Source of the DNA: Bacteroidota bacterium
GTDB lineage: Bacteria; Bacteroidota; Bacteroidia; Chitinophagales; LD1
Length of the DNA stretch: 64,000 bases
Reading direction: 5' to 3'
Assembly (NCBI GenBank): GCA_947479455.1
Contig: CANJZE010000015.1
Span: forward strand, 1 to 64,000
The position numbers were made by a program, and so were the translations under genes. Positions 1 to 64,000 of this stretch are shown one piece after another (positions within the stretch are counted from its first letter, which is position 1; the number at the start of each line of letters is the position of its first letter). The notes below the pieces were generated by a model. That model saw only the letters and a program-made list of their open reading frames with translations, was not told where the DNA came from and searched no databases.

Positions 1-94
1 AACGCGCTACTAAAAGCAGCGCGCTTGGACTATTCCAGTCGGTTGAGTTATCCCTTCTTGAGTTGCTTCCCAGCAGAGCTCAAGTCCGTTTCAC

Positions 95-391
95 TCAACG
101 CAACAAAATTATATTTTTAAACCTGACACAGTTTATTGAACACTCCCTATCGCATTCACCGGCTATTTGTTTGTGGGTAATGCCTTGCTCGTTTCCAAAG
201 TTGTTGAGCAGGCGCAAAAAGGCGGTGTAGAATTCTTCGTAATTCATAACCTGCGGGTTTTGGTTACCGAATTTAAACAGCTTTTTCCAAAAAAAGAAAT
301 TATTACTTCTCGTAATCAGCTCAGCGGCTTTTGCCCTTAGAATTGTAACATCAAAATAAGGAACACCGCCACTACAAACGCTCTTTGACAT
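95..391 (-). CDS. Hypothetical protein, 98 aa, uncertain
   Basis: An open frame from ATG to stop with mixed amino acid composition, an aromatic-rich middle (FFFWKKLFKF, about residues 32-41) and four cysteines (C6, C80, C84, C88), three of them near the C-terminus. I recognise no family, signal peptide or membrane segment. It lies just upstream of, and divergent from, the 42-bp tandem repeat, and nothing next to it suggests a role. The first 94 bases show only a 6-bp inverted repeat (CGCGCT/AGCGCG) and no gene. The frame could be chance or the remnant of a longer gene. Confidence 0.3.
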   Translation of the reverse strand: MSKSVCSGGVPYFDVTILRAKAAELITRSNNFFFWKKLFKFGNQNPQVMNYEEFYTAFLRLLNNFGNEQGITHKQIAGECDRECSINCVRFKNIILLR

Positions 392-470
392 ACTATAGGT
401 GGCCGCTTAACCTACTATGGAAACAGCATTTGCTTAAGGCGATTGATAAACCATTACCACGGAGAGGTAG

Positions 471-752
471 TTTGCTATACCAAACTCATACTCCATTACT
501 ATGGAAGACCAGTTTGCTATACCAAACTGATACTCCGTTACTATGGAACACCAGTTTTCTATACCAAACTCATACTCCATTACTATGGAAGACCAGTTTG
601 CTATACCAAACTCATACTCCGTTACTATGGAACACCAGTTTGCTATACCAGACTCATACTCCATAACTATGGAACATCAATTTGCTATACAAAACTCACT
701 CTTCATAACTATGGAACACCGGTTTGCTATACCAAACTCACTCTCCATAGTT
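471..752. repeat. 42-bp tandem repeat, about 6.7 copies
   Basis: Units start at 471, 513, 555, 597, 639, 681 and 723, each 42 bp with a few substitutions; degenerate material continues upstream to about 413. Each unit contains the imperfect 18-bp palindrome AGTTTGCTATACCAAACT. Because 42 is a multiple of three, a frame open in one unit is open in all, so three forward frames and one reverse frame are open, each as a 14-residue repeat (for example MEHQFAIPNSYSIT). I treat it as a DNA repeat and not as a gene. It fills the 392-808 gap. Confidence 0.9.
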
Positions 753-808
753 AGGTAAATCACAAGTTTTTATCCAAAACCACAATTTTTAATCAAAAGT
801 CAACAATT

Positions 809-1750
809 ATGAGTCACATCGCAAGAATTTTACCCGAAACTATTGACATGCGCCAGGAAGCCCTATCGCTTGCCAAAAACAAACTTGACAGCCTGCCTGC
901 AGGCACCAACCCGCTAACTGCGGCTACCACCACGCGGCTCAACGCCACGGTTACCGATTTTTTGGCTAAAGTGCAAGCAGTAGCAACTGCCGCTTTTGCT
1001 TACAACGGAAACACGGTTTTAAAAGAAAGCACTCAAGCCACCTGTTTAATGTTCACCAGCCATTTTATTCAGGTGTTTAATCTTGGTGTAAAGCGCGGGG
1101 TGTACACAGCCGCCCAGCGCGATTTTTTTAACCTGCCGATAGGTAGCGATGCGCTGCCCGATATGGTGAAAGCGAGTGACCTACTGATGTGGTGCACCCG
1201 CCTGGTAGATGGCGATGCCCTGCGCATAACTGCCGGTGGCGCGGCTATGAGCAACCCAACTACGGCTCAATTGGACACTACTTTAACCGCTTTTACCAAT
1301 GCGTTTAATGCGCAAAGCAATTTTAAAGATGCTTTAGATCTGGCGCAGGAAGCCCTCGAAGGCATTTTAGACGAAGCCGATAAAGTGATTAAAAAAGTGT
1401 GGGATGAGCTGGAAACTTTTTATAACGAAGAAAGTGATGAAAGCCGCAGAGATAACTGCCGCGAATGGGGCGTGGTGTATGTAACTGTGGGCAGCGAAAA
1501 AGCGATGAGCGGCACCGTTACTTATAATGGCGCCCCGGGCGCGGGTTTAGTGGTTAAATTTAAAACGGGCAAAAACAAAAGCACCGTAAGCGGCACCGGT
1601 GGCTACTCGCTAAACACTACCCTTATGGGCACCCAGGCAGTGCTGGTGCTTAAATACAATGAGGATAACGTAGAAGTAAAACGCTGGGAATTTGAAGTAA
1701 CGCTGAACGAAAATGGCGACAAAACCCAGAATTTTGTGGTGAATGATTGA
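809..1750 (+). CDS. Unassigned protein with C-terminal beta-sandwich-like domain
   Basis: 313 aa, no signal peptide or membrane segment, so probably cytoplasmic unless exported by another route. Residues 1-215 look largely alpha-helical and rich in Ala, Thr and Leu. Residues about 225-313 (VVYVTVGSEKAMSGTVTYNG onward) resemble a carboxypeptidase-regulatory or transthyretin-like fold, with a GTGGYSL turn. I do not recognise the family. The ATG follows an A-rich leader directly after the 42-bp tandem repeat, and a strong terminator follows the stop, so it is a single-gene unit. Whether the repeat and the gene are functionally linked cannot be told from one copy. Confidence 0.75.
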   Translation: MSHIARILPETIDMRQEALSLAKNKLDSLPAGTNPLTAATTTRLNATVTDFLAKVQAVATAAFAYNGNTVLKESTQATCLMFTSHFIQVFNLGVKRGVYTAAQRDFFNLPIGSDALPDMVKASDLLMWCTRLVDGDALRITAGGAAMSNPTTAQLDTTLTAFTNAFNAQSNFKDALDLAQEALEGILDEADKVIKKVWDELETFYNEESDESRRDNCREWGVVYVTVGSEKAMSGTVTYNGAPGAGLVVKFKTGKNKSTVSGTGGYSLNTTLMGTQAVLVLKYNEDNVEVKRWEFEVTLNENGDKTQNFVVND

Positions 1751-1767
1751 GCCGCCCGCATTTATTC

Positions 1768-1803
1768 AAAAGCCCCGTTGCAAATTTGCAACGGGGCTTT
1801 TTT
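1768..1803 (+). terminator. Rho-independent terminator of the 809-1750 gene
   Basis: Stem AAAGCCCCGTTGCAAA pairing with TTTGCAACGGGGCTTT, followed by further T residues, 17 bases after the stop codon. It separates this gene from the lipoprotein downstream. Confidence 0.9.
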
Positions 1804-1935
1804 GTTTACCGTCTTTGCCCTATTCTTTTTGGCTATGCTACAGGGCTATACCTTTGCGCTATTTTTCAACAACAATTAAACTTGGCACAAGCGGAAAAAC
1901 TTATTTTTATACATCAATCACCATACTCAACTGCC

Positions 1936-2634
1936 ATGAAAAACAAAAAACAACTATTGCCCGCTATAGCCGGCTTGCTCCTGCTGCTACTCACCACCAC
2001 CACCGCCTGCAATAAAAAAACCGAAAACAACACATCGGCACTCACCGGCAAAATGAAAACCACCACCCAGGTTTCGGGCAGCACCACCCAAACCTTTACC
2101 TTTATTTACGATGACCAGGGCAGAATTAGCACACTCGAAAATACAGTAGACGGTAAAGAAGTATTTACCTACACCACCGCCCAAGTTACCCAATGGCATT
2201 ACAATTTGGGAGCCACCACCCCATCCGACACCACCATTTACTATTTAGATGCCGCAGGTTTGGCTACCCACACCAGCAAAGGCGATACCTACCAGTTTAA
2301 CACCGACCGCAGAATGACCTACGAAACCATGGGCACCGATACCTCTATATATACCTATACCAATGGCAACTTTACCACCCGCCAATACCACAGCGGCAGC
2401 ACCAGCGGAGTAGCTACCTACACCCACCTTGCCGATAAATTAGAAACCCGCAACAACAACGGTTTCGATTTTTTGGGCAAGCACAACACCAACCTTATAA
2501 ATGTAGAAACCGATACCCAATCGGGAGGCACCTTTACCACCAACTATACTTACGAATATGATTCCAATGGCAAAATAACCAAAGAAACCACCACCGGAGC
2601 CAGCAATCAGGTGTTGACTTATACTTATTATTAA
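1936..2634 (+). CDS. Threonine-rich lipoprotein with YD-repeat-like segments
   Basis: 232 aa. The frame is open from 1747, but the ATG at 1936 begins a textbook lipoprotein signal (MKNKKQLLPAIAGLLLLLL, then TTAC with the lipidated Cys), so that start is chosen. The mature part is Thr-, Tyr- and Asn-rich with motifs such as FTFIYDDQGRISTLEN and YEYDSNGKITKET, typical of YD/RHS-like repeats seen in Bacteroidota surface lipoproteins. It is probably anchored in the outer membrane. Function is unknown. It is flanked upstream by a terminator and downstream by an inverted-repeat element, so it is likely a single-gene unit. Confidence 0.75.
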   Translation: MKNKKQLLPAIAGLLLLLLTTTTACNKKTENNTSALTGKMKTTTQVSGSTTQTFTFIYDDQGRISTLENTVDGKEVFTYTTAQVTQWHYNLGATTPSDTTIYYLDAAGLATHTSKGDTYQFNTDRRMTYETMGTDTSIYTYTNGNFTTRQYHSGSTSGVATYTHLADKLETRNNNGFDFLGKHNTNLINVETDTQSGGTFTTNYTYEYDSNGKITKETTTGASNQVLTYTYY

Positions 2635-2670
2635 GCGGCATAACCCATACCATGGAAGAACGAAATAGTC

Positions 2671-2780
2671 AATAGACCTCTTTCCTAATTCACCTCTTTA
2701 ATTCTCTTTGATTGCTTTTACCAATGAAAAAAGACGAAACCGACAATGCTTTCTGAAATGAATTAGGAAAGAGGTCTATT
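2671..2780. repeat. 110-bp element bounded by a perfect 22-bp inverted repeat
   Basis: Positions 2671-2692 and 2759-2780 are exact reverse complements (AATAGACCTCTTTCCTAATT plus CA on the left arm), separated by 66 bp of non-coding sequence. No obvious target-site duplication is visible. It could be a MITE-like or REP-like element, or a long RNA hairpin after the lipoprotein gene. Confidence 0.85.
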
Positions 2781-2841
2781 CTTCCGTTATTCCAATTCAG
2801 CTCCCCCGCAATGCCTATAGAAACAAACTAACCAGAATATT

Positions 2842-2849
2842 TACATTTG
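2842..2849 (+). promoter_or_regulatory. Candidate -7 box (TACATTTG)
   Basis: It matches the Bacteroidota TAnnTTTG -7 consensus exactly and lies 30 bases upstream of the first gene of the oxygenase locus. I see no clear TTTG -33 partner. Confidence 0.45.
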
Positions 2850-2878
2850 GCGCACCCCTGTAACTTTCTAAAAAAACC

Positions 2879-3658
2879 ATGCAACAAATTAGCACAGAGC
2901 CACCCGTTTTTGGTGTTCATTATAAAGAAGAAAACTACTACACCGGCTCATTGCCGTGTTTTTATAACCCCGAAGATTTTGAATGGGTAAAGGACATAGA
3001 AGCCCAATGGCAAACCATGCGGACAGAAATTGTAGGCTTTCTGCAAAGTGGCGGCAAGCTCGATGCCTTCACCTCGCCCACCTCACCCGGCTTGTCGTAC
3101 CCCGAAGCGTGGAAAAAAATTTACTTCATGAACTCACTATGGTTACAACCCGCCAACTGCCGCAAACTACCCATTACCTGGGGCATACTGCAAAAAATAC
3201 CGGGCATTACCTTAGGCGCAGTTCTTATTTTAGAACCCAACGGGCGCATACTACCCCACAGTAGCGAAAGCAACATCAACATCCGTTGCCATTTAGGAAT
3301 AAAAATTCCTGCGGGGCTTCCTGAATGTGGTATGCGGGTAGGCCATCAAGAGCGCGGCTGGCAAGAAGGCAAAACGGTTATGTTTAGCGATTGCCACGAA
3401 CACACCGTGTGGAACAACACCACCCAAACCCGAATAATAGTAGCCTTTGATGTACTGCAAAAACAATATGACGGGCAGCGCGTTTGGCTTTGCGCTAACT
3501 ATTTAAGCGCACTCAGCCTGCGCGCTATAGATGCCTATATTCCTTTTCGAAAATGGATGCCTGCTTTCTTGCTCAAAGCTATGCACGTAATGGTTTCGGT
3601 TTTGTGGTGTATTTATTTACCCTTGCAAAAAAGAGCAGTGGCTTTATCGGGCAAATAA
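2879..3658 (+). CDS. Aspartyl/asparaginyl beta-hydroxylase-family dioxygenase
   Basis: 259 aa. Residues about 110-191 carry the Asp_Arg_Hydrox pattern: EPNGRILPHS with His127, NINIRCHLG with Arg136/His138, then GKTVMFSDCHEHTVWN with His175 and a basic TQTR (Arg185). Members of this family are Fe(II)/2-oxoglutarate hydroxylases that use two histidines instead of a full HxD...H triad. They act on proteins, amino acids or lipid A-like substrates (LpxO belongs to the same superfamily). The C-terminus has a hydrophobic segment (about residues 227-250), suggesting membrane association. It is the first gene of a run on one strand with an 8-bp gap to the next gene. An LpxO-like lipid role is possible but unproven. 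Confidence 0.8.
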   Translation: MQQISTEPPVFGVHYKEENYYTGSLPCFYNPEDFEWVKDIEAQWQTMRTEIVGFLQSGGKLDAFTSPTSPGLSYPEAWKKIYFMNSLWLQPANCRKLPITWGILQKIPGITLGAVLILEPNGRILPHSSESNINIRCHLGIKIPAGLPECGMRVGHQERGWQEGKTVMFSDCHEHTVWNNTTQTRIIVAFDVLQKQYDGQRVWLCANYLSALSLRAIDAYIPFRKWMPAFLLKAMHVMVSVLWCIYLPLQKRAVALSGK

Positions 3659-3666
3659 ACGCAAGT

Positions 3667-5397
3667 ATGAAAACAGGTTGGTTGCCTTTTTTAAAATCGC
3701 TTTTCCTGAAACACCCCTTTCTGTTTTGGTTTGTTTACAGCGCAGTTTTGTTCCTGCTCACTCACTACTTTATAGGCAACTACTACGAAGTGTATGAGTT
3801 TATGCATCCGGCTTTGCTTAGTGGAAAATTGATGGATGGAGTACCCGGAGACCTTACCTACCCCATTGTCAATATCGGATTAGCCCACCTCTACCTTTGG
3901 TTGTATACACTATCTGCCAACACGCCCTGGTACGATGGCTTAATGGCAATTACCTTTATTCTTTCCACAGCCGTAATTTTTACTTCGCTGGCTATTACAC
4001 TTCGCCCAAAAACAAACACTGCTGTACTTATTTTTTTCAACACCTCCATTTTTTTTCTCTTCCTAGCCGACCAAATTATAAACTGGAATATTACCCGCAC
4101 AGCATTTCTCACCTGCATAGCCGCCTTTGTGTGGTTTGCGCTTGTGGTCATACCTCAAAAACTTTCGCGCCAAAACCTTCTCCCTCTTTTTTTAACCGGC
4201 TTACTTTTTACGCTTGGCACCATCATTCGCCCCGAAACAGGCGAACTCATTTTACTCCTGGCTATTGGCTACTTATTGTTGTGCTATGGATTAAAAAAAG
4301 AAGTGTGGTTAAAAAGTTTACCCCTCTTTATTCCCGTACTGCTTATTGCCGGTTATGTAGCTTATGACCGCCACACCTCTACCGAATTTTACATGCAAGT
4401 AGAACCTGCCACCGATTATCAAATAAACATCGGCAATACCATAAGTATTACCGAAATGAAAACCACCGAAGACTCTATGAAGTATGTGGCACTGCGAGCC
4501 GGCATCATTAACGACCCATCAAAAATTTCTACCGCATTTATAAAAAGAGTAGCCGGAAACAGAAGCATGTTTGTATTTAACTCCACCAATTTTTATAGAG
4601 CCGTAACTATTTTACAGCAAAGCATAAAAGACAGCTATCCTATGTTTCTAGTTAACCTTATCCTTTTAGGTATAGGTATAATTTTTCTTTGGGCTACCCC
4701 TTCGGCACTGGTTCGCTTGCTGCTTTTTCAATTGTTTTTCTGGAGCCTTATTTTCGGCATTACCTATTTTATGATTATGGAAAACCGCCTGTTTAGCCCA
4801 CTCTTGTTTTTTGCGGCTATGGCAGGCATTCTGTTTTTGTGTCAACATAATTTTCACCAAGTTCTCCATCAACAAAAGTCGTACGGCTATACCCTATCTA
4901 TCCTGTTTTTGGCAGTTACGATGGCGCAACTTTTTTCGCTGCAAAACACCAGCGTAAAATACCAAGCCGATATAAAAACCAATCACCTTGTTTACGAGCA
5001 ACTAAAAAAAGAAGCCGCGCATAAAATAATAGCTCCCGACACCTATACTTTCATGGTCATTTTCTTCAACAATTTCCTTCCCTTTCAAACACCAGACTTT
5101 AGTATTTTCAAAAAAATATTTCTGCTAGATATTGAAAGCCTATCTTTAAAACCCGCCTATCGTACCTTCTTAAATAACAACTGCCACTGTAACTCCACCC
5201 ATATAGAAGAACTGTACGATTACCTCTATGACCACCGGCAAGAAGTAGTATTAGTAGGCAACGCCAAAAGAATTCACCTGTTCGAATCGTACTTAAAAAT
5301 TGTACACCACCGCGCCTATTCCTTTACCTTACTCACCACCCTGCCCGCAGGAGCCACTGCCGAAACTACTCACCTTTCCACTTTTCAGTTGCACTAA
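3667..5397 (+). CDS. Polytopic membrane protein, possible GT-C-type transferase
   Basis: 576 aa. The start at ATG 3667 is chosen because the longer frame from 3553 would overlap the preceding gene by about 100 bases. About ten hydrophobic helices fill residues 14-420, and a soluble tail, presumably periplasmic, follows. The first loop after helix one carries acidic residues (NYYEVYEF), as in GT-C glycosyltransferases, but no diagnostic motif proves this. The tail holds NNNCHCNSTHIEEL, which is matched by the protein at 9835-11511, so the two are paralogues. The gene sits 4 bases before the LPG-synthase-TM-like gene. A role in building a lipid-linked sugar is inference from neighbours. Confidence 0.7.
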   Translation: MKTGWLPFLKSLFLKHPFLFWFVYSAVLFLLTHYFIGNYYEVYEFMHPALLSGKLMDGVPGDLTYPIVNIGLAHLYLWLYTLSANTPWYDGLMAITFILSTAVIFTSLAITLRPKTNTAVLIFFNTSIFFLFLADQIINWNITRTAFLTCIAAFVWFALVVIPQKLSRQNLLPLFLTGLLFTLGTIIRPETGELILLLAIGYLLLCYGLKKEVWLKSLPLFIPVLLIAGYVAYDRHTSTEFYMQVEPATDYQINIGNTISITEMKTTEDSMKYVALRAGIINDPSKISTAFIKRVAGNRSMFVFNSTNFYRAVTILQQSIKDSYPMFLVNLILLGIGIIFLWATPSALVRLLLFQLFFWSLIFGITYFMIMENRLFSPLLFFAAMAGILFLCQHNFHQVLHQQKSYGYTLSILFLAVTMAQLFSLQNTSVKYQADIKTNHLVYEQLKKEAAHKIIAPDTYTFMVIFFNNFLPFQTPDFSIFKKIFLLDIESLSLKPAYRTFLNNNCHCNSTHIEELYDYLYDHRQEVVLVGNAKRIHLFESYLKIVHHRAYSFTLLTTLPAGATAETTHLSTFQLH

Positions 5398-5401
5398 ATT
5401 T

Positions 5402-6451
5402 ATGGCTACAACCAGGCTTCACTCAAAAAAACAAAACCCGCTTAGCAAGCAAACCGACAATGTTCGAACAGTAGCCGGCTTCCTCATCAGTGCCTTTTTT
5501 TTGTGGCTCACCTTTCGCGCTATTGACTTTAGCGGCTTCAAAATAATTCCTCACACACAATCCCTTCTCTTTCTTTTTGCTGCCATGCTCGTACTTCTGT
5601 TTTCGGTTTGGTTACAATCGTTACGCATGAAATTATTTTGGAGCAAACCACCACCATCATCGCCTACAGTTTCTACCCTCCCCAGCTTAATCCTTGGCAA
5701 CTTATACAACAGCATTATACCCGGCAACTTAGGCGAAGCCATAAAAGCATGGCACCTCAGCCGCAAAAACAATCTCCCCTTCGGCAACACCATAGCCGCC
5801 CTAATAACCGAAAAATGGTTAGATGCACACTTGTTTTTATTCCTCTCGGTACTCTATTTTTTGTACCAACCCTTTCAGCCGCACTTTATTCATTATAGCG
5901 TAGCAACCGTTGCGTTTATGGTGCTTGGTCTATCCGTAGTGTATAGCCTTATGAAAAAAATAAAATGGGTTGAAAAAAAAATATGGAGCATTGCCCTGCT
6001 CTACAAAAAAATTGGCATTCCACTTTTTAGAACCTACCTACAGGTTGGTTATTTTCAAAAACATTTACGGCAACAAAAAACACTACTCCGTTTTGTACTT
6101 ATCGGCATAGGCGTGTTTACCCTCAATGTGTTGCAGTATTACTTACTCTTTAAAGCGGTAGCTCTGCACTTGCCCATAGCCAATGTTTCCTCCGCCTACC
6201 TCATTTCGCTAAGCATGGTGGTTATCATTGCCATACCTTCGGCACCGGGCAATATTGGTGTACTGCACTATGGTGTCTACGCCTCTCTGCTTTTTGCCGC
6301 CCACAACTTGGGCATAGCTCCCAATACCGCGCTACTCCAAACTTTTGTGCTGTACACTATTTACCTTCATTGCTCCTGCTTTATTCCTGAAGTTATCATT
6401 GGGTTAGTGGTCTTGCTAAAGGAAAGAAACACACTTTTTCAAAACAGGTAA
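5402..6451 (+). CDS. LPG-synthase-TM / UPF0104 family membrane protein
   Basis: 349 aa. The ATG at 5402, just after the previous stop, is preferred to the longer frame from 5300. It has about seven to eight membrane helices, the conserved N-terminal pattern SIIPGNLGEAIKAWHLSRKN and the C-terminal IPSAPGNIGVLHYG, both hallmarks of PF03706. Members are the flippase-like half of MprF and stand-alone proteins often found near glycosyltransferases, where they are thought to move or build lipid-linked sugars. The soluble lysyl-transferase half is absent. It is co-directional with the neighbouring membrane protein and likely co-transcribed. Confidence 0.85.
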   Translation: MATTRLHSKKQNPLSKQTDNVRTVAGFLISAFFLWLTFRAIDFSGFKIIPHTQSLLFLFAAMLVLLFSVWLQSLRMKLFWSKPPPSSPTVSTLPSLILGNLYNSIIPGNLGEAIKAWHLSRKNNLPFGNTIAALITEKWLDAHLFLFLSVLYFLYQPFQPHFIHYSVATVAFMVLGLSVVYSLMKKIKWVEKKIWSIALLYKKIGIPLFRTYLQVGYFQKHLRQQKTLLRFVLIGIGVFTLNVLQYYLLFKAVALHLPIANVSSAYLISLSMVVIIAIPSAPGNIGVLHYGVYASLLFAAHNLGIAPNTALLQTFVLYTIYLHCSCFIPEVIIGLVVLLKERNTLFQNR

Positions 6452-6592
6452 ACTCTTCGCTTTTTATTTTCCCTCGAATACTTGTTTAATCAAACCACCT
6501 CGGTTACTTTCATCGCCAGAATATTTTTGCTTTATACACTTATCCAAAGCATAATAGTTTATCATTACACCTTTGTTGCCAAACCGTATTTT

Positions 6593-8200
6593 ATGAAAGT
6601 TACATTCGTAGTTTTAGGTTCCGAACAATTAGCCATTAGTCAACTATCGGCCATTGTAAAAAAAGCAGGACACCAAGTAGGTATTGCTTTCAGTGCCTCG
6701 TTATTCCACGACCGCTTCAATCTCGAAATCCCTTCGCTTGCAAAAATAGTGGATGATAGAAGTAATGTAATACAAGCCATCAAAGACCAGCAACCCGATG
6801 TGCTTGCCTTTTCTTGCTTAACCAGCACTTACCAATGGACATTAAGCGTAGCCGAAGAGGCCAAACAAATTTTACCCAATGTAAAAACAGTTTTTGGTGG
6901 GGTGCATGTTTCGGCAGTGCCCGACCGGGTTATCAGCCGCCCTCAAGTTGACTTTGCTGTATCCGGTGAAGGCGATATCGCTTTCCCATTAATTTTAGAT
7001 GCCCTTAGCAAAGGCGGCCCAACAACGCCTATCCCCAATACACGATTTAAAGCGAAAGACGGAACAGTCATAAGAGGGCTTCAACAAGGCTTTATTCAAG
7101 ACCTTGATGCGTTACCCTTTTTCGACAAAGTTATTTGGGAAGATTTTATACGCGTAGGCGATTTGTATTTAACCATGGCTTCGCGCGGTTGCCCTTACAA
7201 GTGTTCGTTTTGTTTCAATAATTTTTTTCACAAACTGCCCGAAGAAAAAACAAAAGGCAACAAGTATGTGCGCATTCGCAGTGTAGACCACGTTATAGCG
7301 GAGTTAGCTTGGGCAAAAAAACGTTACAATATTCGGTATGTAGATTTTCAAGACGATGTGTTTACCACCAGCAAGGCTTGGATAAAAGAATTTACCGACC
7401 GCTACAAAAAAGAAATTGGCATTCCGTTTCAATGCCTCATTCACCCCAAATATTTTGACGATGATATTGCCCGATGGTTGCATGAAGCCGGTTGCGATTG
7501 GATTCAAATGGGCATTCAAACCATGGACGAAAAATTTAAACACGAAAACCTTAGACGATACGAAGAGTCGGACCACATTGTAGAAGCCTTACAATCTATG
7601 CACCGCTATGGCATTCATCCTAAAGTAGATCACATGCTGGGCTTGCCGGGCGAACCTATAGGCTCACAAGCCACTGCGCTTAAACTTTATCAAGAACAAA
7701 CACCCAATAGAATACAAGTATTTTGGACCAGCTTTTTGCCAGGTACCGAAATTTTACAACAAGGTATAGATGCCGGTATTGTTTCCTTAGAACAAGCAGA
7801 TAAACTCAATGAAGGAATTGATTTTTATTTCTTTAGAAATGAAGACAACATCAATAACCCCGGGCTAGTTAAAATATATCAGAATTATGAATTGCTGTAT
7901 AAAATGATACCCGCATTACCCGAAAGTATCCGCTATAAACTTAGCCCCGAAAGAGTGAATTGGATACCTAAATTTATAGGCAGGCTAATCGCCTCTATAT
8001 TGGATGTGTATGTTGGCTTTAAATATAGCAACCCGGAGTTTTCTGCTTATATGAAACACTACTTGCATCACCTTAAATCGTTTGTTATGCAAAAGATAGG
8101 AATGAAACCGCCTAAAGCCACAGTGCCTAAAGCCAATAGCGCCATGTACCCAACTTTAGCCGAACCCGAAACACAAGAAATACATATAGAAGCGGCTTAA
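6593..8200 (+). CDS. Radical SAM enzyme with B12-binding-like N-terminal domain
   Basis: 535 aa. ATG 6593 (MKVTFVVLG) is chosen over an upstream TTG because the first beta strand of the B12-binding fold starts there. Residues 1-150 form a Rossmann-like B12-binding domain (FGGVHVSAVPD at about 101-111) without the classical DxHxxG motif. The radical SAM cluster motif is GCPYKCSFC (Cys200, Cys204, Cys207). Such class B-like enzymes methylate unactivated carbons or make other radical changes in lipids, cofactors and natural products. It is 141 bases after the flippase-like gene and 53 bases before a second radical SAM gene. The substrate is unknown; the setting suggests a glycan or lipid. Confidence 0.88.
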   Translation: MKVTFVVLGSEQLAISQLSAIVKKAGHQVGIAFSASLFHDRFNLEIPSLAKIVDDRSNVIQAIKDQQPDVLAFSCLTSTYQWTLSVAEEAKQILPNVKTVFGGVHVSAVPDRVISRPQVDFAVSGEGDIAFPLILDALSKGGPTTPIPNTRFKAKDGTVIRGLQQGFIQDLDALPFFDKVIWEDFIRVGDLYLTMASRGCPYKCSFCFNNFFHKLPEEKTKGNKYVRIRSVDHVIAELAWAKKRYNIRYVDFQDDVFTTSKAWIKEFTDRYKKEIGIPFQCLIHPKYFDDDIARWLHEAGCDWIQMGIQTMDEKFKHENLRRYEESDHIVEALQSMHRYGIHPKVDHMLGLPGEPIGSQATALKLYQEQTPNRIQVFWTSFLPGTEILQQGIDAGIVSLEQADKLNEGIDFYFFRNEDNINNPGLVKIYQNYELLYKMIPALPESIRYKLSPERVNWIPKFIGRLIASILDVYVGFKYSNPEFSAYMKHYLHHLKSFVMQKIGMKPPKATVPKANSAMYPTLAEPETQEIHIEAA

Positions 8201-8253
8201 GGAAACCCTTTAGTCCTCTACTAAAAACTATTTTGCATACACGCTGAAGATTT

Positions 8254-9786
8254 ATGAACGTTTGCCTTCTTCTTCCACCACGAGTTTTAAAATTGCTTTC
8301 GGCTACTTCTAAACCTTCGCCTCCCTTGGGTTTAGCCTACATAGCAGGAGCTTTGCAAAGCGCAGGCCACAACGTAACGGTCATTGATGCCATAGGAGAA
8401 AATCCGGAACAGGTTAATCCGTTTATGGCTGATAACATTGTTACCAATGGCATTAGTGCACAAGAGATTTTAGAACGCATTCCTAAAAACACACAACTGC
8501 TGGGAGTAAGCATCATGTTTACAGCCAACTGGCTAAGCGATAAAAAACTAATTGATTTTATTGGTGAAAAAATGCCGCAACTTACTATAGTGGCAGGAGG
8601 TGAACACATATCGGCTATACCCGAAGTATGTATGCAACAAGCCAAACACTTAGCCATTTGTGTACTGGGCGAAGGCGAAGAAACAATTGTAGAACTTGCC
8701 AGGGCTATAGAAAACGGGCAAGCGTTACACACTGTAGAAGGTATTGCTTTTAAAAAGCAAAATGAAATTATAACCACCGCCAGAAGAAATAGAACACGTG
8801 AATTAGAAACTATACCACGGCCGGCATGGGAACTATTTCCGGTAAAAGCCTATCACGATTACAGCATGTCGTGGGGGGTAGATAGAGGAAAGTCGTTGCC
8901 CATTATTGCCACAAGAGGATGCCCCTACACCTGCACTTTTTGCTCAAGCCCCGAAATGTGGGGCACGAAATACAGCATGAGACAACCCAAAGATGTAGTA
9001 GATGAAATATCGCATTTAAGAAACAAATTCGGAGCCACTAATTTTGATTTTTATGACCTTACAGCCATTATTAAAAAACAATGGATTATAGATTTTGCCA
9101 AAGAAGTAGTTTCGAGAGACCTGAACATTACCTGGCAAATACCCGGAGGCACCCGCTCCGAAGCTATAGACATGGAAGTAGCTGAATGGCTATACAAATC
9201 GGGCTGTAGAAATATAACATACGCTCCTGAAAGCGGCTCACAAGAAATTTTAAGATTGATAAAAAAGAAAGTGGTCTTGAGCCGCATGATTACCTCTATG
9301 CAACACTCACACACACAAAAAATGAATGTCAAAATCAATATTATGATTGGCTTTCCTGAAGAAAACCACAAGCATATATGGGAAACGCTAGGGTTCTTAA
9401 TTCAAGCAAGCTGGGCGGGCGTAAGCGATATGTTTCCGGCTACTTTTATACCCTACCCGGGCAGTGAGTTGTTTAAGCGACTACGTGCCGAAGGAAAAAT
9501 AAATTTAAATGATGATAATTATTACTTGCGATTTACCTATGGCGATACATTCCTGAAGCCTTATTTTTATAACGAAAAAATAAACAAATACGTGCTTCGG
9601 GTTTACTTAGCTTTATATATCGTAGTGTTTTACAGCACCAATTTTATTTTCAGACCCAGTAGAATTTACCGGCTTATCAAAAATTTATTAACCGGCAACT
9701 TTGAATCGCGCGCAGAAATGGCGATTGAGGAAATTTTCAGAAGAAAATCATACCGCCCCATGCTTTCTCCTACTCCAAGCGCATAA
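8254..9786 (+). CDS. Second radical SAM enzyme with B12-binding-like domain
   Basis: 510 aa. The N-terminal B12-binding-like fold begins MNVCLLLPPR and includes VAGGEHISAIPE (about residues 113-124). The radical SAM motif is GCPYTCTFC (Cys223, Cys227, Cys230). It is related in architecture to the protein encoded just upstream but is not a close copy, so the pair may act in sequence. Families with this architecture include hopanoid methylases, BchE-like cyclases and C-methyltransferases. The C-terminal 100 residues contain a hydrophobic stretch (about 445-465), suggesting membrane association and a lipid-linked substrate. Spacing of 48 bases to the next gene fits an operon. Confidence 0.88.
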   Translation: MNVCLLLPPRVLKLLSATSKPSPPLGLAYIAGALQSAGHNVTVIDAIGENPEQVNPFMADNIVTNGISAQEILERIPKNTQLLGVSIMFTANWLSDKKLIDFIGEKMPQLTIVAGGEHISAIPEVCMQQAKHLAICVLGEGEETIVELARAIENGQALHTVEGIAFKKQNEIITTARRNRTRELETIPRPAWELFPVKAYHDYSMSWGVDRGKSLPIIATRGCPYTCTFCSSPEMWGTKYSMRQPKDVVDEISHLRNKFGATNFDFYDLTAIIKKQWIIDFAKEVVSRDLNITWQIPGGTRSEAIDMEVAEWLYKSGCRNITYAPESGSQEILRLIKKKVVLSRMITSMQHSHTQKMNVKINIMIGFPEENHKHIWETLGFLIQASWAGVSDMFPATFIPYPGSELFKRLRAEGKINLNDDNYYLRFTYGDTFLKPYFYNEKINKYVLRVYLALYIVVFYSTNFIFRPSRIYRLIKNLLTGNFESRAEMAIEEIFRRKSYRPMLSPTPSA

Positions 9787-9834
9787 ATAAATTTGAAAAC
9801 AGTAGCCTTGTGTTGATTCTTAAAAAATGATAGC

Positions 9835-11511
9835 ATGAAAAAATGGGTACCTACCTGTATTATACTAGTTGGCTTTTTAGGCTGTGCGCTACTCTACTTT
9901 TGCGTTGGCTTTTATTATGAAGACCACTCTGGATTAGCTTCTCTTTTTCAAAGTGGTATAGTTACCGGTGGTCGACCAGCAAGTGACTTCTATATCTACT
10001 GTCAAACCTTCACATCGGCTTTTTTTTCTTTTCTCACTCTTTATGTAGCCAAAATTTCTTGGGTTGATTTTGCCTACATCTTTCTTCTCTTCATGGCCTA
10101 TTGCTTTTCAGCAACCATGGTGCTGAATGTTTTGTTTCCACAGCCTATTAAAAAACGAATTGCTACTATTTTTTCGATACTTTTTTTCGTTCTCTTTTTT
10201 GCTGATTCATTTGTGTTTTTTAGTTGGGTAAGGTTATCTTACATAGGCACATTTTTGCTCTTGCTTGGTTGCCTATGGGTAACGGAAACCAATCCTGAAA
10301 GTAAGCTAAAATGGTGGCTCTACTTTTTTACAGTTTTACTTTTTAGCCTTTGCCTTTTTATAAGGTATGAAACGGGTATAGCAGCTTGTGTGGCAGTAGG
10401 GGTCTATCTAATTTGCAGAGGCGGTAGTATGGCTATCGTAAGCAAAGCACTCGCCTTGCCTTTTGTTATCACGGCATTGTTTATCGTTTATCTCTATTTC
10501 AAAGCCGATGAAATTCCTTTTCTAAAACAAACAGAACCCGCCCTATACTATATTTCAGATGCCGTAAATAATCCCAATTTTTTTTCGAGCAAACCGCAAA
10601 TTGATTCTATCAAAAACTTAGCCGTGCTTAACTACTTCATTATTGATGAAGGCATCATTACAGTCGATTTTATTCAAAGCATGGCAACACAAAAAACAAG
10701 ATTGTTTTCACAAAACTCCACTACTATTTTTGAAAATTTAAAAGTGGCATATCACCTTACACTGCCCTTTATTACAAAATACGTAGAACTTGTTTTGCTC
10801 CATTTAGTAGCCTTTCTTTTTTTATTGCGCAAAACCAAAGGTAGTTCGCGACTGGGCATATTTGTTTTCAATTTATTTATTGCCGGCATTGTGGTAGGCA
10901 TGGCTTACGGCATAAAAATGGAAGACCGAATTTTTATATCGCTACTGATAACCGGGAGTATTTGCAATCTATTGTTTATAGAAAAAATCAGTATAGAGAA
11001 CAGAAAAATCGGTTGGGTTATACGCCTTGCAATAGCAGTACTTTTGCTCTCCTTTTCCACAAGGTTTGTGGCAAGGGCAGTGGCGTTTAAAAAGGAGACC
11101 TTAAAAATTGAACATCTTGCACATACCATTGACCGTAGAGCAAAAGGTAAATATCTATACCTCGATGTTCATTCTAATTGGCTTTTGCGGGGGGCTTTAT
11201 TTAGGTCGAGTGTTATGCCTAACGTAAAACAAATTTTATTTTATGATGCGGGGCAATTAGGACTATTACCCTTTTTTAAAACCATAGCAGATAACACTTG
11301 CCAATGCAAGTCGGCTCATGTGGATCAATATTTTCATTTTTTGCAAAACGAGGCAAACAATCTTATCCTTATTTCTACCATCAATAGAATGGGTTTTATA
11401 AAAGGTTATTTGGAATTGGTTCACCATCAAAAAATTGTTTTTGAACAAGGCGAAAAAATAACAGACGGTAATGATTTGTATTATTTCACCATCAAACAAA
11501 ATCGCCCATAG
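9835..11511 (+). CDS. Polytopic membrane protein, paralogue of 3667-5397
   Basis: 558 aa with about ten to eleven membrane helices in residues 5-420 and a soluble C-terminal tail. The first loop has an acidic YYEDH, comparable with YYEVYE in the upstream paralogue. The tail ADNTCQCKSAHVDQYFHFL matches NNNCHCNSTHIEELYDYL of the paralogue, and both end with a conserved YL..VHH. A GT-C-like transferase or polymerase role is plausible, but I see no diagnostic catalytic motif. The two copies bracket the radical SAM pair and the flippase-like gene. Confidence 0.7.
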   Translation: MKKWVPTCIILVGFLGCALLYFCVGFYYEDHSGLASLFQSGIVTGGRPASDFYIYCQTFTSAFFSFLTLYVAKISWVDFAYIFLLFMAYCFSATMVLNVLFPQPIKKRIATIFSILFFVLFFADSFVFFSWVRLSYIGTFLLLLGCLWVTETNPESKLKWWLYFFTVLLFSLCLFIRYETGIAACVAVGVYLICRGGSMAIVSKALALPFVITALFIVYLYFKADEIPFLKQTEPALYYISDAVNNPNFFSSKPQIDSIKNLAVLNYFIIDEGIITVDFIQSMATQKTRLFSQNSTTIFENLKVAYHLTLPFITKYVELVLLHLVAFLFLLRKTKGSSRLGIFVFNLFIAGIVVGMAYGIKMEDRIFISLLITGSICNLLFIEKISIENRKIGWVIRLAIAVLLLSFSTRFVARAVAFKKETLKIEHLAHTIDRRAKGKYLYLDVHSNWLLRGALFRSSVMPNVKQILFYDAGQLGLLPFFKTIADNTCQCKSAHVDQYFHFLQNEANNLILISTINRMGFIKGYLELVHHQKIVFEQGEKITDGNDLYYFTIKQNRP

Positions 11512-11625
11512 GCAACTTATTTTTCTATCGCACCCTCATTTGTATAAACGAGAAGTCGATTTTTTGCAGTTTTTATTTTCACCAAGCCCACTAAATAGTA
11601 TCTTCGCTTTAGATACTTATACCAA

Positions 11626-12537
11626 ATGATACAACCCATTTTTAAAAACGAATTGCATCAACAGCAATTTGAAAAAGACGGCTTTGTGGTTGCCAGAAAA
11701 CTAATACCCGCGGCTGTGGTTACAGCGCTGCGTCAACTGTATTTCAAATTTCAAAAAGAACATCATGGAGATAAATTAGGCATGCACTCCACCGCCCATA
11801 CTAACAATTACGAAATACTACATGAAATACACGAAACCTTGGTTGACCTTACCACAGAATATGCCGACCAGTTTTTAATGAATTATAAATTTTATCTCGG
11901 AAATTTTTTGGTGAAAGAAAGTCGTAAAGATTCTCTTTTTGACATGCATCAAGATTGGAATTGTGTGGATGAAAGTCAATTCTGCTCACTCAATTTTTGG
12001 ATGGATTTAGAAGGCATGAATAAACATAACGGAAGGTTGTTTTTTGTAAGAGGCACTCATCGTTTAGCCCCTAATATTCGATTTGCCCCTAACTGTCCTA
12101 CCCCCTGGCAAAAAGTAAAAAACATTGCTCCCCTTTTCTATACCTACTTAGATACAGAACCGGGCGATGTCGTTTTTTTAAATAACGCCACCCTGCATGG
12201 TTCGGTCATAAATACTTCTGGCAAAAATCGAATAGCGGCTGTGCTAGGCACTTATCCTGCCAATGCAACTCTACTGCACTACTACAAAGATGCCGATGCT
12301 CCGCTCGATAAAATAGAGCGGCATATTGTAACCACCGAAGGACTAACCAATATGCCAAGAGGTCAGCGGCCTGCCGGTAGCATTATGGATGGGTATGTAA
12401 CCTACAACACTCCCGAGGTAACGCCAAAAGAATTTGTTGATTTCATGATGAAGCAGTACAACATGAAAGACAAAATGGTACATTATGTCAGAAGGTTAAA
12501 TAAAAGTTTGCGTTTTGAAAATACGAACGAAGCATGA
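11626..12537 (+). CDS. PhyH-type Fe(II)/2-oxoglutarate dioxygenase 1
   Basis: 303 aa, typical length for a phytanoyl-CoA dioxygenase family member. It starts FEKDGFVVARKLI like the family. The metal triad is complete: MHQDWN (His108, Asp110) and LHGS (His191), with Arg202 (KNRIA) for 2-oxoglutarate. Bacterial members hydroxylate small molecules, amino acids and sugars in biosynthetic clusters. Its stop codon overlaps the next start (ATGA, 4 bases), giving translational coupling to dioxygenase 2. The substrate is unknown. Confidence 0.88.
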   Translation: MIQPIFKNELHQQQFEKDGFVVARKLIPAAVVTALRQLYFKFQKEHHGDKLGMHSTAHTNNYEILHEIHETLVDLTTEYADQFLMNYKFYLGNFLVKESRKDSLFDMHQDWNCVDESQFCSLNFWMDLEGMNKHNGRLFFVRGTHRLAPNIRFAPNCPTPWQKVKNIAPLFYTYLDTEPGDVVFLNNATLHGSVINTSGKNRIAAVLGTYPANATLLHYYKDADAPLDKIERHIVTTEGLTNMPRGQRPAGSIMDGYVTYNTPEVTPKEFVDFMMKQYNMKDKMVHYVRRLNKSLRFENTNEA

Positions 12538-13382
12538 TGATGGATCCCCTTTTTTTAAATCCCAAAATTAATGAGGAGTATCTGCAAAATGGATTTGTAA
12601 AAATCCCATTTGTGGAGGAACAACATTTAGTAGCGTTGCAAAAACTCTTTACTAAATATTGTCCCGATTTTACACATAGCGATGGGCAAGTGTTCTACAG
12701 TATGTTTGCCAACAGTCTTCAAAAAAACAGACAACTCAAGCAAGAAATGAATGCCTTGCTTTATCCTTGTTATCAAAAAATATTGACCAACTATGAGGTG
12801 TTTGCCGAAATGTTTTTAGCTAAAAAAAAAGATAACAACCCTCTCTTGCTTCATCAAGATTGGAGCTATGCTAAAGAGCAAGAAACATTAACCGCCACAC
12901 TCTGGTTGCCTTTGCAATCAACTTCAGAAAATAATGGAGGCTTGTTTTTTATTCCCGGTAGCCATTTGTTTTTAAAAAATTACCGCAGCAATTCGCTTCC
13001 CACCGGCCGAATTCCCATAGATGAAACTTTGCAAAAACATATTGTAAGTGTACCCGTCAATGCCGGAGAAGCTGTGTTTTTTCACCAGGCAATTTTTCAT
13101 GGCTCTCATGCTAACCATTCGAATCAAGATAGAGTAGTGGCCGCAAGCATAATTTTACCAAAAAACAAAGTGCCTCAATATTTTCACTCGGCTCCAAACA
13201 TCCCAATGGTCAATTGTTATAACCTTACCGATGACCATTTCTTTAAGGGCATACAAACATTTGACAACAGCCATGCTTTTGACGAGGAAAAAATAATTTA
13301 TTCCTTTCCTTATGCCCATCAAATTATTTCTTCTGAAACTTTGCTGGCGGCAATAATCCAACAGAAAAAAAATGCTTTTTAA
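12534..13382 (+). CDS. PhyH-type Fe(II)/2-oxoglutarate dioxygenase 2
   Basis: 282 aa. The start is within ATGATGATGG overlapping the previous stop; any of the three ATGs could be used. N-terminus YLQNGFVKIPFVEEQ fits the family. Triad residues are His107 and Asp109 (LLHQDWS) and His189 (FHGSHANHS), with Arg200 (QDRVV). It is clearly related to its neighbours on both sides, consistent with tandem duplication followed by divergence. It overlaps the next gene by 11 bases. Confidence 0.88.
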   Translation: MMMDPLFLNPKINEEYLQNGFVKIPFVEEQHLVALQKLFTKYCPDFTHSDGQVFYSMFANSLQKNRQLKQEMNALLYPCYQKILTNYEVFAEMFLAKKKDNNPLLLHQDWSYAKEQETLTATLWLPLQSTSENNGGLFFIPGSHLFLKNYRSNSLPTGRIPIDETLQKHIVSVPVNAGEAVFFHQAIFHGSHANHSNQDRVVAASIILPKNKVPQYFHSAPNIPMVNCYNLTDDHFFKGIQTFDNSHAFDEEKIIYSFPYAHQIISSETLLAAIIQQKKNAF

Positions 13383-14226
13383 CCAGGCGGAATTAAATCA
13401 AACGTATGCCGAAAATGGCTTTGTTATTCTCCCTTTAATAAACGAAGAAACACTTCATCTGCTTCGGCTTCTCTATCGACAAAACTACCCGCAAGAAATG
13501 GTGGGATTGCAACCTTCGCTGCGCATTGGCGATGCGCAAAAAAATATTGCTCTTCATCATCAAATAGGCGAACTGCTTACCCCTTCGTTACAAAAATGGT
13601 TTACTCCTTTTGCATTTAACGCTAATCATTTTATAGCCAAAGGCGCGAAAGCTGAACACGAATTTGAACTGCATCAAGATTGGAATGTGGTGGATGAAAC
13701 CAAATATTTGGCCGCACATATTTGGATTGCTCTGCAAGATATTGATGAGCAAAATGGAGGTTTGTTTTTAGTAAGCGGTAGTCATCGTTTTTTTGATACC
13801 GTTCGAAGTGGTTCCTGTGGCATTCCGTTTATTAAAGCTACCGAAAAAGTAAAACCATACATTACCTCGCCAAGCATAAAAGCAGGCGAAGCAATTGTGT
13901 ATCAGCAGGCATTATTTCATGGTTCATTTCCTAACAGCAGTAGTCAAGTTCGCTTGGTTTGCTTATGTAGCATTCGCCCAAAAGATGCATCAATGTTGTA
14001 CTTTCAGCAACAAGATTCCGCAATTTTTGCCTATGAAATTTCACCCGAAATTTTGTTTGAACAAGTAAAGTCGTTTGAACAAGGTGTAGCCCCCAAGACC
14101 CACTCATTACCTGTAAAAATTGAACAAAAACCATTACCTACGCACAGTCTAAACAATCCTGTTTTCGAAGCGCAATTAACTTACAAAAAACAGCCAGATG
14201 CTAAAAAAAATACTCGCTTGGTTTAG
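13372..14226 (+). CDS. PhyH-type Fe(II)/2-oxoglutarate dioxygenase 3
   Basis: 284 aa, overlapping the genes on both sides (11 and 29 bases), which implies tight co-translation. Triad residues are His101 and Asp103 (LHQDWN) and His183 (FHGSF), with Arg194 (QVRLV). The motif FVSGSHRFF-like region (VSGSHRFFDTV) matches dioxygenase 1 and 2. All catalytic residues are present, so it should be an active hydroxylase-type enzyme. A terminal Lys/Asn-rich extension of about 40 residues follows the core and overlaps the halogenase-like gene. Confidence 0.88.
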   Translation: MLFNQAELNQTYAENGFVILPLINEETLHLLRLLYRQNYPQEMVGLQPSLRIGDAQKNIALHHQIGELLTPSLQKWFTPFAFNANHFIAKGAKAEHEFELHQDWNVVDETKYLAAHIWIALQDIDEQNGGLFLVSGSHRFFDTVRSGSCGIPFIKATEKVKPYITSPSIKAGEAIVYQQALFHGSFPNSSSQVRLVCLCSIRPKDASMLYFQQQDSAIFAYEISPEILFEQVKSFEQGVAPKTHSLPVKIEQKPLPTHSLNNPVFEAQLTYKKQPDAKKNTRLV

Positions 14227-15097
14227 CCAACCACAAAAGCAAAAGCCATTTTCAAAATGGGAAAACATTCCGGTAGGCGACCTTAAAAAAGGAGAACCCT
14301 ATATTGACCATCTTTATAATAGAGTAACCGATGGCTATATCATTCAAAATGTGTTGAACGAAACGGAAGTGAAAGAGTTAGTTTCTGCTTTTGAAAATTT
14401 AGATGCTTATAAAGCGGTTCACTTTGAAAAAAGAGAGGGATTTATAAATCCAAGAGCATTTTCTCAGATTCAGAATGAAAATGAATTTGACTTCGACTTA
14501 TTAAACTCCTACTTGAACGATGCCGAATGGTTTGCTAAGTTTTTGAAAGAACGTCTGAGTTTTAACATCAAAGAAAAATTGTTAGACACCTTAGCCAAAC
14601 TCCAAAACAATGTGCCAATTACTATTCCTAACTATTCAACAGGCGGCACGCACAAAGCGTTCACCTTTGCTACTTACCGATTTTTAAAGCCTGACAAAGG
14701 AGGTATGCATATTCACTGCGGCAGCATGTTTCGGGAGATATATCCTAACTTCTATAAGCAGTTAGATAAAATCATCAATTTTGATGGACAGCTTAGTTAC
14801 TTTTTAATGCTTCAACGGCCCGAAAAGGGAGGTCAACTCCGTTTGTTTGATGCCGAGTGGAAAGACTACAAAAAACATTTTGATGGGTTGGGTTTTGTCA
14901 ATGACCAAGAGCAAGTAAAAGCCATGAACGAAACGATTATACAAGATATTGACCCTAAACCTGGCGACCTGCTCATCTTTGTGGGGGGCGATATTTGGCA
15001 CGAAGTAACTAATCCCGAATTGGGTTTGCCCCGCATTACTTTAGGTGGATTTTTGGCATACTCTAATAAAAGGGATGAAATTTATGTTTGGTCATAG
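14198..15097 (+). CDS. WelO5-like Fe(II)/2-oxoglutarate enzyme with HxG triad; candidate halogenase
   Basis: 299 aa. The metal site reads GGMHIHCGSMF: the position normally held by Asp/Glu of HxD/E is Gly (His173-Cys174-Gly175). The distal His is His268 (GGDIWHEV) and Arg279 (LPRITLGGF) should bind 2-oxoglutarate. Loss of the carboxylate leaves a site for chloride or bromide, as in WelO5-type (HxG) and SyrB2-type (HxA) halogenases. From memory of WelO5, the His-to-His spacing (95 residues), the length (about 290), a GQLSYF...GG.L motif, PGDxxxFxGGxxWHxV and the C-terminal GGFLxxS all agree. The gene overlaps dioxygenase 3 by 29 bases. Halogenation is inferred; some HxG proteins may do other chemistry. 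Confidence 0.8.
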   Translation: MLKKILAWFSQPQKQKPFSKWENIPVGDLKKGEPYIDHLYNRVTDGYIIQNVLNETEVKELVSAFENLDAYKAVHFEKREGFINPRAFSQIQNENEFDFDLLNSYLNDAEWFAKFLKERLSFNIKEKLLDTLAKLQNNVPITIPNYSTGGTHKAFTFATYRFLKPDKGGMHIHCGSMFREIYPNFYKQLDKIINFDGQLSYFLMLQRPEKGGQLRLFDAEWKDYKKHFDGLGFVNDQEQVKAMNETIIQDIDPKPGDLLIFVGGDIWHEVTNPELGLPRITLGGFLAYSNKRDEIYVWS

Positions 15098-15147
15098 AGG
15101 ATTATATAGCCGCAATGCTTAACCAAGTTGATGCGGTTAACTGAACC

Positions 15148-17091
15148 ATGGAAGCAATAACAATTAAACAACTCGGAAAAACATTTCACACACCTAACGG
15201 TTCGGTAAAATTATTTTCCGACTTAGGGTTCACCATTCATCAAGGTGATGTAATTGGCATAATTGGCAAGAATGGAGCGGGGAAAAGTACACTACTAAAA
15301 ACACTTTCAGGCATCATAAAACCATCTTCAGGTTCAGTAGAAATTTATGGCAAGCTAAACTCTATTATAGATTTAGGACAAAACATGAATCCTGATCTTA
15401 CAGGATTACAGAACCTATCTTTGAATCTTAAAATTAACGGCTTTAGTAAAGCGGTAGCACAGCAAAAAATAAATGAAGTTTTAGCCATAGCTGAATTGGG
15501 AGAAGCTATTCACCAACAAATAAAAAACTATTCAAGCGGCATGTTGTTCCGTTTGGGTTTTGCTTTGCAAACCGTTGTTGATTGCGATATTTTGTTGGTT
15601 GATGAAATTATATCGGTTGGCGATTTGCAGTTTCGAAACCAATGCGACACTATCATTAGAAATTTTATTGCACATGGCAAAACATTGCTCTTGGCTTCGC
15701 ATGATATTGACACCATCAGTTCTATTTGCAACAAATGTTTATTGCTGCACAAAGGCGAATTTCTTTTTGGAGAAACAAGTAATGTGATTCGTTTTTATAA
15801 ACAATCTATAGAAGGAACAAAACCCGAACACACTATTGGAAATGAACAGATTTTTTATGCACAAGCCGCTGCTGCTGAAAAAAACGCTTCGCTAATTAGT
15901 GTTGAACAACCCAATGGAAAAGCAAAAATAAATTTTGACCAACCGCTAACCTTAGCGATTCGTTATAGGGTCAATACTCCGATGGTCATGGGCATTACTC
16001 TAAGCCTTTTTTTTCAACAAAAAATACCTTTGTTAAGCAGTTGTATGCAGTATGTTCATTACAACAATCAGCAAGTTTTGTTACACCAACCTGGAGAGTA
16101 TCATTTAGCCGTTACGTTTCCTGCCGGTTTGCTTGCCCCGGGAACTTACTCTGTTGATTTGGCGTTTCACGATAACCAAGAAATGGTCTTTAAAAACCAC
16201 AAAACGGCTTACATTTTCCAAATAGAAGCAAATGAGTCTTTGCTATCTGTTTTTAAAAAATCATTACCGCCATTTCCGCTTTTGCCGGCTCTCGAATGGC
16301 AATTTTTAACCGACAAAAAAAATAACAACTCTATTTTTAAAAATCCAAATTTACAGCAAGGACTTTATACCGCAGGCTATGTAAAAATGCCTGCTGTTAC
16401 ATTAGCCATCGTTGCCGCCATGCGTGCTTTTTATTTTCAGATGTTTCCCGAAATAGAGGCTGATGGACAAAATAATATTAGCATCATTCATGAAAGTGTT
16501 GGGGTAAGAGAAAAATGTCAAACAGAAATTTTGCGATTACTTTCTGGCTATATGGAAGAGCATTTTAAAAACTTCAAAATCATTTTAGCTACCTTTTTTG
16601 CCAAGCCATTGAATCATGAATCTTGTGTGGGTTATCATCAAGACCCTACCTTTACTGACCCCGAAAAATTTGATGACTACACCCTTTGGATTCCTTTAGA
16701 AGATATTTTAGAGGGAGATGGAGAGTTGGTGGTCATTCCAAATTCGCATACACAGTTTCATAAAATAAATTTCTTTTCAAGCCCATCCCCTTACTTAGCT
16801 TTAATTAAAGAACAGGACGAAGTATTGGTGCCTTCCCCAAGCGGTCATCCGGTTATGTTTTTTAACCGTACAGTGCATGGTTCAAAACAGAACGGAACAA
16901 AAGATATTAGAGTAGCAGTGTCCATTAAGATTTGCCATCAAGCGGCTAAACTCTATTCGTATTTTAATAGTGAACTACCCGGCAAAGCAGAACGTTACTC
17001 ACAACCCGAATGTTTTTATTTAAATGCAGATTGGGATGAAACCAAACGACCTTCACAAGAAAAACTAAACGGTATGGTTGATTTAATTTGA
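15148..17091 (+). CDS. Wzt-like ABC ATPase fused to a PhyH dioxygenase domain
   Basis: 647 aa in three parts. Residues 1-220 are an ABC ATPase of the polysaccharide-export type: Walker A GKNGAGKST (40-48), signature YSSGM (128-132), Walker B ILLVDE (148-153), H-loop His185. Residues about 232-362 look like a Wzt C-terminal carbohydrate-binding beta sandwich (LTLAIRYRV, YHLAVTFPAGLLAPGTYSVDLAF). Residues about 395-647 are a complete PhyH domain with His497/Asp499 (YHQDPTF), His577 (VHGSK) and Arg588. In known O-antigen systems the Wzt C-terminal domain reads the terminal modification of the chain; here a modifying or proofreading oxygenase seems attached to the exporter itself. Its permease partner is probably 20425-21240. 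Confidence 0.88.
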   Translation: MEAITIKQLGKTFHTPNGSVKLFSDLGFTIHQGDVIGIIGKNGAGKSTLLKTLSGIIKPSSGSVEIYGKLNSIIDLGQNMNPDLTGLQNLSLNLKINGFSKAVAQQKINEVLAIAELGEAIHQQIKNYSSGMLFRLGFALQTVVDCDILLVDEIISVGDLQFRNQCDTIIRNFIAHGKTLLLASHDIDTISSICNKCLLLHKGEFLFGETSNVIRFYKQSIEGTKPEHTIGNEQIFYAQAAAAEKNASLISVEQPNGKAKINFDQPLTLAIRYRVNTPMVMGITLSLFFQQKIPLLSSCMQYVHYNNQQVLLHQPGEYHLAVTFPAGLLAPGTYSVDLAFHDNQEMVFKNHKTAYIFQIEANESLLSVFKKSLPPFPLLPALEWQFLTDKKNNNSIFKNPNLQQGLYTAGYVKMPAVTLAIVAAMRAFYFQMFPEIEADGQNNISIIHESVGVREKCQTEILRLLSGYMEEHFKNFKIILATFFAKPLNHESCVGYHQDPTFTDPEKFDDYTLWIPLEDILEGDGELVVIPNSHTQFHKINFFSSPSPYLALIKEQDEVLVPSPSGHPVMFFNRTVHGSKQNGTKDIRVAVSIKICHQAAKLYSYFNSELPGKAERYSQPECFYLNADWDETKRPSQEKLNGMVDLI

Positions 17092-17102
17092 ACCTTTGTT
17101 GA

Positions 17103-18245
17103 ATGAAAAATAAATTTCTTTTAGGCTTGTTTTTTGGCGCACTAAGCCTTTCATTCATGATAGTGGAAGTGTACCTCGACAAATTTGTTTTTACACAAAA
17201 CAATTACCAGGGTAAAGTGCTATGCTCTTTAAGGCAAAAAATGTTAGAAAAACAATTGCCTGATTATGTTGAACAACCTTTCTTAGGGTATTCAAATTCT
17301 CCTACACCAGTAAATAACGACTCTACATTTGCCGTCAACTCATTAGGCTTGAAACGGCTTGAAAAAACGACCTTAAAAAAAGCGGATAGCACCTATAGAA
17401 TATTGTTTCTTGGCGGACCTTCTACTTGGGGTATGGTCAACAACTTGAAAGACACTTATCCAATGATATTGGAAAAGCTATTGAACGAAAAAAGAGATTC
17501 CCCGGTCAACCATCAGTATAAAAAGTATGAATGTTTAAATGCAGGCTTGCGAGGAGCCGCCTCTGCCGATTTGCTAGTTCAATACTTATTCAAGTTTCAA
17601 TATTTAGAACCGGACCTCATAGTTATTCATGCAGGATTTAACGATGCCTTCACTTACCTCTGCCAAGCCTACCAAGTACAATACCAACCCGATTATCACA
17701 CGGTAAAGAGAATTTATCAGGAACCCAATTATGACTTCGGTATGTTTCGGCATTTGTTCGTTTCAAAAGCCATTAGTTATATGGCAATAAAAATTTTTTA
17801 TCACGATTTTATAACATCTGCTCCGCCTTACAATCCCTTTTTTCAATTTAGAAACTATAACCTTTGGTTTGAAGCGGGCAATGATTCTATTTTCTCTACC
17901 CATTACAATGCTCTTTACAACAATGTCAGAAATTTGGTTGCCGTAGCTTCATCTAAAAATCAAAAGGTGTTATTGGTTCCTGAATTTTACTACAAATACG
18001 ACCCACTATTTGGCAAAGAAAATCAGCAAATGTTTGAACAAGGAATAGCGATGAATGATTCTTTTTTTAGAAAAATTTCTGTAGAAATGAAAGTCCCTCT
18101 TTGTACGTTACCTATCCAAAATTTTTCTGCCGAAATGTTCCTCCCAAATGAAGACCGATATGTAAACGAAAAAGGGGAGGCGATGAAAGCAAAATTGATT
18201 CTTCCCTATGTGGAAAAAATTATAGCCTCGACTTATTTACCTTAA
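17103..18245 (+). CDS. SGNH/GDSL-like hydrolase, membrane-anchored, atypical catalytic end
   Basis: 380 aa, 11 bases after the fused ATPase. An N-terminal hydrophobic segment (residues 4-23) is a signal anchor, placing the rest in the periplasm. Block I is FLGGPSTWG with the putative Ser107; block II LNAGLRG (Gly148); block III IHAGFND (Asn180). The usual C-terminal DxxH(L/F)(T/N)xxG motif reads DRYVNEKG (351-358), so the catalytic His appears replaced by Tyr or Val. Relatives act as O-acetyl-esterases or O-acyltransferases on glycans. It may be an altered or non-hydrolytic member. It ends 4 bases from the convergent PhyH gene. Confidence 0.72.
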   Translation: MKNKFLLGLFFGALSLSFMIVEVYLDKFVFTQNNYQGKVLCSLRQKMLEKQLPDYVEQPFLGYSNSPTPVNNDSTFAVNSLGLKRLEKTTLKKADSTYRILFLGGPSTWGMVNNLKDTYPMILEKLLNEKRDSPVNHQYKKYECLNAGLRGAASADLLVQYLFKFQYLEPDLIVIHAGFNDAFTYLCQAYQVQYQPDYHTVKRIYQEPNYDFGMFRHLFVSKAISYMAIKIFYHDFITSAPPYNPFFQFRNYNLWFEAGNDSIFSTHYNALYNNVRNLVAVASSKNQKVLLVPEFYYKYDPLFGKENQQMFEQGIAMNDSFFRKISVEMKVPLCTLPIQNFSAEMFLPNEDRYVNEKGEAMKAKLILPYVEKIIASTYLP

Positions 18246-18249
18246 GGCA

Positions 18250-19245
18250 TTACTTAGCAAATCGATCATCAAGTGCTGCTTGCAATGGAGTTGGTTGCAA
18301 CAACGTTGCTACATTAGTGGCTGGTACATGGTATTTTTTACAAAGAGATAAAAAACTACCCTCCGTCATTTGAGTTGTGTCCCATTTCACAAACCCTATA
18401 CTTTTCCCCGTTTCCGGACGGCAGTGGCAATCATGTTTAAAATTGGGATAGGTGAGTAAAAAGTCGGAGCTCTGCTCAATTAATTCAATTGCACTATTCG
18501 AACTTTCGGGGTCTTTAAAACATGAAATGAGCGGGGCATCAATGGGATAAACGCCAGACATAACCACAACTCTATCTTTCCCAGAAGTATTGATGCCCGA
18601 ATTATGCACCAAACGATTATCGAACAATAAAATGTCTCCTCTCTTCAATTCTATCGGTTGAAGATATTTGCGTATGGTATTCTCAATGTTGTGAAATGGT
18701 GGCTCAAAAGAAATTCCCCGATATGGCGAAAACATTTTATGGCTATGTGGTACTACACACAGGCAGCCGTTTTGCATGTTCGTGTCTTGAAGGGGTATCC
18801 AAACCGAAAGGTTGGAGTATTTTGTTTCGTCAATGCCCGTAGAGTCTTGGTGCAAACAAAATTCACTTTCAGGTCCGCTTACTTTCGCAATAAAAGAGTT
18901 TAAGACAACTTTATAATCAGAAAAAAGAGAATTGTAAACTGGTTTTAAAAGTTCATTGATGCCTTCATGTACTTTTTTTCGGTATTCAATATCGCGCGAA
19001 TAAACGCTGTAGAACATACCGCCCGTTACAATATCAAAATTATGGAGCTGTGCATACAAGTCGCTAAGTTTTTGGATGGTAGAATTTTCAAGACGACCTG
19101 CCACGATATAGCCTGTATCTAAAAGAATATTTTCTGCCTCTTCGTTTTGAACAAAAGTGCGCCTTACAGGACTCCAATTTTTAGTTATTGAATCGGATGT
19201 TGTAAAATACTTTTTTATGAAGTCAGCTACCATAGTTGTTGTCAT
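18250..19245 (-). CDS. PhyH-type Fe(II)/2-oxoglutarate dioxygenase 5
   Basis: 331 aa, with about 40 extra N-terminal residues compared with the three tandem copies. Triad His132/Asp134 (CLHQDST) and His214 (LVHNSG), with Arg225 (KDRVV), all present. A C-terminal extension carries HDCHCRPETGK. It is last in a three-gene minus-strand unit (permease, oxidoreductase, this gene) and convergent with the SGNH-like gene, with only 4 bases between the stops and no terminator hairpin visible. It is the fifth PhyH domain of the locus. Confidence 0.87.
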   Translation of the reverse strand: MTTTMVADFIKKYFTTSDSITKNWSPVRRTFVQNEEAENILLDTGYIVAGRLENSTIQKLSDLYAQLHNFDIVTGGMFYSVYSRDIEYRKKVHEGINELLKPVYNSLFSDYKVVLNSFIAKVSGPESEFCLHQDSTGIDETKYSNLSVWIPLQDTNMQNGCLCVVPHSHKMFSPYRGISFEPPFHNIENTIRKYLQPIELKRGDILLFDNRLVHNSGINTSGKDRVVVMSGVYPIDAPLISCFKDPESSNSAIELIEQSSDFLLTYPNFKHDCHCRPETGKSIGFVKWDTTQMTEGSFLSLCKKYHVPATNVATLLQPTPLQAALDDRFAK

Positions 19246-19296
19246 TAGTCAAAAGTAAGCATTTTAAAATTGTCACTTTCGGTGTAAATCGTTGCA

Positions 19297-20313
19297 CTAA
19301 CCATTCAATCTAATCTGTTTTCCCAACTGCGCGTTGGAAGAGTAAGCACTATCAACTATTTGCCAAATTTTTTCGGATAGTTCAAATTCGCTTGGCAATT
19401 TTCTCTTTTCGCGAATGCACTTGATGAACTCCTCTAATTCATTGATGAGTGGTTCAGGATAATTTACATTAGGGATAAGGATATCTCCACTTTTAACCGC
19501 TAATTGAAAACTTCCAAAATCGCTCGAAAGGGATTGATATTCCCGGTCTGATTTTATGATGCGTAGTTTTTCAGAAGTTTGCACGTCATCAAATATCATC
19601 ATGCATTTGTCTCCGGTTATTTCAATAATGCGTTGCTTTAGCGGGCTAACCCAAGAAACATGCACGCTGGCAATTATTCCATTTGCATATCCCATTTGCA
19701 TAAAAGCCATATCTGCATGTCCCTTTCCTAAAATAGCTCTGGTTGTGCAACTTACCCATTCGGGCATACCCATCCAGTACAGTAAAATGGAAATATCATG
19801 CGAGGCTAAATCATTCACCACATCTACATCGTGCCGAACCAATCCATGTCCTGTTCTTTTGAAAGTGAGGTACTGCATTTTGCCTAATTCACCGTTTACA
19901 ATGGCTTGCTTAATGTGGCGAACCACAGAGTTAAACAGAAAAGTAAAACCGACTAAAAGAGTTAGATTTTTTTTATCAGCTAAATCGTGCAAAGTTTTTA
20001 TCTCCTCTTTTTTATCGCTCAAAACCTTTTCACACAAAACATGTTTGCCATTTTCAAGTGCAAACTTTACAATTTCGAAATGAGTAGATACTGGTGTGGC
20101 AACAACGACAGCTTCAATTTCTTTCGTATTCAGTAACTCATTTGTGTCTGTTACATTCTTTACATGAGGATATTGTTGCCTAATTTGTTCAATGCGTTTT
20201 GCATCTGAATCGGCTATTGCAAATAATTTACAATTTGCACTGTTATCTATAATCCGTGCAAAATTTTGCCCCCAATAACCGCAACCAATCAATCCAATAT
20301 TTATTTTCTTCAT
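19297..20313 (-). CDS. Gfo/Idh/MocA family sugar oxidoreductase
   Basis: 338 aa. The ATG at 20313 (MKKINIGLIGCGYWGQNFAR) is chosen over an upstream ATG because the Rossmann fold starts immediately. The GLIGCGYWG dinucleotide motif, a CEKVLS segment (the usual EKP Lys context, with Val for Pro) and NDLASHDISIL (the catalytic His region) are present. Relatives such as WbpB/WlbA oxidise nucleotide-linked sugars at C3 in surface-glycan pathways. Its place between the Wzm-like permease and a PhyH gene supports a nucleotide-sugar role. The C-terminal domain is of normal length. Confidence 0.85.
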   Translation of the reverse strand: MKKINIGLIGCGYWGQNFARIIDNSANCKLFAIADSDAKRIEQIRQQYPHVKNVTDTNELLNTKEIEAVVVATPVSTHFEIVKFALENGKHVLCEKVLSDKKEEIKTLHDLADKKNLTLLVGFTFLFNSVVRHIKQAIVNGELGKMQYLTFKRTGHGLVRHDVDVVNDLASHDISILLYWMGMPEWVSCTTRAILGKGHADMAFMQMGYANGIIASVHVSWVSPLKQRIIEITGDKCMMIFDDVQTSEKLRIIKSDREYQSLSSDFGSFQLAVKSGDILIPNVNYPEPLINELEEFIKCIREKRKLPSEFELSEKIWQIVDSAYSSNAQLGKQIRLNG

Positions 20314-20424
20314 AGTATTAAGAAGCGAATCAATCAATACTTCCGTCTTAGTCTGTACTTGTTTGAGGTTTTGTGTTTTAAAAAGGTGAAGATTAGAGAT
20401 AGATTAGTCTCATTACAAAAGCAA

Positions 20425-21240
20425 TTAAGCATAATCAACCATACTGTCTTCTACTTGGCTAAAATACCACGTACCTACTATCATTACCGCAACCATAATG
20501 AATATAGATGTCCAATAAAAAAATTCAGGGAACGGTTCTCCTAAAAGTGCAAAACGGTAACCCTTAATAATACCGGCCATAGGATTAGCATAAACAAAGG
20601 CTTCATAACCCGCAGGAATAATTGTGGTTGGAAAAAAAACTGGGGTTACCCAAACGCCAATGCCAATGATGGTTGGCAAAATTTGATTCAAATCGCGAAA
20701 GCGAATACTCAATGCGTTCATCCAGATGGCTACCGCATAGCCGCAAAGAATATTCAGTAAAATAAAAAGCGGTAACGTAAATAGGTTGACAGAAAAACCT
20801 ACGCGCTCATACGCCATTAGCAAGAGCAGAATCATGAAGGAAATGCCTGCTTCTACACAAGCGATAATGATTTTTGATAAAGGCAAAATGAGTTTTGGGA
20901 AATACATTTTGCGAATCAAATTTTGCTTTTGCACAATAGCGGTCGATGCATTATTGGTAATGTTTGAAAATAAATTCCATGCTATCATACCTGTGAAAGC
21001 GAATAAATAATAAGGGGTTTGTGTCGCTACGTGCAAAAAGAACTTGAAAATAATCGTAAATATCATGAGTGTAACTAACGGTCTAATTACCGTCCACAAT
21101 ATTCCAAAATAAGTTTGGGCATACATCGTTTTTAGTTCTTGTTGAGCAAAAACCCAAATAAGACTGCGAAATTTCATCAACTCTTTCCAATATTCCTTCG
21201 CTGAAATTGGTTTTGATGTAATAATTTTTACGTTTTGCAT
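20425..21240 (-). CDS. ABC-2 type polysaccharide/polyol phosphate export permease (Wzm-like)
   Basis: 271 aa with six predicted membrane helices. The N-terminal amphipathic region YWKELMKFRSLIWVFAQQELK and ending motif NPMAGIIKGYRFALLG are typical for the Wzm/TagG/KpsM family. It should pair with an ATPase of the Wzt type; the only one in the window is the fused protein at 15148-17091 on the other strand. Its start lies one base from the end of the truncated MCE fragment, so the present promoter may lie in that fragment (TATCTTTA, near 21247-21254) or be the old mla promoter. The product would export an undecaprenol-linked glycan. Confidence 0.88.
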   Translation of the reverse strand: MQNVKIITSKPISAKEYWKELMKFRSLIWVFAQQELKTMYAQTYFGILWTVIRPLVTLMIFTIIFKFFLHVATQTPYYLFAFTGMIAWNLFSNITNNASTAIVQKQNLIRKMYFPKLILPLSKIIIACVEAGISFMILLLLMAYERVGFSVNLFTLPLFILLNILCGYAVAIWMNALSIRFRDLNQILPTIIGIGVWVTPVFFPTTIIPAGYEAFVYANPMAGIIKGYRFALLGEPFPEFFYWTSIFIMVAVMIVGTWYFSQVEDSMVDYA

Positions 21241-21241
21241 G

Positions 21242-21424
21242 CTAAAGATAAAAAAACCCTGTGGAAGAATAAATGAAAATAAGGAAAATTCCTTTTACAT
21301 GAAAAGTTTTAGTGAACAGATTTTGTCGGTTTCCAATAAAGTAAATGACAAAAATGAATAGCGCGATAGCGATTGAAACAAATACTCCGAGCCGTATTTT
21401 ATTTCCTGTTTGTTTGTTTTCCAT
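21242..21424 (-). pseudogene. Truncated MCE-family (MlaD-like) gene, N-terminal fragment
   Basis: 60 aa. Residues 1-47 (MENKQTGNKIRLGVF, a single membrane helix, then YFIGNRQNLFTKTFHVKGIF) are the N-terminus of an MCE/MlaD protein of Bacteroidota type. The remaining residues (LIFIYSSTGFFYL) do not resemble the MCE domain, and the frame stops. Full MCE proteins of this kind are about 300 residues or longer. The gene follows mlaE and mlaF on the same strand in the normal order, so this is the broken third gene. The break, near 21280-21290, coincides with the edge of the glycan-export locus. No missing C-terminal part is seen elsewhere in the window. Confidence 0.75.
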
Positions 21425-21455
21425 GTTAAGTTTCTTTAAGCGTGATAATTATTTT

Positions 21456-21523
21456 TTACACAAGGGCGCAAAGACACGAAGTGTCTTAACCATAATTCTT
21501 TGCGCCTTCGCGTCTTTGTGTAA
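21456..21523. repeat. Nested inverted repeat between mlaF and the mce fragment
   Basis: Outer arms TTACACAA/TTGTGTAA and inner arms GGCGCAAAG/CTTTGCGCC frame a short spacer. This composition (CGCAAAGACACGAAG) is like small interspersed palindromes of Bacteroidota. It falls inside what should be one mla operon and could also attenuate transcription. Confidence 0.65.
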
Positions 21524-21529
21524 ATACTT

Positions 21530-22300
21530 CTATTCAAAAAATGAGCGCACCCATTTGTCTTCCGATTTTTCTAATTCTTTATAAGTTCCTTCTGCTACAA
21601 ACACTCCATCTTTTAAAACCAAAATTCTGTTGGCAGTAATACGCGCGCATTCTATATCGTGAGTAATTATGATAGCGGTGGTTTTGAATTCCTTCTGAAC
21701 TTCCAAAATCAGCTTGCTAATTTCTTTCGAAGTAATAGGGTCAAGACCGGTGGTGGGTTCATCGTATAAAATGATTTCGGGTTTCAGAATCATGGTGCGT
21801 GCTAAACCAACCCGCTTACGCATACCACCAGAAAGTTCAGAAGGCACTAGGTCAATCGCTTCTGCAAGTCCAACACTTTTCAGTGCTTCTTCTACTAATT
21901 TATTTTTCTCTTCCTGTGTTTGCTTTTTTATTTGTCGCAGCGGGAACTCTAAATTTTCGCGAACGCTCATAGAATCATACAGCGCAGCACTTTGAAACAG
22001 AAATCCAATCTTTTTTCGTATTGCATTTAGTGCTTCATCTTTTAATGAAAGCACATCTTCTCCCAACACAATTACTTTTCCTTCATCCGCATCTAACAAA
22101 CGCACTAAGCATTTTATCAGAACTGATTTGCCACTTCCCGATTTACCGAGCACTACTACATTCTCTCCTTTCGTTACTTTTAAATTTGCACCGGTCAGCA
22201 CATGATTATCGCCAAATGAAATGTGTAAGTTTTCTATTTCTACAACCGTTTCACCGGCTGTAGTTTTTTTCTCAGTAATATTTTCAGTAGCTGTTTCCAT
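21530..22300 (-). CDS. mlaF: Mla-type ABC transporter ATPase
   Basis: 256 aa. Walker A LGKSGSGKSV (51-60), signature LSGGMRKRVGLART, Walker B IILYDEPTTGLD and H-loop IITHD identify an MlaF-type ATPase that powers phospholipid transport between the membranes. It lies 3 bases after the mlaE-like gene and before the truncated MCE gene, the normal order in Bacteroidota. With the substrate-binding MCE subunit broken, this transporter may be non-functional or may use an MCE protein encoded elsewhere. Confidence 0.93.
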   Translation of the reverse strand: METATENITEKKTTAGETVVEIENLHISFGDNHVLTGANLKVTKGENVVVLGKSGSGKSVLIKCLVRLLDADEGKVIVLGEDVLSLKDEALNAIRKKIGFLFQSAALYDSMSVRENLEFPLRQIKKQTQEEKNKLVEEALKSVGLAEAIDLVPSELSGGMRKRVGLARTMILKPEIILYDEPTTGLDPITSKEISKLILEVQKEFKTTAIIITHDIECARITANRILVLKDGVFVAEGTYKELEKSEDKWVRSFFE

Positions 22301-22303
22301 AAT

Positions 22304-23083
22304 TTATTTCATGAAGAAGCTCGCTAACTGAACGGCTATCAGGTCAATGATGAAAACACAAAGTGAACCAACTACTACAGCTGAGTTTGCGGCAAGTCCA
22401 ACGCCTTCGGTTCCCTTTTTACAGGTGTAACCTTTGTAGCAAGCTATGGTGGCAATGGCAAATCCAAAAAAGAAAGTTTTGATAAAAGCGGGAAGCACAT
22501 CAGCAAAATCGAGACTGTCGAATGCTTGTGAAAAATATAGGCGAATACCTACATCGCCCATAATATTTACCCCAATGTATGAACCGAACAAACCTACTGC
22601 ATCGGCAAAAATTACCAGCAATGGAATCATAAGCATGGCTGCAAGAATTCTTGTTACCACTAAAAATTTAAACGGATTAGTGCCGGAAACTTCCATCGCA
22701 TCAATCTGCTCAGTAACTTTCATAGAGGCGAGTTCGGCACCAATGCCCGAACCAACTTTACCCGCGCAAATCAATGCTGTAATCACCGGTCCTATTTCGC
22801 GAATGAGTGAAATGGCAACCATTCCAGGCAACCACGACTCTGCACCAAAGCGTGCCAATGTTGGGCGCGATTGAATGGTAAGTACCAAGCCCATGATAAA
22901 ACCGGTAACTGCAACTAAGCTCAACGATTTGTAACCGATAATGAATGACTGTTTCAGAATTTCGGAAAACTCATAAGGCGGTAGAAAAACGTTTCTGAAA
23001 AACTTTCCGGTGAAACGTGTTAGTTCTGCTACTTCAATAAAGAAGTCGTCAAGTCCCGGTGGTATGGGAAATGTTTTTTGCAT
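22304..23083 (-). CDS. mlaE: Mla-type ABC transporter permease
   Basis: 259 aa, MlaE/YrbE family: about five membrane helices with the family hallmark ALICAGKVGSGIGAELASMKVTEQIDAMEVSG, here at about residues 120-155. It forms the inner-membrane channel of the phospholipid-transport complex with MlaF. It starts 6 bases downstream of the Dps stop, so Dps, mlaE and mlaF may share transcription. Confidence 0.93.
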   Translation of the reverse strand: MQKTFPIPPGLDDFFIEVAELTRFTGKFFRNVFLPPYEFSEILKQSFIIGYKSLSLVAVTGFIMGLVLTIQSRPTLARFGAESWLPGMVAISLIREIGPVITALICAGKVGSGIGAELASMKVTEQIDAMEVSGTNPFKFLVVTRILAAMLMIPLLVIFADAVGLFGSYIGVNIMGDVGIRLYFSQAFDSLDFADVLPAFIKTFFFGFAIATIACYKGYTCKKGTEGVGLAANSAVVVGSLCVFIIDLIAVQLASFFMK

Positions 23084-23089
23084 GGAATG

Positions 23090-23563
23090 TTACGCTAAAT
23101 ATCTTCTTAGAGTCCATGCAATAGTTTCGTGTTGCTCCATTAAGCCAGTGAGAAAATCGGCTGTTCCCGCATCTTTGTATTTGTCTGCACATTGGTCAAC
23201 TCCTTTGCGCAAAGCAATGATGCACGTTTCGTGGTCGCGCAATAATTCCTTCAACATTTCTTTCGATGAAGGATATTTGCCCGGTGATTCTTTTAGTTGT
23301 GTAAGTTTTGCAAACTCACTCATGGTGCCAATGGCAGGGATTCCTAATTTGTTGATGCGCTCTGCAATTTCATCAATGGCTTCTTCTAACTGCTTGTATT
23401 GCCCTTCGAATAATTTGTGCAACTCCATAAAACTTTCACCGTTTACATTCCAATGAAATTTACGGGTCTTGGTGTAAAGCGTTACGCTATCTGCAAGTAC
23501 TACTGAGAGAAGATTCGTTACGTTCTTCAATTGCTTTTCGGAAATGCCAATGTTTGGTTTCAT
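23090..23563 (-). CDS. dps: Dps/ferritin-like DNA-binding stress protein
   Basis: 157 aa from ATG 23563; an upstream start would add a KQKQKQK-like translation of a T-rich leader. The ferroxidase pattern TRKFHWNVNGESFMELHKLF...DEIAERI is conserved, so it should form a 12-mer that oxidises and stores iron and shields DNA under oxidative or starvation stress. It stands between the stress-type small genes and the mla genes, all on the minus strand. Its leader is a long A-rich stretch (T-rich on the plus strand, 23564-23588). Confidence 0.9.
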   Translation of the reverse strand: MKPNIGISEKQLKNVTNLLSVVLADSVTLYTKTRKFHWNVNGESFMELHKLFEGQYKQLEEAIDEIAERINKLGIPAIGTMSEFAKLTQLKESPGKYPSSKEMLKELLRDHETCIIALRKGVDQCADKYKDAGTADFLTGLMEQHETIAWTLRRYLA

Positions 23564-23601
23564 ATTTTTTTGTTTTTGTTTTTGTTTTAAGAAATAGTTG
23601 G

Positions 23602-23781
23602 TCAAATTTTTTCGTTCTTATGTTTTAGATAACGTACAGATTGTTGATGTGGATCATCCATATTTTTTTCAAACTTTTTTTCATCTTTTCTATTGCGGTA
23701 GATTAACCAGGCTATCAACAAAGCGAGAAATACCGTTCCTAAAATTGAAAGCAGTACTGAACTTTGTGTAAGATTTATCAT
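23602..23781 (-). CDS. Small single-span membrane protein, 59 aa
   Basis: It starts MINLTQSSVLLSILGTVFLA, has one hydrophobic helix (about residues 9-28), then a charged tail RNRKDEKKFEKNMDDPHQQS. Its ATG overlaps the stop codon of the upstream gene by 4 bases (ATGA at 23778-23781), which strongly supports translation. I recognise no family. It is likely co-expressed with the iron-permease-like protein from the conserved stress-type promoter at 24223-24288, so it may be a small partner of it. Confidence 0.7.
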   Translation of the reverse strand: MINLTQSSVLLSILGTVFLALLIAWLIYRNRKDEKKFEKNMDDPHQQSVRYLKHKNEKI

Positions 23782-24212
23782 ATCGAAATAATTTTAGGTG
23801 GTGGTGGTGCTTCTTCTTCAGCAATAATTAAGTCGTGCGCTTTTGCCATTTCTTTCATTTCGGCACCCGATACCTGTTCGGCTTTTATCACATTATTATG
23901 TGCGTCTTTATTTGCTGTTACTAATTCATTCAACTTTAAGTGCATAGCTTGCGCAAAATGCGTGAAGGTTCGTTGAATAATAAAAAAAGAGAGAAACGTA
24001 ATAGCGATAATGACGTGGTAGATACCTTCAGTTAAGCTGGTATGTTTCCAATCATGAATGCAAAACCAAACAATGACTAAAACAAGTGCAACCATAAAAA
24101 CGATAGAGTTTCCAAACACACGCAATGCTGCATTCGCCATTCTTTCGAAAAGCGTTTCGATGGTTTTGTAGCCAACCATTATTTTATGAAGAATTCCCTT
24201 TTCGTTTTCCAT
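23778..24212 (-). CDS. Low-affinity iron permease-family membrane protein
   Basis: 144 aa from ATG 24212. Two membrane helices (about residues 38-57 and 66-85), with FCIHDWKHT between them, and a cytoplasmic tail rich in Ala, Glu and Pro. It resembles the PF04120 'low affinity iron permease' family, whose iron role in bacteria is doubtful. The conserved promoter block ends only 11 bases upstream of this ATG, so the transcript is nearly leaderless or translation starts at the internal Met 11 codons later (MVGYKTIE). Its end is coupled to the 59-aa membrane protein. Confidence 0.72.
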   Translation of the reverse strand: MENEKGILHKIMVGYKTIETLFERMANAALRVFGNSIVFMVALVLVIVWFCIHDWKHTSLTEGIYHVIIAITFLSFFIIQRTFTHFAQAMHLKLNELVTANKDAHNNVIKAEQVSGAEMKEMAKAHDLIIAEEEAPPPPKIISI

Positions 24213-24222
24213 ATTGGGTAAT

Positions 24223-24288
24223 GCAAAGGTGCTTGCATTCACCCCAAAAGCATTACAGAATTTTGAGAGAGTGTTACATCATTCACAC
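24223..24288 (-). promoter_or_regulatory. Conserved three-block promoter element, copy A
   Basis: On the minus strand: GTGTGAATGATGTAAC (24288-24273), TGTAATGC with TAATG starting 33 bases in (24255), and CACCTTTGC ending 65 bases in (24223). The same blocks at the same offsets occur in copies B, C and D. It precedes the iron-permease-like gene. Confidence 0.8.
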
Positions 24289-24349
24289 ATTCTAAAAGAG
24301 AGGAGAAGGATGGGCGGGTGACGAAAGAAAACTCGATTACAAAAAGCAA

Positions 24350-24391
24350 TAAAACAAGAGAGCCGACATGATTGCTCAAGCCGGCTTCTCT
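24350..24391 (-). terminator. Rho-independent terminator after the Cys-rich lipoprotein gene
   Basis: On the minus strand GAGAAGCCGG pairs with TCGGCTCTC (one bulged base), followed by TTGTTTT. It ends the 24415-24612 gene before promoter copy A. Confidence 0.75.
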
Positions 24392-24414
24392 ATTAACCCA
24401 CCCACTGAGTTTCT

Positions 24415-24612
24415 TTATTTCTCAATTACCCATGTGCCACCACCTGTAGCACAAGATGACACAGCCGCATCATAAGTAATGTGATTTTCTGTTGAACAGA
24501 ACTTGCTACCCGAACCACCGTTTACTTCACAGTGACCGCATTTTTTACTACACGAGTTCATGGAGATGCTCATGAAAGCACCGGCTACTAAGATTAACAA
24601 TAACTTTTTCAT
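24415..24612 (-). CDS. Small cysteine-rich lipoprotein, 65 aa
   Basis: From ATG 24612 the protein begins MKKLLLILVAGAFMSISMNSC, a lipoprotein signal with lipidated Cys21. The mature part is only about 45 residues with four further cysteines (25, 28, 39, 54) in a KKCGHCEVNGGSGSKFC context, suggesting disulfides or metal binding. I recognise no family. The gene is driven by conserved promoter copy B and ends at a clear terminator, so it is a single-gene stress-type unit. Confidence 0.75.
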   Translation of the reverse strand: MKKLLLILVAGAFMSISMNSCSKKCGHCEVNGGSGSKFCSTENHITYDAAVSSCATGGGTWVIEK

Positions 24613-24629
24613 GTTTTTAAATTTAGGTT

Positions 24630-24714
24630 GTGAATGAATTTTCACGATGCAAAGATGCTTGCCTGATGCTTGAAACCGTTACACAATTGCCGAAGAGAAT
24701 TACATCATTCACAC
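24630..24714 (-). promoter_or_regulatory. Conserved three-block promoter element, copy B
   Basis: Minus strand: GTGTGAATGATGTAAT (from 24714), TGTAACGG with TAACG at offset 33 (24681), CATCTTTGC ending at offset 65 (24649), then the inverted repeat GTGAAAATTCATTCAC at offsets 69-84 (24645-24630). It drives the Cys-rich lipoprotein gene. Confidence 0.85.
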
Positions 24715-24723
24715 GTGGTAATT

Positions 24724-25317
24724 CTATTTCCAAACATTAAACCGCAGTTTAAATTTTTTGTGCTGTAGAAGTTCGCGCCAGTCAATAAACAACAGCGCGA
24801 AGAGAAGAATAACTCCAGCAACTAAACCGGTAATAGATTTCCAGTTCACCATTCCCTGAAACAGACTCTGCGTATTTTCTGCAGCGTATTTTCCTAGGAG
24901 TACCGCAATAGTATCGCTGATCAACTTGCCTACAAAAAAAGCGGGAATGATATAGTAAGGTTTCATTTTTGCCATCCCTCCCGCTATAAAAAGAGGAGTG
25001 GTTGGCAAAGGCAACAGCGAATAAATAAAAATAGCTAAGTGACTTTTCCACCCTTTCTCTTTCAACTTCTTTCCCAAATATTGAACGTCTTCGTTCTTTG
25101 CCGGTTTGAAAATAGTTCCGGCAAGCTTGGGAATATATAGCGTAAGAATATATCGGCCGGCAATGGAACCGGCTACACCAATAAAAATTACTGCCCAGAT
25201 ATTCAACTTAAATATTACCTGCAGTAAAACCATTAAAGTAAATGCCGGTGGCAAAGGCAGCGGCACCACATCGACTGCAAAAGCAGAAACAAAAACTAAA
25301 AGATATTGCCACCACAT
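24724..25317 (-). CDS. VTT/DedA-like membrane protein
   Basis: 197 aa with five or six hydrophobic segments. The pattern GVAGSIAGRYILTLYIPKL followed by LLPLPTTPLFIAGGMAKM resembles the SNARE-associated/VTT (DedA) fold, members of which are lipid scramblase or carrier proteins of the inner membrane. It follows the 55-aa gene by 3 bases and is probably transcribed from promoter copy C. No substrate can be named. Confidence 0.68.
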   Translation of the reverse strand: MWWQYLLVFVSAFAVDVVPLPLPPAFTLMVLLQVIFKLNIWAVIFIGVAGSIAGRYILTLYIPKLAGTIFKPAKNEDVQYLGKKLKEKGWKSHLAIFIYSLLPLPTTPLFIAGGMAKMKPYYIIPAFFVGKLISDTIAVLLGKYAAENTQSLFQGMVNWKSITGLVAGVILLFALLFIDWRELLQHKKFKLRFNVWK

Positions 25318-25320
25318 GGT

Positions 25321-25488
25321 TTACACACCAAATTTTATCTGTGTTCGGCAAGATGCAATTTGTAATAAATGCGAAGCGGTTAAAGATTGAAACAATTGTT
25401 TTGTAACTCTAATTACATCAATACCACCTTCATCCTGAATGAGCACATTTTTGTAAGAGGTTGTTTTTGTTTTTGAATACGTTTTCAT
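25321..25488 (-). CDS. Small hypothetical protein, 55 aa
   Basis: ATG 25488 to TAA 25321, MKTYSKTKTTSYKNVLIQDE at the start and a soluble body (GGIDVIRVTKQLFQSLTASHLLQIASCR). Its stop lies 3 bases before the VTT-like gene, and the conserved promoter copy C lies just upstream, which supports it being real. No family recognised; no membrane segment. Confidence 0.6.
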   Translation of the reverse strand: MKTYSKTKTTSYKNVLIQDEGGIDVIRVTKQLFQSLTASHLLQIASCRTQIKFGV

Positions 25489-25526
25489 GCTGTTTGTTTT
25501 TAGTTTCCGTTACCTACGGATCAGGT

Positions 25527-25611
25527 GTGAAGTAATTTTCACAGAGCAAAGATGAGTTCTTAAACAGCTAAAGCATTATACAATTTTCAGTAAGAGTTAT
25601 ATCATTCACAC
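25527..25611 (-). promoter_or_regulatory. Conserved three-block promoter element, copy C
   Basis: Minus strand: GTGTGAATGATATAAC (from 25611, overlapping the stop codon of the YihY gene), TATAATGC with TAATG at offset 33 (25578), CATCTTTGC ending at offset 65 (25546), then GTGAAAATTACTTCAC at offsets 69-84 (25542-25527). It leads into the 55-aa gene and the VTT-like gene. Confidence 0.85.
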
Positions 25612-26562
25612 TTTCTCCGGTTCAATTATAAGTTGCTGTTTTAAGAGTATAACAGAGTACTCGTTTGGCACAATTTTATCGCCATGCGTAAGAGCATATA
25701 CCTTGGTAAACTCAGCACCGAAGTAAAGTATAATAGCCGAGTAATACACCCACACCAAAATTAAAATTACAGAACCCGCAGCGCCATATACCGATGCAAT
25801 GGCAGAACTACCAAGGTAAGCACCAATAGCAAATTTGCCAATCATAAAGAGAAATGCTGTGAACGATGCGCCTATCACACAATCACGTAAAACTATTTTG
25901 CCATCGGGCAGTGTTCTAAATATTAGCGTGAATAAAAGTGTGCTTATGATAAACATGAACAGAATATTAACAGCATGGAATAAATAAAAAGCATCGAGAG
26001 GAAAACGGGCGGCTAACCGATTATTTAACACATCGGTAATTGAATTGATGATTAAACCAACCAATAGCAAAAAGCCGAGGGAGCCAATCATAGAAAATGA
26101 CATTAAGCGATTTTTTAAAAATTTTTTCCAACCACGTTTTGGTTTTGCCACTATGCCCCATATAAAATTGAGCGATTCCTGAATTTCGGAAAACACACCA
26201 GAAGCACCAATCAATAGAATGATTAAACCTACTGTGGTAACAAACGTATTGCTGTTAGATAAGCGTATATTTTTAATTGACTCCTGTATTTGCGCTGCAG
26301 CAGCGTTGCCCACCAGCCCATTAATTTGCCCGAATAACTCGCCTCGCACAGCATCTTCCCCAAAAAATATTCCTGTTATGCTTATAATAATAATGAGTAA
26401 TGGCGGCAATGAAAAGATAGTGTATTACGATAATGCCGCGCTTAATTTCAAAACGTTGTCGTCAATAGATTCGTTGATGGTTTCTTTAAGAATGAAATAA
26501 ATATTGCCGGCAATATTTTTTAGCTGTATAAATTTCTTTAAAAACGGAACTGGGATTTTCAT
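25606..26562 (-). pseudogene. YihY/BrkB-family membrane protein gene with in-frame stop
   Basis: The frame runs from ATG 26562 (MKIPVPFLKKFIQL) to 25606 with one TAA at 26425-26427 (codon 46). It reads ...LKLSAALS-stop-YTIFSLPPLLIII, exactly where the family has a conserved ALAYYTLFSLPPLL. A single-base change of a Tyr codon (TAT/TAC to TAA) explains it. The remaining 272 codons encode intact membrane helices and the family end HGDKIVPNE. The family is inner-membrane and of uncertain function (once misnamed RNase BN). It is a pseudogene, a sequencing or assembly error, or a gene restarting at the TTG at 26409. Confidence 0.8.
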
Positions 26563-26567
26563 GGAAT

Positions 26568-26807
26568 TTATTTTACAACAGCAGGTTTGTTCAACTTTGT
26601 TTGGCGTTCCTCCAATCGTGCTTTTCTTTTCTCTTTATATTTCTTCCTTGGCGCTTCGTTGTTCAAATCTTCCATTTCGTGATATGCATTGAGAAGCGTT
26701 TCTGGAATTTCGCCTTTGTAGCCTATTCTGTAAAACGAAAAACCGTTGAATTGAAATGACTCCGCCTCTAAAATTTCCCTTCTATGCCAAGGCTTCTTTG
26801 TTTTCAA
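26568..26807 (-). CDS. Hypothetical basic protein, up to 79 aa
   Basis: An open frame ending 5 bases before the YihY start, with a highly charged C-terminus (RKKYKEKRKARLEERQTK). The only 5' start in frame is TTG at 26807, which would overlap the divergent AI-2E gene by 52 bases; an ATG exists 35 codons from the end. No family recognised. Proximity to YihY on the same strand is the main support. Confidence 0.4.
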   Translation of the reverse strand: MKTKKPWHRREILEAESFQFNGFSFYRIGYKGEIPETLLNAYHEMEDLNNEAPRKKYKEKRKARLEERQTKLNKPAVVK

Positions 26808-27877
26808 TTGGAACCTTTGCTTTCATTAGCATAGTATACATAGGGCAAGATCTTATTCTTCCACTTTTATACGCCATCATTATTGCCATATCGCTAAGTC
26901 CGGTAGTAAACTATTTGGTTCGCAAAAGGTTTAATCGGGCATTGTCTATCACAATTGTTTTGTTGATAGCCACTTTTTTAGTTGCTGCGCTTATTACTTT
27001 GTTATGGTTGCAGGCAAGTCGTTTAAGCGATGCCTGGCCCCAGCTTACCAATAAATTTCAAAACCTAGTTACGCAAAGTATTACTTGGGCTTCCGACTGC
27101 TTTAACATCAGCGCAGAAAAAATAAACGAATGGATTTCGAATACGAAAAACGAATTTATTAGTAACAGCAGCGCATTTGTTGGAATTACACTTACAACTA
27201 TGGGCGGTTTGTTGGCTTCAGCATTACTTACCCCGGTTTATATTTTCATGATGCTGTATTATCAATCGCATTTACTTGAGTTTGTGCATCAACTTTTTGG
27301 TAAAAGTAACGACCGCGTAAGCGAGATTCTCATCGAAACAAAAACAATTATTCAAAGTTATCTATCTGGTTTGTTTATTGAGTTTGGCATTGTAGCAGTG
27401 CTTAATTCTGTAGGGCTATTATTACTCGGAATTGATTATGCCATTTTGTTGGGCATTATGAGCGCGCTGCTAAATGTCATTCCTTACCTAGGTGGAATTA
27501 TAGGTGTGGTGCTGTTTATGATTATTGCCTTAGTAACAAAAACACCAGTGTATGTGTTGTATGTAGTTATCCTGTATTCCATCATCCAGTTTATTGATAA
27601 CAATTACATCGTACCCAAAATAGTTGGTTCAAAGGTTAGACTCAATGCATTCATTTCGGTTGTAGCGGTAATTGCAGGAGCCGCACTTTGGGGTATACCG
27701 GGCATGTTTCTTTCCATTCCAATTACCGCTATCATCAAACTTATTTTCGACCGCGTTGATTCTTTAAAACCCTGGGGATTTTTGTTGGGCGACCCACCAA
27801 CCAAACCAGGAAAAATGAAGTTCAAATTTAGTATTAAAGGTTTCCTCGGAAACTTCTCCATTAAAAATAAAAAATGA
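26756..27877 (+). CDS. AI-2E family transporter
   Basis: 373 aa, PF01594-type: about eight membrane helices, the middle segment LLASALLTPVYIFMMLYYQSHLL and the family hallmark NVIPYLGGIIGVVLF...QFIDNNYIVPKIVGSKV. Members include the TqsA exporter and Na+/H+ antiporters, so the substrate is open. It overlaps the DUF2141 gene by 4 bases (ATGA), so the two are translationally coupled. Confidence 0.9.
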   Translation: MTPPLKFPFYAKASLFSIGTFAFISIVYIGQDLILPLLYAIIIAISLSPVVNYLVRKRFNRALSITIVLLIATFLVAALITLLWLQASRLSDAWPQLTNKFQNLVTQSITWASDCFNISAEKINEWISNTKNEFISNSSAFVGITLTTMGGLLASALLTPVYIFMMLYYQSHLLEFVHQLFGKSNDRVSEILIETKTIIQSYLSGLFIEFGIVAVLNSVGLLLLGIDYAILLGIMSALLNVIPYLGGIIGVVLFMIIALVTKTPVYVLYVVILYSIIQFIDNNYIVPKIVGSKVRLNAFISVVAVIAGAALWGIPGMFLSIPITAIIKLIFDRVDSLKPWGFLLGDPPTKPGKMKFKFSIKGFLGNFSIKNKK

Positions 27878-28473
27878 AAACAACCGTAAAATTCTTTGTC
27901 GTCTTCATCTTCATAATTTTCATCTCTATTTTTGTGAGTCGTTGCAAATCGGGAACGGGGGTAGAAAGCTTTACGAAAACTGAAGCCATTGATTCTGTTT
28001 CCGTCACAGAGGTAGAACCAGAAACGCCTGCTGACTTAGCTCAAAAGGAAGATGAGCTTGAAGTTAAAGACACAGCTACACTTTCAAAGCACAAAGCCAT
28101 CGTAGTACAAAAGCCACTTACTTTGGTTATTCAAAATTTGGAATCTGCTACCGCTCCTGTTTATGTAAGCCTCTATGGAATAAAAAATAAATTTCCCGAA
28201 CCAAAAGGGCAAATGAAGGAGTATAAATTCAAGCCGCATGGGAATGTGCTCACAGTTCAAATACCCAATCTGAAATTCGGTACGTATGCGATTGCTTCTT
28301 ATCAGGATGTAAACAGCAGTGGAAAGATTGACAAAAATTTTATCGGCATCCCAACCGAAGGGTACGCTTTTTCCAACAATTTCAAACCCACTATAGCAGC
28401 TCCCGATTTTGATGATTGTAGTTTTGTCTACAACTCAAAAAATTGTTCTGTTACCATGAAAATGATTCAGTGA
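27874..28473 (+). CDS. DUF2141-family lipoprotein
   Basis: 199 aa. N-terminal signal ending FVSRC (lipidated Cys24), a Glu/Ser-rich linker to about residue 85, then a DUF2141 domain (LVIQNLESATAPVYVSLYG...GTYAIASYQDVNSSGKIDKNFIGIPTEGYAFSNN). The domain is a small secreted beta-sandwich of unknown function. It is coupled to the AI-2E gene, and conserved promoter copy D begins 5 bases after its stop. Confidence 0.82.
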   Translation: MKTTVKFFVVFIFIIFISIFVSRCKSGTGVESFTKTEAIDSVSVTEVEPETPADLAQKEDELEVKDTATLSKHKAIVVQKPLTLVIQNLESATAPVYVSLYGIKNKFPEPKGQMKEYKFKPHGNVLTVQIPNLKFGTYAIASYQDVNSSGKIDKNFIGIPTEGYAFSNNFKPTIAAPDFDDCSFVYNSKNCSVTMKMIQ

Positions 28474-28477
28474 ATAA

Positions 28478-28562
28478 GTGTGAATGATGTAACTATCTCT
28501 ATGAATTATGTAATGCTTTAGCTCCAAATGCAAACATCTTTGCATCGTGAAAATTCTTTCAC
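28478..28562 (+). promoter_or_regulatory. Conserved three-block promoter element, copy D
   Basis: Plus strand: GTGTGAATGATGTAAC (28478), TGTAATGC with TAATG at offset 33 (28511), CATCTTTGC ending at offset 65 (28543), then the perfect inverted repeat GTGAAA-ATTC-TTTCAC at offsets 69-84 (28547-28562). It drives the CsbD-like gene. Confidence 0.85.
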
Positions 28563-28580
28563 AACTAAAACTTAAATAAA

Positions 28581-28766
28581 ATGAATACTACAGAACTAAA
28601 AGGAAACTGGGAAGAGCAGAAAGGTAAGCTTAAGGTGAAATTCGCTACACTAACCGATGATGATTTGTTGTTTGCAGAAGGCAAGAAAGAAGAGATGTTA
28701 GGGAAACTTCAGATCAAACTGGGCAAAACCAAAGAAGAATTACACACCATTCTAGGAGAAATTTAA
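28581..28766 (+). CDS. CsbD-family stress protein
   Basis: 61 aa, full family length: MNTTELKGNWEEQKGKLKVK followed by LTDDDLLFAEGKKEEMLGKLQ matches PF05532. CsbD-like proteins are small, hydrophilic, general-stress-induced proteins of unknown biochemical role. It is the first gene after promoter copy D and 30 bases before a Glu/Ala-rich lipoprotein gene, so the two are likely one operon. Confidence 0.92.
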   Translation: MNTTELKGNWEEQKGKLKVKFATLTDDDLLFAEGKKEEMLGKLQIKLGKTKEELHTILGEI

Positions 28767-28796
28767 TCAACTGCTTTTAAAACTAAATCAAACAAG

Positions 28797-29261
28797 ATGA
28801 AAAAATCAATTTATGAATTTGTGCTTATCACATTTATAGCAGTTGGCATATTTACCAGCTGCGATTCAGCGGCTAAAAAGGAAGAAGCTGCAAAGGAAAA
28901 TGTAGAAGAAGCTCAAGAAGAATTAAAAGATGCTGCCAAAGATGCCAATGCAGAAGCCGTTCAAAAAGCAAATGCAGAAGAATGGAAAGCATTTAAAGAC
29001 GAAACGGATGCAAGAATCAGCAAGAACGAAAGTTACATTGCTGAGCTTAAAGTAAGAATCAAGCGTCCAGGCAAAGTGCTTGACCCACTTTATGAAAAAC
29101 AGATTTCTGACCTGGAACAAAGAAATCAGGAACTAAGAGTTCGCAGAGATGCATATGAAGCCAACCAAACGGATTGGGGAAAGTTCAAAAGCGAGTATAA
29201 CCATGACATGGATGGATTGGGAGCAGCTTTAAAGGATTTTTCGGTTAACAACAAAAAGTAA
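28797..29261 (+). CDS. Coiled-coil lipoprotein
   Basis: 154 aa. Signal MKKSIYEFVLITFIAVGIFTSC with lipidated Cys22, an Ala/Glu/Lys-rich helix (residues 25-60, EEAAKENVEEAQEELKDAAK), then a second charged helical region (EKQISDLEQRNQELRVRR). No enzyme motif. It probably forms a periplasmic coiled coil anchored to a membrane. It follows csbD and ends at a terminator. Confidence 0.78.
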   Translation: MKKSIYEFVLITFIAVGIFTSCDSAAKKEEAAKENVEEAQEELKDAAKDANAEAVQKANAEEWKAFKDETDARISKNESYIAELKVRIKRPGKVLDPLYEKQISDLEQRNQELRVRRDAYEANQTDWGKFKSEYNHDMDGLGAALKDFSVNNKK

Positions 29262-29267
29262 AAAGTA

Positions 29268-29297
29268 AAGGCGGGTTTAAACACCCGCCTTTTTTAT
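29268..29297 (+). terminator. Terminator of the csbD operon
   Basis: AAGGCGGGT pairs with ACCCGCCTT around a TTTAAAC loop, followed by a T run. Confidence 0.9.
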
Positions 29298-29352
29298 TTG
29301 TTCAAAAGCAAAAAACCGACTAATCATTACTGACTAACCGGCTTTTAAAGTA

Positions 29353-29374
29353 GTGGTTTGGAGGGAATTGAACC
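29353..29374 (-). pseudogene. tRNA-Phe 3'-end fragment 1
   Basis: The plus strand reads GTGGTTTGGAGGGAATTGAACC, sharing GGAGGGAATTGAACC exactly with the 3' part of the intact tRNA-Phe at 31731-31806 and in the same orientation. It may be an old att site. Confidence 0.55.
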
Positions 29375-29427
29375 TAAAACTCCTTTACCAATGTAATTTC
29401 TATTTTTTCAAGCTCCAAAAACCCATT

Positions 29428-29445
29428 GTGAAGCAAAAGTGAAAC
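29428..29445. other. GTGAARC direct repeats, left (possible integrase arm sites)
   Basis: GTGAAGC at 29428 and GTGAAAC at 29439, 11 bases apart. The same heptamer with 11-base phasing recurs beside the integrase remnant at 31594-31633. Confidence 0.5.
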
Positions 29446-29453
29446 ACGTTTTT

Positions 29454-29488
29454 TGTGGTTTCGGTACTACTTGAACCCTCGACAACAT
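29454..29488 (-). pseudogene. tRNA-Phe 3'-end fragment 2, degenerate
   Basis: The plus strand carries GTGGTTTCGG, then TTGAACCCTCGACA, which aligns with GTGGTTCGG ... TTGAACCCCCGACA of the intact tRNA-Phe. It is more diverged in the middle than fragment 1. Confidence 0.45.
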
Positions 29489-29633
29489 CGTTTCAAATGC
29501 AAGATACAAATTTTAAATACACTGCAAAAAATTTCTATAGTTCGCTATTCGTTCTCTTACCTAAGCCAAGGCGATTTTTACAATCTGGCGTAAGGAGTGT
29601 GAACTTATTTAACCACTCCAGCGGTCTTTTAAT

Positions 29634-29720
29634 GGAAAATATTCTCCCATAAACATAATATAGTGGAAAATATTCTCCATTTTTGCTGTCAACAGCACTT
29701 TTAATGGAAAATATTCTTCC
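29634..29720 (+). promoter_or_regulatory. Three operator-like palindromes at the Fic gene start
   Basis: GGAAAATATTCTCC at 29634-29647 and 29665-29678 and GGAAAATATTCTTCC at 29706-29720; each is a near-palindrome centred on AATATT. Spacings of 31 and 41 bases are close to three and four helical turns. The third overlaps the start codon, so binding would block initiation: a likely autoregulatory operator. Confidence 0.65.
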
Positions 29721-31185
29721 CATACATCTTCAGGAAATCATCTTTGGCTCTTCTGATAAAAAGAAATCCAAGCAGGTAGCTAAACTCGAAAAAGAAGGCA
29801 AAATTCGAAAAATTGCTCCGCGTATTTATTCTTCCAATCTCAAAGAACCGGTAGAGGAAATTATAGAGCGGAACCTATTTCAGATTCTCAGTCAACTATA
29901 CCCTGGAGCAATGCTAAGTCACCGTTCTGCTTTTGAATATCAACCCACCAAAGCCGGGCATATTTTTGTTACTTACAAATACACCAAGAAGATAAATCTT
30001 GCGGGAATTACACTACGATTTCTTCAGGGGCACAAACCCATAGCTGGTGATAATCCGATTTTTGGAAATTTATTTGCTTCTCAAAAAGCAAGAGCATTTT
30101 TAGAGAACTTACAAGTCGCTAAGAATCCAGGTCCCAAATCAAAATGTTTAATGCTGCCTGAAATTGAGGAGAAGTTAGAGCAAATAATACGCGTTAACGG
30201 TGAAGATGAATTAAACAAGCTCAGAGACACTGCAAAGGCGGTGGCGAAAACTCTCCGCTTGCAAAAGGAATTCGCATTACTAAACAAAATGATAAGTGCG
30301 CTGCTCTCAACTCATACTTCAAAAATTCTTTCTTCCCCTCTGGCTATAGCAAGAGCTTTCGGAACTCCGTATGATCCTGCTCGACTAAAACTATTTGAAG
30401 AGCTTTTTCGACAGTTGAAGCAAAAGGAATTTAAAAGTCGTGCGGATAAAAATGCTACCGCAAAATCTTTTCGCAATTTCGCATTCTTCGAAAGTTATTT
30501 CTCCAATTATATTGAGGGAACCGAATTTGAGATAGACGAAGCGAAGCACATCATCAAAACAAACAAGCCCCTGCCCGCACGTAAAGAAGATAGTCATGAT
30601 GTTTTAGGAACCTATCATCTTGTTTCTAACAGGCAAGAAATGTCAACCACTCCAAAATCTTCTGATGAATTTTTAGATATGCTTTCTTACCGGCACAAAG
30701 TATTACTCGGTGCCCGAAAGAGTAAAAACCCCGGTCTGTTTAAAGACAAAAACAATTTCGCAGGCAATACTGCATTCGTTGATTTTAATTTGGTAAGGGG
30801 CACGTTGATAAAGAGTTTTGATTTTTACAAGGCACTTCACCACCCGTTTTCAAAAGCTGCTTACATGAAGTTTGTAGTGAGCGAAGTTCATCCGTTTTTA
30901 GACGGCAACGGACGTATAGCACGAGTGATGATGAATGCAGAATTAGTGAAAGTTGGAGAATCAAAAATTATTATTCCCACCGTTTATAGGGATGATTATA
31001 CGGGCGCATTAAAAAAAATGACAAAACAATCCAATGCCGACCCGTATATCAGGATGCTGCAAAGAGCACATGAGTTCAGCGAAAACGTGTATGGTGATAA
31101 CATGGAAGAAATGCAGAACTATTTGACCAAGTGCAATGCATTTTCAGAACATACGGAAGCGACACTCAAAATGATTGCACGTTGA
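29704..31185 (+). CDS. Fic-family protein with AbiEi-like N-terminal domain
   Basis: 493 aa from ATG 29704. Residues 1-145 resemble a winged-helix AbiEi/antitoxin-type domain (KKSKQVAKLEKEGKIRKIAPRIY, then LYPGAMLSHRSAFEY). Residues about 225-450 are a Fic domain with motif HPFLDGNGR (396-404). The inhibitory helix motif [S/T]xxxE[G/N] is present as SNYIEG (267-272), so it is a self-inhibited class II Fic AMP-transferase. Three palindromes overlap its start. It lies in a decayed tRNA-Phe island. DNA binding plus Fic in one chain suggests an autoregulated toxin-antitoxin-like or defence module; the target is unknown. Confidence 0.85.
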   Translation: MENILPIHLQEIIFGSSDKKKSKQVAKLEKEGKIRKIAPRIYSSNLKEPVEEIIERNLFQILSQLYPGAMLSHRSAFEYQPTKAGHIFVTYKYTKKINLAGITLRFLQGHKPIAGDNPIFGNLFASQKARAFLENLQVAKNPGPKSKCLMLPEIEEKLEQIIRVNGEDELNKLRDTAKAVAKTLRLQKEFALLNKMISALLSTHTSKILSSPLAIARAFGTPYDPARLKLFEELFRQLKQKEFKSRADKNATAKSFRNFAFFESYFSNYIEGTEFEIDEAKHIIKTNKPLPARKEDSHDVLGTYHLVSNRQEMSTTPKSSDEFLDMLSYRHKVLLGARKSKNPGLFKDKNNFAGNTAFVDFNLVRGTLIKSFDFYKALHHPFSKAAYMKFVVSEVHPFLDGNGRIARVMMNAELVKVGESKIIIPTVYRDDYTGALKKMTKQSNADPYIRMLQRAHEFSENVYGDNMEEMQNYLTKCNAFSEHTEATLKMIAR

Positions 31186-31343
31186 TGGCAGAGTCGTAAT
31201 GTACTTCGCAATATCTTAATTGTAGTTCACTCTTTGGCATCATATTCTATGGACGAGTGATTCTAGTTACTTAGTGCAAATCTTTAGAAACAGTAAAATA
31301 GGAATAACGGACTATTCTTTCTCTTCGTCAAATCCGGTTTTTT

Positions 31344-31592
31344 CTAAAATATCTTTTCCATAAGAGCCCAATTTACTTCATGCTCAATTTCAGCAAGCAC
31401 TGAGTTGATTGGACTTTTCTTCTTTACACGACCAGTTATTTCATCCCAATCTGAAAAACTCTCGATATACTGTTTAGAAGAAAAATCAAACTTATCCCTA
31501 TCCAGAATTACTCTAGCGTAGATAGGGATTCTACTACTCTCCAAAATCTGGTCTCTTCGAAGAAAAAATCTGATTGATAGTTGATTTACCAT
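31344..31592 (-). pseudogene. Integrase (tyrosine recombinase) N-terminal remnant
   Basis: 82 codons from ATG 31592: MVNQLSIRFFLRRDQILESS, then RIPIYARVILDRDKFDFSSKQYIESFSDWDEITGRVKKKSP. This is the arm-type DNA-binding domain of Bacteroidota phage-type integrases. The catalytic domain (about 250 residues) is missing; a stop follows ALMEKIF. It lies about 140 bases downstream of tRNA-Phe, the normal place for an integrase of an element integrated there. Confidence 0.7.
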
Positions 31593-31593
31593 A

Positions 31594-31633
31594 GTGAAAC
31601 ATTTTAAAATCGTTAGTGAAACAATTGTGAAAC
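31594..31633. other. GTGAAAC direct repeats, right (possible integrase arm sites)
   Basis: GTGAAAC at 31594, 31616 and 31627, with spacings of 22 and 11 bases, immediately upstream of the integrase remnant start. They match the 29428-29445 pair. Confidence 0.55.
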
Positions 31634-31669
31634 ATTTACCGTGTAAAACTGAAGCTTTTCGAATGGAAC

Positions 31670-31700
31670 TAAAAACAAAACCCGCGCTGAGCGCGGGTTT
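31670..31700 (-). terminator. Terminator of tRNA-Phe
   Basis: AAACCCGCGC-TGA-GCGCGGGTTT, perfect 10-bp stem with a three-base loop; on the minus strand it is followed by TTGTTTTTAG. Confidence 0.85.
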
Positions 31701-31730
31701 GAAGAAACTTGAAGAAACTTGAAACTTACT

Positions 31731-31806
31731 TGGTGGTTCGGGAGGGAATTGAACCCCCGACACATAGATTTTCAGTCTATTGCTCTACCAACTGAGCTAC
31801 CGAACC
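31731..31806 (-). tRNA. tRNA-Phe (GAA)
   Basis: On the minus strand GGTTCGGTAGCTCAGTTGGT begins the molecule. The anticodon loop ACTGAAAATC holds GAA, the T arm is GGGGGTTCAATTCCC, and the acceptor pairs GGTTCGG with CCGAACC, followed by discriminator A and an encoded CCA. It is intact. It seems to have served as an integration site, since partial copies of its 3' end occur at 29353 and 29454 and a copy of its 5' flank at 31849. Confidence 0.97.
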
Positions 31807-31826
31807 TTAACTGTTTGAGTAGCGAA

Positions 31827-31900
31827 TCCCGATTTTTTTATCGGGAGTGCTACCGAACCTTATTTTGCTGAGCTTCCCGATTTCGCTTTGCTCATCGGGA
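31827..31900. repeat. Two TCCCGA/TCGGGA hairpins and a repeated tRNA 5' flank
   Basis: Hairpin arms at 31827-31832/31841-31846 and 31875-31880/31895-31900 use the same TCCCGA...TCGGGA sequence. Between them, 31849-31862 repeats GCTACCGAACCTTA from the tRNA-Phe 5' end (31796-31809). Otherwise the 200-base gap shows nothing. Confidence 0.7.
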
Positions 31901-32006
31901 TTTCGAAATTCAGGTTCTTTAAACCCTTATTTCTTAACCGCACCATACCTGCTTTTTAAACAGGGCGACAAAAATAGAATTCTCCAACACTAATGCAAAT
32001 GGCTTT

Positions 32007-32975
32007 TCAATTTACGTCTAAAATCTTCACCTCATATTTTTTATGCGCGTGGTTCGTGAGCTGAGCATCGCGCATCCAGGTGTTCAATATTTTAATGTGC
32101 TTATACATGATATGATACTGCGCGGCAAAGTCCGCAATGTTGGGTATAGCGCTGTCCACTTCCACCACTTTATATTTATAGGGCTGATATAATTCTTCGG
32201 GCTTCACATAAAAACCTGCCCGCTTCGGATTGCTGAAAATAATTTTCATAGCTAACATTCTGAAAATGTAGCGAGAAGTTTCTGGATTAAAATACATGTC
32301 ATAAAAATTATTTGTCTTCTGGTCTTTAACGCGCTGGTTCATACCCGCTATTCCTAAATTGTAACTCGCTGCGGCAATCGTCCAGTTGCCCAGGCTGTTC
32401 TTGGCATTCACTAAATACTTGCACGCAGCCGTAGTGGACTTCTCAATATTATAACGCTCGTCTACTTCATCATTTACTTCCAGGTCATAAATTTGAGCCG
32501 TTGATTTTAGCATTTGCCAGAAGCCTACGGCACCAGCGGGTGATACATCATTACGAAAATTGCTTTCAATCAGCGCGAGATATTTAAAGTCTGCAGGCAC
32601 ACCTTTTTCGGCAAGCACCTTATCGAGCATATCAAAATAGCGGTTGCTGAGTTTCATCGCCATCAGCGTATTCGAATGCCAGTAAACATTCAGTTGCAAT
32701 TCGCGCTCTAATCGCTCGCGCACTTCGGGGTCTTCGAGGGGCACACGCTCACCCGCAAAAAACAATTCGCCTTCAACAGTTACAGGTGAAACTGTTTGAG
32801 TAGAATCTGTTTCGCAAATCCATTTAGTGCCGGCACATTCATTGGGAGTATTGGCAAAAATATTTACTGGCTCATCAACAAAATAATTGTAGTTCGATAG
32901 AATAGCGGAGGAAGTAAAGCCGAGAGCAATACAAAAAATAATTAGTAGCGGAAGCCAGATTTTCTTTTCGTTCAT
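32007..32975 (-). CDS. Lytic transglycosylase (SLT/MltD-like)
   Basis: 322 aa from ATG 32975. One N-terminal membrane anchor (residues 7-27), then a C-terminal SLT domain: YLALIESNFRNDVSPAGAVGFWQM with the catalytic Glu in ALIES, and NWTIAAASYNLGIAGMNQRV. Such enzymes cleave murein between MurNAc and GlcNAc with formation of 1,6-anhydro ends, acting in the periplasm. LysM repeats typical of MltD are absent. It lies 6 bases after the DUF2480 gene, the usual pairing in Bacteroidota. Confidence 0.88.
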   Translation of the reverse strand: MNEKKIWLPLLIIFCIALGFTSSAILSNYNYFVDEPVNIFANTPNECAGTKWICETDSTQTVSPVTVEGELFFAGERVPLEDPEVRERLERELQLNVYWHSNTLMAMKLSNRYFDMLDKVLAEKGVPADFKYLALIESNFRNDVSPAGAVGFWQMLKSTAQIYDLEVNDEVDERYNIEKSTTAACKYLVNAKNSLGNWTIAAASYNLGIAGMNQRVKDQKTNNFYDMYFNPETSRYIFRMLAMKIIFSNPKRAGFYVKPEELYQPYKYKVVEVDSAIPNIADFAAQYHIMYKHIKILNTWMRDAQLTNHAHKKYEVKILDVN

Positions 32976-32981
32976 CAAAAA

Positions 32982-33503
32982 TTATTTGTTCGATTTTTTA
33001 AAAACAGGAACTGCCGAACACGCTTCACCAAACATTACAGACTTTGCCAACTTGGTTAGTTGCGCAGCTATCTGCACATAAGCTGCTTCGGGAATTTGCC
33101 TATCGCCACAACCTTTCACTACAACACGCGCATCTTTAAAATCTTCTGCATTCAGCTTTGTCAAATTGCGGTAAAGAAAAATTTCATCAGCGTGTTCTAA
33201 TGAACTACTTGCAATATCTTTAGCATAAGGAGTAAGTTCGGCACTCAACACCATATAAGCCCACATGGGTATAATAGCATCTGCCGAGCAATGCAGCACC
33301 ACATATTTGTTCTCAAATTTTTTCCAATCGGTATTCTTCACCGTTTCTCTAAAATCGGCTTCGCGCAAAATCAAACCTTTAAACAAAAAGTCTTTCAGGT
33401 CAACGCCAACAATCTCTTCCGCCTTCGGAAAATACTCCTCCAGATCAAGCGTTATCAATCCACTTTGAGCTACACGGTTTACAATAGGTACTACAGTTTC
33501 CAT
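32982..33503 (-). CDS. DUF2480-family protein
   Basis: 173 aa, cytoplasmic, full length for the family: starts METVVPIVNRVAQSGLITLD and contains VLHCSADAIIPMWAYMVL and VVVKGCGDRQIPEAAYVQIA. DUF2480 is a conserved Bacteroidota family of unknown function. It is first in a two-gene unit with the lytic transglycosylase and divergent from the OmpH/Skp gene string. Confidence 0.88.
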   Translation of the reverse strand: METVVPIVNRVAQSGLITLDLEEYFPKAEEIVGVDLKDFLFKGLILREADFRETVKNTDWKKFENKYVVLHCSADAIIPMWAYMVLSAELTPYAKDIASSSLEHADEIFLYRNLTKLNAEDFKDARVVVKGCGDRQIPEAAYVQIAAQLTKLAKSVMFGEACSAVPVFKKSNK

Positions 33504-33734
33504 GGCACGAAATTAAGCAAGATTATACGCTAACATAAACATGAAGAATAGTTTTTGCATTTATCTGTGAAATAAAATGCCTTTATATATGTAATCACTG
33601 CGCAGCATGCATTATCAAAAAATAAATTTCCTAATCAGCAAACAATCCTTTCATTTGTTAGCAATTGTAAAAAATAAGAACTTGAATTTTCCTTTGGCAG
33701 CATAATTGGTCATACTCGCAAAACAAAAAACAAT

Positions 33735-34262
33735 ATGAAGAAGATAATCACCGTAATTGCCATTGTGTTGATGAGCGCAAGTACCTACGCACAAAAATTC
33801 GCTTATGTTGATATGGATTATATCCTCAACAAAATGCCTACTTACAACGAAGCCCAAAAGCAACTTGATAAAATTGCTGACGGCTGGCAAAAAGATGTAG
33901 AAATCAAAATGAAAGGTGTTGACGATATGTATAAGCAGTTTCAGGCAGAGCAGGTGTTGATGACCGAGCCTATGAAACAACAAAAGATGAAAGACATTGA
34001 GGCAAAAGAAAAAGAAGTAAAGGAATTTCAGAAAGCCAAGTTTGGTCCTAATGGCGAGTTGTTCAAGAAACGTCAGGAATTGATTAAACCTATTCAGGAT
34101 AAAATCTATAACGAAATTCAAAAGTATGCTGTTGCAAAAGGCTACGATTTCATTTTCGACCGCAGTAGTGGACCTACGATGCTTTATGCCGGTGACCGTT
34201 TTAATCGCAGTGATGATATTCTTTCGGCTCTCGGCATTTCACAAAAACCGGGAGGACAATAA
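33735..34262 (+). CDS. OmpH/Skp-like periplasmic chaperone 1
   Basis: 175 aa. A cleavable signal ends at TYAQ, followed by KFAYVDMDYILNKMPTYNEAQKQLDKIA, the conserved start of Bacteroidota OmpH. Long coiled-coil helices (about residues 45-125) and the closing GYDFIFDRS strand complete the jellyfish-shaped Skp fold. Skp proteins carry unfolded outer-membrane proteins across the periplasm to BamA. It is the first of three paralogues leading to murI. Confidence 0.92.
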   Translation: MKKIITVIAIVLMSASTYAQKFAYVDMDYILNKMPTYNEAQKQLDKIADGWQKDVEIKMKGVDDMYKQFQAEQVLMTEPMKQQKMKDIEAKEKEVKEFQKAKFGPNGELFKKRQELIKPIQDKIYNEIQKYAVAKGYDFIFDRSSGPTMLYAGDRFNRSDDILSALGISQKPGGQ

Positions 34263-34335
34263 ACAACTCAATTACCTGTTTTATTGCCCAAGGCAACTAC
34301 AGTGCTTCGGCTATTAACAATTAGGTTTCAAAAAC

Positions 34336-34343
34336 TATATTTG
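34336..34343 (+). promoter_or_regulatory. Candidate -7 box (TATATTTG)
   Basis: Exact TAnnTTTG match ending 7 bases before the GTG start of the second OmpH/Skp gene, so a transcript from it would be nearly leaderless. Confidence 0.45.
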
Positions 34344-34349
34344 CGCCCC

Positions 34350-34856
34350 GTGAAAAAATTATTGAGTACGGTTTTCGTGTCGTTCTTTATTTTAAGTTCT
34401 GTTTTTGCGCAGCAAAAATACGGTCATATCAACTCGCAGGATATTCTGGAAGTAATGCCCGAATACAAGCAATTGAATTCTTCGCTTGAAAGCAGAAAGG
34501 CGCAATACACCAATCAATTAAAGAGATTGATGAACGACTATCAACAGAAATCGAATGAAATGAACGAATACGGAGCTGCTATGATGGGAGCCGTTCGCGA
34601 AGAACGATTGAGAGAGATTGACAGTTTGCAGCAAATTATCAGTTCATTTGAAGAAACAGCGCAGGCAGAGTTACAGAAATCGCAATTAAAACTGATGAAA
34701 CCGCTGAATGATAAATATCTTAAAGTGGTGAAAGCAGTAGCAAAAGAAAACGGATACAACTTCATTTTCGATATTGCTTCGGGTATGGTAGCTTATCATC
34801 CTGAAACTACAGGCGATGTTACTGACCTGGTAAAGAAGAAAATGGGAATTAATTAG
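34350..34856 (+). CDS. OmpH/Skp-like periplasmic chaperone 2
   Basis: 168 aa from the GTG at 34350, which gives a proper signal peptide (KKLLSTVFVSFFILSSVFAQ); an upstream ATG at 34284 would put 22 residues in front of it. The mature start QQKYGHINSQDILEVMPEYKQLN and closing GYNFIFDIASGMVAY are family hallmarks. It shares the ending 'ASGMVAYHPETTGDVTDLV' style with paralogue 3. Confidence 0.9.
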   Translation: MKKLLSTVFVSFFILSSVFAQQKYGHINSQDILEVMPEYKQLNSSLESRKAQYTNQLKRLMNDYQQKSNEMNEYGAAMMGAVREERLREIDSLQQIISSFEETAQAELQKSQLKLMKPLNDKYLKVVKAVAKENGYNFIFDIASGMVAYHPETTGDVTDLVKKKMGIN

Positions 34857-34881
34857 TCACTAGAATAAAAAACAACATAAA

Positions 34882-35463
34882 ATGAAAAAAACAGTTTTAG
34901 GAATTATAGCCGTAATGTTTGCGTTCATCGGAACCACTACTGCGCAACAGAAAATCGGTCAGATTAATTCTATCGAAGTTTTGCAAGCAATGCCGGAGTT
35001 CAAACAAATGCAGGCCGACATTGAGAAATCTAAGCAAACTTATACCAAGGCTTTGGAAGGTATGTATGCTGACTATCAGAAAAAACAAGCCGACCTTCAG
35101 GAAAAATCAAAGGACAAATCTATTCCCGATGCTATTGTTGAAACCTTAGTGCAAGATTTACAACAGACACAACAACGTATTCAAGAATTTCAAGGAAAGG
35201 CTGATGAAGACATCCAGAAGGTTCAACAGGATAAATTGAAGCCTATCAACGACAAATATGTGAAGGCTGTAAAAGAAGTAGCTAGTGCAAATGGCTATAC
35301 TTATATTCTTGATATCGCTTCGGGTGCTATGGCGTATTATACCGAGGGGCAAAACGATGTAACTGATTTAGTAATGAAGAAACTCGGTGTTACAGCCGCT
35401 CCGCAAACTCCGGTTAACAACGGAACGCCAAAAAGCGGAACCGCTCCCAAAACAGGTAACTAA
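34882..35463 (+). CDS. OmpH/Skp-like periplasmic chaperone 3
   Basis: 193 aa with a signal ending TTTAQ, a mature start QQKIGQINSIEVLQAMPEFK, a long Gln/Lys-rich coiled coil (about residues 45-125) and the strand GYTYILDIASGAMAYY. A Pro/Thr/Gly-rich tail of about 25 residues follows. Closest to paralogue 2, so the pair looks like a recent duplication. It is 3 bases from the murI start. Confidence 0.92.
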   Translation: MKKTVLGIIAVMFAFIGTTTAQQKIGQINSIEVLQAMPEFKQMQADIEKSKQTYTKALEGMYADYQKKQADLQEKSKDKSIPDAIVETLVQDLQQTQQRIQEFQGKADEDIQKVQQDKLKPINDKYVKAVKEVASANGYTYILDIASGAMAYYTEGQNDVTDLVMKKLGVTAAPQTPVNNGTPKSGTAPKTGN

Positions 35464-35466
35464 AAA

Positions 35467-36288
35467 ATGAATACGCAGAAACATCAACCTGTAGGTGTTT
35501 TTGACTCAGGCATTGGCGGCTTAACGGTCGCCAATGCTATTTCTAAACTGTTGCCAAACGAACAAATCATTTATTTTGGCGACACCGCTCACCTTCCTTA
35601 TGGCGATAAATCGAAAGAACTTATTCGTTCTTATGCCACCACTATTACCAATTTTTTATTGCACGAAAAAAACTGCAAAGCAGTGGTGATTGCCTGTAAC
35701 ACGGCATCGGCTGCGGCTTACGAAGTGCTACGTGATACCTATAAAGGAATTGTCCCTGTCATCAACGTAATTGACCCAATGATAGAAGCCGTGATTGCTG
35801 ATGAAGAAATTAAAAAGGTGGGAGTAATTGCTACAAAAACAACCATCGGTTCAGGAGTTTACCAGGAAAAGTTCTCCCGCAGAAAACCTTCGCTACAATA
35901 TACCGAGTTGGCAACTCCTCTCCTTGCATCAATGATTGAAGAAGGTTATTATCACAACAACATTAGCGAAGCTGTAATTGAAAAATATTTAAGTGATGAT
36001 GCACTAAAAGGAATTGATGCGCTGGTGCTTGCTTGCACACATTATCCGCTTATTAAAAAACAACTCGCAACGTTCTATAAAAATGAAATCAAGATTTTTG
36101 ATTCTGCAGAAGTAGTGGCACAGAAATTGAATTTTATTTTGCTGAAAGAAAATTTAGCAAGCGATGAAAAGTACGCGGAAGACATTTTCTATGTTTCAGA
36201 TTTTACCGAATCGTTTGAGCAAACTACAAACATTTTTTATGGAAAGGAAATCCATCTGGAACTGAATAATATCTGGAAAAAGCAATAA
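35467..36288 (+). CDS. murI: Glutamate racemase
   Basis: 273 aa, full length. GVFDSGIGGLTVANAI at the N-terminus, first catalytic Cys77 in VIACNTASAA and second Cys190 in VLACTHYPLI. It converts L- to D-glutamate for peptidoglycan in the cytoplasm. Location directly after OmpH/Skp genes is typical for Bacteroidota. Confidence 0.96.
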   Translation: MNTQKHQPVGVFDSGIGGLTVANAISKLLPNEQIIYFGDTAHLPYGDKSKELIRSYATTITNFLLHEKNCKAVVIACNTASAAAYEVLRDTYKGIVPVINVIDPMIEAVIADEEIKKVGVIATKTTIGSGVYQEKFSRRKPSLQYTELATPLLASMIEEGYYHNNISEAVIEKYLSDDALKGIDALVLACTHYPLIKKQLATFYKNEIKIFDSAEVVAQKLNFILLKENLASDEKYAEDIFYVSDFTESFEQTTNIFYGKEIHLELNNIWKKQ

Positions 36289-36337
36289 TACCCTTGGCAT
36301 AATTTTTCTATCTTTTATTTGTAAAACAATTGCTGTT

Positions 36338-37546
36338 ATGAAACCATCTCTTTTTATACTCCTTATGCTTATTTCAACTTTCAATTGCCAAATCTCAAAA
36401 GCAGATGGCATTGAATTCATCCACGACAAATCCTTCAAAGAAATTCTTGAATTAGCGAAAGCACAAAACAGATTGGTGTTTATGGATTGCTATACATCAT
36501 GGTGTGGTCCTTGTAAACGATTAGCGGCTCAAGTTTTTCCTGATTCTTCGGTAGGAGAATATTTTAACGCAAATTTTGTGAACACAAAATTTGATATGGA
36601 AAAAGGAGAAGGTGTTGACTTGGCAAGCAAGTTCCAGATTCGTGCTTATCCAACTTTACTTTGGATAGATGGAAGTGGAAAAGTGGTTCATAAAATTGTT
36701 GGTGGGTTAGATGTAGGAGGCTTGCTTCAAAACGGCAAAAAAGCGGTTGACCCAACTCCGGGAATTTTAACCGGCATGAAAAACCAATATGCCATTGGAA
36801 ACCGCGATGTAAATTTTTTGAGCGATTTTTTGAATACACTTTTTGCTTCCGAAGAAAAATATGATGATGTTTTCAAGGAATATTTAAGCAAACTTGCTCC
36901 CACTGACTTTACCGATAAAAAACATGCGCAAACTATTTTCAATCTTACGCGCGATTTAAAATCTCCGGGCTTAGGAATTATTGTAAAAGACAAAGCTTAT
37001 TACACAGGCATTGTTGGAGTGGATGCATTCAACAAAAAAATAAATCAGATTGCAACCACCGCTGTGAGCCAAGCACCACGTGCTGATGACAAAGCTTTGT
37101 TCGAAGGCGCAATACAGTTGATAAAGACAAATAAAGCTGTAGACCATGAACAGAAAGTTTTAAAACTGTCAATGGATTACTACGCACATATGAACGACTG
37201 GGTGAACTACGATAAGAACGCTACGCAGTACGTAAAAAAATATGCTGCTAAAAATGCCGCTGAATTGAATGAAGTGGCTTGGACCTATTTTTTGAATGTT
37301 AATGATGAAGCACAATTACAGAAAGCAAGTAAGTGGTCATTTACCGCTATAAATACCGATAACAAGTACACCTACAATCTTACTTACGCTTATTTGCTTT
37401 ACAAGCAGAATATCTATAAAGAAGCAGAGCGTGCTTGTGACTATGCCATTCTTCGTGCTGCGGAAGAAAATGTGCAGCCATCATCGGCTACTGCTTTGAA
37501 AGAGGCCATTAAAAAATCGTTGGAGAAAAAGAATACCTCGAATTGA
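36338..37546 (+). CDS. Secreted thioredoxin-fold protein with helical-repeat tail
   Basis: 402 aa. Signal peptide to about residue 22 (ending QISKADG), then a thioredoxin domain with active site SWCGPCKR (Cys56, Cys59) and the cis-Pro loop AYPTLLW. Residues about 150-400 are helical and TPR-like (NELNEVAWTYFLNVNDEAQL, YNLTYAYLLYKQNIYKEAERACDYAIL). It is probably a periplasmic thiol-disulfide oxidoreductase with a protein-binding tail. The partner is unknown. Confidence 0.85.
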   Translation: MKPSLFILLMLISTFNCQISKADGIEFIHDKSFKEILELAKAQNRLVFMDCYTSWCGPCKRLAAQVFPDSSVGEYFNANFVNTKFDMEKGEGVDLASKFQIRAYPTLLWIDGSGKVVHKIVGGLDVGGLLQNGKKAVDPTPGILTGMKNQYAIGNRDVNFLSDFLNTLFASEEKYDDVFKEYLSKLAPTDFTDKKHAQTIFNLTRDLKSPGLGIIVKDKAYYTGIVGVDAFNKKINQIATTAVSQAPRADDKALFEGAIQLIKTNKAVDHEQKVLKLSMDYYAHMNDWVNYDKNATQYVKKYAAKNAAELNEVAWTYFLNVNDEAQLQKASKWSFTAINTDNKYTYNLTYAYLLYKQNIYKEAERACDYAILRAAEENVQPSSATALKEAIKKSLEKKNTSN

Positions 37547-37624
37547 AAATTGTTTATAGGGTCGTTAGAAGCTAAGTTTCAAAACTTACCTTGGCTTATT
37601 ACATTCGCACAAATTCAAAAAAAT

Positions 37625-37984
37625 ATGAGCAACGAAAAAACGTACACCACTTTTTGGGATTTCTATCCTTACTATTTAACCGAGCATGCACGCCCCCTAA
37701 ATCGCACGTTACATTTTATTGGAACATCGCTTGTGATAGTCTGTTTAGTTTTGGTTATTGTGAAACAAAGCCCCGGGTATTTATTGTTAGCTCCCCTTTG
37801 CGGTTATGGTTTTGCGTGGGTTGGTCATTTCATTCTGGAGAAAAACAGACCTGCTACTTTCAAATATCCGCTCTATAGTTTGGGTTCAGATTTTGTAATG
37901 TTCTTTCACATGCTCACCATGCAAATTGATAAGAAAGTTGATGAAGCGCATCAAACTATTGGCGTGCAAAACAAATGGAAGTAA
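37625..37984 (+). CDS. Mpo1-like / DUF962 membrane protein
   Basis: 119 aa from ATG 37625. Two to three membrane helices, with HARPLNRTLHFIGTSLVI and HFILEKNRPATFKYPLYSLGSDF, the conserved His and ENRP motifs of the DUF962/Mpo1 family. The yeast homologue Mpo1 is a dioxygenase acting on 2-hydroxy fatty acids in fatty-acid alpha-oxidation; the bacterial role is not established. Confidence 0.9.
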   Translation: MSNEKTYTTFWDFYPYYLTEHARPLNRTLHFIGTSLVIVCLVLVIVKQSPGYLLLAPLCGYGFAWVGHFILEKNRPATFKYPLYSLGSDFVMFFHMLTMQIDKKVDEAHQTIGVQNKWK

Positions 37985-38029
37985 TTTATTGCTCCCCGAA
38001 ATTAGACTTCTACGATACCCGTTTGCCAT

Positions 38030-38037
38030 TACATTTG
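38030..38037 (+). promoter_or_regulatory. Candidate -7 box (TACATTTG) for metF
   Basis: Exact TAnnTTTG match, 28 bases upstream of the metF start. A -33 element is not obvious. Confidence 0.4.
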
Positions 38038-38065
38038 CCCACTTCTTAAATTGAAATGAATACTG

Positions 38066-39019
38066 ATGAAAGTTACCGAACATCTTGCTGCCGCTAAAGG
38101 CAAAACACTTATTTCTATTGAAGTACTTCCTCCTCAAAAAGGAAAAACTATTGATGATTTGTTGAAGGTAATTGAACCATTAATGGAATTTAAGCCACCG
38201 TTTATTGATGTTACTTACCATCGCGAAGAAATAATTTACAAGAAACGCGCAGATGGTTTGATTGAGGAAATTCCTTTACGCAAACGCCCCGGCACAGTTG
38301 GAATTTGTGCAGCGATAAAAGGCAGATTCAATGTAGATACCGTTCCACATTTGGTTTGCGGTGGATTTACTCCCGAAGAAACCGAAGATGCGCTCTTCAC
38401 TTTGTATTATTTGGGCATCAACAATCTTTTATTGCTGCAGGGCGACTCTGATAAAAATCCGAAAACCGCTGTAAAAACAAATGCGCACAAATACGCTTCG
38501 GACTTAGTAGCTCAAGTAGCTGAAATGAACAAAGGAAAATTTTTGCACGAAGAAACCGAGAACGAAATGAAAACAAATTTCTGCATTGGTGTAGCGGCTT
38601 ATCCCGAAAAACATTTTGAAGCACCCAATCTGAACACTGATTTAAAATGGCTTAAACATAAGATTGATGCAGGTGCCGATTATATAGTTACGCAAATGTT
38701 TTTCGACAATAAAAAATATTTTGACTTTGTAGAAAAATGTAAAGCGGCAGGAATAAACATTCCAATCATTCCAGGCATAAAGCCGATTGCTCAAAAAAAG
38801 CAACTCTATTCATTGCCTAAAATTTTTCACATTGATATTCCTGAAACGTTAGCCGATGTGGTTGAAAAATGTAAAGATGATAAGGAAGTAAAACGTGCTG
38901 GAATAGAGTGGGCTATTCAACAATCGAAAGAATTAAAAGCTGCGGGCGTTCCTTGCTTGCACTATTATACCATGAGCCGAAGTGAGGCTACTATAGAAAT
39001 TGCGAAAGCTGTTTTCTGA
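38066..39019 (+). CDS. metF: 5,10-methylenetetrahydrofolate reductase
   Basis: 317 aa, TIM-barrel MetF. Conserved SIEVLPPQKGKT at the start, PPFIDVTYH, NLLLLQGDSD (FAD/folate region) and AGADYIVTQMFFDN. It reduces methylene-THF to methyl-THF for methionine synthesis with FAD. It stands alone, with a shared bidirectional terminator downstream. Confidence 0.96.
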   Translation: MKVTEHLAAAKGKTLISIEVLPPQKGKTIDDLLKVIEPLMEFKPPFIDVTYHREEIIYKKRADGLIEEIPLRKRPGTVGICAAIKGRFNVDTVPHLVCGGFTPEETEDALFTLYYLGINNLLLLQGDSDKNPKTAVKTNAHKYASDLVAQVAEMNKGKFLHEETENEMKTNFCIGVAAYPEKHFEAPNLNTDLKWLKHKIDAGADYIVTQMFFDNKKYFDFVEKCKAAGINIPIIPGIKPIAQKKQLYSLPKIFHIDIPETLADVVEKCKDDKEVKRAGIEWAIQQSKELKAAGVPCLHYYTMSRSEATIEIAKAVF

Positions 39020-39024
39020 AAATA

Positions 39025-39057
39025 AAAAAGGGATGGCGTGAAACCATCCCTTTTTTA
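39025..39057. terminator. Bidirectional terminator between metF and the collagen-like gene
   Basis: AAAAAAGGGATGG pairs with CCATCCCTTTTTT around CGTGAAA; both strands have a T run. Confidence 0.92.
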
Positions 39058-39074
39058 TTCCTGCAAGTTAAAGA

Positions 39075-41060
<1,986 letters not shown>

Positions 41061-41094
41061 GTTCTGAGTTTTATAGAATTATTGAATGAAGAGA

Positions 41095-41619
41095 CTAATT
41101 AATTATTTGGAATTTTTTGGTAGTGGTGTGCGTTTTACCGTCTTTATCAGAAGTTAAAGTCATGGTCAGGAAATAAACACCGGCAGCAAAAAGTGAAACG
41201 TTAGTTTGCTGAATAATTTTTCCGCTGGTATAGTTTGTATAATAAACATCCGCCACTTTTTGCCCAATTACATCGGTCAGGGTAACTGAAAGTTTTCCTG
41301 ACTCAGGTAATTCAATACCGAACCAAACATTATCTACCGCAGGATTTGGATACACCGCAAACGAACCAAACTCATCTTGTGTCATTTCCAAAATTCCAAC
41401 CATGTTATCGTTAGGTTGCTGAAAACCTTGTGTAAGAATATTGGCGCCCTGCGCAAAGGTTTCTACCATTGTCATTTCGCCTACGGTGTAAGATAAACTT
41501 CCGTTACCGCCATTGCTAGAAAAACCGCCCGTGCTTGAAATTACAGTGGGAGTAAGCATTTGCGCACTTGCTAAAAAGAAGCAGCCAAATGCTAAAAGAG
41601 TGAAGTATAATTTTTTCAT
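41095..41619 (-). CDS. Small T9SS cargo protein (type A sorting domain)
   Basis: 174 aa from ATG 41619, where a signal peptide starts (MKKLYFTLLAFGCFFLASAQ). Residues about 85-174 are a Por-secretion C-terminal domain: FGSFAVYPNPAVDNVWFGIE, LTDVIGQKVADVY, SLFAAGVYFLTMTL, KKFQIIN at the end. Such domains direct passage through the type IX secretion system. The short front part (VISSTGGFSSNGGNGSLSYTVGE) is common in short cargo proteins. Confidence 0.9.
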   Translation of the reverse strand: MKKLYFTLLAFGCFFLASAQMLTPTVISSTGGFSSNGGNGSLSYTVGEMTMVETFAQGANILTQGFQQPNDNMVGILEMTQDEFGSFAVYPNPAVDNVWFGIELPESGKLSVTLTDVIGQKVADVYYTNYTSGKIIQQTNVSLFAAGVYFLTMTLTSDKDGKTHTTTKKFQIIN

Positions 41620-41765
41620 GCTGTTATAATTTTGGATAAAGAAAAGATTTTGAATCAAATTAGACAAGAATTTTTTTTGAAACTCCACCTCTACTAAAAT
41701 TTCAGAAAACATGGTTATGGGTTTTGAAATTGAACAGATGTACTTTGCTTTACCACCGAATTTTT

Positions 41766-42359
41766 ATGATGAGTTTCATTTCACCTAACAATATTTTTGC
41801 AAAGATAAATTACAAGACTACTGTATTGTCTATCGTCTATTGTCTATCATCTATTCTCTGTTTCTCCCAACTCAATTTTGATTTTCAGCAGGGGAAATTT
41901 TTGATAAAAGGTAAAGTGGTAGATGTGGAAACTAAAAACGGAGTGCCTCTTACAAACATTAGAATTAACGGCACTAACCGTGGAGTAACCTGCGATAATG
42001 AAGGAGGTTTTGCTTTTTACGTTTTCAAAAATGATACCCTCAAGTTTACTTCTACAGGCTATCTTCCTAAAACCATTCACATTTCCGATTTAGATTCCAA
42101 TTCATTTTACACACTCGAGATTCAGCTGATTCATGATTTTGTAAAGCTGAAACAGGTAATCATTTATCCGTTTCGAGATAAGGAAGAATTTGAAGACGCG
42201 TTTATGGATGCTCGAAATCTCAACAAAATTACCATTGCCGGAATTGCTCCTCCTAAATATTCGAACAAAATTCCGAAGGCAAAATTCACGAACCCCATTT
42301 CGTTTTTATACGAGCGTATAAAAAAGCGAAGAGCAGCAAATCCTGATTTTAGACCATGA
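41766..42359 (+). CDS. Carboxypeptidase-regulatory-like domain protein
   Basis: 197 aa from the first of two adjacent ATGs at 41766 (an earlier ATG at 41724 is possible). Signal-like segment to CFSQ, then FLIKGKVVDVETKNGVPLTNIRINGTNRGVTCDNEGGFAF, a CarboxypepD_reg-like beta sandwich as in TonB-dependent receptors. No beta-barrel follows. The signal region is encoded by a simple TCTATYGTC-type repeat (41826-41861), so its codons may have come from repeat DNA. Function unknown. Confidence 0.75.
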   Translation: MMSFISPNNIFAKINYKTTVLSIVYCLSSILCFSQLNFDFQQGKFLIKGKVVDVETKNGVPLTNIRINGTNRGVTCDNEGGFAFYVFKNDTLKFTSTGYLPKTIHISDLDSNSFYTLEIQLIHDFVKLKQVIIYPFRDKEEFEDAFMDARNLNKITIAGIAPPKYSNKIPKAKFTNPISFLYERIKKRRAANPDFRP

Positions 42360-42432
42360 GGAAAATTACAACGTACAAATTACAAAGTAATAACCGCTTT
42401 TTAATTTGAAATTTGCACTACGTGATTTGTAA

Positions 42433-43668
42433 TTATTCGTATCGCAATGCTTCCACCGGGTCAAGATTTGAAGCGCGGATAGCGGGATAAATTCCCGCGG
42501 CAAGACCCACTAAGAAGGTAAAAGCCCAGCCACCGAAAACCCAAACGTAAGGAAAGATAAACCCAGTTTTGAGAAATATGCCTACCATATTTCCCATGGC
42601 AATGCCAAGAATAATTCCTGCAATTCCACCAATCTGGCAAATCACAATTGCTTCGGTCAAAAACTGAATTCGAATAACACGCTTCGTTGCACCAAGTGCT
42701 TTGCTTATTCCAATTTCGCGCGTACGTTCATTTACACTCACGAGCATAATATTCATTAAACCAATTCCTGCGCCTATTAAGGTAAGAATACCGATAACCA
42801 CCGTTGCAATTTTTACATACTTCAACTGGTCTATAATCTGGTCGGCAAGGCGTTCGCTCTTCGCCACATCGTAATCGTTCTCATCGCCCAAACGTAAATG
42901 CCGAATACCGCGCAAAATTCCGTTGGCTTCGTCAATAGCTAAATCTAAATCGCTAGGGTCGTGCACCAATACGTTGATGATGTAGGAAACTGTATTATCA
43001 GGAAAACTATATCGCGCATTCATAACCGGAATCATTACTTGATTATCGCTCGAAACCTGACTTGCACCTTTGGTTGCCAAAATACCGGCCACCTTAAATT
43101 TTTTGCTGCCTATGCTCACCAGTTTACCCACCACCGTATCGTAAGGTGCAAAAATTTTGGTTACTACATCTCTACCTAAAATAACAACATCGCTTCCGCT
43201 TTCAATTTCTGTTTTTGAAAAATTTCTTCCTTCTAAAATTGTTTGCCCGCTCACTTTCAAATAATTTTCATCTACTGCAATTACCTTCACGTTGGGATTC
43301 GTTTTCTTCGATTCGTTTTTTACAATAGCAATATCTGTTGCCACTTCAGAAACGGCTACCGTAGCGGGAAACTGAAACACCCGTTTGAATTCATTTGCTT
43401 GTTGTATAGTAATTGGTGGATTCTCGATCTTTCGTCTTCGTTTAGGTCCTCCGCGTCTGCGAACCTGCCCTTCGTTTTTAATTCCAAAAGTATTGGAGCC
43501 CATTTCGCTAAAACTAGTAAGCATTTTATCCTTGATGCCTTCGGTGGCAGTAAGAATACCAATGAGTGCAGTAATACCAAACATGATAATGGAAAGTGTA
43601 AGCACAGTGCGCAAAATATTTGCACGAATGGTGCGAAGTGCAAGACGAATGTTCTCGGTGAGGTTCAC
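42433..43668 (-). CDS. MacB-like ABC transporter permease
   Basis: 411 aa starting at GTG 43668 (no ATG in frame nearby before an upstream stop). An N-terminal helix, a large periplasmic MacB core domain (about 50-270), then three helices with MLVSVNERTREIGISKALGATKR and the ending IRASNLDPVEALRYE, all FtsX/MacB hallmarks. Such permeases couple to a MacB-type ATPase in lipoprotein or toxin export; the ATPase gene is not adjacent. Confidence 0.92.
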   Translation of the reverse strand: MNLTENIRLALRTIRANILRTVLTLSIIMFGITALIGILTATEGIKDKMLTSFSEMGSNTFGIKNEGQVRRRGGPKRRRKIENPPITIQQANEFKRVFQFPATVAVSEVATDIAIVKNESKKTNPNVKVIAVDENYLKVSGQTILEGRNFSKTEIESGSDVVILGRDVVTKIFAPYDTVVGKLVSIGSKKFKVAGILATKGASQVSSDNQVMIPVMNARYSFPDNTVSYIINVLVHDPSDLDLAIDEANGILRGIRHLRLGDENDYDVAKSERLADQIIDQLKYVKIATVVIGILTLIGAGIGLMNIMLVSVNERTREIGISKALGATKRVIRIQFLTEAIVICQIGGIAGIILGIAMGNMVGIFLKTGFIFPYVWVFGGWAFTFLVGLAAGIYPAIRASNLDPVEALRYE

Positions 43669-43843
43669 GTGTGCAAACTTATTCTTTAACTATGCAAAAT
43701 CAAATTTGTTTGAGTTCTAAACTAATTTTTGTAGCCGGTGATTCGTTCATTTTTTATCAGTATTCTCGATACAACATTTGCCATGCCTACATAGTTTCAA
43801 ATCTTTATCCAACAATTCTATTTTCAATTCAAAAATTTAAAAA

Positions 43844-44392
43844 ATGAAAACACCAATTGACCTCTACAAACTTGGAGAATATTTACATTTTAATGACGCG
43901 CGTGAAACAACCAATGGAAAACGCAGTGAAGGAATTTTAACCGTTGCTGCGGGAAAAAGCGGACCACCGGCACATAGACACCTGTTACAGGATGAAGGTT
44001 TTGAAATTGTTTCAGGAGAAATGATTGTTGAGGTAGAAAGTAAACAGATAATTTTAAAAGCAGGGCAAAGGATAGTTGTAAAGCCCGGAGAGTCGCACAC
44101 TTTCAAAAACGGAAGTACCACTGAAAAACTCGTTGCTAATTTTTGGTTTGAGCCTGCTTTAAATATGGAATGGATGCTACAAACTTTTGGTGAAGAGGCT
44201 ATGAAAAGAGGGGGAAGTTGGGCAAATGTTCCGATCCTTCAAATGCTGTATTGCATGCATAAAATGCGAAAAGAATATCGTATTGCCGGAATGCCTTTTT
44301 GGTTGCAAGATGTTCTGCTTGGTTTTTTCGCCTGGCTGGCTGAAATTACCGGTGAAGCAAAAAAAATAAATCTGCCTGACTCGCTCAAATAG
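43844..44392 (+). CDS. Cupin-domain protein
   Basis: 182 aa. Residues about 30-105 form a small-barrel cupin: GPPAHRHLLQDEGFEIVSGEM (metal His motif) and VVKPGESHTFKN. The C-terminal 70 residues are helical, with a hydrophobic stretch (FWLQDVLLGFFAWLAEI). Cupins bind metals and small ligands; a quercetinase-like or sugar-sensing role is possible. It is 21 bases before the helicase start. Confidence 0.82.
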   Translation: MKTPIDLYKLGEYLHFNDARETTNGKRSEGILTVAAGKSGPPAHRHLLQDEGFEIVSGEMIVEVESKQIILKAGQRIVVKPGESHTFKNGSTTEKLVANFWFEPALNMEWMLQTFGEEAMKRGGSWANVPILQMLYCMHKMRKEYRIAGMPFWLQDVLLGFFAWLAEITGEAKKINLPDSLK

Positions 44393-44413
44393 CGAAATCT
44401 ATATTCGCACCAA

Positions 44414-46579
44414 ATGGACAATTACGAATTTGAATTGGCAGAACAATTTGCACTGCAAACCAACAAGCATTTTTTCCTGACCGGAAAAGCAGGAAGCGGC
44501 AAAACTACTTTGCTCAAAAAAATTGCGAAGCAAACCACCAAAAATTTTGTGATAGTTGCGCCTACCGGTGTAGCGGCAATCAACGCTGGAGGTGTAACCA
44601 TTCACTCCCAATTCAATTTGCCACTTACTTCATTTATTCCCAATAGCGATTCGGTCAATTTGAATTTGATTACGAATCGAAGAGCCTTGATGGAACACAT
44701 GAACTTTCGCAAAGACAAACGCAAAGTGATTCAAGAAATGGAGTTGCTGATAGTGGATGAAATAAGTATGGTGCGTGCCGATATTTTAGATGCTATAGAT
44801 TTTGTAATGCGCAAAGTGCGCAGAAGAGAAAAACCTTTTGGTGGTGTGCAGGTCATGCTCATTGGCGATATGCATCAATTACCTCCTGTAGTAAAAGAAC
44901 CCGAGTGGCAAATTTTAAAAAACTATTACGCCAGTCCATACTTTTTCGATTCGTTAGTTTGGAAACAATTAGATGCCGCTGAAATTGAATTGAAGAAAAT
45001 TTACCGCCAAAGCGATGCCCGTTTTTTGCGCTTGCTCAATAATATTCGCCATCAGGAATTAGATGAAGATGATTATGAAGAATTGAAGAAGCGATACAAT
45101 CCGGGCTTTCGCCCAACTGAGGAAGGTTTCATTTTGCTTTCTACGCACAATGCAAAAGCAAATGCGGTGAACGAAGGCGAGTTAAAAAAATTAGAAGGCA
45201 GACCTTATGCTTATGAAGCAGAAGTAACCGGAGATTTTCCCGAGCATATTTATCCGTGCGAAAAATATTTGCAACTGCGCGAAGGTGCACAAGTCATGTT
45301 CACGCGCAACGATTCAGAAACAGGAATGTATTTCAATGGCAAACTGGCGGTGGTAAAAAAAATAGATAACGAAAACATTACCGTAACTTTTCAAAGCAAC
45401 AAAGAAGATTTTTTGTTGAAGAAAGAAGTTTGGGAAAATATTTCGTACACCGTTGACCAGTCGAAAGACAAAATCAACAAAGATGTTATTGGCACTTTTA
45501 CGCAATATCCTTTGCGCTTGGCTTGGGCAATTACTATTCACAAAAGTCAGGGATTAACTTTCGATAAAGTAATTATTGATGCCGGAAATTCATTTGCCGC
45601 AGGGCAAGTTTATGTAGCTCTATCGCGTTGCAGAACTTTAGATGGAATTGTTTTGCATTCACTCATTACACAAAACTCGTTGCATGGCGATGAGAAGATT
45701 ACCAACTTCAGCGAAGCTCATCATGGAGAGCGCGAATTGGAAGAACAACTGAATCAGGCAAAGCGCGAATACGCCAACGACCAACTGAAAAAACTTTTCG
45801 ACTTCAATAAACTGCGTGAGCGTGTTGGCGATTGGAAAGAAATTTTGTTTGATAAAGATTTTCCGGACAAAGAAAAAGCCTTAGCGCTTTTCGAAAACTT
45901 AGCCTTACAAATTGAAACCATTGTAACCACTTCCGAAAAATTTGAACCGCAATTAGAACGTTTGCTGGTCGATTACAATAACAGTCGCAACACTTTTACT
46001 TTGAAAGAGCGAAGCGCAAAAGCTATTGAGTATTTCACCGAAAATATTTTCAATACGCTTATTACTCCTATGCATGAACACATCACCGCAATGGCTTACA
46101 AAAGCAAAGTGAAACGTTATGTGCAACAAGTGCAATTGGTACAGGATAGTTTTTGGTCGAAGATGGTTCAACTTTATGGTGCGCGGTTTATGGACGAGAA
46201 ACTTTTTGATGGAGAAATAAAATTCAGCAAAGACAAATTGAAGACCGTTGCTACTTCTATTACTTCAGGCAAAAAAGAAAAAGGCGGAACGTATCAAGAT
46301 ACCCTCGACCTTCATCGCAAAGGAATTTCTTTAGAAGAAATTGCTTCCGTTCGTGGGCTTACAACAGGAACTATTAAATCGCATTTTGCTAAATGGATTT
46401 TAAGTGGCGAAATAAAAGTTCAGGAAGTTCTTCCTGCTGAAACGATTCAAACGCTTGAAAAATTTCTACATGAGAGTGCTGAGAAAACCGTAGCCGCTGC
46501 GTTCAAAAAATTTGGAGATAAATACGATGGCAATGATGTAAGAATGGTGCTGAATAGTTTGCTGTTTCAAAAAAAATAA
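44414..46579 (+). CDS. PIF1/RecD-like superfamily 1 helicase with C-terminal HTH
   Basis: 721 aa. Walker A LTGKAGSGKTTLL (about 23-35), VAPTGVAAINAGGVTIHS, Walker B LIVDEISM, LIGDMHQLPPV, and at the C-side ITIHKSQGLTFDKVIID with YVALSRCR mark a PIF1/RecD-type 5'-3' DNA helicase. The last 130 residues hold a helix-turn-helix (TYQDTLDLHRKGISLEEIASVRGL), as in the helix-turn-helix tails of bacterial RecQ/PIF1 relatives. The -7-like box TATATTCG lies just upstream. It likely works in replication or repair. Confidence 0.9.
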   Translation: MDNYEFELAEQFALQTNKHFFLTGKAGSGKTTLLKKIAKQTTKNFVIVAPTGVAAINAGGVTIHSQFNLPLTSFIPNSDSVNLNLITNRRALMEHMNFRKDKRKVIQEMELLIVDEISMVRADILDAIDFVMRKVRRREKPFGGVQVMLIGDMHQLPPVVKEPEWQILKNYYASPYFFDSLVWKQLDAAEIELKKIYRQSDARFLRLLNNIRHQELDEDDYEELKKRYNPGFRPTEEGFILLSTHNAKANAVNEGELKKLEGRPYAYEAEVTGDFPEHIYPCEKYLQLREGAQVMFTRNDSETGMYFNGKLAVVKKIDNENITVTFQSNKEDFLLKKEVWENISYTVDQSKDKINKDVIGTFTQYPLRLAWAITIHKSQGLTFDKVIIDAGNSFAAGQVYVALSRCRTLDGIVLHSLITQNSLHGDEKITNFSEAHHGERELEEQLNQAKREYANDQLKKLFDFNKLRERVGDWKEILFDKDFPDKEKALALFENLALQIETIVTTSEKFEPQLERLLVDYNNSRNTFTLKERSAKAIEYFTENIFNTLITPMHEHITAMAYKSKVKRYVQQVQLVQDSFWSKMVQLYGARFMDEKLFDGEIKFSKDKLKTVATSITSGKKEKGGTYQDTLDLHRKGISLEEIASVRGLTTGTIKSHFAKWILSGEIKVQEVLPAETIQTLEKFLHESAEKTVAAAFKKFGDKYDGNDVRMVLNSLLFQKK

Positions 46580-46611
46580 GACGGTAACAACTTTCAAAAG
46601 ATGTTACCGTC
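46580..46611 (-). terminator. Terminator between helicase and M6-like protease genes
   Basis: GACGGTAACA pairs with TGTTACCGTC; on the minus strand it runs into CTTATTTTTTTT, so it mainly serves the 46621-48003 gene. Confidence 0.75.
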
Positions 46612-46620
46612 ATTTGCTTC

Positions 46621-48003
46621 TTAATAAATAGCTACACTCATTGTAGCTCCAGCCTCACTCACTGCACTAATACCATGTATCAATCTTGCGGTATCATAAT
46701 TTTCACCGGCATAACGTATAAAACGAATTGGACAAACACCATTGGCACAGCCAATATTCTTTAGCAACACACCCGTTTCGCCACCAGCATAATGCGAATT
46801 TCCGCTTTGATAATTTGGCGAACGGTAAATTCCTTCGCTACCATACCGCCCATCAACTAAGGAAGTTCTAAAATCCTTCGGACCGTCAATAATTCCGTTT
46901 TCGTTTACACTCCAAATGGCAAGTCCATCTTCAAGTATCGCGTTATCGCGGTTATATGGTGCTGCCGAACGTTTACGATATTCTACCACAAAATATTGCT
47001 CAGGTACCAGTGCATCCCAAAGCACTAACGCATCGGGTGTTGCAATAGAAGGAGAAAATGAATAGCAAGTTTCGGAAGGGGCATGAGTTATAATAGCTGG
47101 TGTAGTCCATCCTAACTTTATTTTGTCAACAATATTCATGTTGCTGAAAGAGCAGTTGTCACTCATCATATCGAAATGCCCGGTCCAACCCGTGCCGCAA
47201 CCGGCAAAGTATTTATCCTTGATATGAAACAAAGCGTGACATAACTCATGGCAAATGGTGGAGGCATTTATTTTTACATCATTTACGCCATCAGAGAAAG
47301 CAGCAGAAGCCACCCCAAAGACTGCCACATAATTTCCTGCGGGAATAGACCAGAACATACCATTAGGGTCAGTAAAACTTATCTGTTGGCTCATAGTGCG
47401 TGCAGCACCTGAAGGGGTTACAATATTTAATTCCGGAGTAAGCAAACAAATGACCGCTTCGTCTTCGGTAATTTGCGAATCGTGATTTACATCCAGCGCA
47501 TCCCAATTAATAGCAGCTCCAGTTAACGCATCGCTGTACAATTGCGGGTTTGTAGTTGCATCGCTATAGGTTGCGTTGTTATACGCGGCTGCTGTATAAA
47601 CATTCTGATAAGTTTTTTGAATTCCGCCTTCTGCCAACGTAAACTGATTCCATGAGTTAGCACTGAAATAGTCGCGAATGCTACCCGTGTTGCTGCTGAA
47701 AAATGAACTACGAAGTAATTCTTCGGTCAATCCATTATTAACTGAAACACCTTGATACAAAAAAGGAATCAATACAATTTTTCGGGTGCGAAGTTTCGCC
47801 ACATCACCATACCAATTCCCCGAAACGCTATTGCCGTAAATCATATCCTTAGCGGCATGGGTAACATCGGCAGAAGAAAACATTTGCTGAACATTGGAGC
47901 CACTATTGCACACGCTACGATTGGCAATGCTGTCAGTTCTGCGGCATGAGCCAATAAATAGTAAAACAATAATTGCTGTAGTTAAAATGATTTTCGTTTT
48001 CAT
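46621..48003 (-). CDS. M6-like metalloprotease lipoprotein
   Basis: 460 aa from ATG 48003, where a lipoprotein signal begins (KIILTTAIIVLLFIGSC, Cys20). The zinc motif CHELCHALFHIKD (His252, Glu253, His256) and the segment GSIRDYFSANSWNQF are typical of M6-like secreted proteases. An EF-hand-like loop DVNHDSQITEDE (171-182) should bind calcium. It probably acts at the cell surface. No T9SS sorting domain is seen. Confidence 0.85.
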   Translation of the reverse strand: MKTKIILTTAIIVLLFIGSCRRTDSIANRSVCNSGSNVQQMFSSADVTHAAKDMIYGNSVSGNWYGDVAKLRTRKIVLIPFLYQGVSVNNGLTEELLRSSFFSSNTGSIRDYFSANSWNQFTLAEGGIQKTYQNVYTAAAYNNATYSDATTNPQLYSDALTGAAINWDALDVNHDSQITEDEAVICLLTPELNIVTPSGAARTMSQQISFTDPNGMFWSIPAGNYVAVFGVASAAFSDGVNDVKINASTICHELCHALFHIKDKYFAGCGTGWTGHFDMMSDNCSFSNMNIVDKIKLGWTTPAIITHAPSETCYSFSPSIATPDALVLWDALVPEQYFVVEYRKRSAAPYNRDNAILEDGLAIWSVNENGIIDGPKDFRTSLVDGRYGSEGIYRSPNYQSGNSHYAGGETGVLLKNIGCANGVCPIRFIRYAGENYDTARLIHGISAVSEAGATMSVAIY

Positions 48004-48095
48004 ACTCTTTTGTTTTAGTTGAATACAAAAATGCGTTGCGTAGAGTGCGCCCACAACTACATAATCATGTAGGCAAGAAGATTAGGATGTGGAAT

Positions 48096-50759
48096 TTAGG
48101 AGAGAACTGAATTTGTTTCTTGCAATTTTTGCAGCTTTATCTCCAATGAAACTTCGCTCTTTCCCAAAAACAATTCAGCGTTCTTTATCTCGATTGAAAC
48201 TTCATCGCGATGCAGATAATGCAAAACCGTTTGTAAGGAATGAAGCTGACGAACGGCTTCTGAAATGTTTTTTGTATCGAAACAAAGTTGAAGTTGATGA
48301 AGATGCTCGCGGTAAGTTGTTTGAATATTCATGAGCATTTCTTCAGCCCGTTTTTTATTGCCAAAACACAATTCAAGAATGCGGAGATAAGGGAAAGCAA
48401 TTTCGTTTTTTGAAGAAGAAAAACATTCTTGTGCTTCACGTCTCATTACTTTAGCAATACTTTGCACCAGCTGTTGAATGCGAAAAGGTTTTGCCAAAAC
48501 ATCGTCAGCTCCCGCCTTCATCCATTCGCTCACTTCGCTTTTCAAAACACTCGCAGTAAAAGCAATCAGCGGAATGTCTTTTATTTTTTCATTGGAGGAA
48601 GATCGAAGAATCTTCAGTGCTTCCAATCCGTTCATCACAGGCATTTGCCCGTCCATTAAAACGAGTTGGTAGTTATTAGTCGAAATTTTTTCAATGGCTT
48701 CTTTACCGTTTTCAGCGGCTTCAATTTTTACCGAAGCATTCAGCAACCGCAAAGTTTCGGTGGTAACGGTCAGGTTAAGTGCGTTGTCATCTACTACCAA
48801 AATTTTTAAATCGTTCAATACATTTTTGTCAAACATTTTCCGTTGATGCCCTTGTTTTTCATAAGTATTTGCAGAACCAATCATGTAAGGAATGGAAACA
48901 GAAAACTGTGTGCCCTCATTCAGTTTGCTGGTAACAGAAATTTTTCCGCCCTGCATTTCTACCAATTGTTTCGAAATAGAAAGCCCAAGTCCCGTTCCGC
49001 CAAACAATCGTGTAGTGGAACTTCCAGCTTGCGAAAATTCAGAAAAAATGTTCGACAAATTTTTTGCGTCAATACCAATTCCCGTGTCCGAAATTTTTAG
49101 CTGAAGCAAGATTTGCCCATCATTTATTTTTTCGTGACTCACTTCCACTTTCACTTCACCATCAGTGGTAAATTTTACTGCGTTGCCGCAAATGTTATTG
49201 AGTACCTGAAACAAACGCACGGGGTCGCCTTTCAAAATATCAGTTGAAACATTTTCCGTATGAATCGAAAACTGTAAACCCTTTTCTTCTGACTTAAAAC
49301 CTATCACATGATTTACTTCTTCCAAAATTTCTTCTAACGAAAAATCAATTTGCTCTAATTCAATTTTGCCTTTTTCAATTTTGCTGAAATCCAAAATATC
49401 GTTCAGTACGGTCAATAAATTTTCTGATGATTTTCGAATAGCCTCTAAATGTGCCAGCTGGTCAGCGCGAGGATTTAGCATCAGCAAAATATTAGTAATG
49501 CCCATCACCGCATTCATAGGCGTGCGAATTTCATGACTCATGTTGGCGAGGAATCGGCTCTTGAGTTGAGTTATCTCTTCGCTGGCCAATTTTTCTTTTT
49601 TAATTATTTCCACTTCGTGCAGCACCGTCATTTGCTGCATGCTTTTGTTGCGAGCTTCTTCTAAAAGTTGGTGGTCAAGTTCTTGAAATTTTTCAAAATG
49701 CTTTAACGCGTTTTCAATTTCGTTCACCTCTTTGTAGCACTTATAAGCTGTGTGATGCAATTGCGAAAGGTGCGCTAAATCGAAAGGGAAGCTTTGTGCA
49801 AGCACATTTTCAATATGCTCAGCACATGTGGCAAATTCCTTTTTTTCCAGTAGTAATTCCGCTTCTAATTTAAGCGTGCTGTAGAAAAATGTTTTGTTTT
49901 CTATTTGAGTGCTTACCTCTCTTGCCGTTTTCAAAATGGCTTCGCTTTCTGCAAACTTTTCTTCGCGCAAAAAAAGCGCAGTCATATTCATGAGCGGATA
50001 AATTTGCTTTTGCACAACACTTTGCGTTTTCGCCAATTCGTAACTACGCAAAAAATATTCGTGCGCTTCTTCAAAGCGATTCAGTTTCGAAAGATTATCG
50101 CCAATGTTATTCAGGTTGCCCGGCTCGCCTTCGGGCATTCCGCTTTTTACAAAAAGTGTGTGTGCTTTTTTATTGAACTCTAAACCGCGTTCTGCTTCGC
50201 TCATGTTGCCAAACACCGCCCCGAGCAACGAACAGCAATTGGCTTGCAAAAAAACATTGCCCGCTTCATCTGCCGCTTTCTCTGCAGTAAAAAGCGATTG
50301 CACTGCGCCTTTTAAATCGTTCAAAAAATAAAGCAAATAACCATGGCGGTAGTGCACAAAACATTTTAAATCATCTCCTAAGTTTTCGACAGCTACAATA
50401 TTTTGATTGGAAAGCGTGAGTGCTTCTTCTGTTTGTTGTGTAAAGCCATGCGCTGTAGTTTTATTGAAAAGCAAAAAACATTTTTCACGCAATAATTTTT
50501 GTTGTATTGCCAATTGAATGGCTTCGTCACAAATTTCTAAGCAGTGCTTATACTGCATATCTTTATTCAGCAAATAAGTATGGTAAGCAAACGTAACTAC
50601 ATGCAAGCGCAAATTTGCTTTTACAAATTCTTCCACTAATAATTCATCACATAATTTTCTTGCAGTTGCAAAATCACTATCGGCAATTTGTTGAAGCGCA
50701 GAAAATTTTTCGGCAAGTGAAGTTGGAAGTATGGAAAATTCTAGTTCGGATATAAACAT
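48096..50759 (-). CDS. Hybrid sensor histidine kinase with TPR input, REC and HPt
   Basis: 887 aa, soluble. Residues 1-370 are TPR-like repeats as sensor; HisKA has ANMSHEIRTPMN (His409); HATPase has N-box NNICGNAVKF and GTGLGLSI; a REC domain (about 652-770) has VVDDN, Asp703 in LMDGQMP and Lys757; a C-terminal HPt-like domain has LHSLQT (His840) but lacks the classic HxxKG. It forms a phosphorelay. The NarL-type regulator just upstream (50777-51430) is the likely output. Confidence 0.92.
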   Translation of the reverse strand: MFISELEFSILPTSLAEKFSALQQIADSDFATARKLCDELLVEEFVKANLRLHVVTFAYHTYLLNKDMQYKHCLEICDEAIQLAIQQKLLREKCFLLFNKTTAHGFTQQTEEALTLSNQNIVAVENLGDDLKCFVHYRHGYLLYFLNDLKGAVQSLFTAEKAADEAGNVFLQANCCSLLGAVFGNMSEAERGLEFNKKAHTLFVKSGMPEGEPGNLNNIGDNLSKLNRFEEAHEYFLRSYELAKTQSVVQKQIYPLMNMTALFLREEKFAESEAILKTAREVSTQIENKTFFYSTLKLEAELLLEKKEFATCAEHIENVLAQSFPFDLAHLSQLHHTAYKCYKEVNEIENALKHFEKFQELDHQLLEEARNKSMQQMTVLHEVEIIKKEKLASEEITQLKSRFLANMSHEIRTPMNAVMGITNILLMLNPRADQLAHLEAIRKSSENLLTVLNDILDFSKIEKGKIELEQIDFSLEEILEEVNHVIGFKSEEKGLQFSIHTENVSTDILKGDPVRLFQVLNNICGNAVKFTTDGEVKVEVSHEKINDGQILLQLKISDTGIGIDAKNLSNIFSEFSQAGSSTTRLFGGTGLGLSISKQLVEMQGGKISVTSKLNEGTQFSVSIPYMIGSANTYEKQGHQRKMFDKNVLNDLKILVVDDNALNLTVTTETLRLLNASVKIEAAENGKEAIEKISTNNYQLVLMDGQMPVMNGLEALKILRSSSNEKIKDIPLIAFTASVLKSEVSEWMKAGADDVLAKPFRIQQLVQSIAKVMRREAQECFSSSKNEIAFPYLRILELCFGNKKRAEEMLMNIQTTYREHLHQLQLCFDTKNISEAVRQLHSLQTVLHYLHRDEVSIEIKNAELFLGKSEVSLEIKLQKLQETNSVLS

Positions 50760-50776
50760 TAGGCGAAGGTATTTCT

Positions 50777-51430
50777 TCAGACAATTTTTTGTGTTATTGC
50801 CTTACTCACTGCTTCTGCTTGTGAATGCACTTGCAGTTTCTTGTAAATATTTTTGAAGTGAAACCGTACCGTGTCAATACTAATCGCCACTTCATCGGCA
50901 ATCATTTTTTGCGAGTAGCCTTTCACCAACAGCGCAAGAATATTTTTTTCTTTTTCGCTTAAATCATATTCGTGTTGCACCGGAATGCCACTTTCGTTCA
51001 TCTTGCGAAACATCGTCAACACTTTTGCAGCAATAGTTGGACTCATGGGTGCACCACCTTTCGCTGCTACTTCAATGGCTTCAAGCAGCTCAGCAGGTTT
51101 TGTTTTCTTCAACAAATATCCGGCAGCTCCGGCACAAAGTGCGTCAAAAATTTTTTCGTCTTCTTCATGAATGGTTTGCATCAGCACGGCTACTTCCGGA
51201 AATTCTGCACGAACAATTTTTACAGCTTCAATGCCTGTCATTTCCGGCATTTCAATATCCATCAAAACTACATCGGGCCTAAAAAGAAAAATCTGGTCTT
51301 TAATATTTTTCGGATTTTCAAATGCTCCTGCGCATTTCATTCCGGCTGTGCCATTAATAAGCTGATACATGCCTTCGCGCAGAAACGCCAAATCTTCATA
51401 CACCAAAACAGTGATTATGTTTTCTTCCAT
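50777..51430 (-). CDS. NarL/FixJ-type response regulator
   Basis: 217 aa from ATG 51430; the frame is open further upstream but only that ATG begins the receiver fold (ENIITVLVYEDLAFLREGMY). Phospho-acceptor Asp58 (VVLMDIEMP), Lys106-region KKTKPAELL, then a LuxR-type HTH (LSEKEKNILALLVKGYSQKMIADEVAISIDTVRFHFKNIYKK). It is 17 bases before the hybrid kinase and so forms a two-component pair. The upstream region is shared with the divergent aconitase gene. Confidence 0.93.
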   Translation of the reverse strand: MEENIITVLVYEDLAFLREGMYQLINGTAGMKCAGAFENPKNIKDQIFLFRPDVVLMDIEMPEMTGIEAVKIVRAEFPEVAVLMQTIHEEDEKIFDALCAGAAGYLLKKTKPAELLEAIEVAAKGGAPMSPTIAAKVLTMFRKMNESGIPVQHEYDLSEKEKNILALLVKGYSQKMIADEVAISIDTVRFHFKNIYKKLQVHSQAEAVSKAITQKIV

Positions 51431-51695
51431 AAAGTGAAGATGGAAATTAGAAATGAAAATGTGAGCTACATGAATAGGTAGGTAACAATGAAACACCGCA
51501 ATCAATTCTTTCAGCGAATTTTCGCTAATTCGTTTTTCCGTCTCCGAAATTCGTTTATGTTTGCATCGTGAAACTAGTAGGCAGTAAGCAAATTGCTGTA
51601 GGCAATAAATACAATCGAGTAAGCCCCCCATCTTCGCTAACTCTCTGGCTGTTTCAATCTTCCATCTTAAATTTTCAATCCTAAAATTATAGAAC

Positions 51696-53966
51696 ATGGC
51701 ATACGATATCGAAATGATTAAAAAGGTTTACGCAGAGCTTCCTTCAAAAATTGCTGCTGCACGCAAAGTGTTAAACCGTCCGTTAACGCTTACTGAAAAA
51801 ATTCTTTACTCGCACTTACACGCTTCGCAGAAATTGGAAGATTTTAAACGCGGTGGTTCCTATGTTGATTTTGCACCCGATAGAGTGGCTATGCAAGATG
51901 CTACTGCGCAAATGGCTTTGTTGCAATTTATGCAGGCAGGTCGCCCGAAAGTTGCGGTGCCTTCAACCGTTCATTGCGATCACTTGATTACTGCAAAAGA
52001 TGGTTCTAAAACTGACTTAGCTGCGGCTACTTCAGGTAATAAAGAAGTTTACGATTTTCTTGCTTCTGTTTCCAATAAATATGGTCTTGGTTTTTGGAAG
52101 CCAGGTGCTGGAATTATTCACCAGATTGTTTTAGAGAACTATGCTTTCCCCGGTGGAATGATGATTGGAACAGATAGCCATACAGTGAATGCCGGTGGAC
52201 TTGGAATGGTTGCGATTGGTGTGGGTGGTGCAGATGCCTGCGATGTAATGGCAGGTTTGGCCTGGGAATTAAAACAACCAAAATTGATTGGTGTTAAACT
52301 GACAGGAAAACTGAATGGCTGGGCTTCTCCTAAAGATGTGATTTTGAAAGTTGCGGGAATACTTACCGTGAAAGGTGGAACCGGTGCCATTGTTGAATAC
52401 TTTGGCGAAGGCGCGGTGAACATGAGCTGCACAGGTAAAGGAACTATCTGCAACATGGGTGCAGAGATTGGTGCTACTACTTCTACTTTTGGATATGATG
52501 AAAGTATGAGCCGTTACTTAAGTGCAACCGGTCGTGCTGATGTGGCTGCTGCTGCCGATGCAGTGAAAGAACATTTAACTGGTGATGCAGATGTTTATTC
52601 TTCTCCTGAAAAATATTTTGATCAGGTAATTGAAATTGATTTGACTACGTTAGAGCCATACATCAACGGACCTTTCACACCGGATTTAGCTACGCCAATC
52701 TCTGAAATGAAAGCTGCTGCAGCAGCTAACAACTGGCCAACAAAAGTTAGTGTTGGTTTAATTGGTTCTTGCACTAACTCTTCGTACGAAGATATTTCTC
52801 GTGCTGTTTCTCTTGCAAAACAAGTAGCTGAAAAGAATTTGAAAGCAAAAGCGGAGTTCAGCATTACTCCGGGTTCAGAACAAATCCGTTTTACAATTGA
52901 GCGCGATGGTTTTATTGAAACCTTTAATAAAATTGGCGCAACGGTTTACGCTAACGCATGCGGACCTTGTATTGGTATGTGGGCGCGTCATGGTGCTGAT
53001 AAACAAGAGCGCAACACCATCGTTCATTCATTCAACCGAAATTTTGCAAAACGTCAGGATGGAAATCCGAACACTTTGGCTTTCGTTGCTTCTCCGGAAT
53101 TAACTACGGCTTTGGCTATTGCCGGTGATTTAACTTTCAATCCACTTACCGATTTCTTAACTAACGAAGCCGGACAGCAAGTAAAATTAGATGCACCAAC
53201 AGGTGATGAATTACCTACAAGAGGTTTTGCTGTTGAAGATGCGGGCTTTGTTGCACCGTTTGAAGATGGCAGCAAAGTAGAAGTAAAAGTTTCTCCAACG
53301 TCTGACCGTTTGCAATTACTTGCTCCGTTCCCAGCTTGGGAAGGAACAGATTTGAAAGGTTTGAAATTGCTGATTAAAGCAAAAGGCAAGTGCACCACCG
53401 ACCATATTTCTATGGCAGGCCCGTGGTTAAAGTACCGCGGACACTTAGACAACATCAGCAACAACATGTTGATTGGAGCTACCAACTTCTACAACGAAAA
53501 AACAAATTCAGTTAAGAATCAGTTAACCGGTGAGTTTGGCGAAGTGCCAGCAGTACAACGTGCTTATAAAGCAGCAGGCATTGGAACTATTGTTGTTGGT
53601 GACGAAAACTATGGCGAAGGTTCAAGCCGCGAACATGCAGCTATGGAGCCGCGCTTCCTTGGTGTTCGTGCGGTGTTGGTTAAATCTTTCGCGCGTATTC
53701 ACGAAACCAATTTGAAAAAACAAGGAATGCTCGGTTTGACTTTTGTAAACAAAGATGACTACAACAAAATTCAGGAAGATGATGCAATTGATATTCTTGG
53801 ATTAACAAGTTTTGCTCCGGGTAAAAATCTTACACTTCAGTTAAATCATACTGATGGTGCGGTTGAATCTTTTGAAGTAGCGCATACTTACAATGAACAA
53901 CAAGTAGAATGGTTCAAGGCCGGTGCTGCGTTGAATATTATTAGAGCCGCAATAACCTCATCCTAA
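51696..53966 (+). CDS. acn: Aconitate hydratase, mitochondrial type
   Basis: 756 aa. [35 protein letters not shown], and [10 protein letters not shown] supply the [4Fe-4S] cluster cysteines; swivel domain [17 protein letters not shown]. It interconverts citrate and isocitrate in the TCA cycle. The last codons (ITSS-stop) lie within a REP-like element (53954-53990), so its C-terminus may have been altered by the element. Confidence 0.96.
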
Positions 53967-53990
53967 ATCCTTCTCCGAAGGAGAAGGACT
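53954..53990. repeat. REP-like palindromic element a, overlapping the aconitase stop
   Basis: AACCTCATCCTAAATCC then CCTTCTCC-GAA-GGAGAAGG. The AACCTCATCCTAA tail recurs in reverse orientation at 57062-57077. Confidence 0.8.
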
Positions 53991-53997
53991 TAAATAC

Positions 53998-54030
53998 AAA
54001 GCGCGAAGAATTTTCTTTGCGCTTTTTTAT
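53998..54030 (+). terminator. Terminator of the aconitase gene
   Basis: AAAGCGCGAAG pairs with CTTTGCGCTTT (one G-U pair) around AATTTT, then a T run. Confidence 0.85.
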
Positions 54031-54066
54031 TTCTGTAAATTGCCTACACCAAAAATTTAGTTAAAC

Positions 54067-54918
54067 ATGAAATCAGCATTCATAAAAGTCAACAACATTC
54101 AACTGCACTATGTAGAAGAAGGCACTGGAGTATTAGTCATTCTACTGCACGGCTTTCCTGAGTTTTGGTATGGTTGGAGAAATCAAATTCCTGTTCTCTC
54201 AAAAAAATATCGAGTAGTTGCGCCTGATATGCGCGGTTATAACCTAAGCGATAAACCCAACAATATTTCAGAGTATAATATAGATGTACTTGCAAAAGAT
54301 ATTGCTGAATTAATCAAAGCATTGGGCGAAGAAAAGGCGATTGTAGTTGGTCATGATTGGGGAGCAGCGGTGGCTTGGGCAGTTGCCGCTTTGCATCCTG
54401 AAGTCGTAAAAAAATTAGCGATTCTGAATGTACCGCACCCAAGCGAAATGAAACGGGCTTTGATGAATTTCAATTTTGCTCAGTTAAAGAAGAGCTGGTA
54501 TATCTTCTTTTTTCAGTTGCCCTTTCTTCCTGAAAGTGTTGTCGGCACCGAAAGGTTTTTTCGACAAACATTTGAAGGCATGAGCATGAATAAAAATGCT
54601 TTCAATGAAGAGGATATAAAAAAATATGTAGAAGCATACAAACAACCCGGAATGGTAAAAGCAGGTATCGCCTATTACCGAGCAGCGTTCAGAGAAACAT
54701 TTTCAAAATCAAAAGTAGTTTATCCAAACATCAAAGCACCGGTTCTAATGTTGTGGGGAGAGCATGACAAAGCCCTGGGAAAAGAATTGACATACAACAC
54801 CAAAAATTATTGTGAAAACAGTTGCGAAATTATTTACGACTCAACGAGCGGTCATTTTATTCAACACGATAATCCCGAATTAGTTAACCGCAGTTTGCTT
54901 CACTTCTTCTCTTCTTAG
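54067..54918 (+). CDS. Alpha/beta hydrolase, epoxide-hydrolase-like
   Basis: 283 aa. Oxyanion motif HGFPEFWYGW (28-37), nucleophile GHDWGA (Asp97) and a late His in GHFIQHDNPE. Asp as nucleophile and the HGFPE motif are typical of epoxide hydrolases and haloalkane dehalogenases. It overlaps the convergent acyltransferase gene by 39 bases. The substrate cannot be named. Confidence 0.9.
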   Translation: MKSAFIKVNNIQLHYVEEGTGVLVILLHGFPEFWYGWRNQIPVLSKKYRVVAPDMRGYNLSDKPNNISEYNIDVLAKDIAELIKALGEEKAIVVGHDWGAAVAWAVAALHPEVVKKLAILNVPHPSEMKRALMNFNFAQLKKSWYIFFFQLPFLPESVVGTERFFRQTFEGMSMNKNAFNEEDIKKYVEAYKQPGMVKAGIAYYRAAFRETFSKSKVVYPNIKAPVLMLWGEHDKALGKELTYNTKNYCENSCEIIYDSTSGHFIQHDNPELVNRSLLHFFSS

Positions 54919-55521
54919 CGAAGGAACTTCGCGCGGTGGCAGATACACGTAATCCAAATCGAGAGAGAATTTCTCAGGAAACTTGGCGGTAATATTTTTG
55001 TAGAAATCCATTATCTCGCGCATGTCTTTATCCATATCGCCACTCGGATAAATTAATTTGCCAACTCCAGCCTCTTTCTTTTTGTAATCCAAATAACCAA
55101 GCCCGATTGGAACGCCTGCTCCAACAGCGGTATGATAAAATCCGGTTTTCCATTTAGTGCGTAAGGCACGTGTTCCTTCTGGCGTAACCATTACCGATAA
55201 CTCTTTGTTTTGTGCAAACAAATCAATCATTGCTTCGGTCATACTCTTTCTTTCCTCGCCTGCCTTTTTGGGGCTACGGTCAATTCCAATCGCGCCAAGC
55301 GGCCCAAAAATTAAATTGAAAGGAAAGCGCATCCAATCGTTTTTCACAGTATAACGAACCGGAATATCCATTAAGTAAAAAGCCGCTCGGGCAAAAACCA
55401 AATCCCAATTACTAGTGTGCGGAGCGGCAATCATTACGCTGCGCTCAAAACCGCCACCAACCTGGTCGTTAAACGTCCAGCCAAAAATTTTGAAAATAAG
55501 TTTAGAGATGAATTTGCCCAT
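54880..55521 (-). CDS. 1-acyl-glycerol-3-phosphate acyltransferase-like protein
   Basis: 213 aa from ATG 55521 (another ATG lies 10 codons earlier). The HX4D catalytic motif PHTSNWD, GAIGIDRS and the PEGTR motif (VTPEGTRALRTKW) mark a PlsC-type acyltransferase acting in phospholipid synthesis at the inner membrane. Divergent from the AAA ATPase gene. The 3' end overlaps the hydrolase gene. Confidence 0.88.
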   Translation of the reverse strand: MGKFISKLIFKIFGWTFNDQVGGGFERSVMIAAPHTSNWDLVFARAAFYLMDIPVRYTVKNDWMRFPFNLIFGPLGAIGIDRSPKKAGEERKSMTEAMIDLFAQNKELSVMVTPEGTRALRTKWKTGFYHTAVGAGVPIGLGYLDYKKKEAGVGKLIYPSGDMDKDMREIMDFYKNITAKFPEKFSLDLDYVYLPPREVPSLRREEVKQTAVN

Positions 55522-55673
55522 GGGTTGCGAATATAAATTTCTAATTAACATTTGTCAAGGAAAAACTTGTGAAATACAGGAACGAATAGTTGCATCGAAT
55601 ATTTTAGAAATTACTGGATGCGCATTTAGCAATCTTAAAAACAGTCCCGCTATTTCAATTTTCTTGTTTTCAT

Positions 55674-55714
55674 TTTTGGACAAATTGTAAGTGTCACTTA
55701 CAATTTGTCCAAAA
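55674..55714. repeat. Perfect 41-bp palindrome upstream of the AAA/DUF4143 gene
   Basis: Arms TTTTGGACAAATTGTAAGTG and its exact complement flank a single T. It lies 20 bases before the ATPase gene, where an operator would sit, and a shorter version follows the gene at 56909-56945. Confidence 0.9.
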
Positions 55715-55733
55715 TAAATTTTATGTTTACCGC

Positions 55734-56897
55734 ATGATTGAAAGAGACATAAGCAACAAAATTTACTCCGCAGCCAAGCAATTTCCCATTGTGTGTTTAA
55801 TGGGTCCACGGCAAAGCGGCAAAACCACTTTGGTGAAACATCTTTTCCCAAAAGCAACTTACCTTTCGTTTGAAGATCCTGATATTCGCGCCAAAGTAAA
55901 GGATGACTATCGCGGCTTTCTTTCATCGCATAAAGGCTTGGTAATAATTGATGAAGCGCAACGCCTGCCCGAAGTTTTTTCATACTTACAAACGATAGTA
56001 GACGACCGTGGCAAAAACGGGCAGTTTATTTTTACCGGTTCTCAAAATTATTTGCTACTCGAAAAAGTAACGCAAAGTTTAGCGGGGCGCGTTGCCATTT
56101 TAAAACTGCTTCCGCTTTCGGTTGATGAAATTTCTGCAGCGGGCAAACCCACCGCTAATCTTGATTTGTTGATACACAAAGGCTTTTACCCCGGCATTTG
56201 GAAACAGCGTGCAAATCCAGGTTTGCTTTATTCGAGTTACGTGAATACTTATTTGGAGCGTGATGTGCGGCAAATTCAAAACGTGAGCAGTTTGAGTGAG
56301 TTTCAAAAGTTTTTGAAGATGTGTGCCGGTCGTGCAGGACAAATTCTCAACTTAAGTTCGTTGGGAAATGATTGTGGCATTTCGCACAATACCGCTAAAG
56401 CGTGGTTAAGTATTTTGGAATCGGGATTTATTGTTCACTTGTTGCAACCGTATTTCGAAAATCTCAATAAACGTTTGGTGAAAACGCCCAAGCTGTATTT
56501 TTACGACACCGGTTTGCTCTGTCATCTGCTCGATATACACGAACCATCGCAACTGCGCAACCATCACTTGCGCGGTGCATTAATGGAAAATTTTGTGTTT
56601 GCTGAATTACAAAAACAAAACTTCAATCGCTTGCTGCACGCCAATATTTATTACTGGCGCGATAAAACAGGAAACGAAGTGGACTTTCTTATTCCACGGG
56701 CGGATAAAAAAGTTTTAGTGGAAGTAAAAGCCGGACAAACGATGAACAGCGATTTTACACGCGGCATTGATTACTACCGGAAGTTAGATTCAAAATCTAA
56801 ACTGAAATCATTTTTAGTTTACACCGGTAAGCAAGATTTAAAACTCAATGGAACACAGTTTTTGCAATGGAAAAATAGTTCAATGGTGTGGAAGTAG
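55734..56897 (+). CDS. AAA ATPase with DUF4143 domain
   Basis: 387 aa. Walker A MGPRQSGKTTL (about 23-33), Walker B KGLVIIDEAQRLP, sensor FIFTGSQN, arginine finger region SLAGRVA. Residues about 195-370 are a DUF4143 domain ending with a PD-(D/E)XK-like nuclease fold (GNEVDFLIPRADKKVLVEVKAG). The family is widespread, patchy and horizontally mobile; its function is unclear, with a defence or DNA-processing role suspected. The same palindrome stands on both sides, as if the gene moves or is regulated as a unit. Confidence 0.9.
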   Translation: MIERDISNKIYSAAKQFPIVCLMGPRQSGKTTLVKHLFPKATYLSFEDPDIRAKVKDDYRGFLSSHKGLVIIDEAQRLPEVFSYLQTIVDDRGKNGQFIFTGSQNYLLLEKVTQSLAGRVAILKLLPLSVDEISAAGKPTANLDLLIHKGFYPGIWKQRANPGLLYSSYVNTYLERDVRQIQNVSSLSEFQKFLKMCAGRAGQILNLSSLGNDCGISHNTAKAWLSILESGFIVHLLQPYFENLNKRLVKTPKLYFYDTGLLCHLLDIHEPSQLRNHHLRGALMENFVFAELQKQNFNRLLHANIYYWRDKTGNEVDFLIPRADKKVLVEVKAGQTMNSDFTRGIDYYRKLDSKSKLKSFLVYTGKQDLKLNGTQFLQWKNSSMVWK

Positions 56898-56908
56898 GAT
56901 TTTTAATT

Positions 56909-56950
56909 TTGGACAAATTGTAAGTTACAGTTACAATTTGTCCAATTTTT
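56909..56950 (+). repeat. Second copy of the palindrome, downstream of the AAA/DUF4143 gene
   Basis: TTGGACAAATTGTAA, 7-base loop, TTACAATTTGTCCAA, then TTTTT, so it could also act as a terminator. The arms match the core of the 55674-55714 palindrome. Confidence 0.85.
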
Positions 56951-57043
56951 AAATTGTCTTACTCTATAATTAGTTTGTCCAACCACTAAGATCACCTTCC
57001 TTTTTTGAACCTTAGACAAATCCATATCGGAGATGTCTTTATT

Positions 57044-57078
57044 CCTTCCCCTTCGGGGAAGGTTAGGATGAGGTTAAT
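57044..57078. repeat. REP-like palindromic element b
   Basis: CCTTCCCC-TTC-GGGGAAGG followed by TTAGGATGAGGTTAAT, the reverse complement of the tail of element a. Confidence 0.8.
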
Positions 57079-57086
57079 ATTTTCCC

Positions 57087-57102
57087 AACCGACCGTTTGG
57101 TA
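57087..57102 (+). promoter_or_regulatory. TetR operator 1, upstream of the regulator gene
   Basis: AACCGACCGTTTGGTA, reverse complement TACCAAACGGTCGGTT, matching operator 2 in 13 of its first positions. It lies 44 bases before the tetR start. Confidence 0.75.
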
Positions 57103-57145
57103 AATTAAAAACCCTTTTTACTTTTGTTGTCCGAATTCGGAACAC

Positions 57146-57772
57146 ATGCCTAAACAAAAGGTTGACGAGCAGATTATCATTATTGAAGCACTGAAACTTT
57201 TCAGAAAGCAAAGCTATTTCAATACCTCGATGAGCGAGATTGCCGAAGCCTGTGGTTTGCAGAAAGGTTCACTGTATCACTACTTTCCCAGTAAAGAAGA
57301 TTTGATGCGCAAAGTGATTAAGAATGTGCATGAGTTTTTCAAGACCAATGTGTTCAGCCATGCTTACGACAAAAGTATTCCTCCACAAAAAAGATTGGAA
57401 CGGCTTTTCCTTTCTGCCGAAAAGGTTTTCCTCAATGAAGAAAAAGGAAATCTATTAGGAAACATGGGTGTAGAAACCGCCTTAATGGCTCCGGAATTCA
57501 ATTCATTAGTTCAACGGTTTTTTCTCGATTTTTTTCACGCGGTGAAAACCATTTATCTCGATAAATATTCAGAAGCAGTTGCTACAGAATTAGCAGAAAG
57601 AAGCGTAGCAGAAATAGAAGGCAGTTTAATGTTCAGCCGTGTTTTTAATGAGCCGAATTATTTAAGAAATACAACAAAGAGAATTTTAAAACGTTTAGAA
57701 ATAACCTCTCCCAAACCCTCTCCAAAGGAGAGGGCTTTAAAACCAAATACAGCGAAAACGAAAACGCGGTAG
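57146..57772 (+). CDS. TetR-family regulator of the beta-oxidation cluster
   Basis: 208 aa. N-terminal HTH: EALKLFRKQSYFNTSMSEIAEACGLQKGSLYHYFPSKEDL, then a helical ligand domain that would bind an acyl-CoA or similar effector. The operator-like sequence TACCAAACGGTYGGT occurs before this gene and before the fadB-like gene, so it likely represses both. The last 20 residues (ITSPKPSPKERALKPNTAKT) are encoded by a REP-like element, so the C-terminal tail is not ancestral. Confidence 0.9.
   Translation: MPKQKVDEQIIIIEALKLFRKQSYFNTSMSEIAEACGLQKGSLYHYFPSKEDLMRKVIKNVHEFFKTNVFSHAYDKSIPPQKRLERLFLSAEKVFLNEEKGNLLGNMGVETALMAPEFNSLVQRFFLDFFHAVKTIYLDKYSEAVATELAERSVAEIEGSLMFSRVFNEPNYLRNTTKRILKRLEITSPKPSPKERALKPNTAKTKTR
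57703..57735. repeat. REP-like palindromic element c inside the tetR 3' end
   Basis: AACCTCTCCCAAACCC then CCCTCTCC-AAA-GGAGAGGG, translated as part of the TetR tail. Confidence 0.8.
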
Positions 57773-57783
57773 TGTATTTAAAG

Positions 57784-57811
57784 TCTCCCCTTCGGGGAGA
57801 TTTAGAGGGGT
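57784..57811. repeat. REP-like palindromic element d
   Basis: TCTCCCC-TTC-GGGGAGA followed by TTTAGAGGGG. It lies between tetR and operator 2. Confidence 0.75.
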
Positions 57812-57822
57812 AAAATAATTCT

Positions 57823-57838
57823 TACCAAACGGTTGGTA
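57823..57838 (+). promoter_or_regulatory. TetR operator 2, upstream of the fused HAD/ECH gene
   Basis: TACCAA-ACGG-TTGGTA, a perfect 6-bp arm palindrome, 64 bases before the start codon of the beta-oxidation gene. Confidence 0.78.
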
Positions 57839-57901
57839 GATTTAATTTGAAGTTATATTTTCGATTCCCTTTAGATAAAAAGAAACAAAATCAATAAAGA
57901 A

Positions 57902-60337
57902 ATGGAAGCAGCAGCTACAGAAAAAAAAGCGGTAAGTGTTATTCCCGCAGGAGCAAGAAAAATTAAAACCGTTGCCGTGCTCGGCTCGGGTGTAATGGGA
58001 AGCCGTATTGCATTGCATTATGCAAACATCGGCTTGAAAGTTTTTTTGCTCGACATAGTAACTCCTAAGTTGAGTGAAGAAGAAGCAAAGAAACCCGCAC
58101 TTAGAAACAAACTGGTAAACGATGCTTTGGCATTTGCTATCAAGAGCAATCCGAATCCTTCGTATGATAAAGCATTTGCTTCGCGCATTACCACTGGAAA
58201 TTTTGACGATAACCTTTCATGGATTAAAAATGCCGATTGGATTATTGAAGTTGTCGTAGAGCGTCTTGACATTAAGCAACAGGTGTTTGAGAAGGTAGAA
58301 AAATACCGCAAGCCGGGAACGCTGATTACTTCGAACACTTCAGGTATTCCTATTCATTTAATGGCAGAAGGAAGAAGCGATGATTTCCGTGCTCACTTCT
58401 GCGGCACGCATTATTTCAATCCTCCGCGCTACCTACGTTTGTTGGAAATTATTCCTACAGCGGAAACCGATAAAGAAGTAATTGACTTTTTGATGCACTA
58501 TGGAGATTTGTTCCTTGGCAAGCAAACTGTTTTATGCAAAGACACTCCTGCTTTTATCGCAAATCGCGTAGGTGTTTTCAGCATTGCAGCCGTTATCAAG
58601 TTGATGCAGGAAATGGATTTCACCATTGATGAAGTAGATGCGCTCACCGGAACTTTAATCGGCAAACCGAAATCGGCAACTTTCAGAACAACCGATGTGG
58701 TTGGTTTGGATACGATGATAAAAGTAATGACTGGTGCTCATGATAATTTACCGAACGATGAATACCGCGATGTGTTGGGTGTGCCGGATTGGATTAAGCA
58801 AATGGAAACCAACAAATGGATTGGTGATAAAACCGGTCAGGGCTTTTTCAAGAAAACAAAAGATACTACCGGTAAAAAATCCTTTGCTACGCTCGATTGG
58901 AAAACGATGGAATACAAACCATCCGCAAAAACAAAATCGGCTACTACGGAGTTGAAGAGCATTGAAGACTTGAGAAAACGTTTGGTGGCTATCTCTAAAC
59001 AAACCGACAAACACGGAGAGTTTTTGCGCAAACTCACTTACTACGTTTCGGCTTATGTAAGCAATCGTATTCCTGAAATCAGTGATGAACTTTATCGCAT
59101 TGATGATGCCATGCAAGCTGGTTTTGGCTGGGAGATTGGTCCATTTGCACAATGGGATGCTATTGGTGTTGAGGCTTCAACCAAGGCAATGAAAGAAGCG
59201 GGCTTTAAAGTGAATGCCTGGGTAGATGAAATGTTGGCGGCAGGTTTCAAAACTTTTTACAAAGTTGAAAATGGCGCAAAGAAATATTACGATGTGGCGA
59301 GCAAGAGCTACAAAGTTATTCCGGGCACTGAATCATTTATCATTCTTGAAAATTACAAAGACCAGAAACCGGTTTGGAAAAATGCTTTTGCACGTGTAGA
59401 TGATATTGGTGATGGCGTGTTGAACGTTTCGTGGAGCACCAAAATGAATGCGCTCGGTGGCGAAGTTCTTGAAGCCATCAATAAAGGAATTGACATTGCA
59501 GAAGCGCAAAGCTGGAAAGGAGTTGTGCTAGGTCACGATTATCCAAACTTCAGTGCCGGTGCAAACCTTGCGATGATATTCATGTTCGCTCTTGAACAAG
59601 AATATGATGAGTTGGATTTTGCTGTTCGCGCGTTTCAGGCTTCGACTATGCGTTGCCGTTATTCTTCTATTCCCGTTGTTGCTGCTCCTCACGGAATGAC
59701 GCTCGGTGGTGGTTGCGAATTTACCATGCACAGCGATGCAGCAGTAGCTTCAGCGGAAACTTATATCGGTTTAGTGGAAGTGGGTGTGGGTTTAATTCCA
59801 GGGGGTGGCGGAACTAAAGAAATGGCCCTTCGCGCAAGTGATGCTTACTATGCAGGCGATGCACAAATCCCTCAGTTGGCTGAACGTTTCACAGCTATTG
59901 CGACTGCAAAAGTTGCAACCTCTGCGCATGAAGGATTTGCGCTTGGTGTATTAGACAAAAAGAAAGATGTGATTGTTTTAAATCAAACACGTCAGTTGGC
60001 AGAAGCAAAAGAAAAAGTGTTGGAGCTTTATAATAATGGCTATGTGCAGAAACCACAGCGTGATGACATCACAGTATTAGGTAAAGCAGGTTTGAGTGCG
60101 CTTTATGCGGGTGCAGCTTCGTTCAGAGTGGGTGCTTATGCGAGCGAACACGATTTCAAAATTGCGCAGAAAATTGCATGGGTTCTTTGCGGTGGAGATT
60201 TATCTACCGAAACAAAAGTAACCGAACAATACCTGTTGGATTTAGAGAGAGAAGCGTTCTTATCACTTTGCGGTGAGAAGAAAACATTGGAAAGAATTCA
60301 AAGCATTTTGACAAGTGGCAAACCTTTGAGAAATTGA
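57902..60337 (+). CDS. Fused 3-hydroxyacyl-CoA dehydrogenase / enoyl-CoA hydratase
   Basis: 811 aa, order HAD then ECH, as in FadN/YusL rather than E. coli FadB. NAD site VAVLGSGVMGSRIALHYANIGL (24-45), FCGTHYFNPPRYL (catalytic His region), HAD C-terminal domain DKTGQGFFKK. The hydratase part has SAGANLAMIF and APHGMTLGGGCEFTMHSD, with GLIPGGGGTKEM. It carries out two central steps of fatty-acid beta-oxidation. Followed by thiolase and acyl-CoA dehydrogenase genes, all on one strand and preceded by TetR operator 2. Confidence 0.94.
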   Translation: MEAAATEKKAVSVIPAGARKIKTVAVLGSGVMGSRIALHYANIGLKVFLLDIVTPKLSEEEAKKPALRNKLVNDALAFAIKSNPNPSYDKAFASRITTGNFDDNLSWIKNADWIIEVVVERLDIKQQVFEKVEKYRKPGTLITSNTSGIPIHLMAEGRSDDFRAHFCGTHYFNPPRYLRLLEIIPTAETDKEVIDFLMHYGDLFLGKQTVLCKDTPAFIANRVGVFSIAAVIKLMQEMDFTIDEVDALTGTLIGKPKSATFRTTDVVGLDTMIKVMTGAHDNLPNDEYRDVLGVPDWIKQMETNKWIGDKTGQGFFKKTKDTTGKKSFATLDWKTMEYKPSAKTKSATTELKSIEDLRKRLVAISKQTDKHGEFLRKLTYYVSAYVSNRIPEISDELYRIDDAMQAGFGWEIGPFAQWDAIGVEASTKAMKEAGFKVNAWVDEMLAAGFKTFYKVENGAKKYYDVASKSYKVIPGTESFIILENYKDQKPVWKNAFARVDDIGDGVLNVSWSTKMNALGGEVLEAINKGIDIAEAQSWKGVVLGHDYPNFSAGANLAMIFMFALEQEYDELDFAVRAFQASTMRCRYSSIPVVAAPHGMTLGGGCEFTMHSDAAVASAETYIGLVEVGVGLIPGGGGTKEMALRASDAYYAGDAQIPQLAERFTAIATAKVATSAHEGFALGVLDKKKDVIVLNQTRQLAEAKEKVLELYNNGYVQKPQRDDITVLGKAGLSALYAGAASFRVGAYASEHDFKIAQKIAWVLCGGDLSTETKVTEQYLLDLEREAFLSLCGEKKTLERIQSILTSGKPLRN

Positions 60338-60428
60338 TATGCGATGGTGCGATTTGCGATGTTCGACAACAGCCATCGCATATCGAATATCGTTCAGTCG
60401 CAAAATCGTTTTACAAAATCGATAAACA
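60336..60428. repeat. Inverted repeat and TCGNANATCG-type repeats before the IVS gene
   Basis: GATATGCGATGG (60336-60347) and CCATCGCATATC (60373-60384) are exact complements; further TCGAATATCG-like decamers follow. Related decamers flank the other side of the inserted gene and the next gap. Confidence 0.75.
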
Positions 60429-60803
60429 ATGAAAGCAAGACACAACCTCAGAAAATTAAATATCTGGAATGATACAGTTGACCTCGCAGTTGATGTATGT
60501 AAAATCACTTCCAAATTTCCGAAAGAAGAAAAGTTCGGATTGGTTTCGCAAATGAATCGTTCTGCTGTTTCAATTCCTTCAAATATTGCCGAAGGAGCTG
60601 GAAGAAATCATGCAGGGGAATTCATTCAATTTCTCGGAATAGCAAATGGTTCTGGCAACGAATTATTTGCTCAACTTGTTATTTCAAACAAATTAGGTTT
60701 TGTAGATAACGCAACTCTTGAAGTTATTGAAGATAGAATTGATAAAACCCAACGCAGTATCTACAACCTTTCAAAAACTTTAGAACAACAAAAGAAAAAT
60801 TAA
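60429..60803 (+). CDS. Four-helix-bundle protein (23S rRNA IVS / PF05635 type)
   Basis: 124 aa. LRKLNIWNDTVDLAVDVCKITSKFPKEEKFGLVSQMNRSAVSIPSNIAEGAGRN is the family signature. Members are encoded in 23S rRNA intervening sequences and, very often in Bacteroidota, as lone genes at variable places; their function is unknown. Here it sits inside a beta-oxidation operon with repeats on each side, which looks like an insertion. It has no link to fatty-acid metabolism that I can see. Confidence 0.92.
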   Translation: MKARHNLRKLNIWNDTVDLAVDVCKITSKFPKEEKFGLVSQMNRSAVSIPSNIAEGAGRNHAGEFIQFLGIANGSGNELFAQLVISNKLGFVDNATLEVIEDRIDKTQRSIYNLSKTLEQQKKN

Positions 60804-60815
60804 ACAACCTGACAC

Positions 60816-60862
60816 TCGAATATCGCGCTGTCGAACATCGCATATCGAATTGTCGCAAATCG
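60816..60862. repeat. TCGNANATCG-type repeats after the IVS gene
   Basis: TCGAATATCG, TCGAACATCG, TCGCATATCG and TCGCAAATCG in 47 bases, the same family as at 60336-60428 and 62048-62125. Confidence 0.75.
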
Positions 60863-60870
60863 TATTAAAC

Positions 60871-62040
60871 ATGGAAGCATACATTATCGCGGGAAGCCGC
60901 ACAGCCATCGGAAAAGCAAAACGCGGAGGTTTCAGATTTACTACTCCGGTTGATTTAGCGTATTACGCTATTAAAGATTTAATGAAAAAAGTTCCACAGC
61001 TCGACCCAAGCCGTGTGGACGATTTAATTGTAGGCAATGCAGTGCCTGAAGCAGAACAAGGTTTACAGATGGCTCGTTGGGTGGCTGTTCGTGCTTTGCC
61101 TGTTGAAGTGCCTGGCGTTTCCATCAATCGTTACTGCGGTAGCGGTATCGAAAGTATTGCTATGGCAACTGCAAAGATTAAGGCTGGAATGGCTGATGTA
61201 ATTATTGCGGGTGGAACGGAAAGCATGTCTCTTGTTCCTACTGTTGGTTACAAAACTGTTCCTAATTATGAAATAGCGAAAGACCATCCTGAATATTATA
61301 TCGGCATGGGATTGACTGCTGAAAATGTGGCTGTGAAATACGACATAACCCGCGAACAAGCTGATGAGTTTTCGGTAAACAGTCACAAGAAAGCAATTGC
61401 TGCATTGCAAGCAGGAAAGTTCAATGATGATATCGTTCCCGTTGAAATTGAAGAAACTTATTTCGAAGACGGCAAAAAGAAAACGCGCAAGTTCACAGTT
61501 TCGCAGGATGAAGGTCCTCGTGCTGATACTTCCATGGAAGGTTTGGCAAAACTGAAACCTGCTTTCAAAAATGGCGGACAGGTTACTGCGGGAAATTCTT
61601 CTCAAACATCTGATGCTGCTGCTTTCGTTCTTATCGTTAGTGAGCGTGTGGTGAAAGAATTAAATCTTCAACCGATTGCGCGTTTAGTTACGGCAGCATC
61701 TGTGGGCGTTGACCCGACAATCATGGGTATTGGTCCAGTAAATGCAATTCCAAAAGCATTGAAACAAGCAGGATTGAAACTGAACGACATTGATTTGATT
61801 GAGTTGAATGAAGCATTTGCCGCACAATCTCTTGCTGTAATTCAGGAAGCGAAATTGAATACCGATATCATCAATGTAAATGGTGGTGCTGTTGCATTGG
61901 GGCATCCTCTTGGTGCATCTGGAACTTATCTTTTCCAAAAACTGAATGGCGAAATGCAACGCAGAAAAAGCAAGTATGGAATGGTGAGTGCTTGTATTGG
62001 TGGAGGACAAGGAATTGCAGGAATATTTGAGCGCTTGTAG
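60871..62040 (+). CDS. Acetyl-CoA acyltransferase (thiolase)
   Basis: 389 aa from ATG 60871, the start of the fold (MEAYIIAGSRTAIGKAKRGG). Catalytic Cys89 in NRYCGSGIES, NEAFAAQSL, GHPLGASG (His) and CIGGGQG (Cys) are all present. It cleaves 3-ketoacyl-CoA in the last step of beta-oxidation and partners the fused HAD/ECH protein (FadA/FadB-like). Confidence 0.94.
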   Translation: MEAYIIAGSRTAIGKAKRGGFRFTTPVDLAYYAIKDLMKKVPQLDPSRVDDLIVGNAVPEAEQGLQMARWVAVRALPVEVPGVSINRYCGSGIESIAMATAKIKAGMADVIIAGGTESMSLVPTVGYKTVPNYEIAKDHPEYYIGMGLTAENVAVKYDITREQADEFSVNSHKKAIAALQAGKFNDDIVPVEIEETYFEDGKKKTRKFTVSQDEGPRADTSMEGLAKLKPAFKNGGQVTAGNSSQTSDAAAFVLIVSERVVKELNLQPIARLVTAASVGVDPTIMGIGPVNAIPKALKQAGLKLNDIDLIELNEAFAAQSLAVIQEAKLNTDIINVNGGAVALGHPLGASGTYLFQKLNGEMQRRKSKYGMVSACIGGGQGIAGIFERL

Positions 62041-62047
62041 AACGATA

Positions 62048-62125
62048 GGCGACCAAGCGATTTTCGATTTTCGAAAATTCGTGTATTGAATTGTCGCATA
62101 TCGAAAATCGTAATGTCGAATATCT
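62048..62125. repeat. Third gap with TCGNANATCG-type repeats
   Basis: CGATTTTCG and CGAAAATCG are complementary; ATTTTCGAAAAT is self-complementary; TCGCATATCG and TCGAATATC recur. It lies between thiolase and acyl-CoA dehydrogenase genes. Confidence 0.7.
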
Positions 62126-62155
62126 TTTACCAAAAACTTAAATCATAAAATAAAA

Positions 62156-63952
62156 ATGAGCGCAACAACTGAAACCAAAACCATCCTCAAGGGCGGAGAA
62201 TTTTTAATCAAGGAAACTTCGTTTGCCGATGTATTTATTAAAGATGAAATAAGCGAAGAGCAACAAATGTTTGTGCAAACTGCTGCTGACTTCATCACTA
62301 ATCGTGTTTTACCACACACAAAAGAATTAGACAAACAGAAAGAAGGTTTGATGGTGGAGTTGTTGAATGAATCTGCCGAACTCGGATTGCTTGGTGCTTC
62401 TGTTCCTGAAGAGTATGGTGGCATGGGAGTTGATTTCAATACCGATTCTGTTATCAATGAAGAAATTGGGAAAGGACATTCGTTCACTGCGGGATTTGCA
62501 GCGCATACCGGTATCGGCACACTTCCTATTTTGTATTACGGAACCGCTGAACAAAAACAAAAATATTTGCCGGGTCTTGCTAACGGAACAATCAAAGCAG
62601 CTTACTGCTTAACTGAACCGGGTTCAGGAAGCGATGCTCTTGGTGCAAAATCGAAGGCTGTGCTTTCAGAAGATGGCAAGTATTATATTCTGAACGGACA
62701 AAAAATGTGGATTACCAATAGCGGGTTCGCAGATATTTTAACCGTGTTCGCAAAGATTGACGGAGAAAAATTCACCGGATTTATTGTTGATGCAAAGGCA
62801 GAAGGTGTTTCGATGGGAAGCGAAGAAGATAAATTGGGTATTAAAGGTTCTTCAACGCGTCAGGTGTTTTTCAATAATGTAAAAGTGCCGGTAGAAAATT
62901 TACTCGGTGAAATTGGCAAAGGACACAAGATTGCTTTCAATGTGTTGAACATTGGTCGTTACAAATTGGCGGTGCTTACGTTGGGCGGTTCGAAAAAAAC
63001 TACGACTACCGCAATCAAATATGCGAACGAAAGAATTCAGTTCAATGTTCCTATAGCTTCTTTTGGTGCTATTAAACATAAACTGGCTGAGATGGCAATT
63101 CGCTGCTATGCAAACGACTGCGCTACTTACAGAACTTCGGGATTGATTGAAGACATGATAAACAATCTTGCAGCAAAAGGCACTGATAAAGTAATGGCGA
63201 AATTGATTGCGGCTGAAGAATATGCTATCGAGTGCGCCATCTTGAAAGTATTCGGTTCTGAAGTTTTAGATTTTGTTGTTGACGAAGCTGTTCAGGTTTT
63301 TGGCGGAACAGGTTTTAGTGAAGAATATCCGGTGGCACGTGCTTATCGTGATGCGCGCATAAACAGAATTTTTGAAGGCACAAATGAAATCAATCGTTTG
63401 CTCGCCACAGGTATGTTGGTGAAGAAAGCGTTGAAAGGCGAATTGGATTTGTTCTCTCATGCTATGGCCGTTCAAAAAGAATTGATGAGTGTGCCTGATT
63501 TCAGCAGCAGCGATTCGGACGATTTTTTTGCAGCAGAAAAAAAGGCGTTGAACAATGCGAAGAAAGCTATCCTGATGACTGCTGGTGCAGCCGTTCAAAA
63601 ATTTACAGACAAGTTCGACAAGGAACAAGAAGTTATCATGAACATTTCTGACATGCTGATTGAACTGTTCGTTTGTGAGTCGGTTTTGTTGAGAACAGAA
63701 AAACTAATGAGCATTCGTGGCGAAGCCGCAACTTCATTGCATGTAGATATGGCGCGCACTTATATTTCAGATGCTTTAGAAAGAATTAATCTTTCAGGCA
63801 AACATGCAATTGCATCGTTCAACGATGGTGATACACTTCGCATTATGTTGATGGGGCTTAAGAGATTCACGAAGTATGATGCATACAACACTATTGCAGC
63901 ACGCAGAAGAGTAGCTGATAAGTTAATCGAAGAAAACCAATACTGTTTTTAA
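62156..63952 (+). CDS. Acyl-CoA dehydrogenase with C-terminal extension
   Basis: 598 aa; about 200 residues longer than the short family because of a C-terminal helical extension. FAD/substrate motifs YCLTEPGSGSDALG, KMWITNSGFADI and the catalytic Glu region RINRIFEGTNEINRL are present. It performs the first, FAD-dependent step of beta-oxidation and would pass electrons to ETF. It closes the beta-oxidation cluster; the final 48 bases show only a TATTGAGTAGTTAGTATTTAG-like simple repeat. Confidence 0.94.
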   Translation: MSATTETKTILKGGEFLIKETSFADVFIKDEISEEQQMFVQTAADFITNRVLPHTKELDKQKEGLMVELLNESAELGLLGASVPEEYGGMGVDFNTDSVINEEIGKGHSFTAGFAAHTGIGTLPILYYGTAEQKQKYLPGLANGTIKAAYCLTEPGSGSDALGAKSKAVLSEDGKYYILNGQKMWITNSGFADILTVFAKIDGEKFTGFIVDAKAEGVSMGSEEDKLGIKGSSTRQVFFNNVKVPVENLLGEIGKGHKIAFNVLNIGRYKLAVLTLGGSKKTTTTAIKYANERIQFNVPIASFGAIKHKLAEMAIRCYANDCATYRTSGLIEDMINNLAAKGTDKVMAKLIAAEEYAIECAILKVFGSEVLDFVVDEAVQVFGGTGFSEEYPVARAYRDARINRIFEGTNEINRLLATGMLVKKALKGELDLFSHAMAVQKELMSVPDFSSSDSDDFFAAEKKALNNAKKAILMTAGAAVQKFTDKFDKEQEVIMNISDMLIELFVCESVLLRTEKLMSIRGEAATSLHVDMARTYISDALERINLSGKHAIASFNDGDTLRIMLMGLKRFTKYDAYNTIAARRRVADKLIEENQYCF

Positions 63953-64000
63953 TGAAGTATTGAGTAGTTAGTATTTAGTAAATAGATAAATACATACCAC

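Follow-up and report, generated by a model that had tools for sequence, protein, structure and literature searches.

A candidate WelO5-type halogenase with an HxG metal site in an apparent surface-glycan export locus of a Bacteroidota bacterium

Introduction

The question raised by this locus is whether a gene embedded among oxygenase and ABC transporter genes of a Bacteroidota bacterium encodes an aliphatic halogenase and, if so, on which molecule such an enzyme would act. The gene (positions 14198 to 15097, + strand) lies in a window of 64,000 nucleotides, by which the whole stretch of analysed DNA is meant. According to the accessible parts of two papers, the named halogenases of the WelO5 family act on cyanobacterial alkaloids (PMC11186838, PMC8406957). 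Open-access searches on halogenases, halogenated glycans and PhyH oxygenases in polysaccharide loci gave, among the matches listed and as far as title and beginning of the abstract tell, no paper that describes WelO5-type enzymes from Bacteroidota or places these halogenases in glycan loci. A review of brown algae from 2010 notes that polysaccharides carrying halogen had not been reported from them at any time (PMC2866472).

Active site and predicted fold of the candidate

The gene is an intact open reading frame of 299 residues. By direct reading, the site on which the original prediction had been built was found as described (His173-Cys174-Gly175, His268 at a distance of 95 residues from His173, and Arg279), together with Ser200 and a C-terminal GGFLAYS motif. 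The claim that motif spacing and a C-terminal GGFLxxS region resemble WelO5 was also correct, the spacing being equal to that of WelO5. The Pfam profile WelO5 (PF22814) matched the protein with 176.9 bits (cut-off 27, E 7.9e-52) over profile positions 1-277 of 277, a score so far beyond the cut-off that a chance match can be excluded. Within the PDB, WelO5 and WelO5* chains were the only convincing sequence matches (E 2.7e-22 to 2.7e-21), followed by 4iw3 with an E-value of 0.6; the ten hits obtained by phmmer at E-values up to 10 did not include any SyrB2, BesD or AdeV chain. NCBIfam assigned no family to the protein, and neither the AspH profile PF05118 nor the PhyH profile matched it at an E-value of 1.

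In the alignment with WelO5 (5j4r), residues H173, G175, S200, H268 and R279 correspond to chain indices 165, 167, 190, 260 and 271, which are the published WelO5 numbers plus one (anchored by G166, named in the title of the G166D entry 5iqu, and by S189). His173, Gly175, Ser200 and His268 are thus the counterparts of WelO5 His164, Gly166, Ser189 and His259, while Arg279 aligns with the arginine located eleven residues after His259; we take Arg279 to be the 2-oxoglutarate-binding (2OG-binding) residue of the set. Gly175 coincides with Gly166, where the halide site of WelO5 is located. Two alignments, one of 23 and one of 27 family proteins, showed no variation at H173, H268 and R279.

An AlphaFold2 model built from 27 sequences (mean pLDDT 88.6) superposed on 5iqs_B, i.e. 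WelO5 with Fe, Cl and 2OG, with a VIA Z of 33.3 and an rmsd of 1.9 Å over 261 residues. In the comparison with WelO5, which had been suggested as a check, Gly175 fell on Gly166. The next structural family, represented by the N-substituted amino acid dioxygenase 3w20, presumably SadA, reached only Z 17.5. As judged by sequence comparison and by a predicted model, the protein meets the tests for membership in the WelO5 family; its function is inferred. The profile match, the predicted fold and the alignment of the active site agree in indicating WelO5 and support the proposal of a halogenase candidate.

Some other explanations for the presence of the HCG site and of the gene were discarded. A chance motif was ruled out by the profile and structure matches. 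The GC content of the gene (0.379) is close to that of the window (0.396) and shows nothing unusual, which speaks against a recently acquired foreign gene as far as composition can tell. A plasmid or phage origin was rejected because tblastn searches of both the plasmid and the phage collection came out empty; viral contigs gave 25 pattern matches, not one of which encodes a relative. The gene exists as a single copy in its own genome. Scans for promoters and terminators yielded no more than scans of shuffled sequences.

Variation of the metal site among relatives

Within the bacterial family to which the window belongs, 30 genomes were searched and 18, that of the window among them, contained relatives scoring above the cut-off; in the order this was the case for 26 of 348 genomes. 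In a sample of the phylum (395 genomes), three exceeded the cut-off, namely the genome of the window itself and two others with only partial matches. A scan of named genomes yielded 26 loci; going by their record titles, all stem from metagenome assemblies, one being a Cenarchaeum bin and the other 25 belonging to Bacteroidota.

The metal site could be read in 46 family proteins including that of the window. This set omits the PDB chain, contains one HCE protein from stretch L082, and was obtained after three fragments without the site had been dropped (L052:20545, whose full copy is that of L082, L060:9941 and L087:7927). An HxG site is present in 31 of the 46 proteins (28 HCG, 3 HNG); the remaining sites are HxE (seven), HxD (six) and HxH (two). 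Two of the HxD proteins, L065 and L090, are weak members of the family. If the protein of the window is left out, 30 of 45 relatives carry HxG and 15 carry HxE, HxD or HxH, glycine thus being the commonest state. An acidic residue as the norm among relatives, which would have refuted the halogenase proposal, was therefore not encountered, albeit with support from distant relatives only. Proteins with HxE, HxD or HxH score far above the Pfam WelO5 cut-off (107-169 bits for four of them), and since they belong to the family as well, membership in Pfam WelO5 does not by itself predict halogenation. The equivalent of Ser200 (S189 in WelO5) is also present in 13 of 14 HxD/E/H relatives and, being equally common there, fails to separate the metal-site classes.

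The PhyH domains found in the first 31 stretches were aligned to serve as a control. Apart from nine of 147 domains that were unreadable, 132 of 138 showed HxD, five HxN and one RxE. HxG is thus absent from the readable PhyH domains of the same loci, and it follows that the acid has been lost specifically in genes of the WelO5 type. The idea that the PhyH neighbours might be further halogenases was dropped, as HxG or HxA was found in none of the 138 readable domains.

Five pairs of HxG relatives were available for estimating selection, two of which were saturated in dS. The other three pairs, to which the protein of the window does not belong, gave dN/dS values of 0.04, 0.03 and 0.08, and these HxG relatives are under strong purifying selection.

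Two family proteins (L086:9695-10540 and L089:1259-2101) have HIH at the metal site, possibly a three-histidine centre. In the site-masked tree described below they group with WelO5 (99/92). In stretch L087 an HCG WelO5-type gene (7927-8894) is broken into two reading frames; an intact copy exists in the same genome (L088), and the split gene is possibly a decayed copy.

Phylogenetic position of the candidate

In a first tree comprising 37 rows, the HxG label changed twice (bootstrap range 1-3), while four changes (4-6) were inferred from a tree of 42 rows in which the site had been masked. The L082 protein is absent from both. Repeated switching of the metal site within the family is suggested by these trees but not shown, since a single HxG clade was not rejected by the AU test (p 0.116).

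The protein of the window stands alone on a long branch, which measures 1.9 changes per column in one tree and 1.6 in the other. Its identity to relatives amounts to at most 31% over 284 columns, or 37% to one fragment, and it groups weakly with two HCG proteins in the masked tree (84/76). No near orthologue was detected among the collected relatives. Gly175 is for this reason supported by distant relatives only.

Gene content of the locus

The candidate gene is part of a tight run (11626-17091). It is preceded on the same strand by three genes for PhyH-type 2OG oxygenases with an HQD site (11626..12537, 12534..13382 and 13372..14226, all +), which overlap their respective next gene by four, 11 and 29 bases, the last overlap being that with the candidate. 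After a gap of 50 bases, a gene follows (15148..17091, +) that encodes a Wzt-like ABC ATPase (ABC_tran) with a C-terminal PhyH domain (HQD); a Wzt_C match was weak and remained below the cut-off (27.1 bits versus 30.4). The sequence of this fusion suggests an oxygenase that is physically tied to the exporter. In the first 31 stretches, which contain 19 ABC proteins, no second fusion of this kind was seen. An ABC-2 type, Wzm-like permease (ABC2_membrane) is encoded at 20425..21240 (-), and the locus therefore possesses both a Wzt-like ATPase, though with Wzt_C below the cut-off, and a Wzm-like permease.

Upstream of the run, genes were identified for an AspH-type (PF05118) 2OG hydroxylase (2879..3658, +), a membrane protein of the LPG_synthase_TM family (5300..6451, +) and two B12-binding radical SAM proteins (6482..8200 and 8254..9786, both +). 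Downstream, a weak match to SGNH/GDSL hydrolases (17103..18245, +; 28.8 bits, cut-off 32.9) is followed by a fourth separate gene for a PhyH-type oxygenase (18250..19245, -; HQD) and by a Gfo/Idh/MocA oxidoreductase (19297..20337, -), for which the best NCBIfam model, UDP-GlcNAc 3-dehydrogenase, reached 150 of 450 bits, far below the cut-off. The PhyH gene at 18250-19245 also matches weakly the chlorinating-enzyme model TIGR01762 (25.9 bits, cut-off 226.3). All four separate PhyH genes gave weak matches to TIGR04324 and TIGR04436, far below the curated cut-offs.

Two membrane proteins, one of 558 residues (9835..11511, +) and its paralogue with 20% identity (3553..5397, +), had no match in Pfam. 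The model of the former (pLDDT 73.9) had ArnT as best Foldseek match (E 2.7e-4), with low TM-scores of 0.39-0.45 by query length in the five best matches. In the structure comparison, the first 34 entries are, by title, glycosyltransferases or complexes holding one (Z 11.9-6.2), while the first unrelated entry has Z 5.9; entry 27 is a translocon complex whose chain was not named. We assume that these glycosyltransferases are GT-C enzymes. Among helical proteins a Z below about 13 may merely reflect a common arrangement. Due to the middling confidence of the model and the best Z of 11.9, assignment of 9835-11511 as a GT-C glycosyltransferase is likely but not secure; the same function is possible for 3553-5397, judging from its relationship to the former.

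A Pfam scan of 15 genes of the locus (2879 to 21240) revealed neither a GT-A nor a GT-B glycosyltransferase, nor an isonitrile synthase or aromatic prenyltransferase, and NRPS or PKS genes were not found among them either. Hapalindole-type alkaloid clusters are marked by genes for an isonitrile synthase and an aromatic prenyltransferase. The context is best explained by ABC-dependent export of a surface glycan or glycolipid, the exported molecule being inferred. The Wzt-PhyH fusion, the ABC-2 permease and similar loci in many relatives are consistent with the surface-glycan locus and the Wzt-like exporter that had been proposed initially.

Related loci

Gene neighbourhoods were counted for 43 of the 46 family genes (without L064, L065 and L082); some stretches end at contig ends, and any match to the ABC domain of the window was counted as ABC. 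A PhyH gene adjoins 30 of the 43 WelO5-type genes, that of the window included, and 21 of the 31 HxG genes, whereas eight of the 43 lie in stretches without any PhyH gene. A Wzt-like ABC ATPase occurs in the same stretch in 25 cases and a B12 radical SAM gene in 16.

Altogether, 129 PhyH-type ORFs were counted in 26 of the first 31 stretches, with up to seven full-length genes (at least 240 residues) in one stretch, and the first set contains 17 tandem PhyH proteins. Dense oxygenase islands with eight to nine PhyH-type ORFs per approximately 20 kb, some of them cut or fragmentary, are present in L060, L054, L028 and L025. The own genome of the window has 14 PhyH matches in three islands; two of these (L091 and L092, on C9 and C2) lack a WelO5-type gene, and L092 combines PhyH and radical SAM genes with others that resemble, on inspection by eye, GT2 and GT1 glycosyltransferase genes. 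Scanning of ten representatives of the related loci revealed three GT2 proteins.

Other arrangements were seen as well. Stretch L023 (6351-8962) contains a tandem of three WelO5-type HNG genes beside Wzm-/Wzt-like genes, with no PhyH gene found in the stretch. A multihaem cytochrome-like protein (L029:6677-7840) has relatives in seven stretches, in six of which they adjoin a B12 radical SAM gene. An HCG relative (L085:9968-10891) lies beside Wzm-/Wzt-like and PhyH genes in a genome of 7.5 Mb on one contig, which probably stems from a cultured strain.

Discussion

The protein encoded at 14198-15097 is most readily understood as a WelO5-type aliphatic halogenase that modifies an exported glycan or its precursor, a reading to which we assign a probability of about 0.45. 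Its two parts are individually better supported: halogenase function is probable, and, given a halogenase, a glycan or glycan precursor is to a similar degree the probable substrate. Family, predicted fold, aligned active-site residues and gene neighbourhood are established, while halide binding, halogenation and substrate are inferred.

If this reading is correct, Fe(II) would be held by His173 and His268 and chelated by 2-oxoglutarate, aided by pairing with Arg279. Chloride or bromide would bind to the iron at the position that Gly175 leaves vacant. An iron(IV)-oxo species would abstract hydrogen from an unactivated carbon, whereupon Ser200 might retain the OH so that the halogen rebounds onto the carbon. 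For WelO5, S189 is described in the accessible part of a study as holding the hydroxide during halogen rebound (PMC13244439). The likeliest substrate would be a sugar or an acyl or alkyl group of the surface glycan, or a nucleotide- or lipid-linked precursor; the neighbouring oxygenases may modify the same substrate and the Wzm/Wzt-like transporter may export the product.

The original prediction regarded the missing carboxylate as the signature of a halogenase. It was right in that the site aligns with the HxG of WelO5, but the feature alone does not suffice. Human AspH has a two-histidine centre in which water replaces the acid, and its own substrate is, as far as the available part of the report goes, not halogenated (PMC13168262). 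By analogy with AspH, absence of the carboxylate is insufficient evidence for halogenation. Moreover, in a hydroxylase homologue of BesD, exchange of the acid for glycine alone was insufficient for efficient halogenation, according to the part of that study available to us (PMC13244439). The main rival is consequently an enzyme whose open site is taken by water and which, in the manner of the neighbouring PhyH enzymes, acts as a hydroxylase on the glycan or its precursor. Besides the precedent of AspH, the HxE, HxD and HxH members of the WelO5 family and the hydroxylase-type oxygenases encoded next to the candidate can be cited in its favour. Yet AspH belongs to another family, whose profile PF05118 the candidate does not match at an E-value of 1, while the candidate superposes on WelO5. 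In addition, the characterised HxG members WelO5, WelO5* and AmbO5 are halogenases according to the accessible text of one paper (PMC5480362), glycine has been retained at high divergence, and the HxG relatives are under purifying selection. We consider a hydroxylase without carboxylate unlikely for these reasons, although it cannot be dismissed. A degenerate enzyme that has lost its activity would fit the long branch of the protein but is very improbable in view of the intact reading frame, the preserved family-invariant residues and the low dN/dS values (0.03-0.08) of the HxG relatives, even though the protein of the window itself is not part of the measured pairs.

Two further possibilities leave halogenation in place and concern its outcome. 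It is conceivable that the halogen is later removed for the formation of a ring, a double bond or a new linkage, the final glycan being halogen-free. Coronamic acid and the BesD alkyne pathway are precedents for such cryptic halogenation, and many other modifying enzymes are encoded in the locus, but no dedicated partner enzyme was identified beside the HxG genes, the recurrent neighbour being PhyH (21 of 31). We deem this improbable, and no more credit is due to the idea that the halogenase acts on a lipid or a small secreted molecule which is exported by the ABC transporter without becoming part of a surface polymer. WelO5 itself acts on a small alkaloid, and the lack of GT-A and GT-B enzymes among the 15 scanned genes would be compatible with a small molecule. 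On the other hand, the same 15 genes comprise no NRPS or PKS, and the Wzt_C-like domain, the sugar-type oxidoreductase and the possible GT-C proteins favour a glycan, as do the three GT2 proteins of related loci and the GT2/GT1-like genes, recognised by eye, in the second PhyH island of the same genome.

A WelO5-type halogenase acting on the exported glycan or its precursor hence remains the preferred reading. The candidate differs from the characterised members of the family in host group, locus and, presumably, substrate. Extending the reading beyond the window is more tentative: there may be an undescribed and widespread Bacteroidota branch of WelO5-type halogenases that chlorinates or brominates ABC-exported surface glycans, with up to about seven full-length PhyH genes per locus and several switches between HxG and HxE, HxD or HxH. 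Should such a branch have surface glycans as its substrates, it would make available enzymes for the halogenation of sugars or lipid-linked precursors and would point to halogenated polymers on bacterial surfaces. Its members would also form a natural set in which variation is found at the very residue that is believed to determine whether halogenation or hydroxylation takes place. The cell may thus carry chlorine or bromine on its surface glycan, but this is inferred, as neither activity nor product nor halide has been observed.

Comparison with known systems

To the sporadic carbohydrate clusters (TIGR04324, TIGR04436), the window is linked merely by the weak matches of its four separate PhyH genes. 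SadA (3w20) shares its overall fold with the candidate (Z 17.5), but with 16% identity it is a much weaker match than WelO5. AspH resembles the candidate in that the site of the third protein ligand is open (PMC13168262, accessible part); it differs in belonging to another family, in the water at its open site and in hydroxylating protein domains. Another parallel in terms of the metal site is SecA of Pseudomonas syringae, which has HxG/A within a clade of HxD/E proteins and for which, in the available portion of the paper, chlorination was demonstrated (PMC12171316). As SecA shows, HxG/A amid HxD/E relatives can signal a true halogenase. The structure of SecA is, though, near to AtsK and far from WelO5, and its substrate is secimide A (PMC12171316, likewise as far as accessible). 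WelO5, WelO5* and AmbO5, cyanobacterial alkaloid halogenases of PF22814, remain the nearest known systems. The comparison covers WelO5 and WelO5*, which share with the candidate the profile, the fold, the HxG site with a second histidine 95 residues further on, the arginine, the equivalent of Ser189 and the C-terminal GGFLA(F/Y)S...WS. What separates the candidate from them is an identity of only about 26-28%, its origin from Bacteroidota and a presumably different substrate; moreover, WelO5 and AmbO5 belong to hapalindole-type alkaloid clusters, whereas the candidate is encoded in a locus that seems to serve glycan export.
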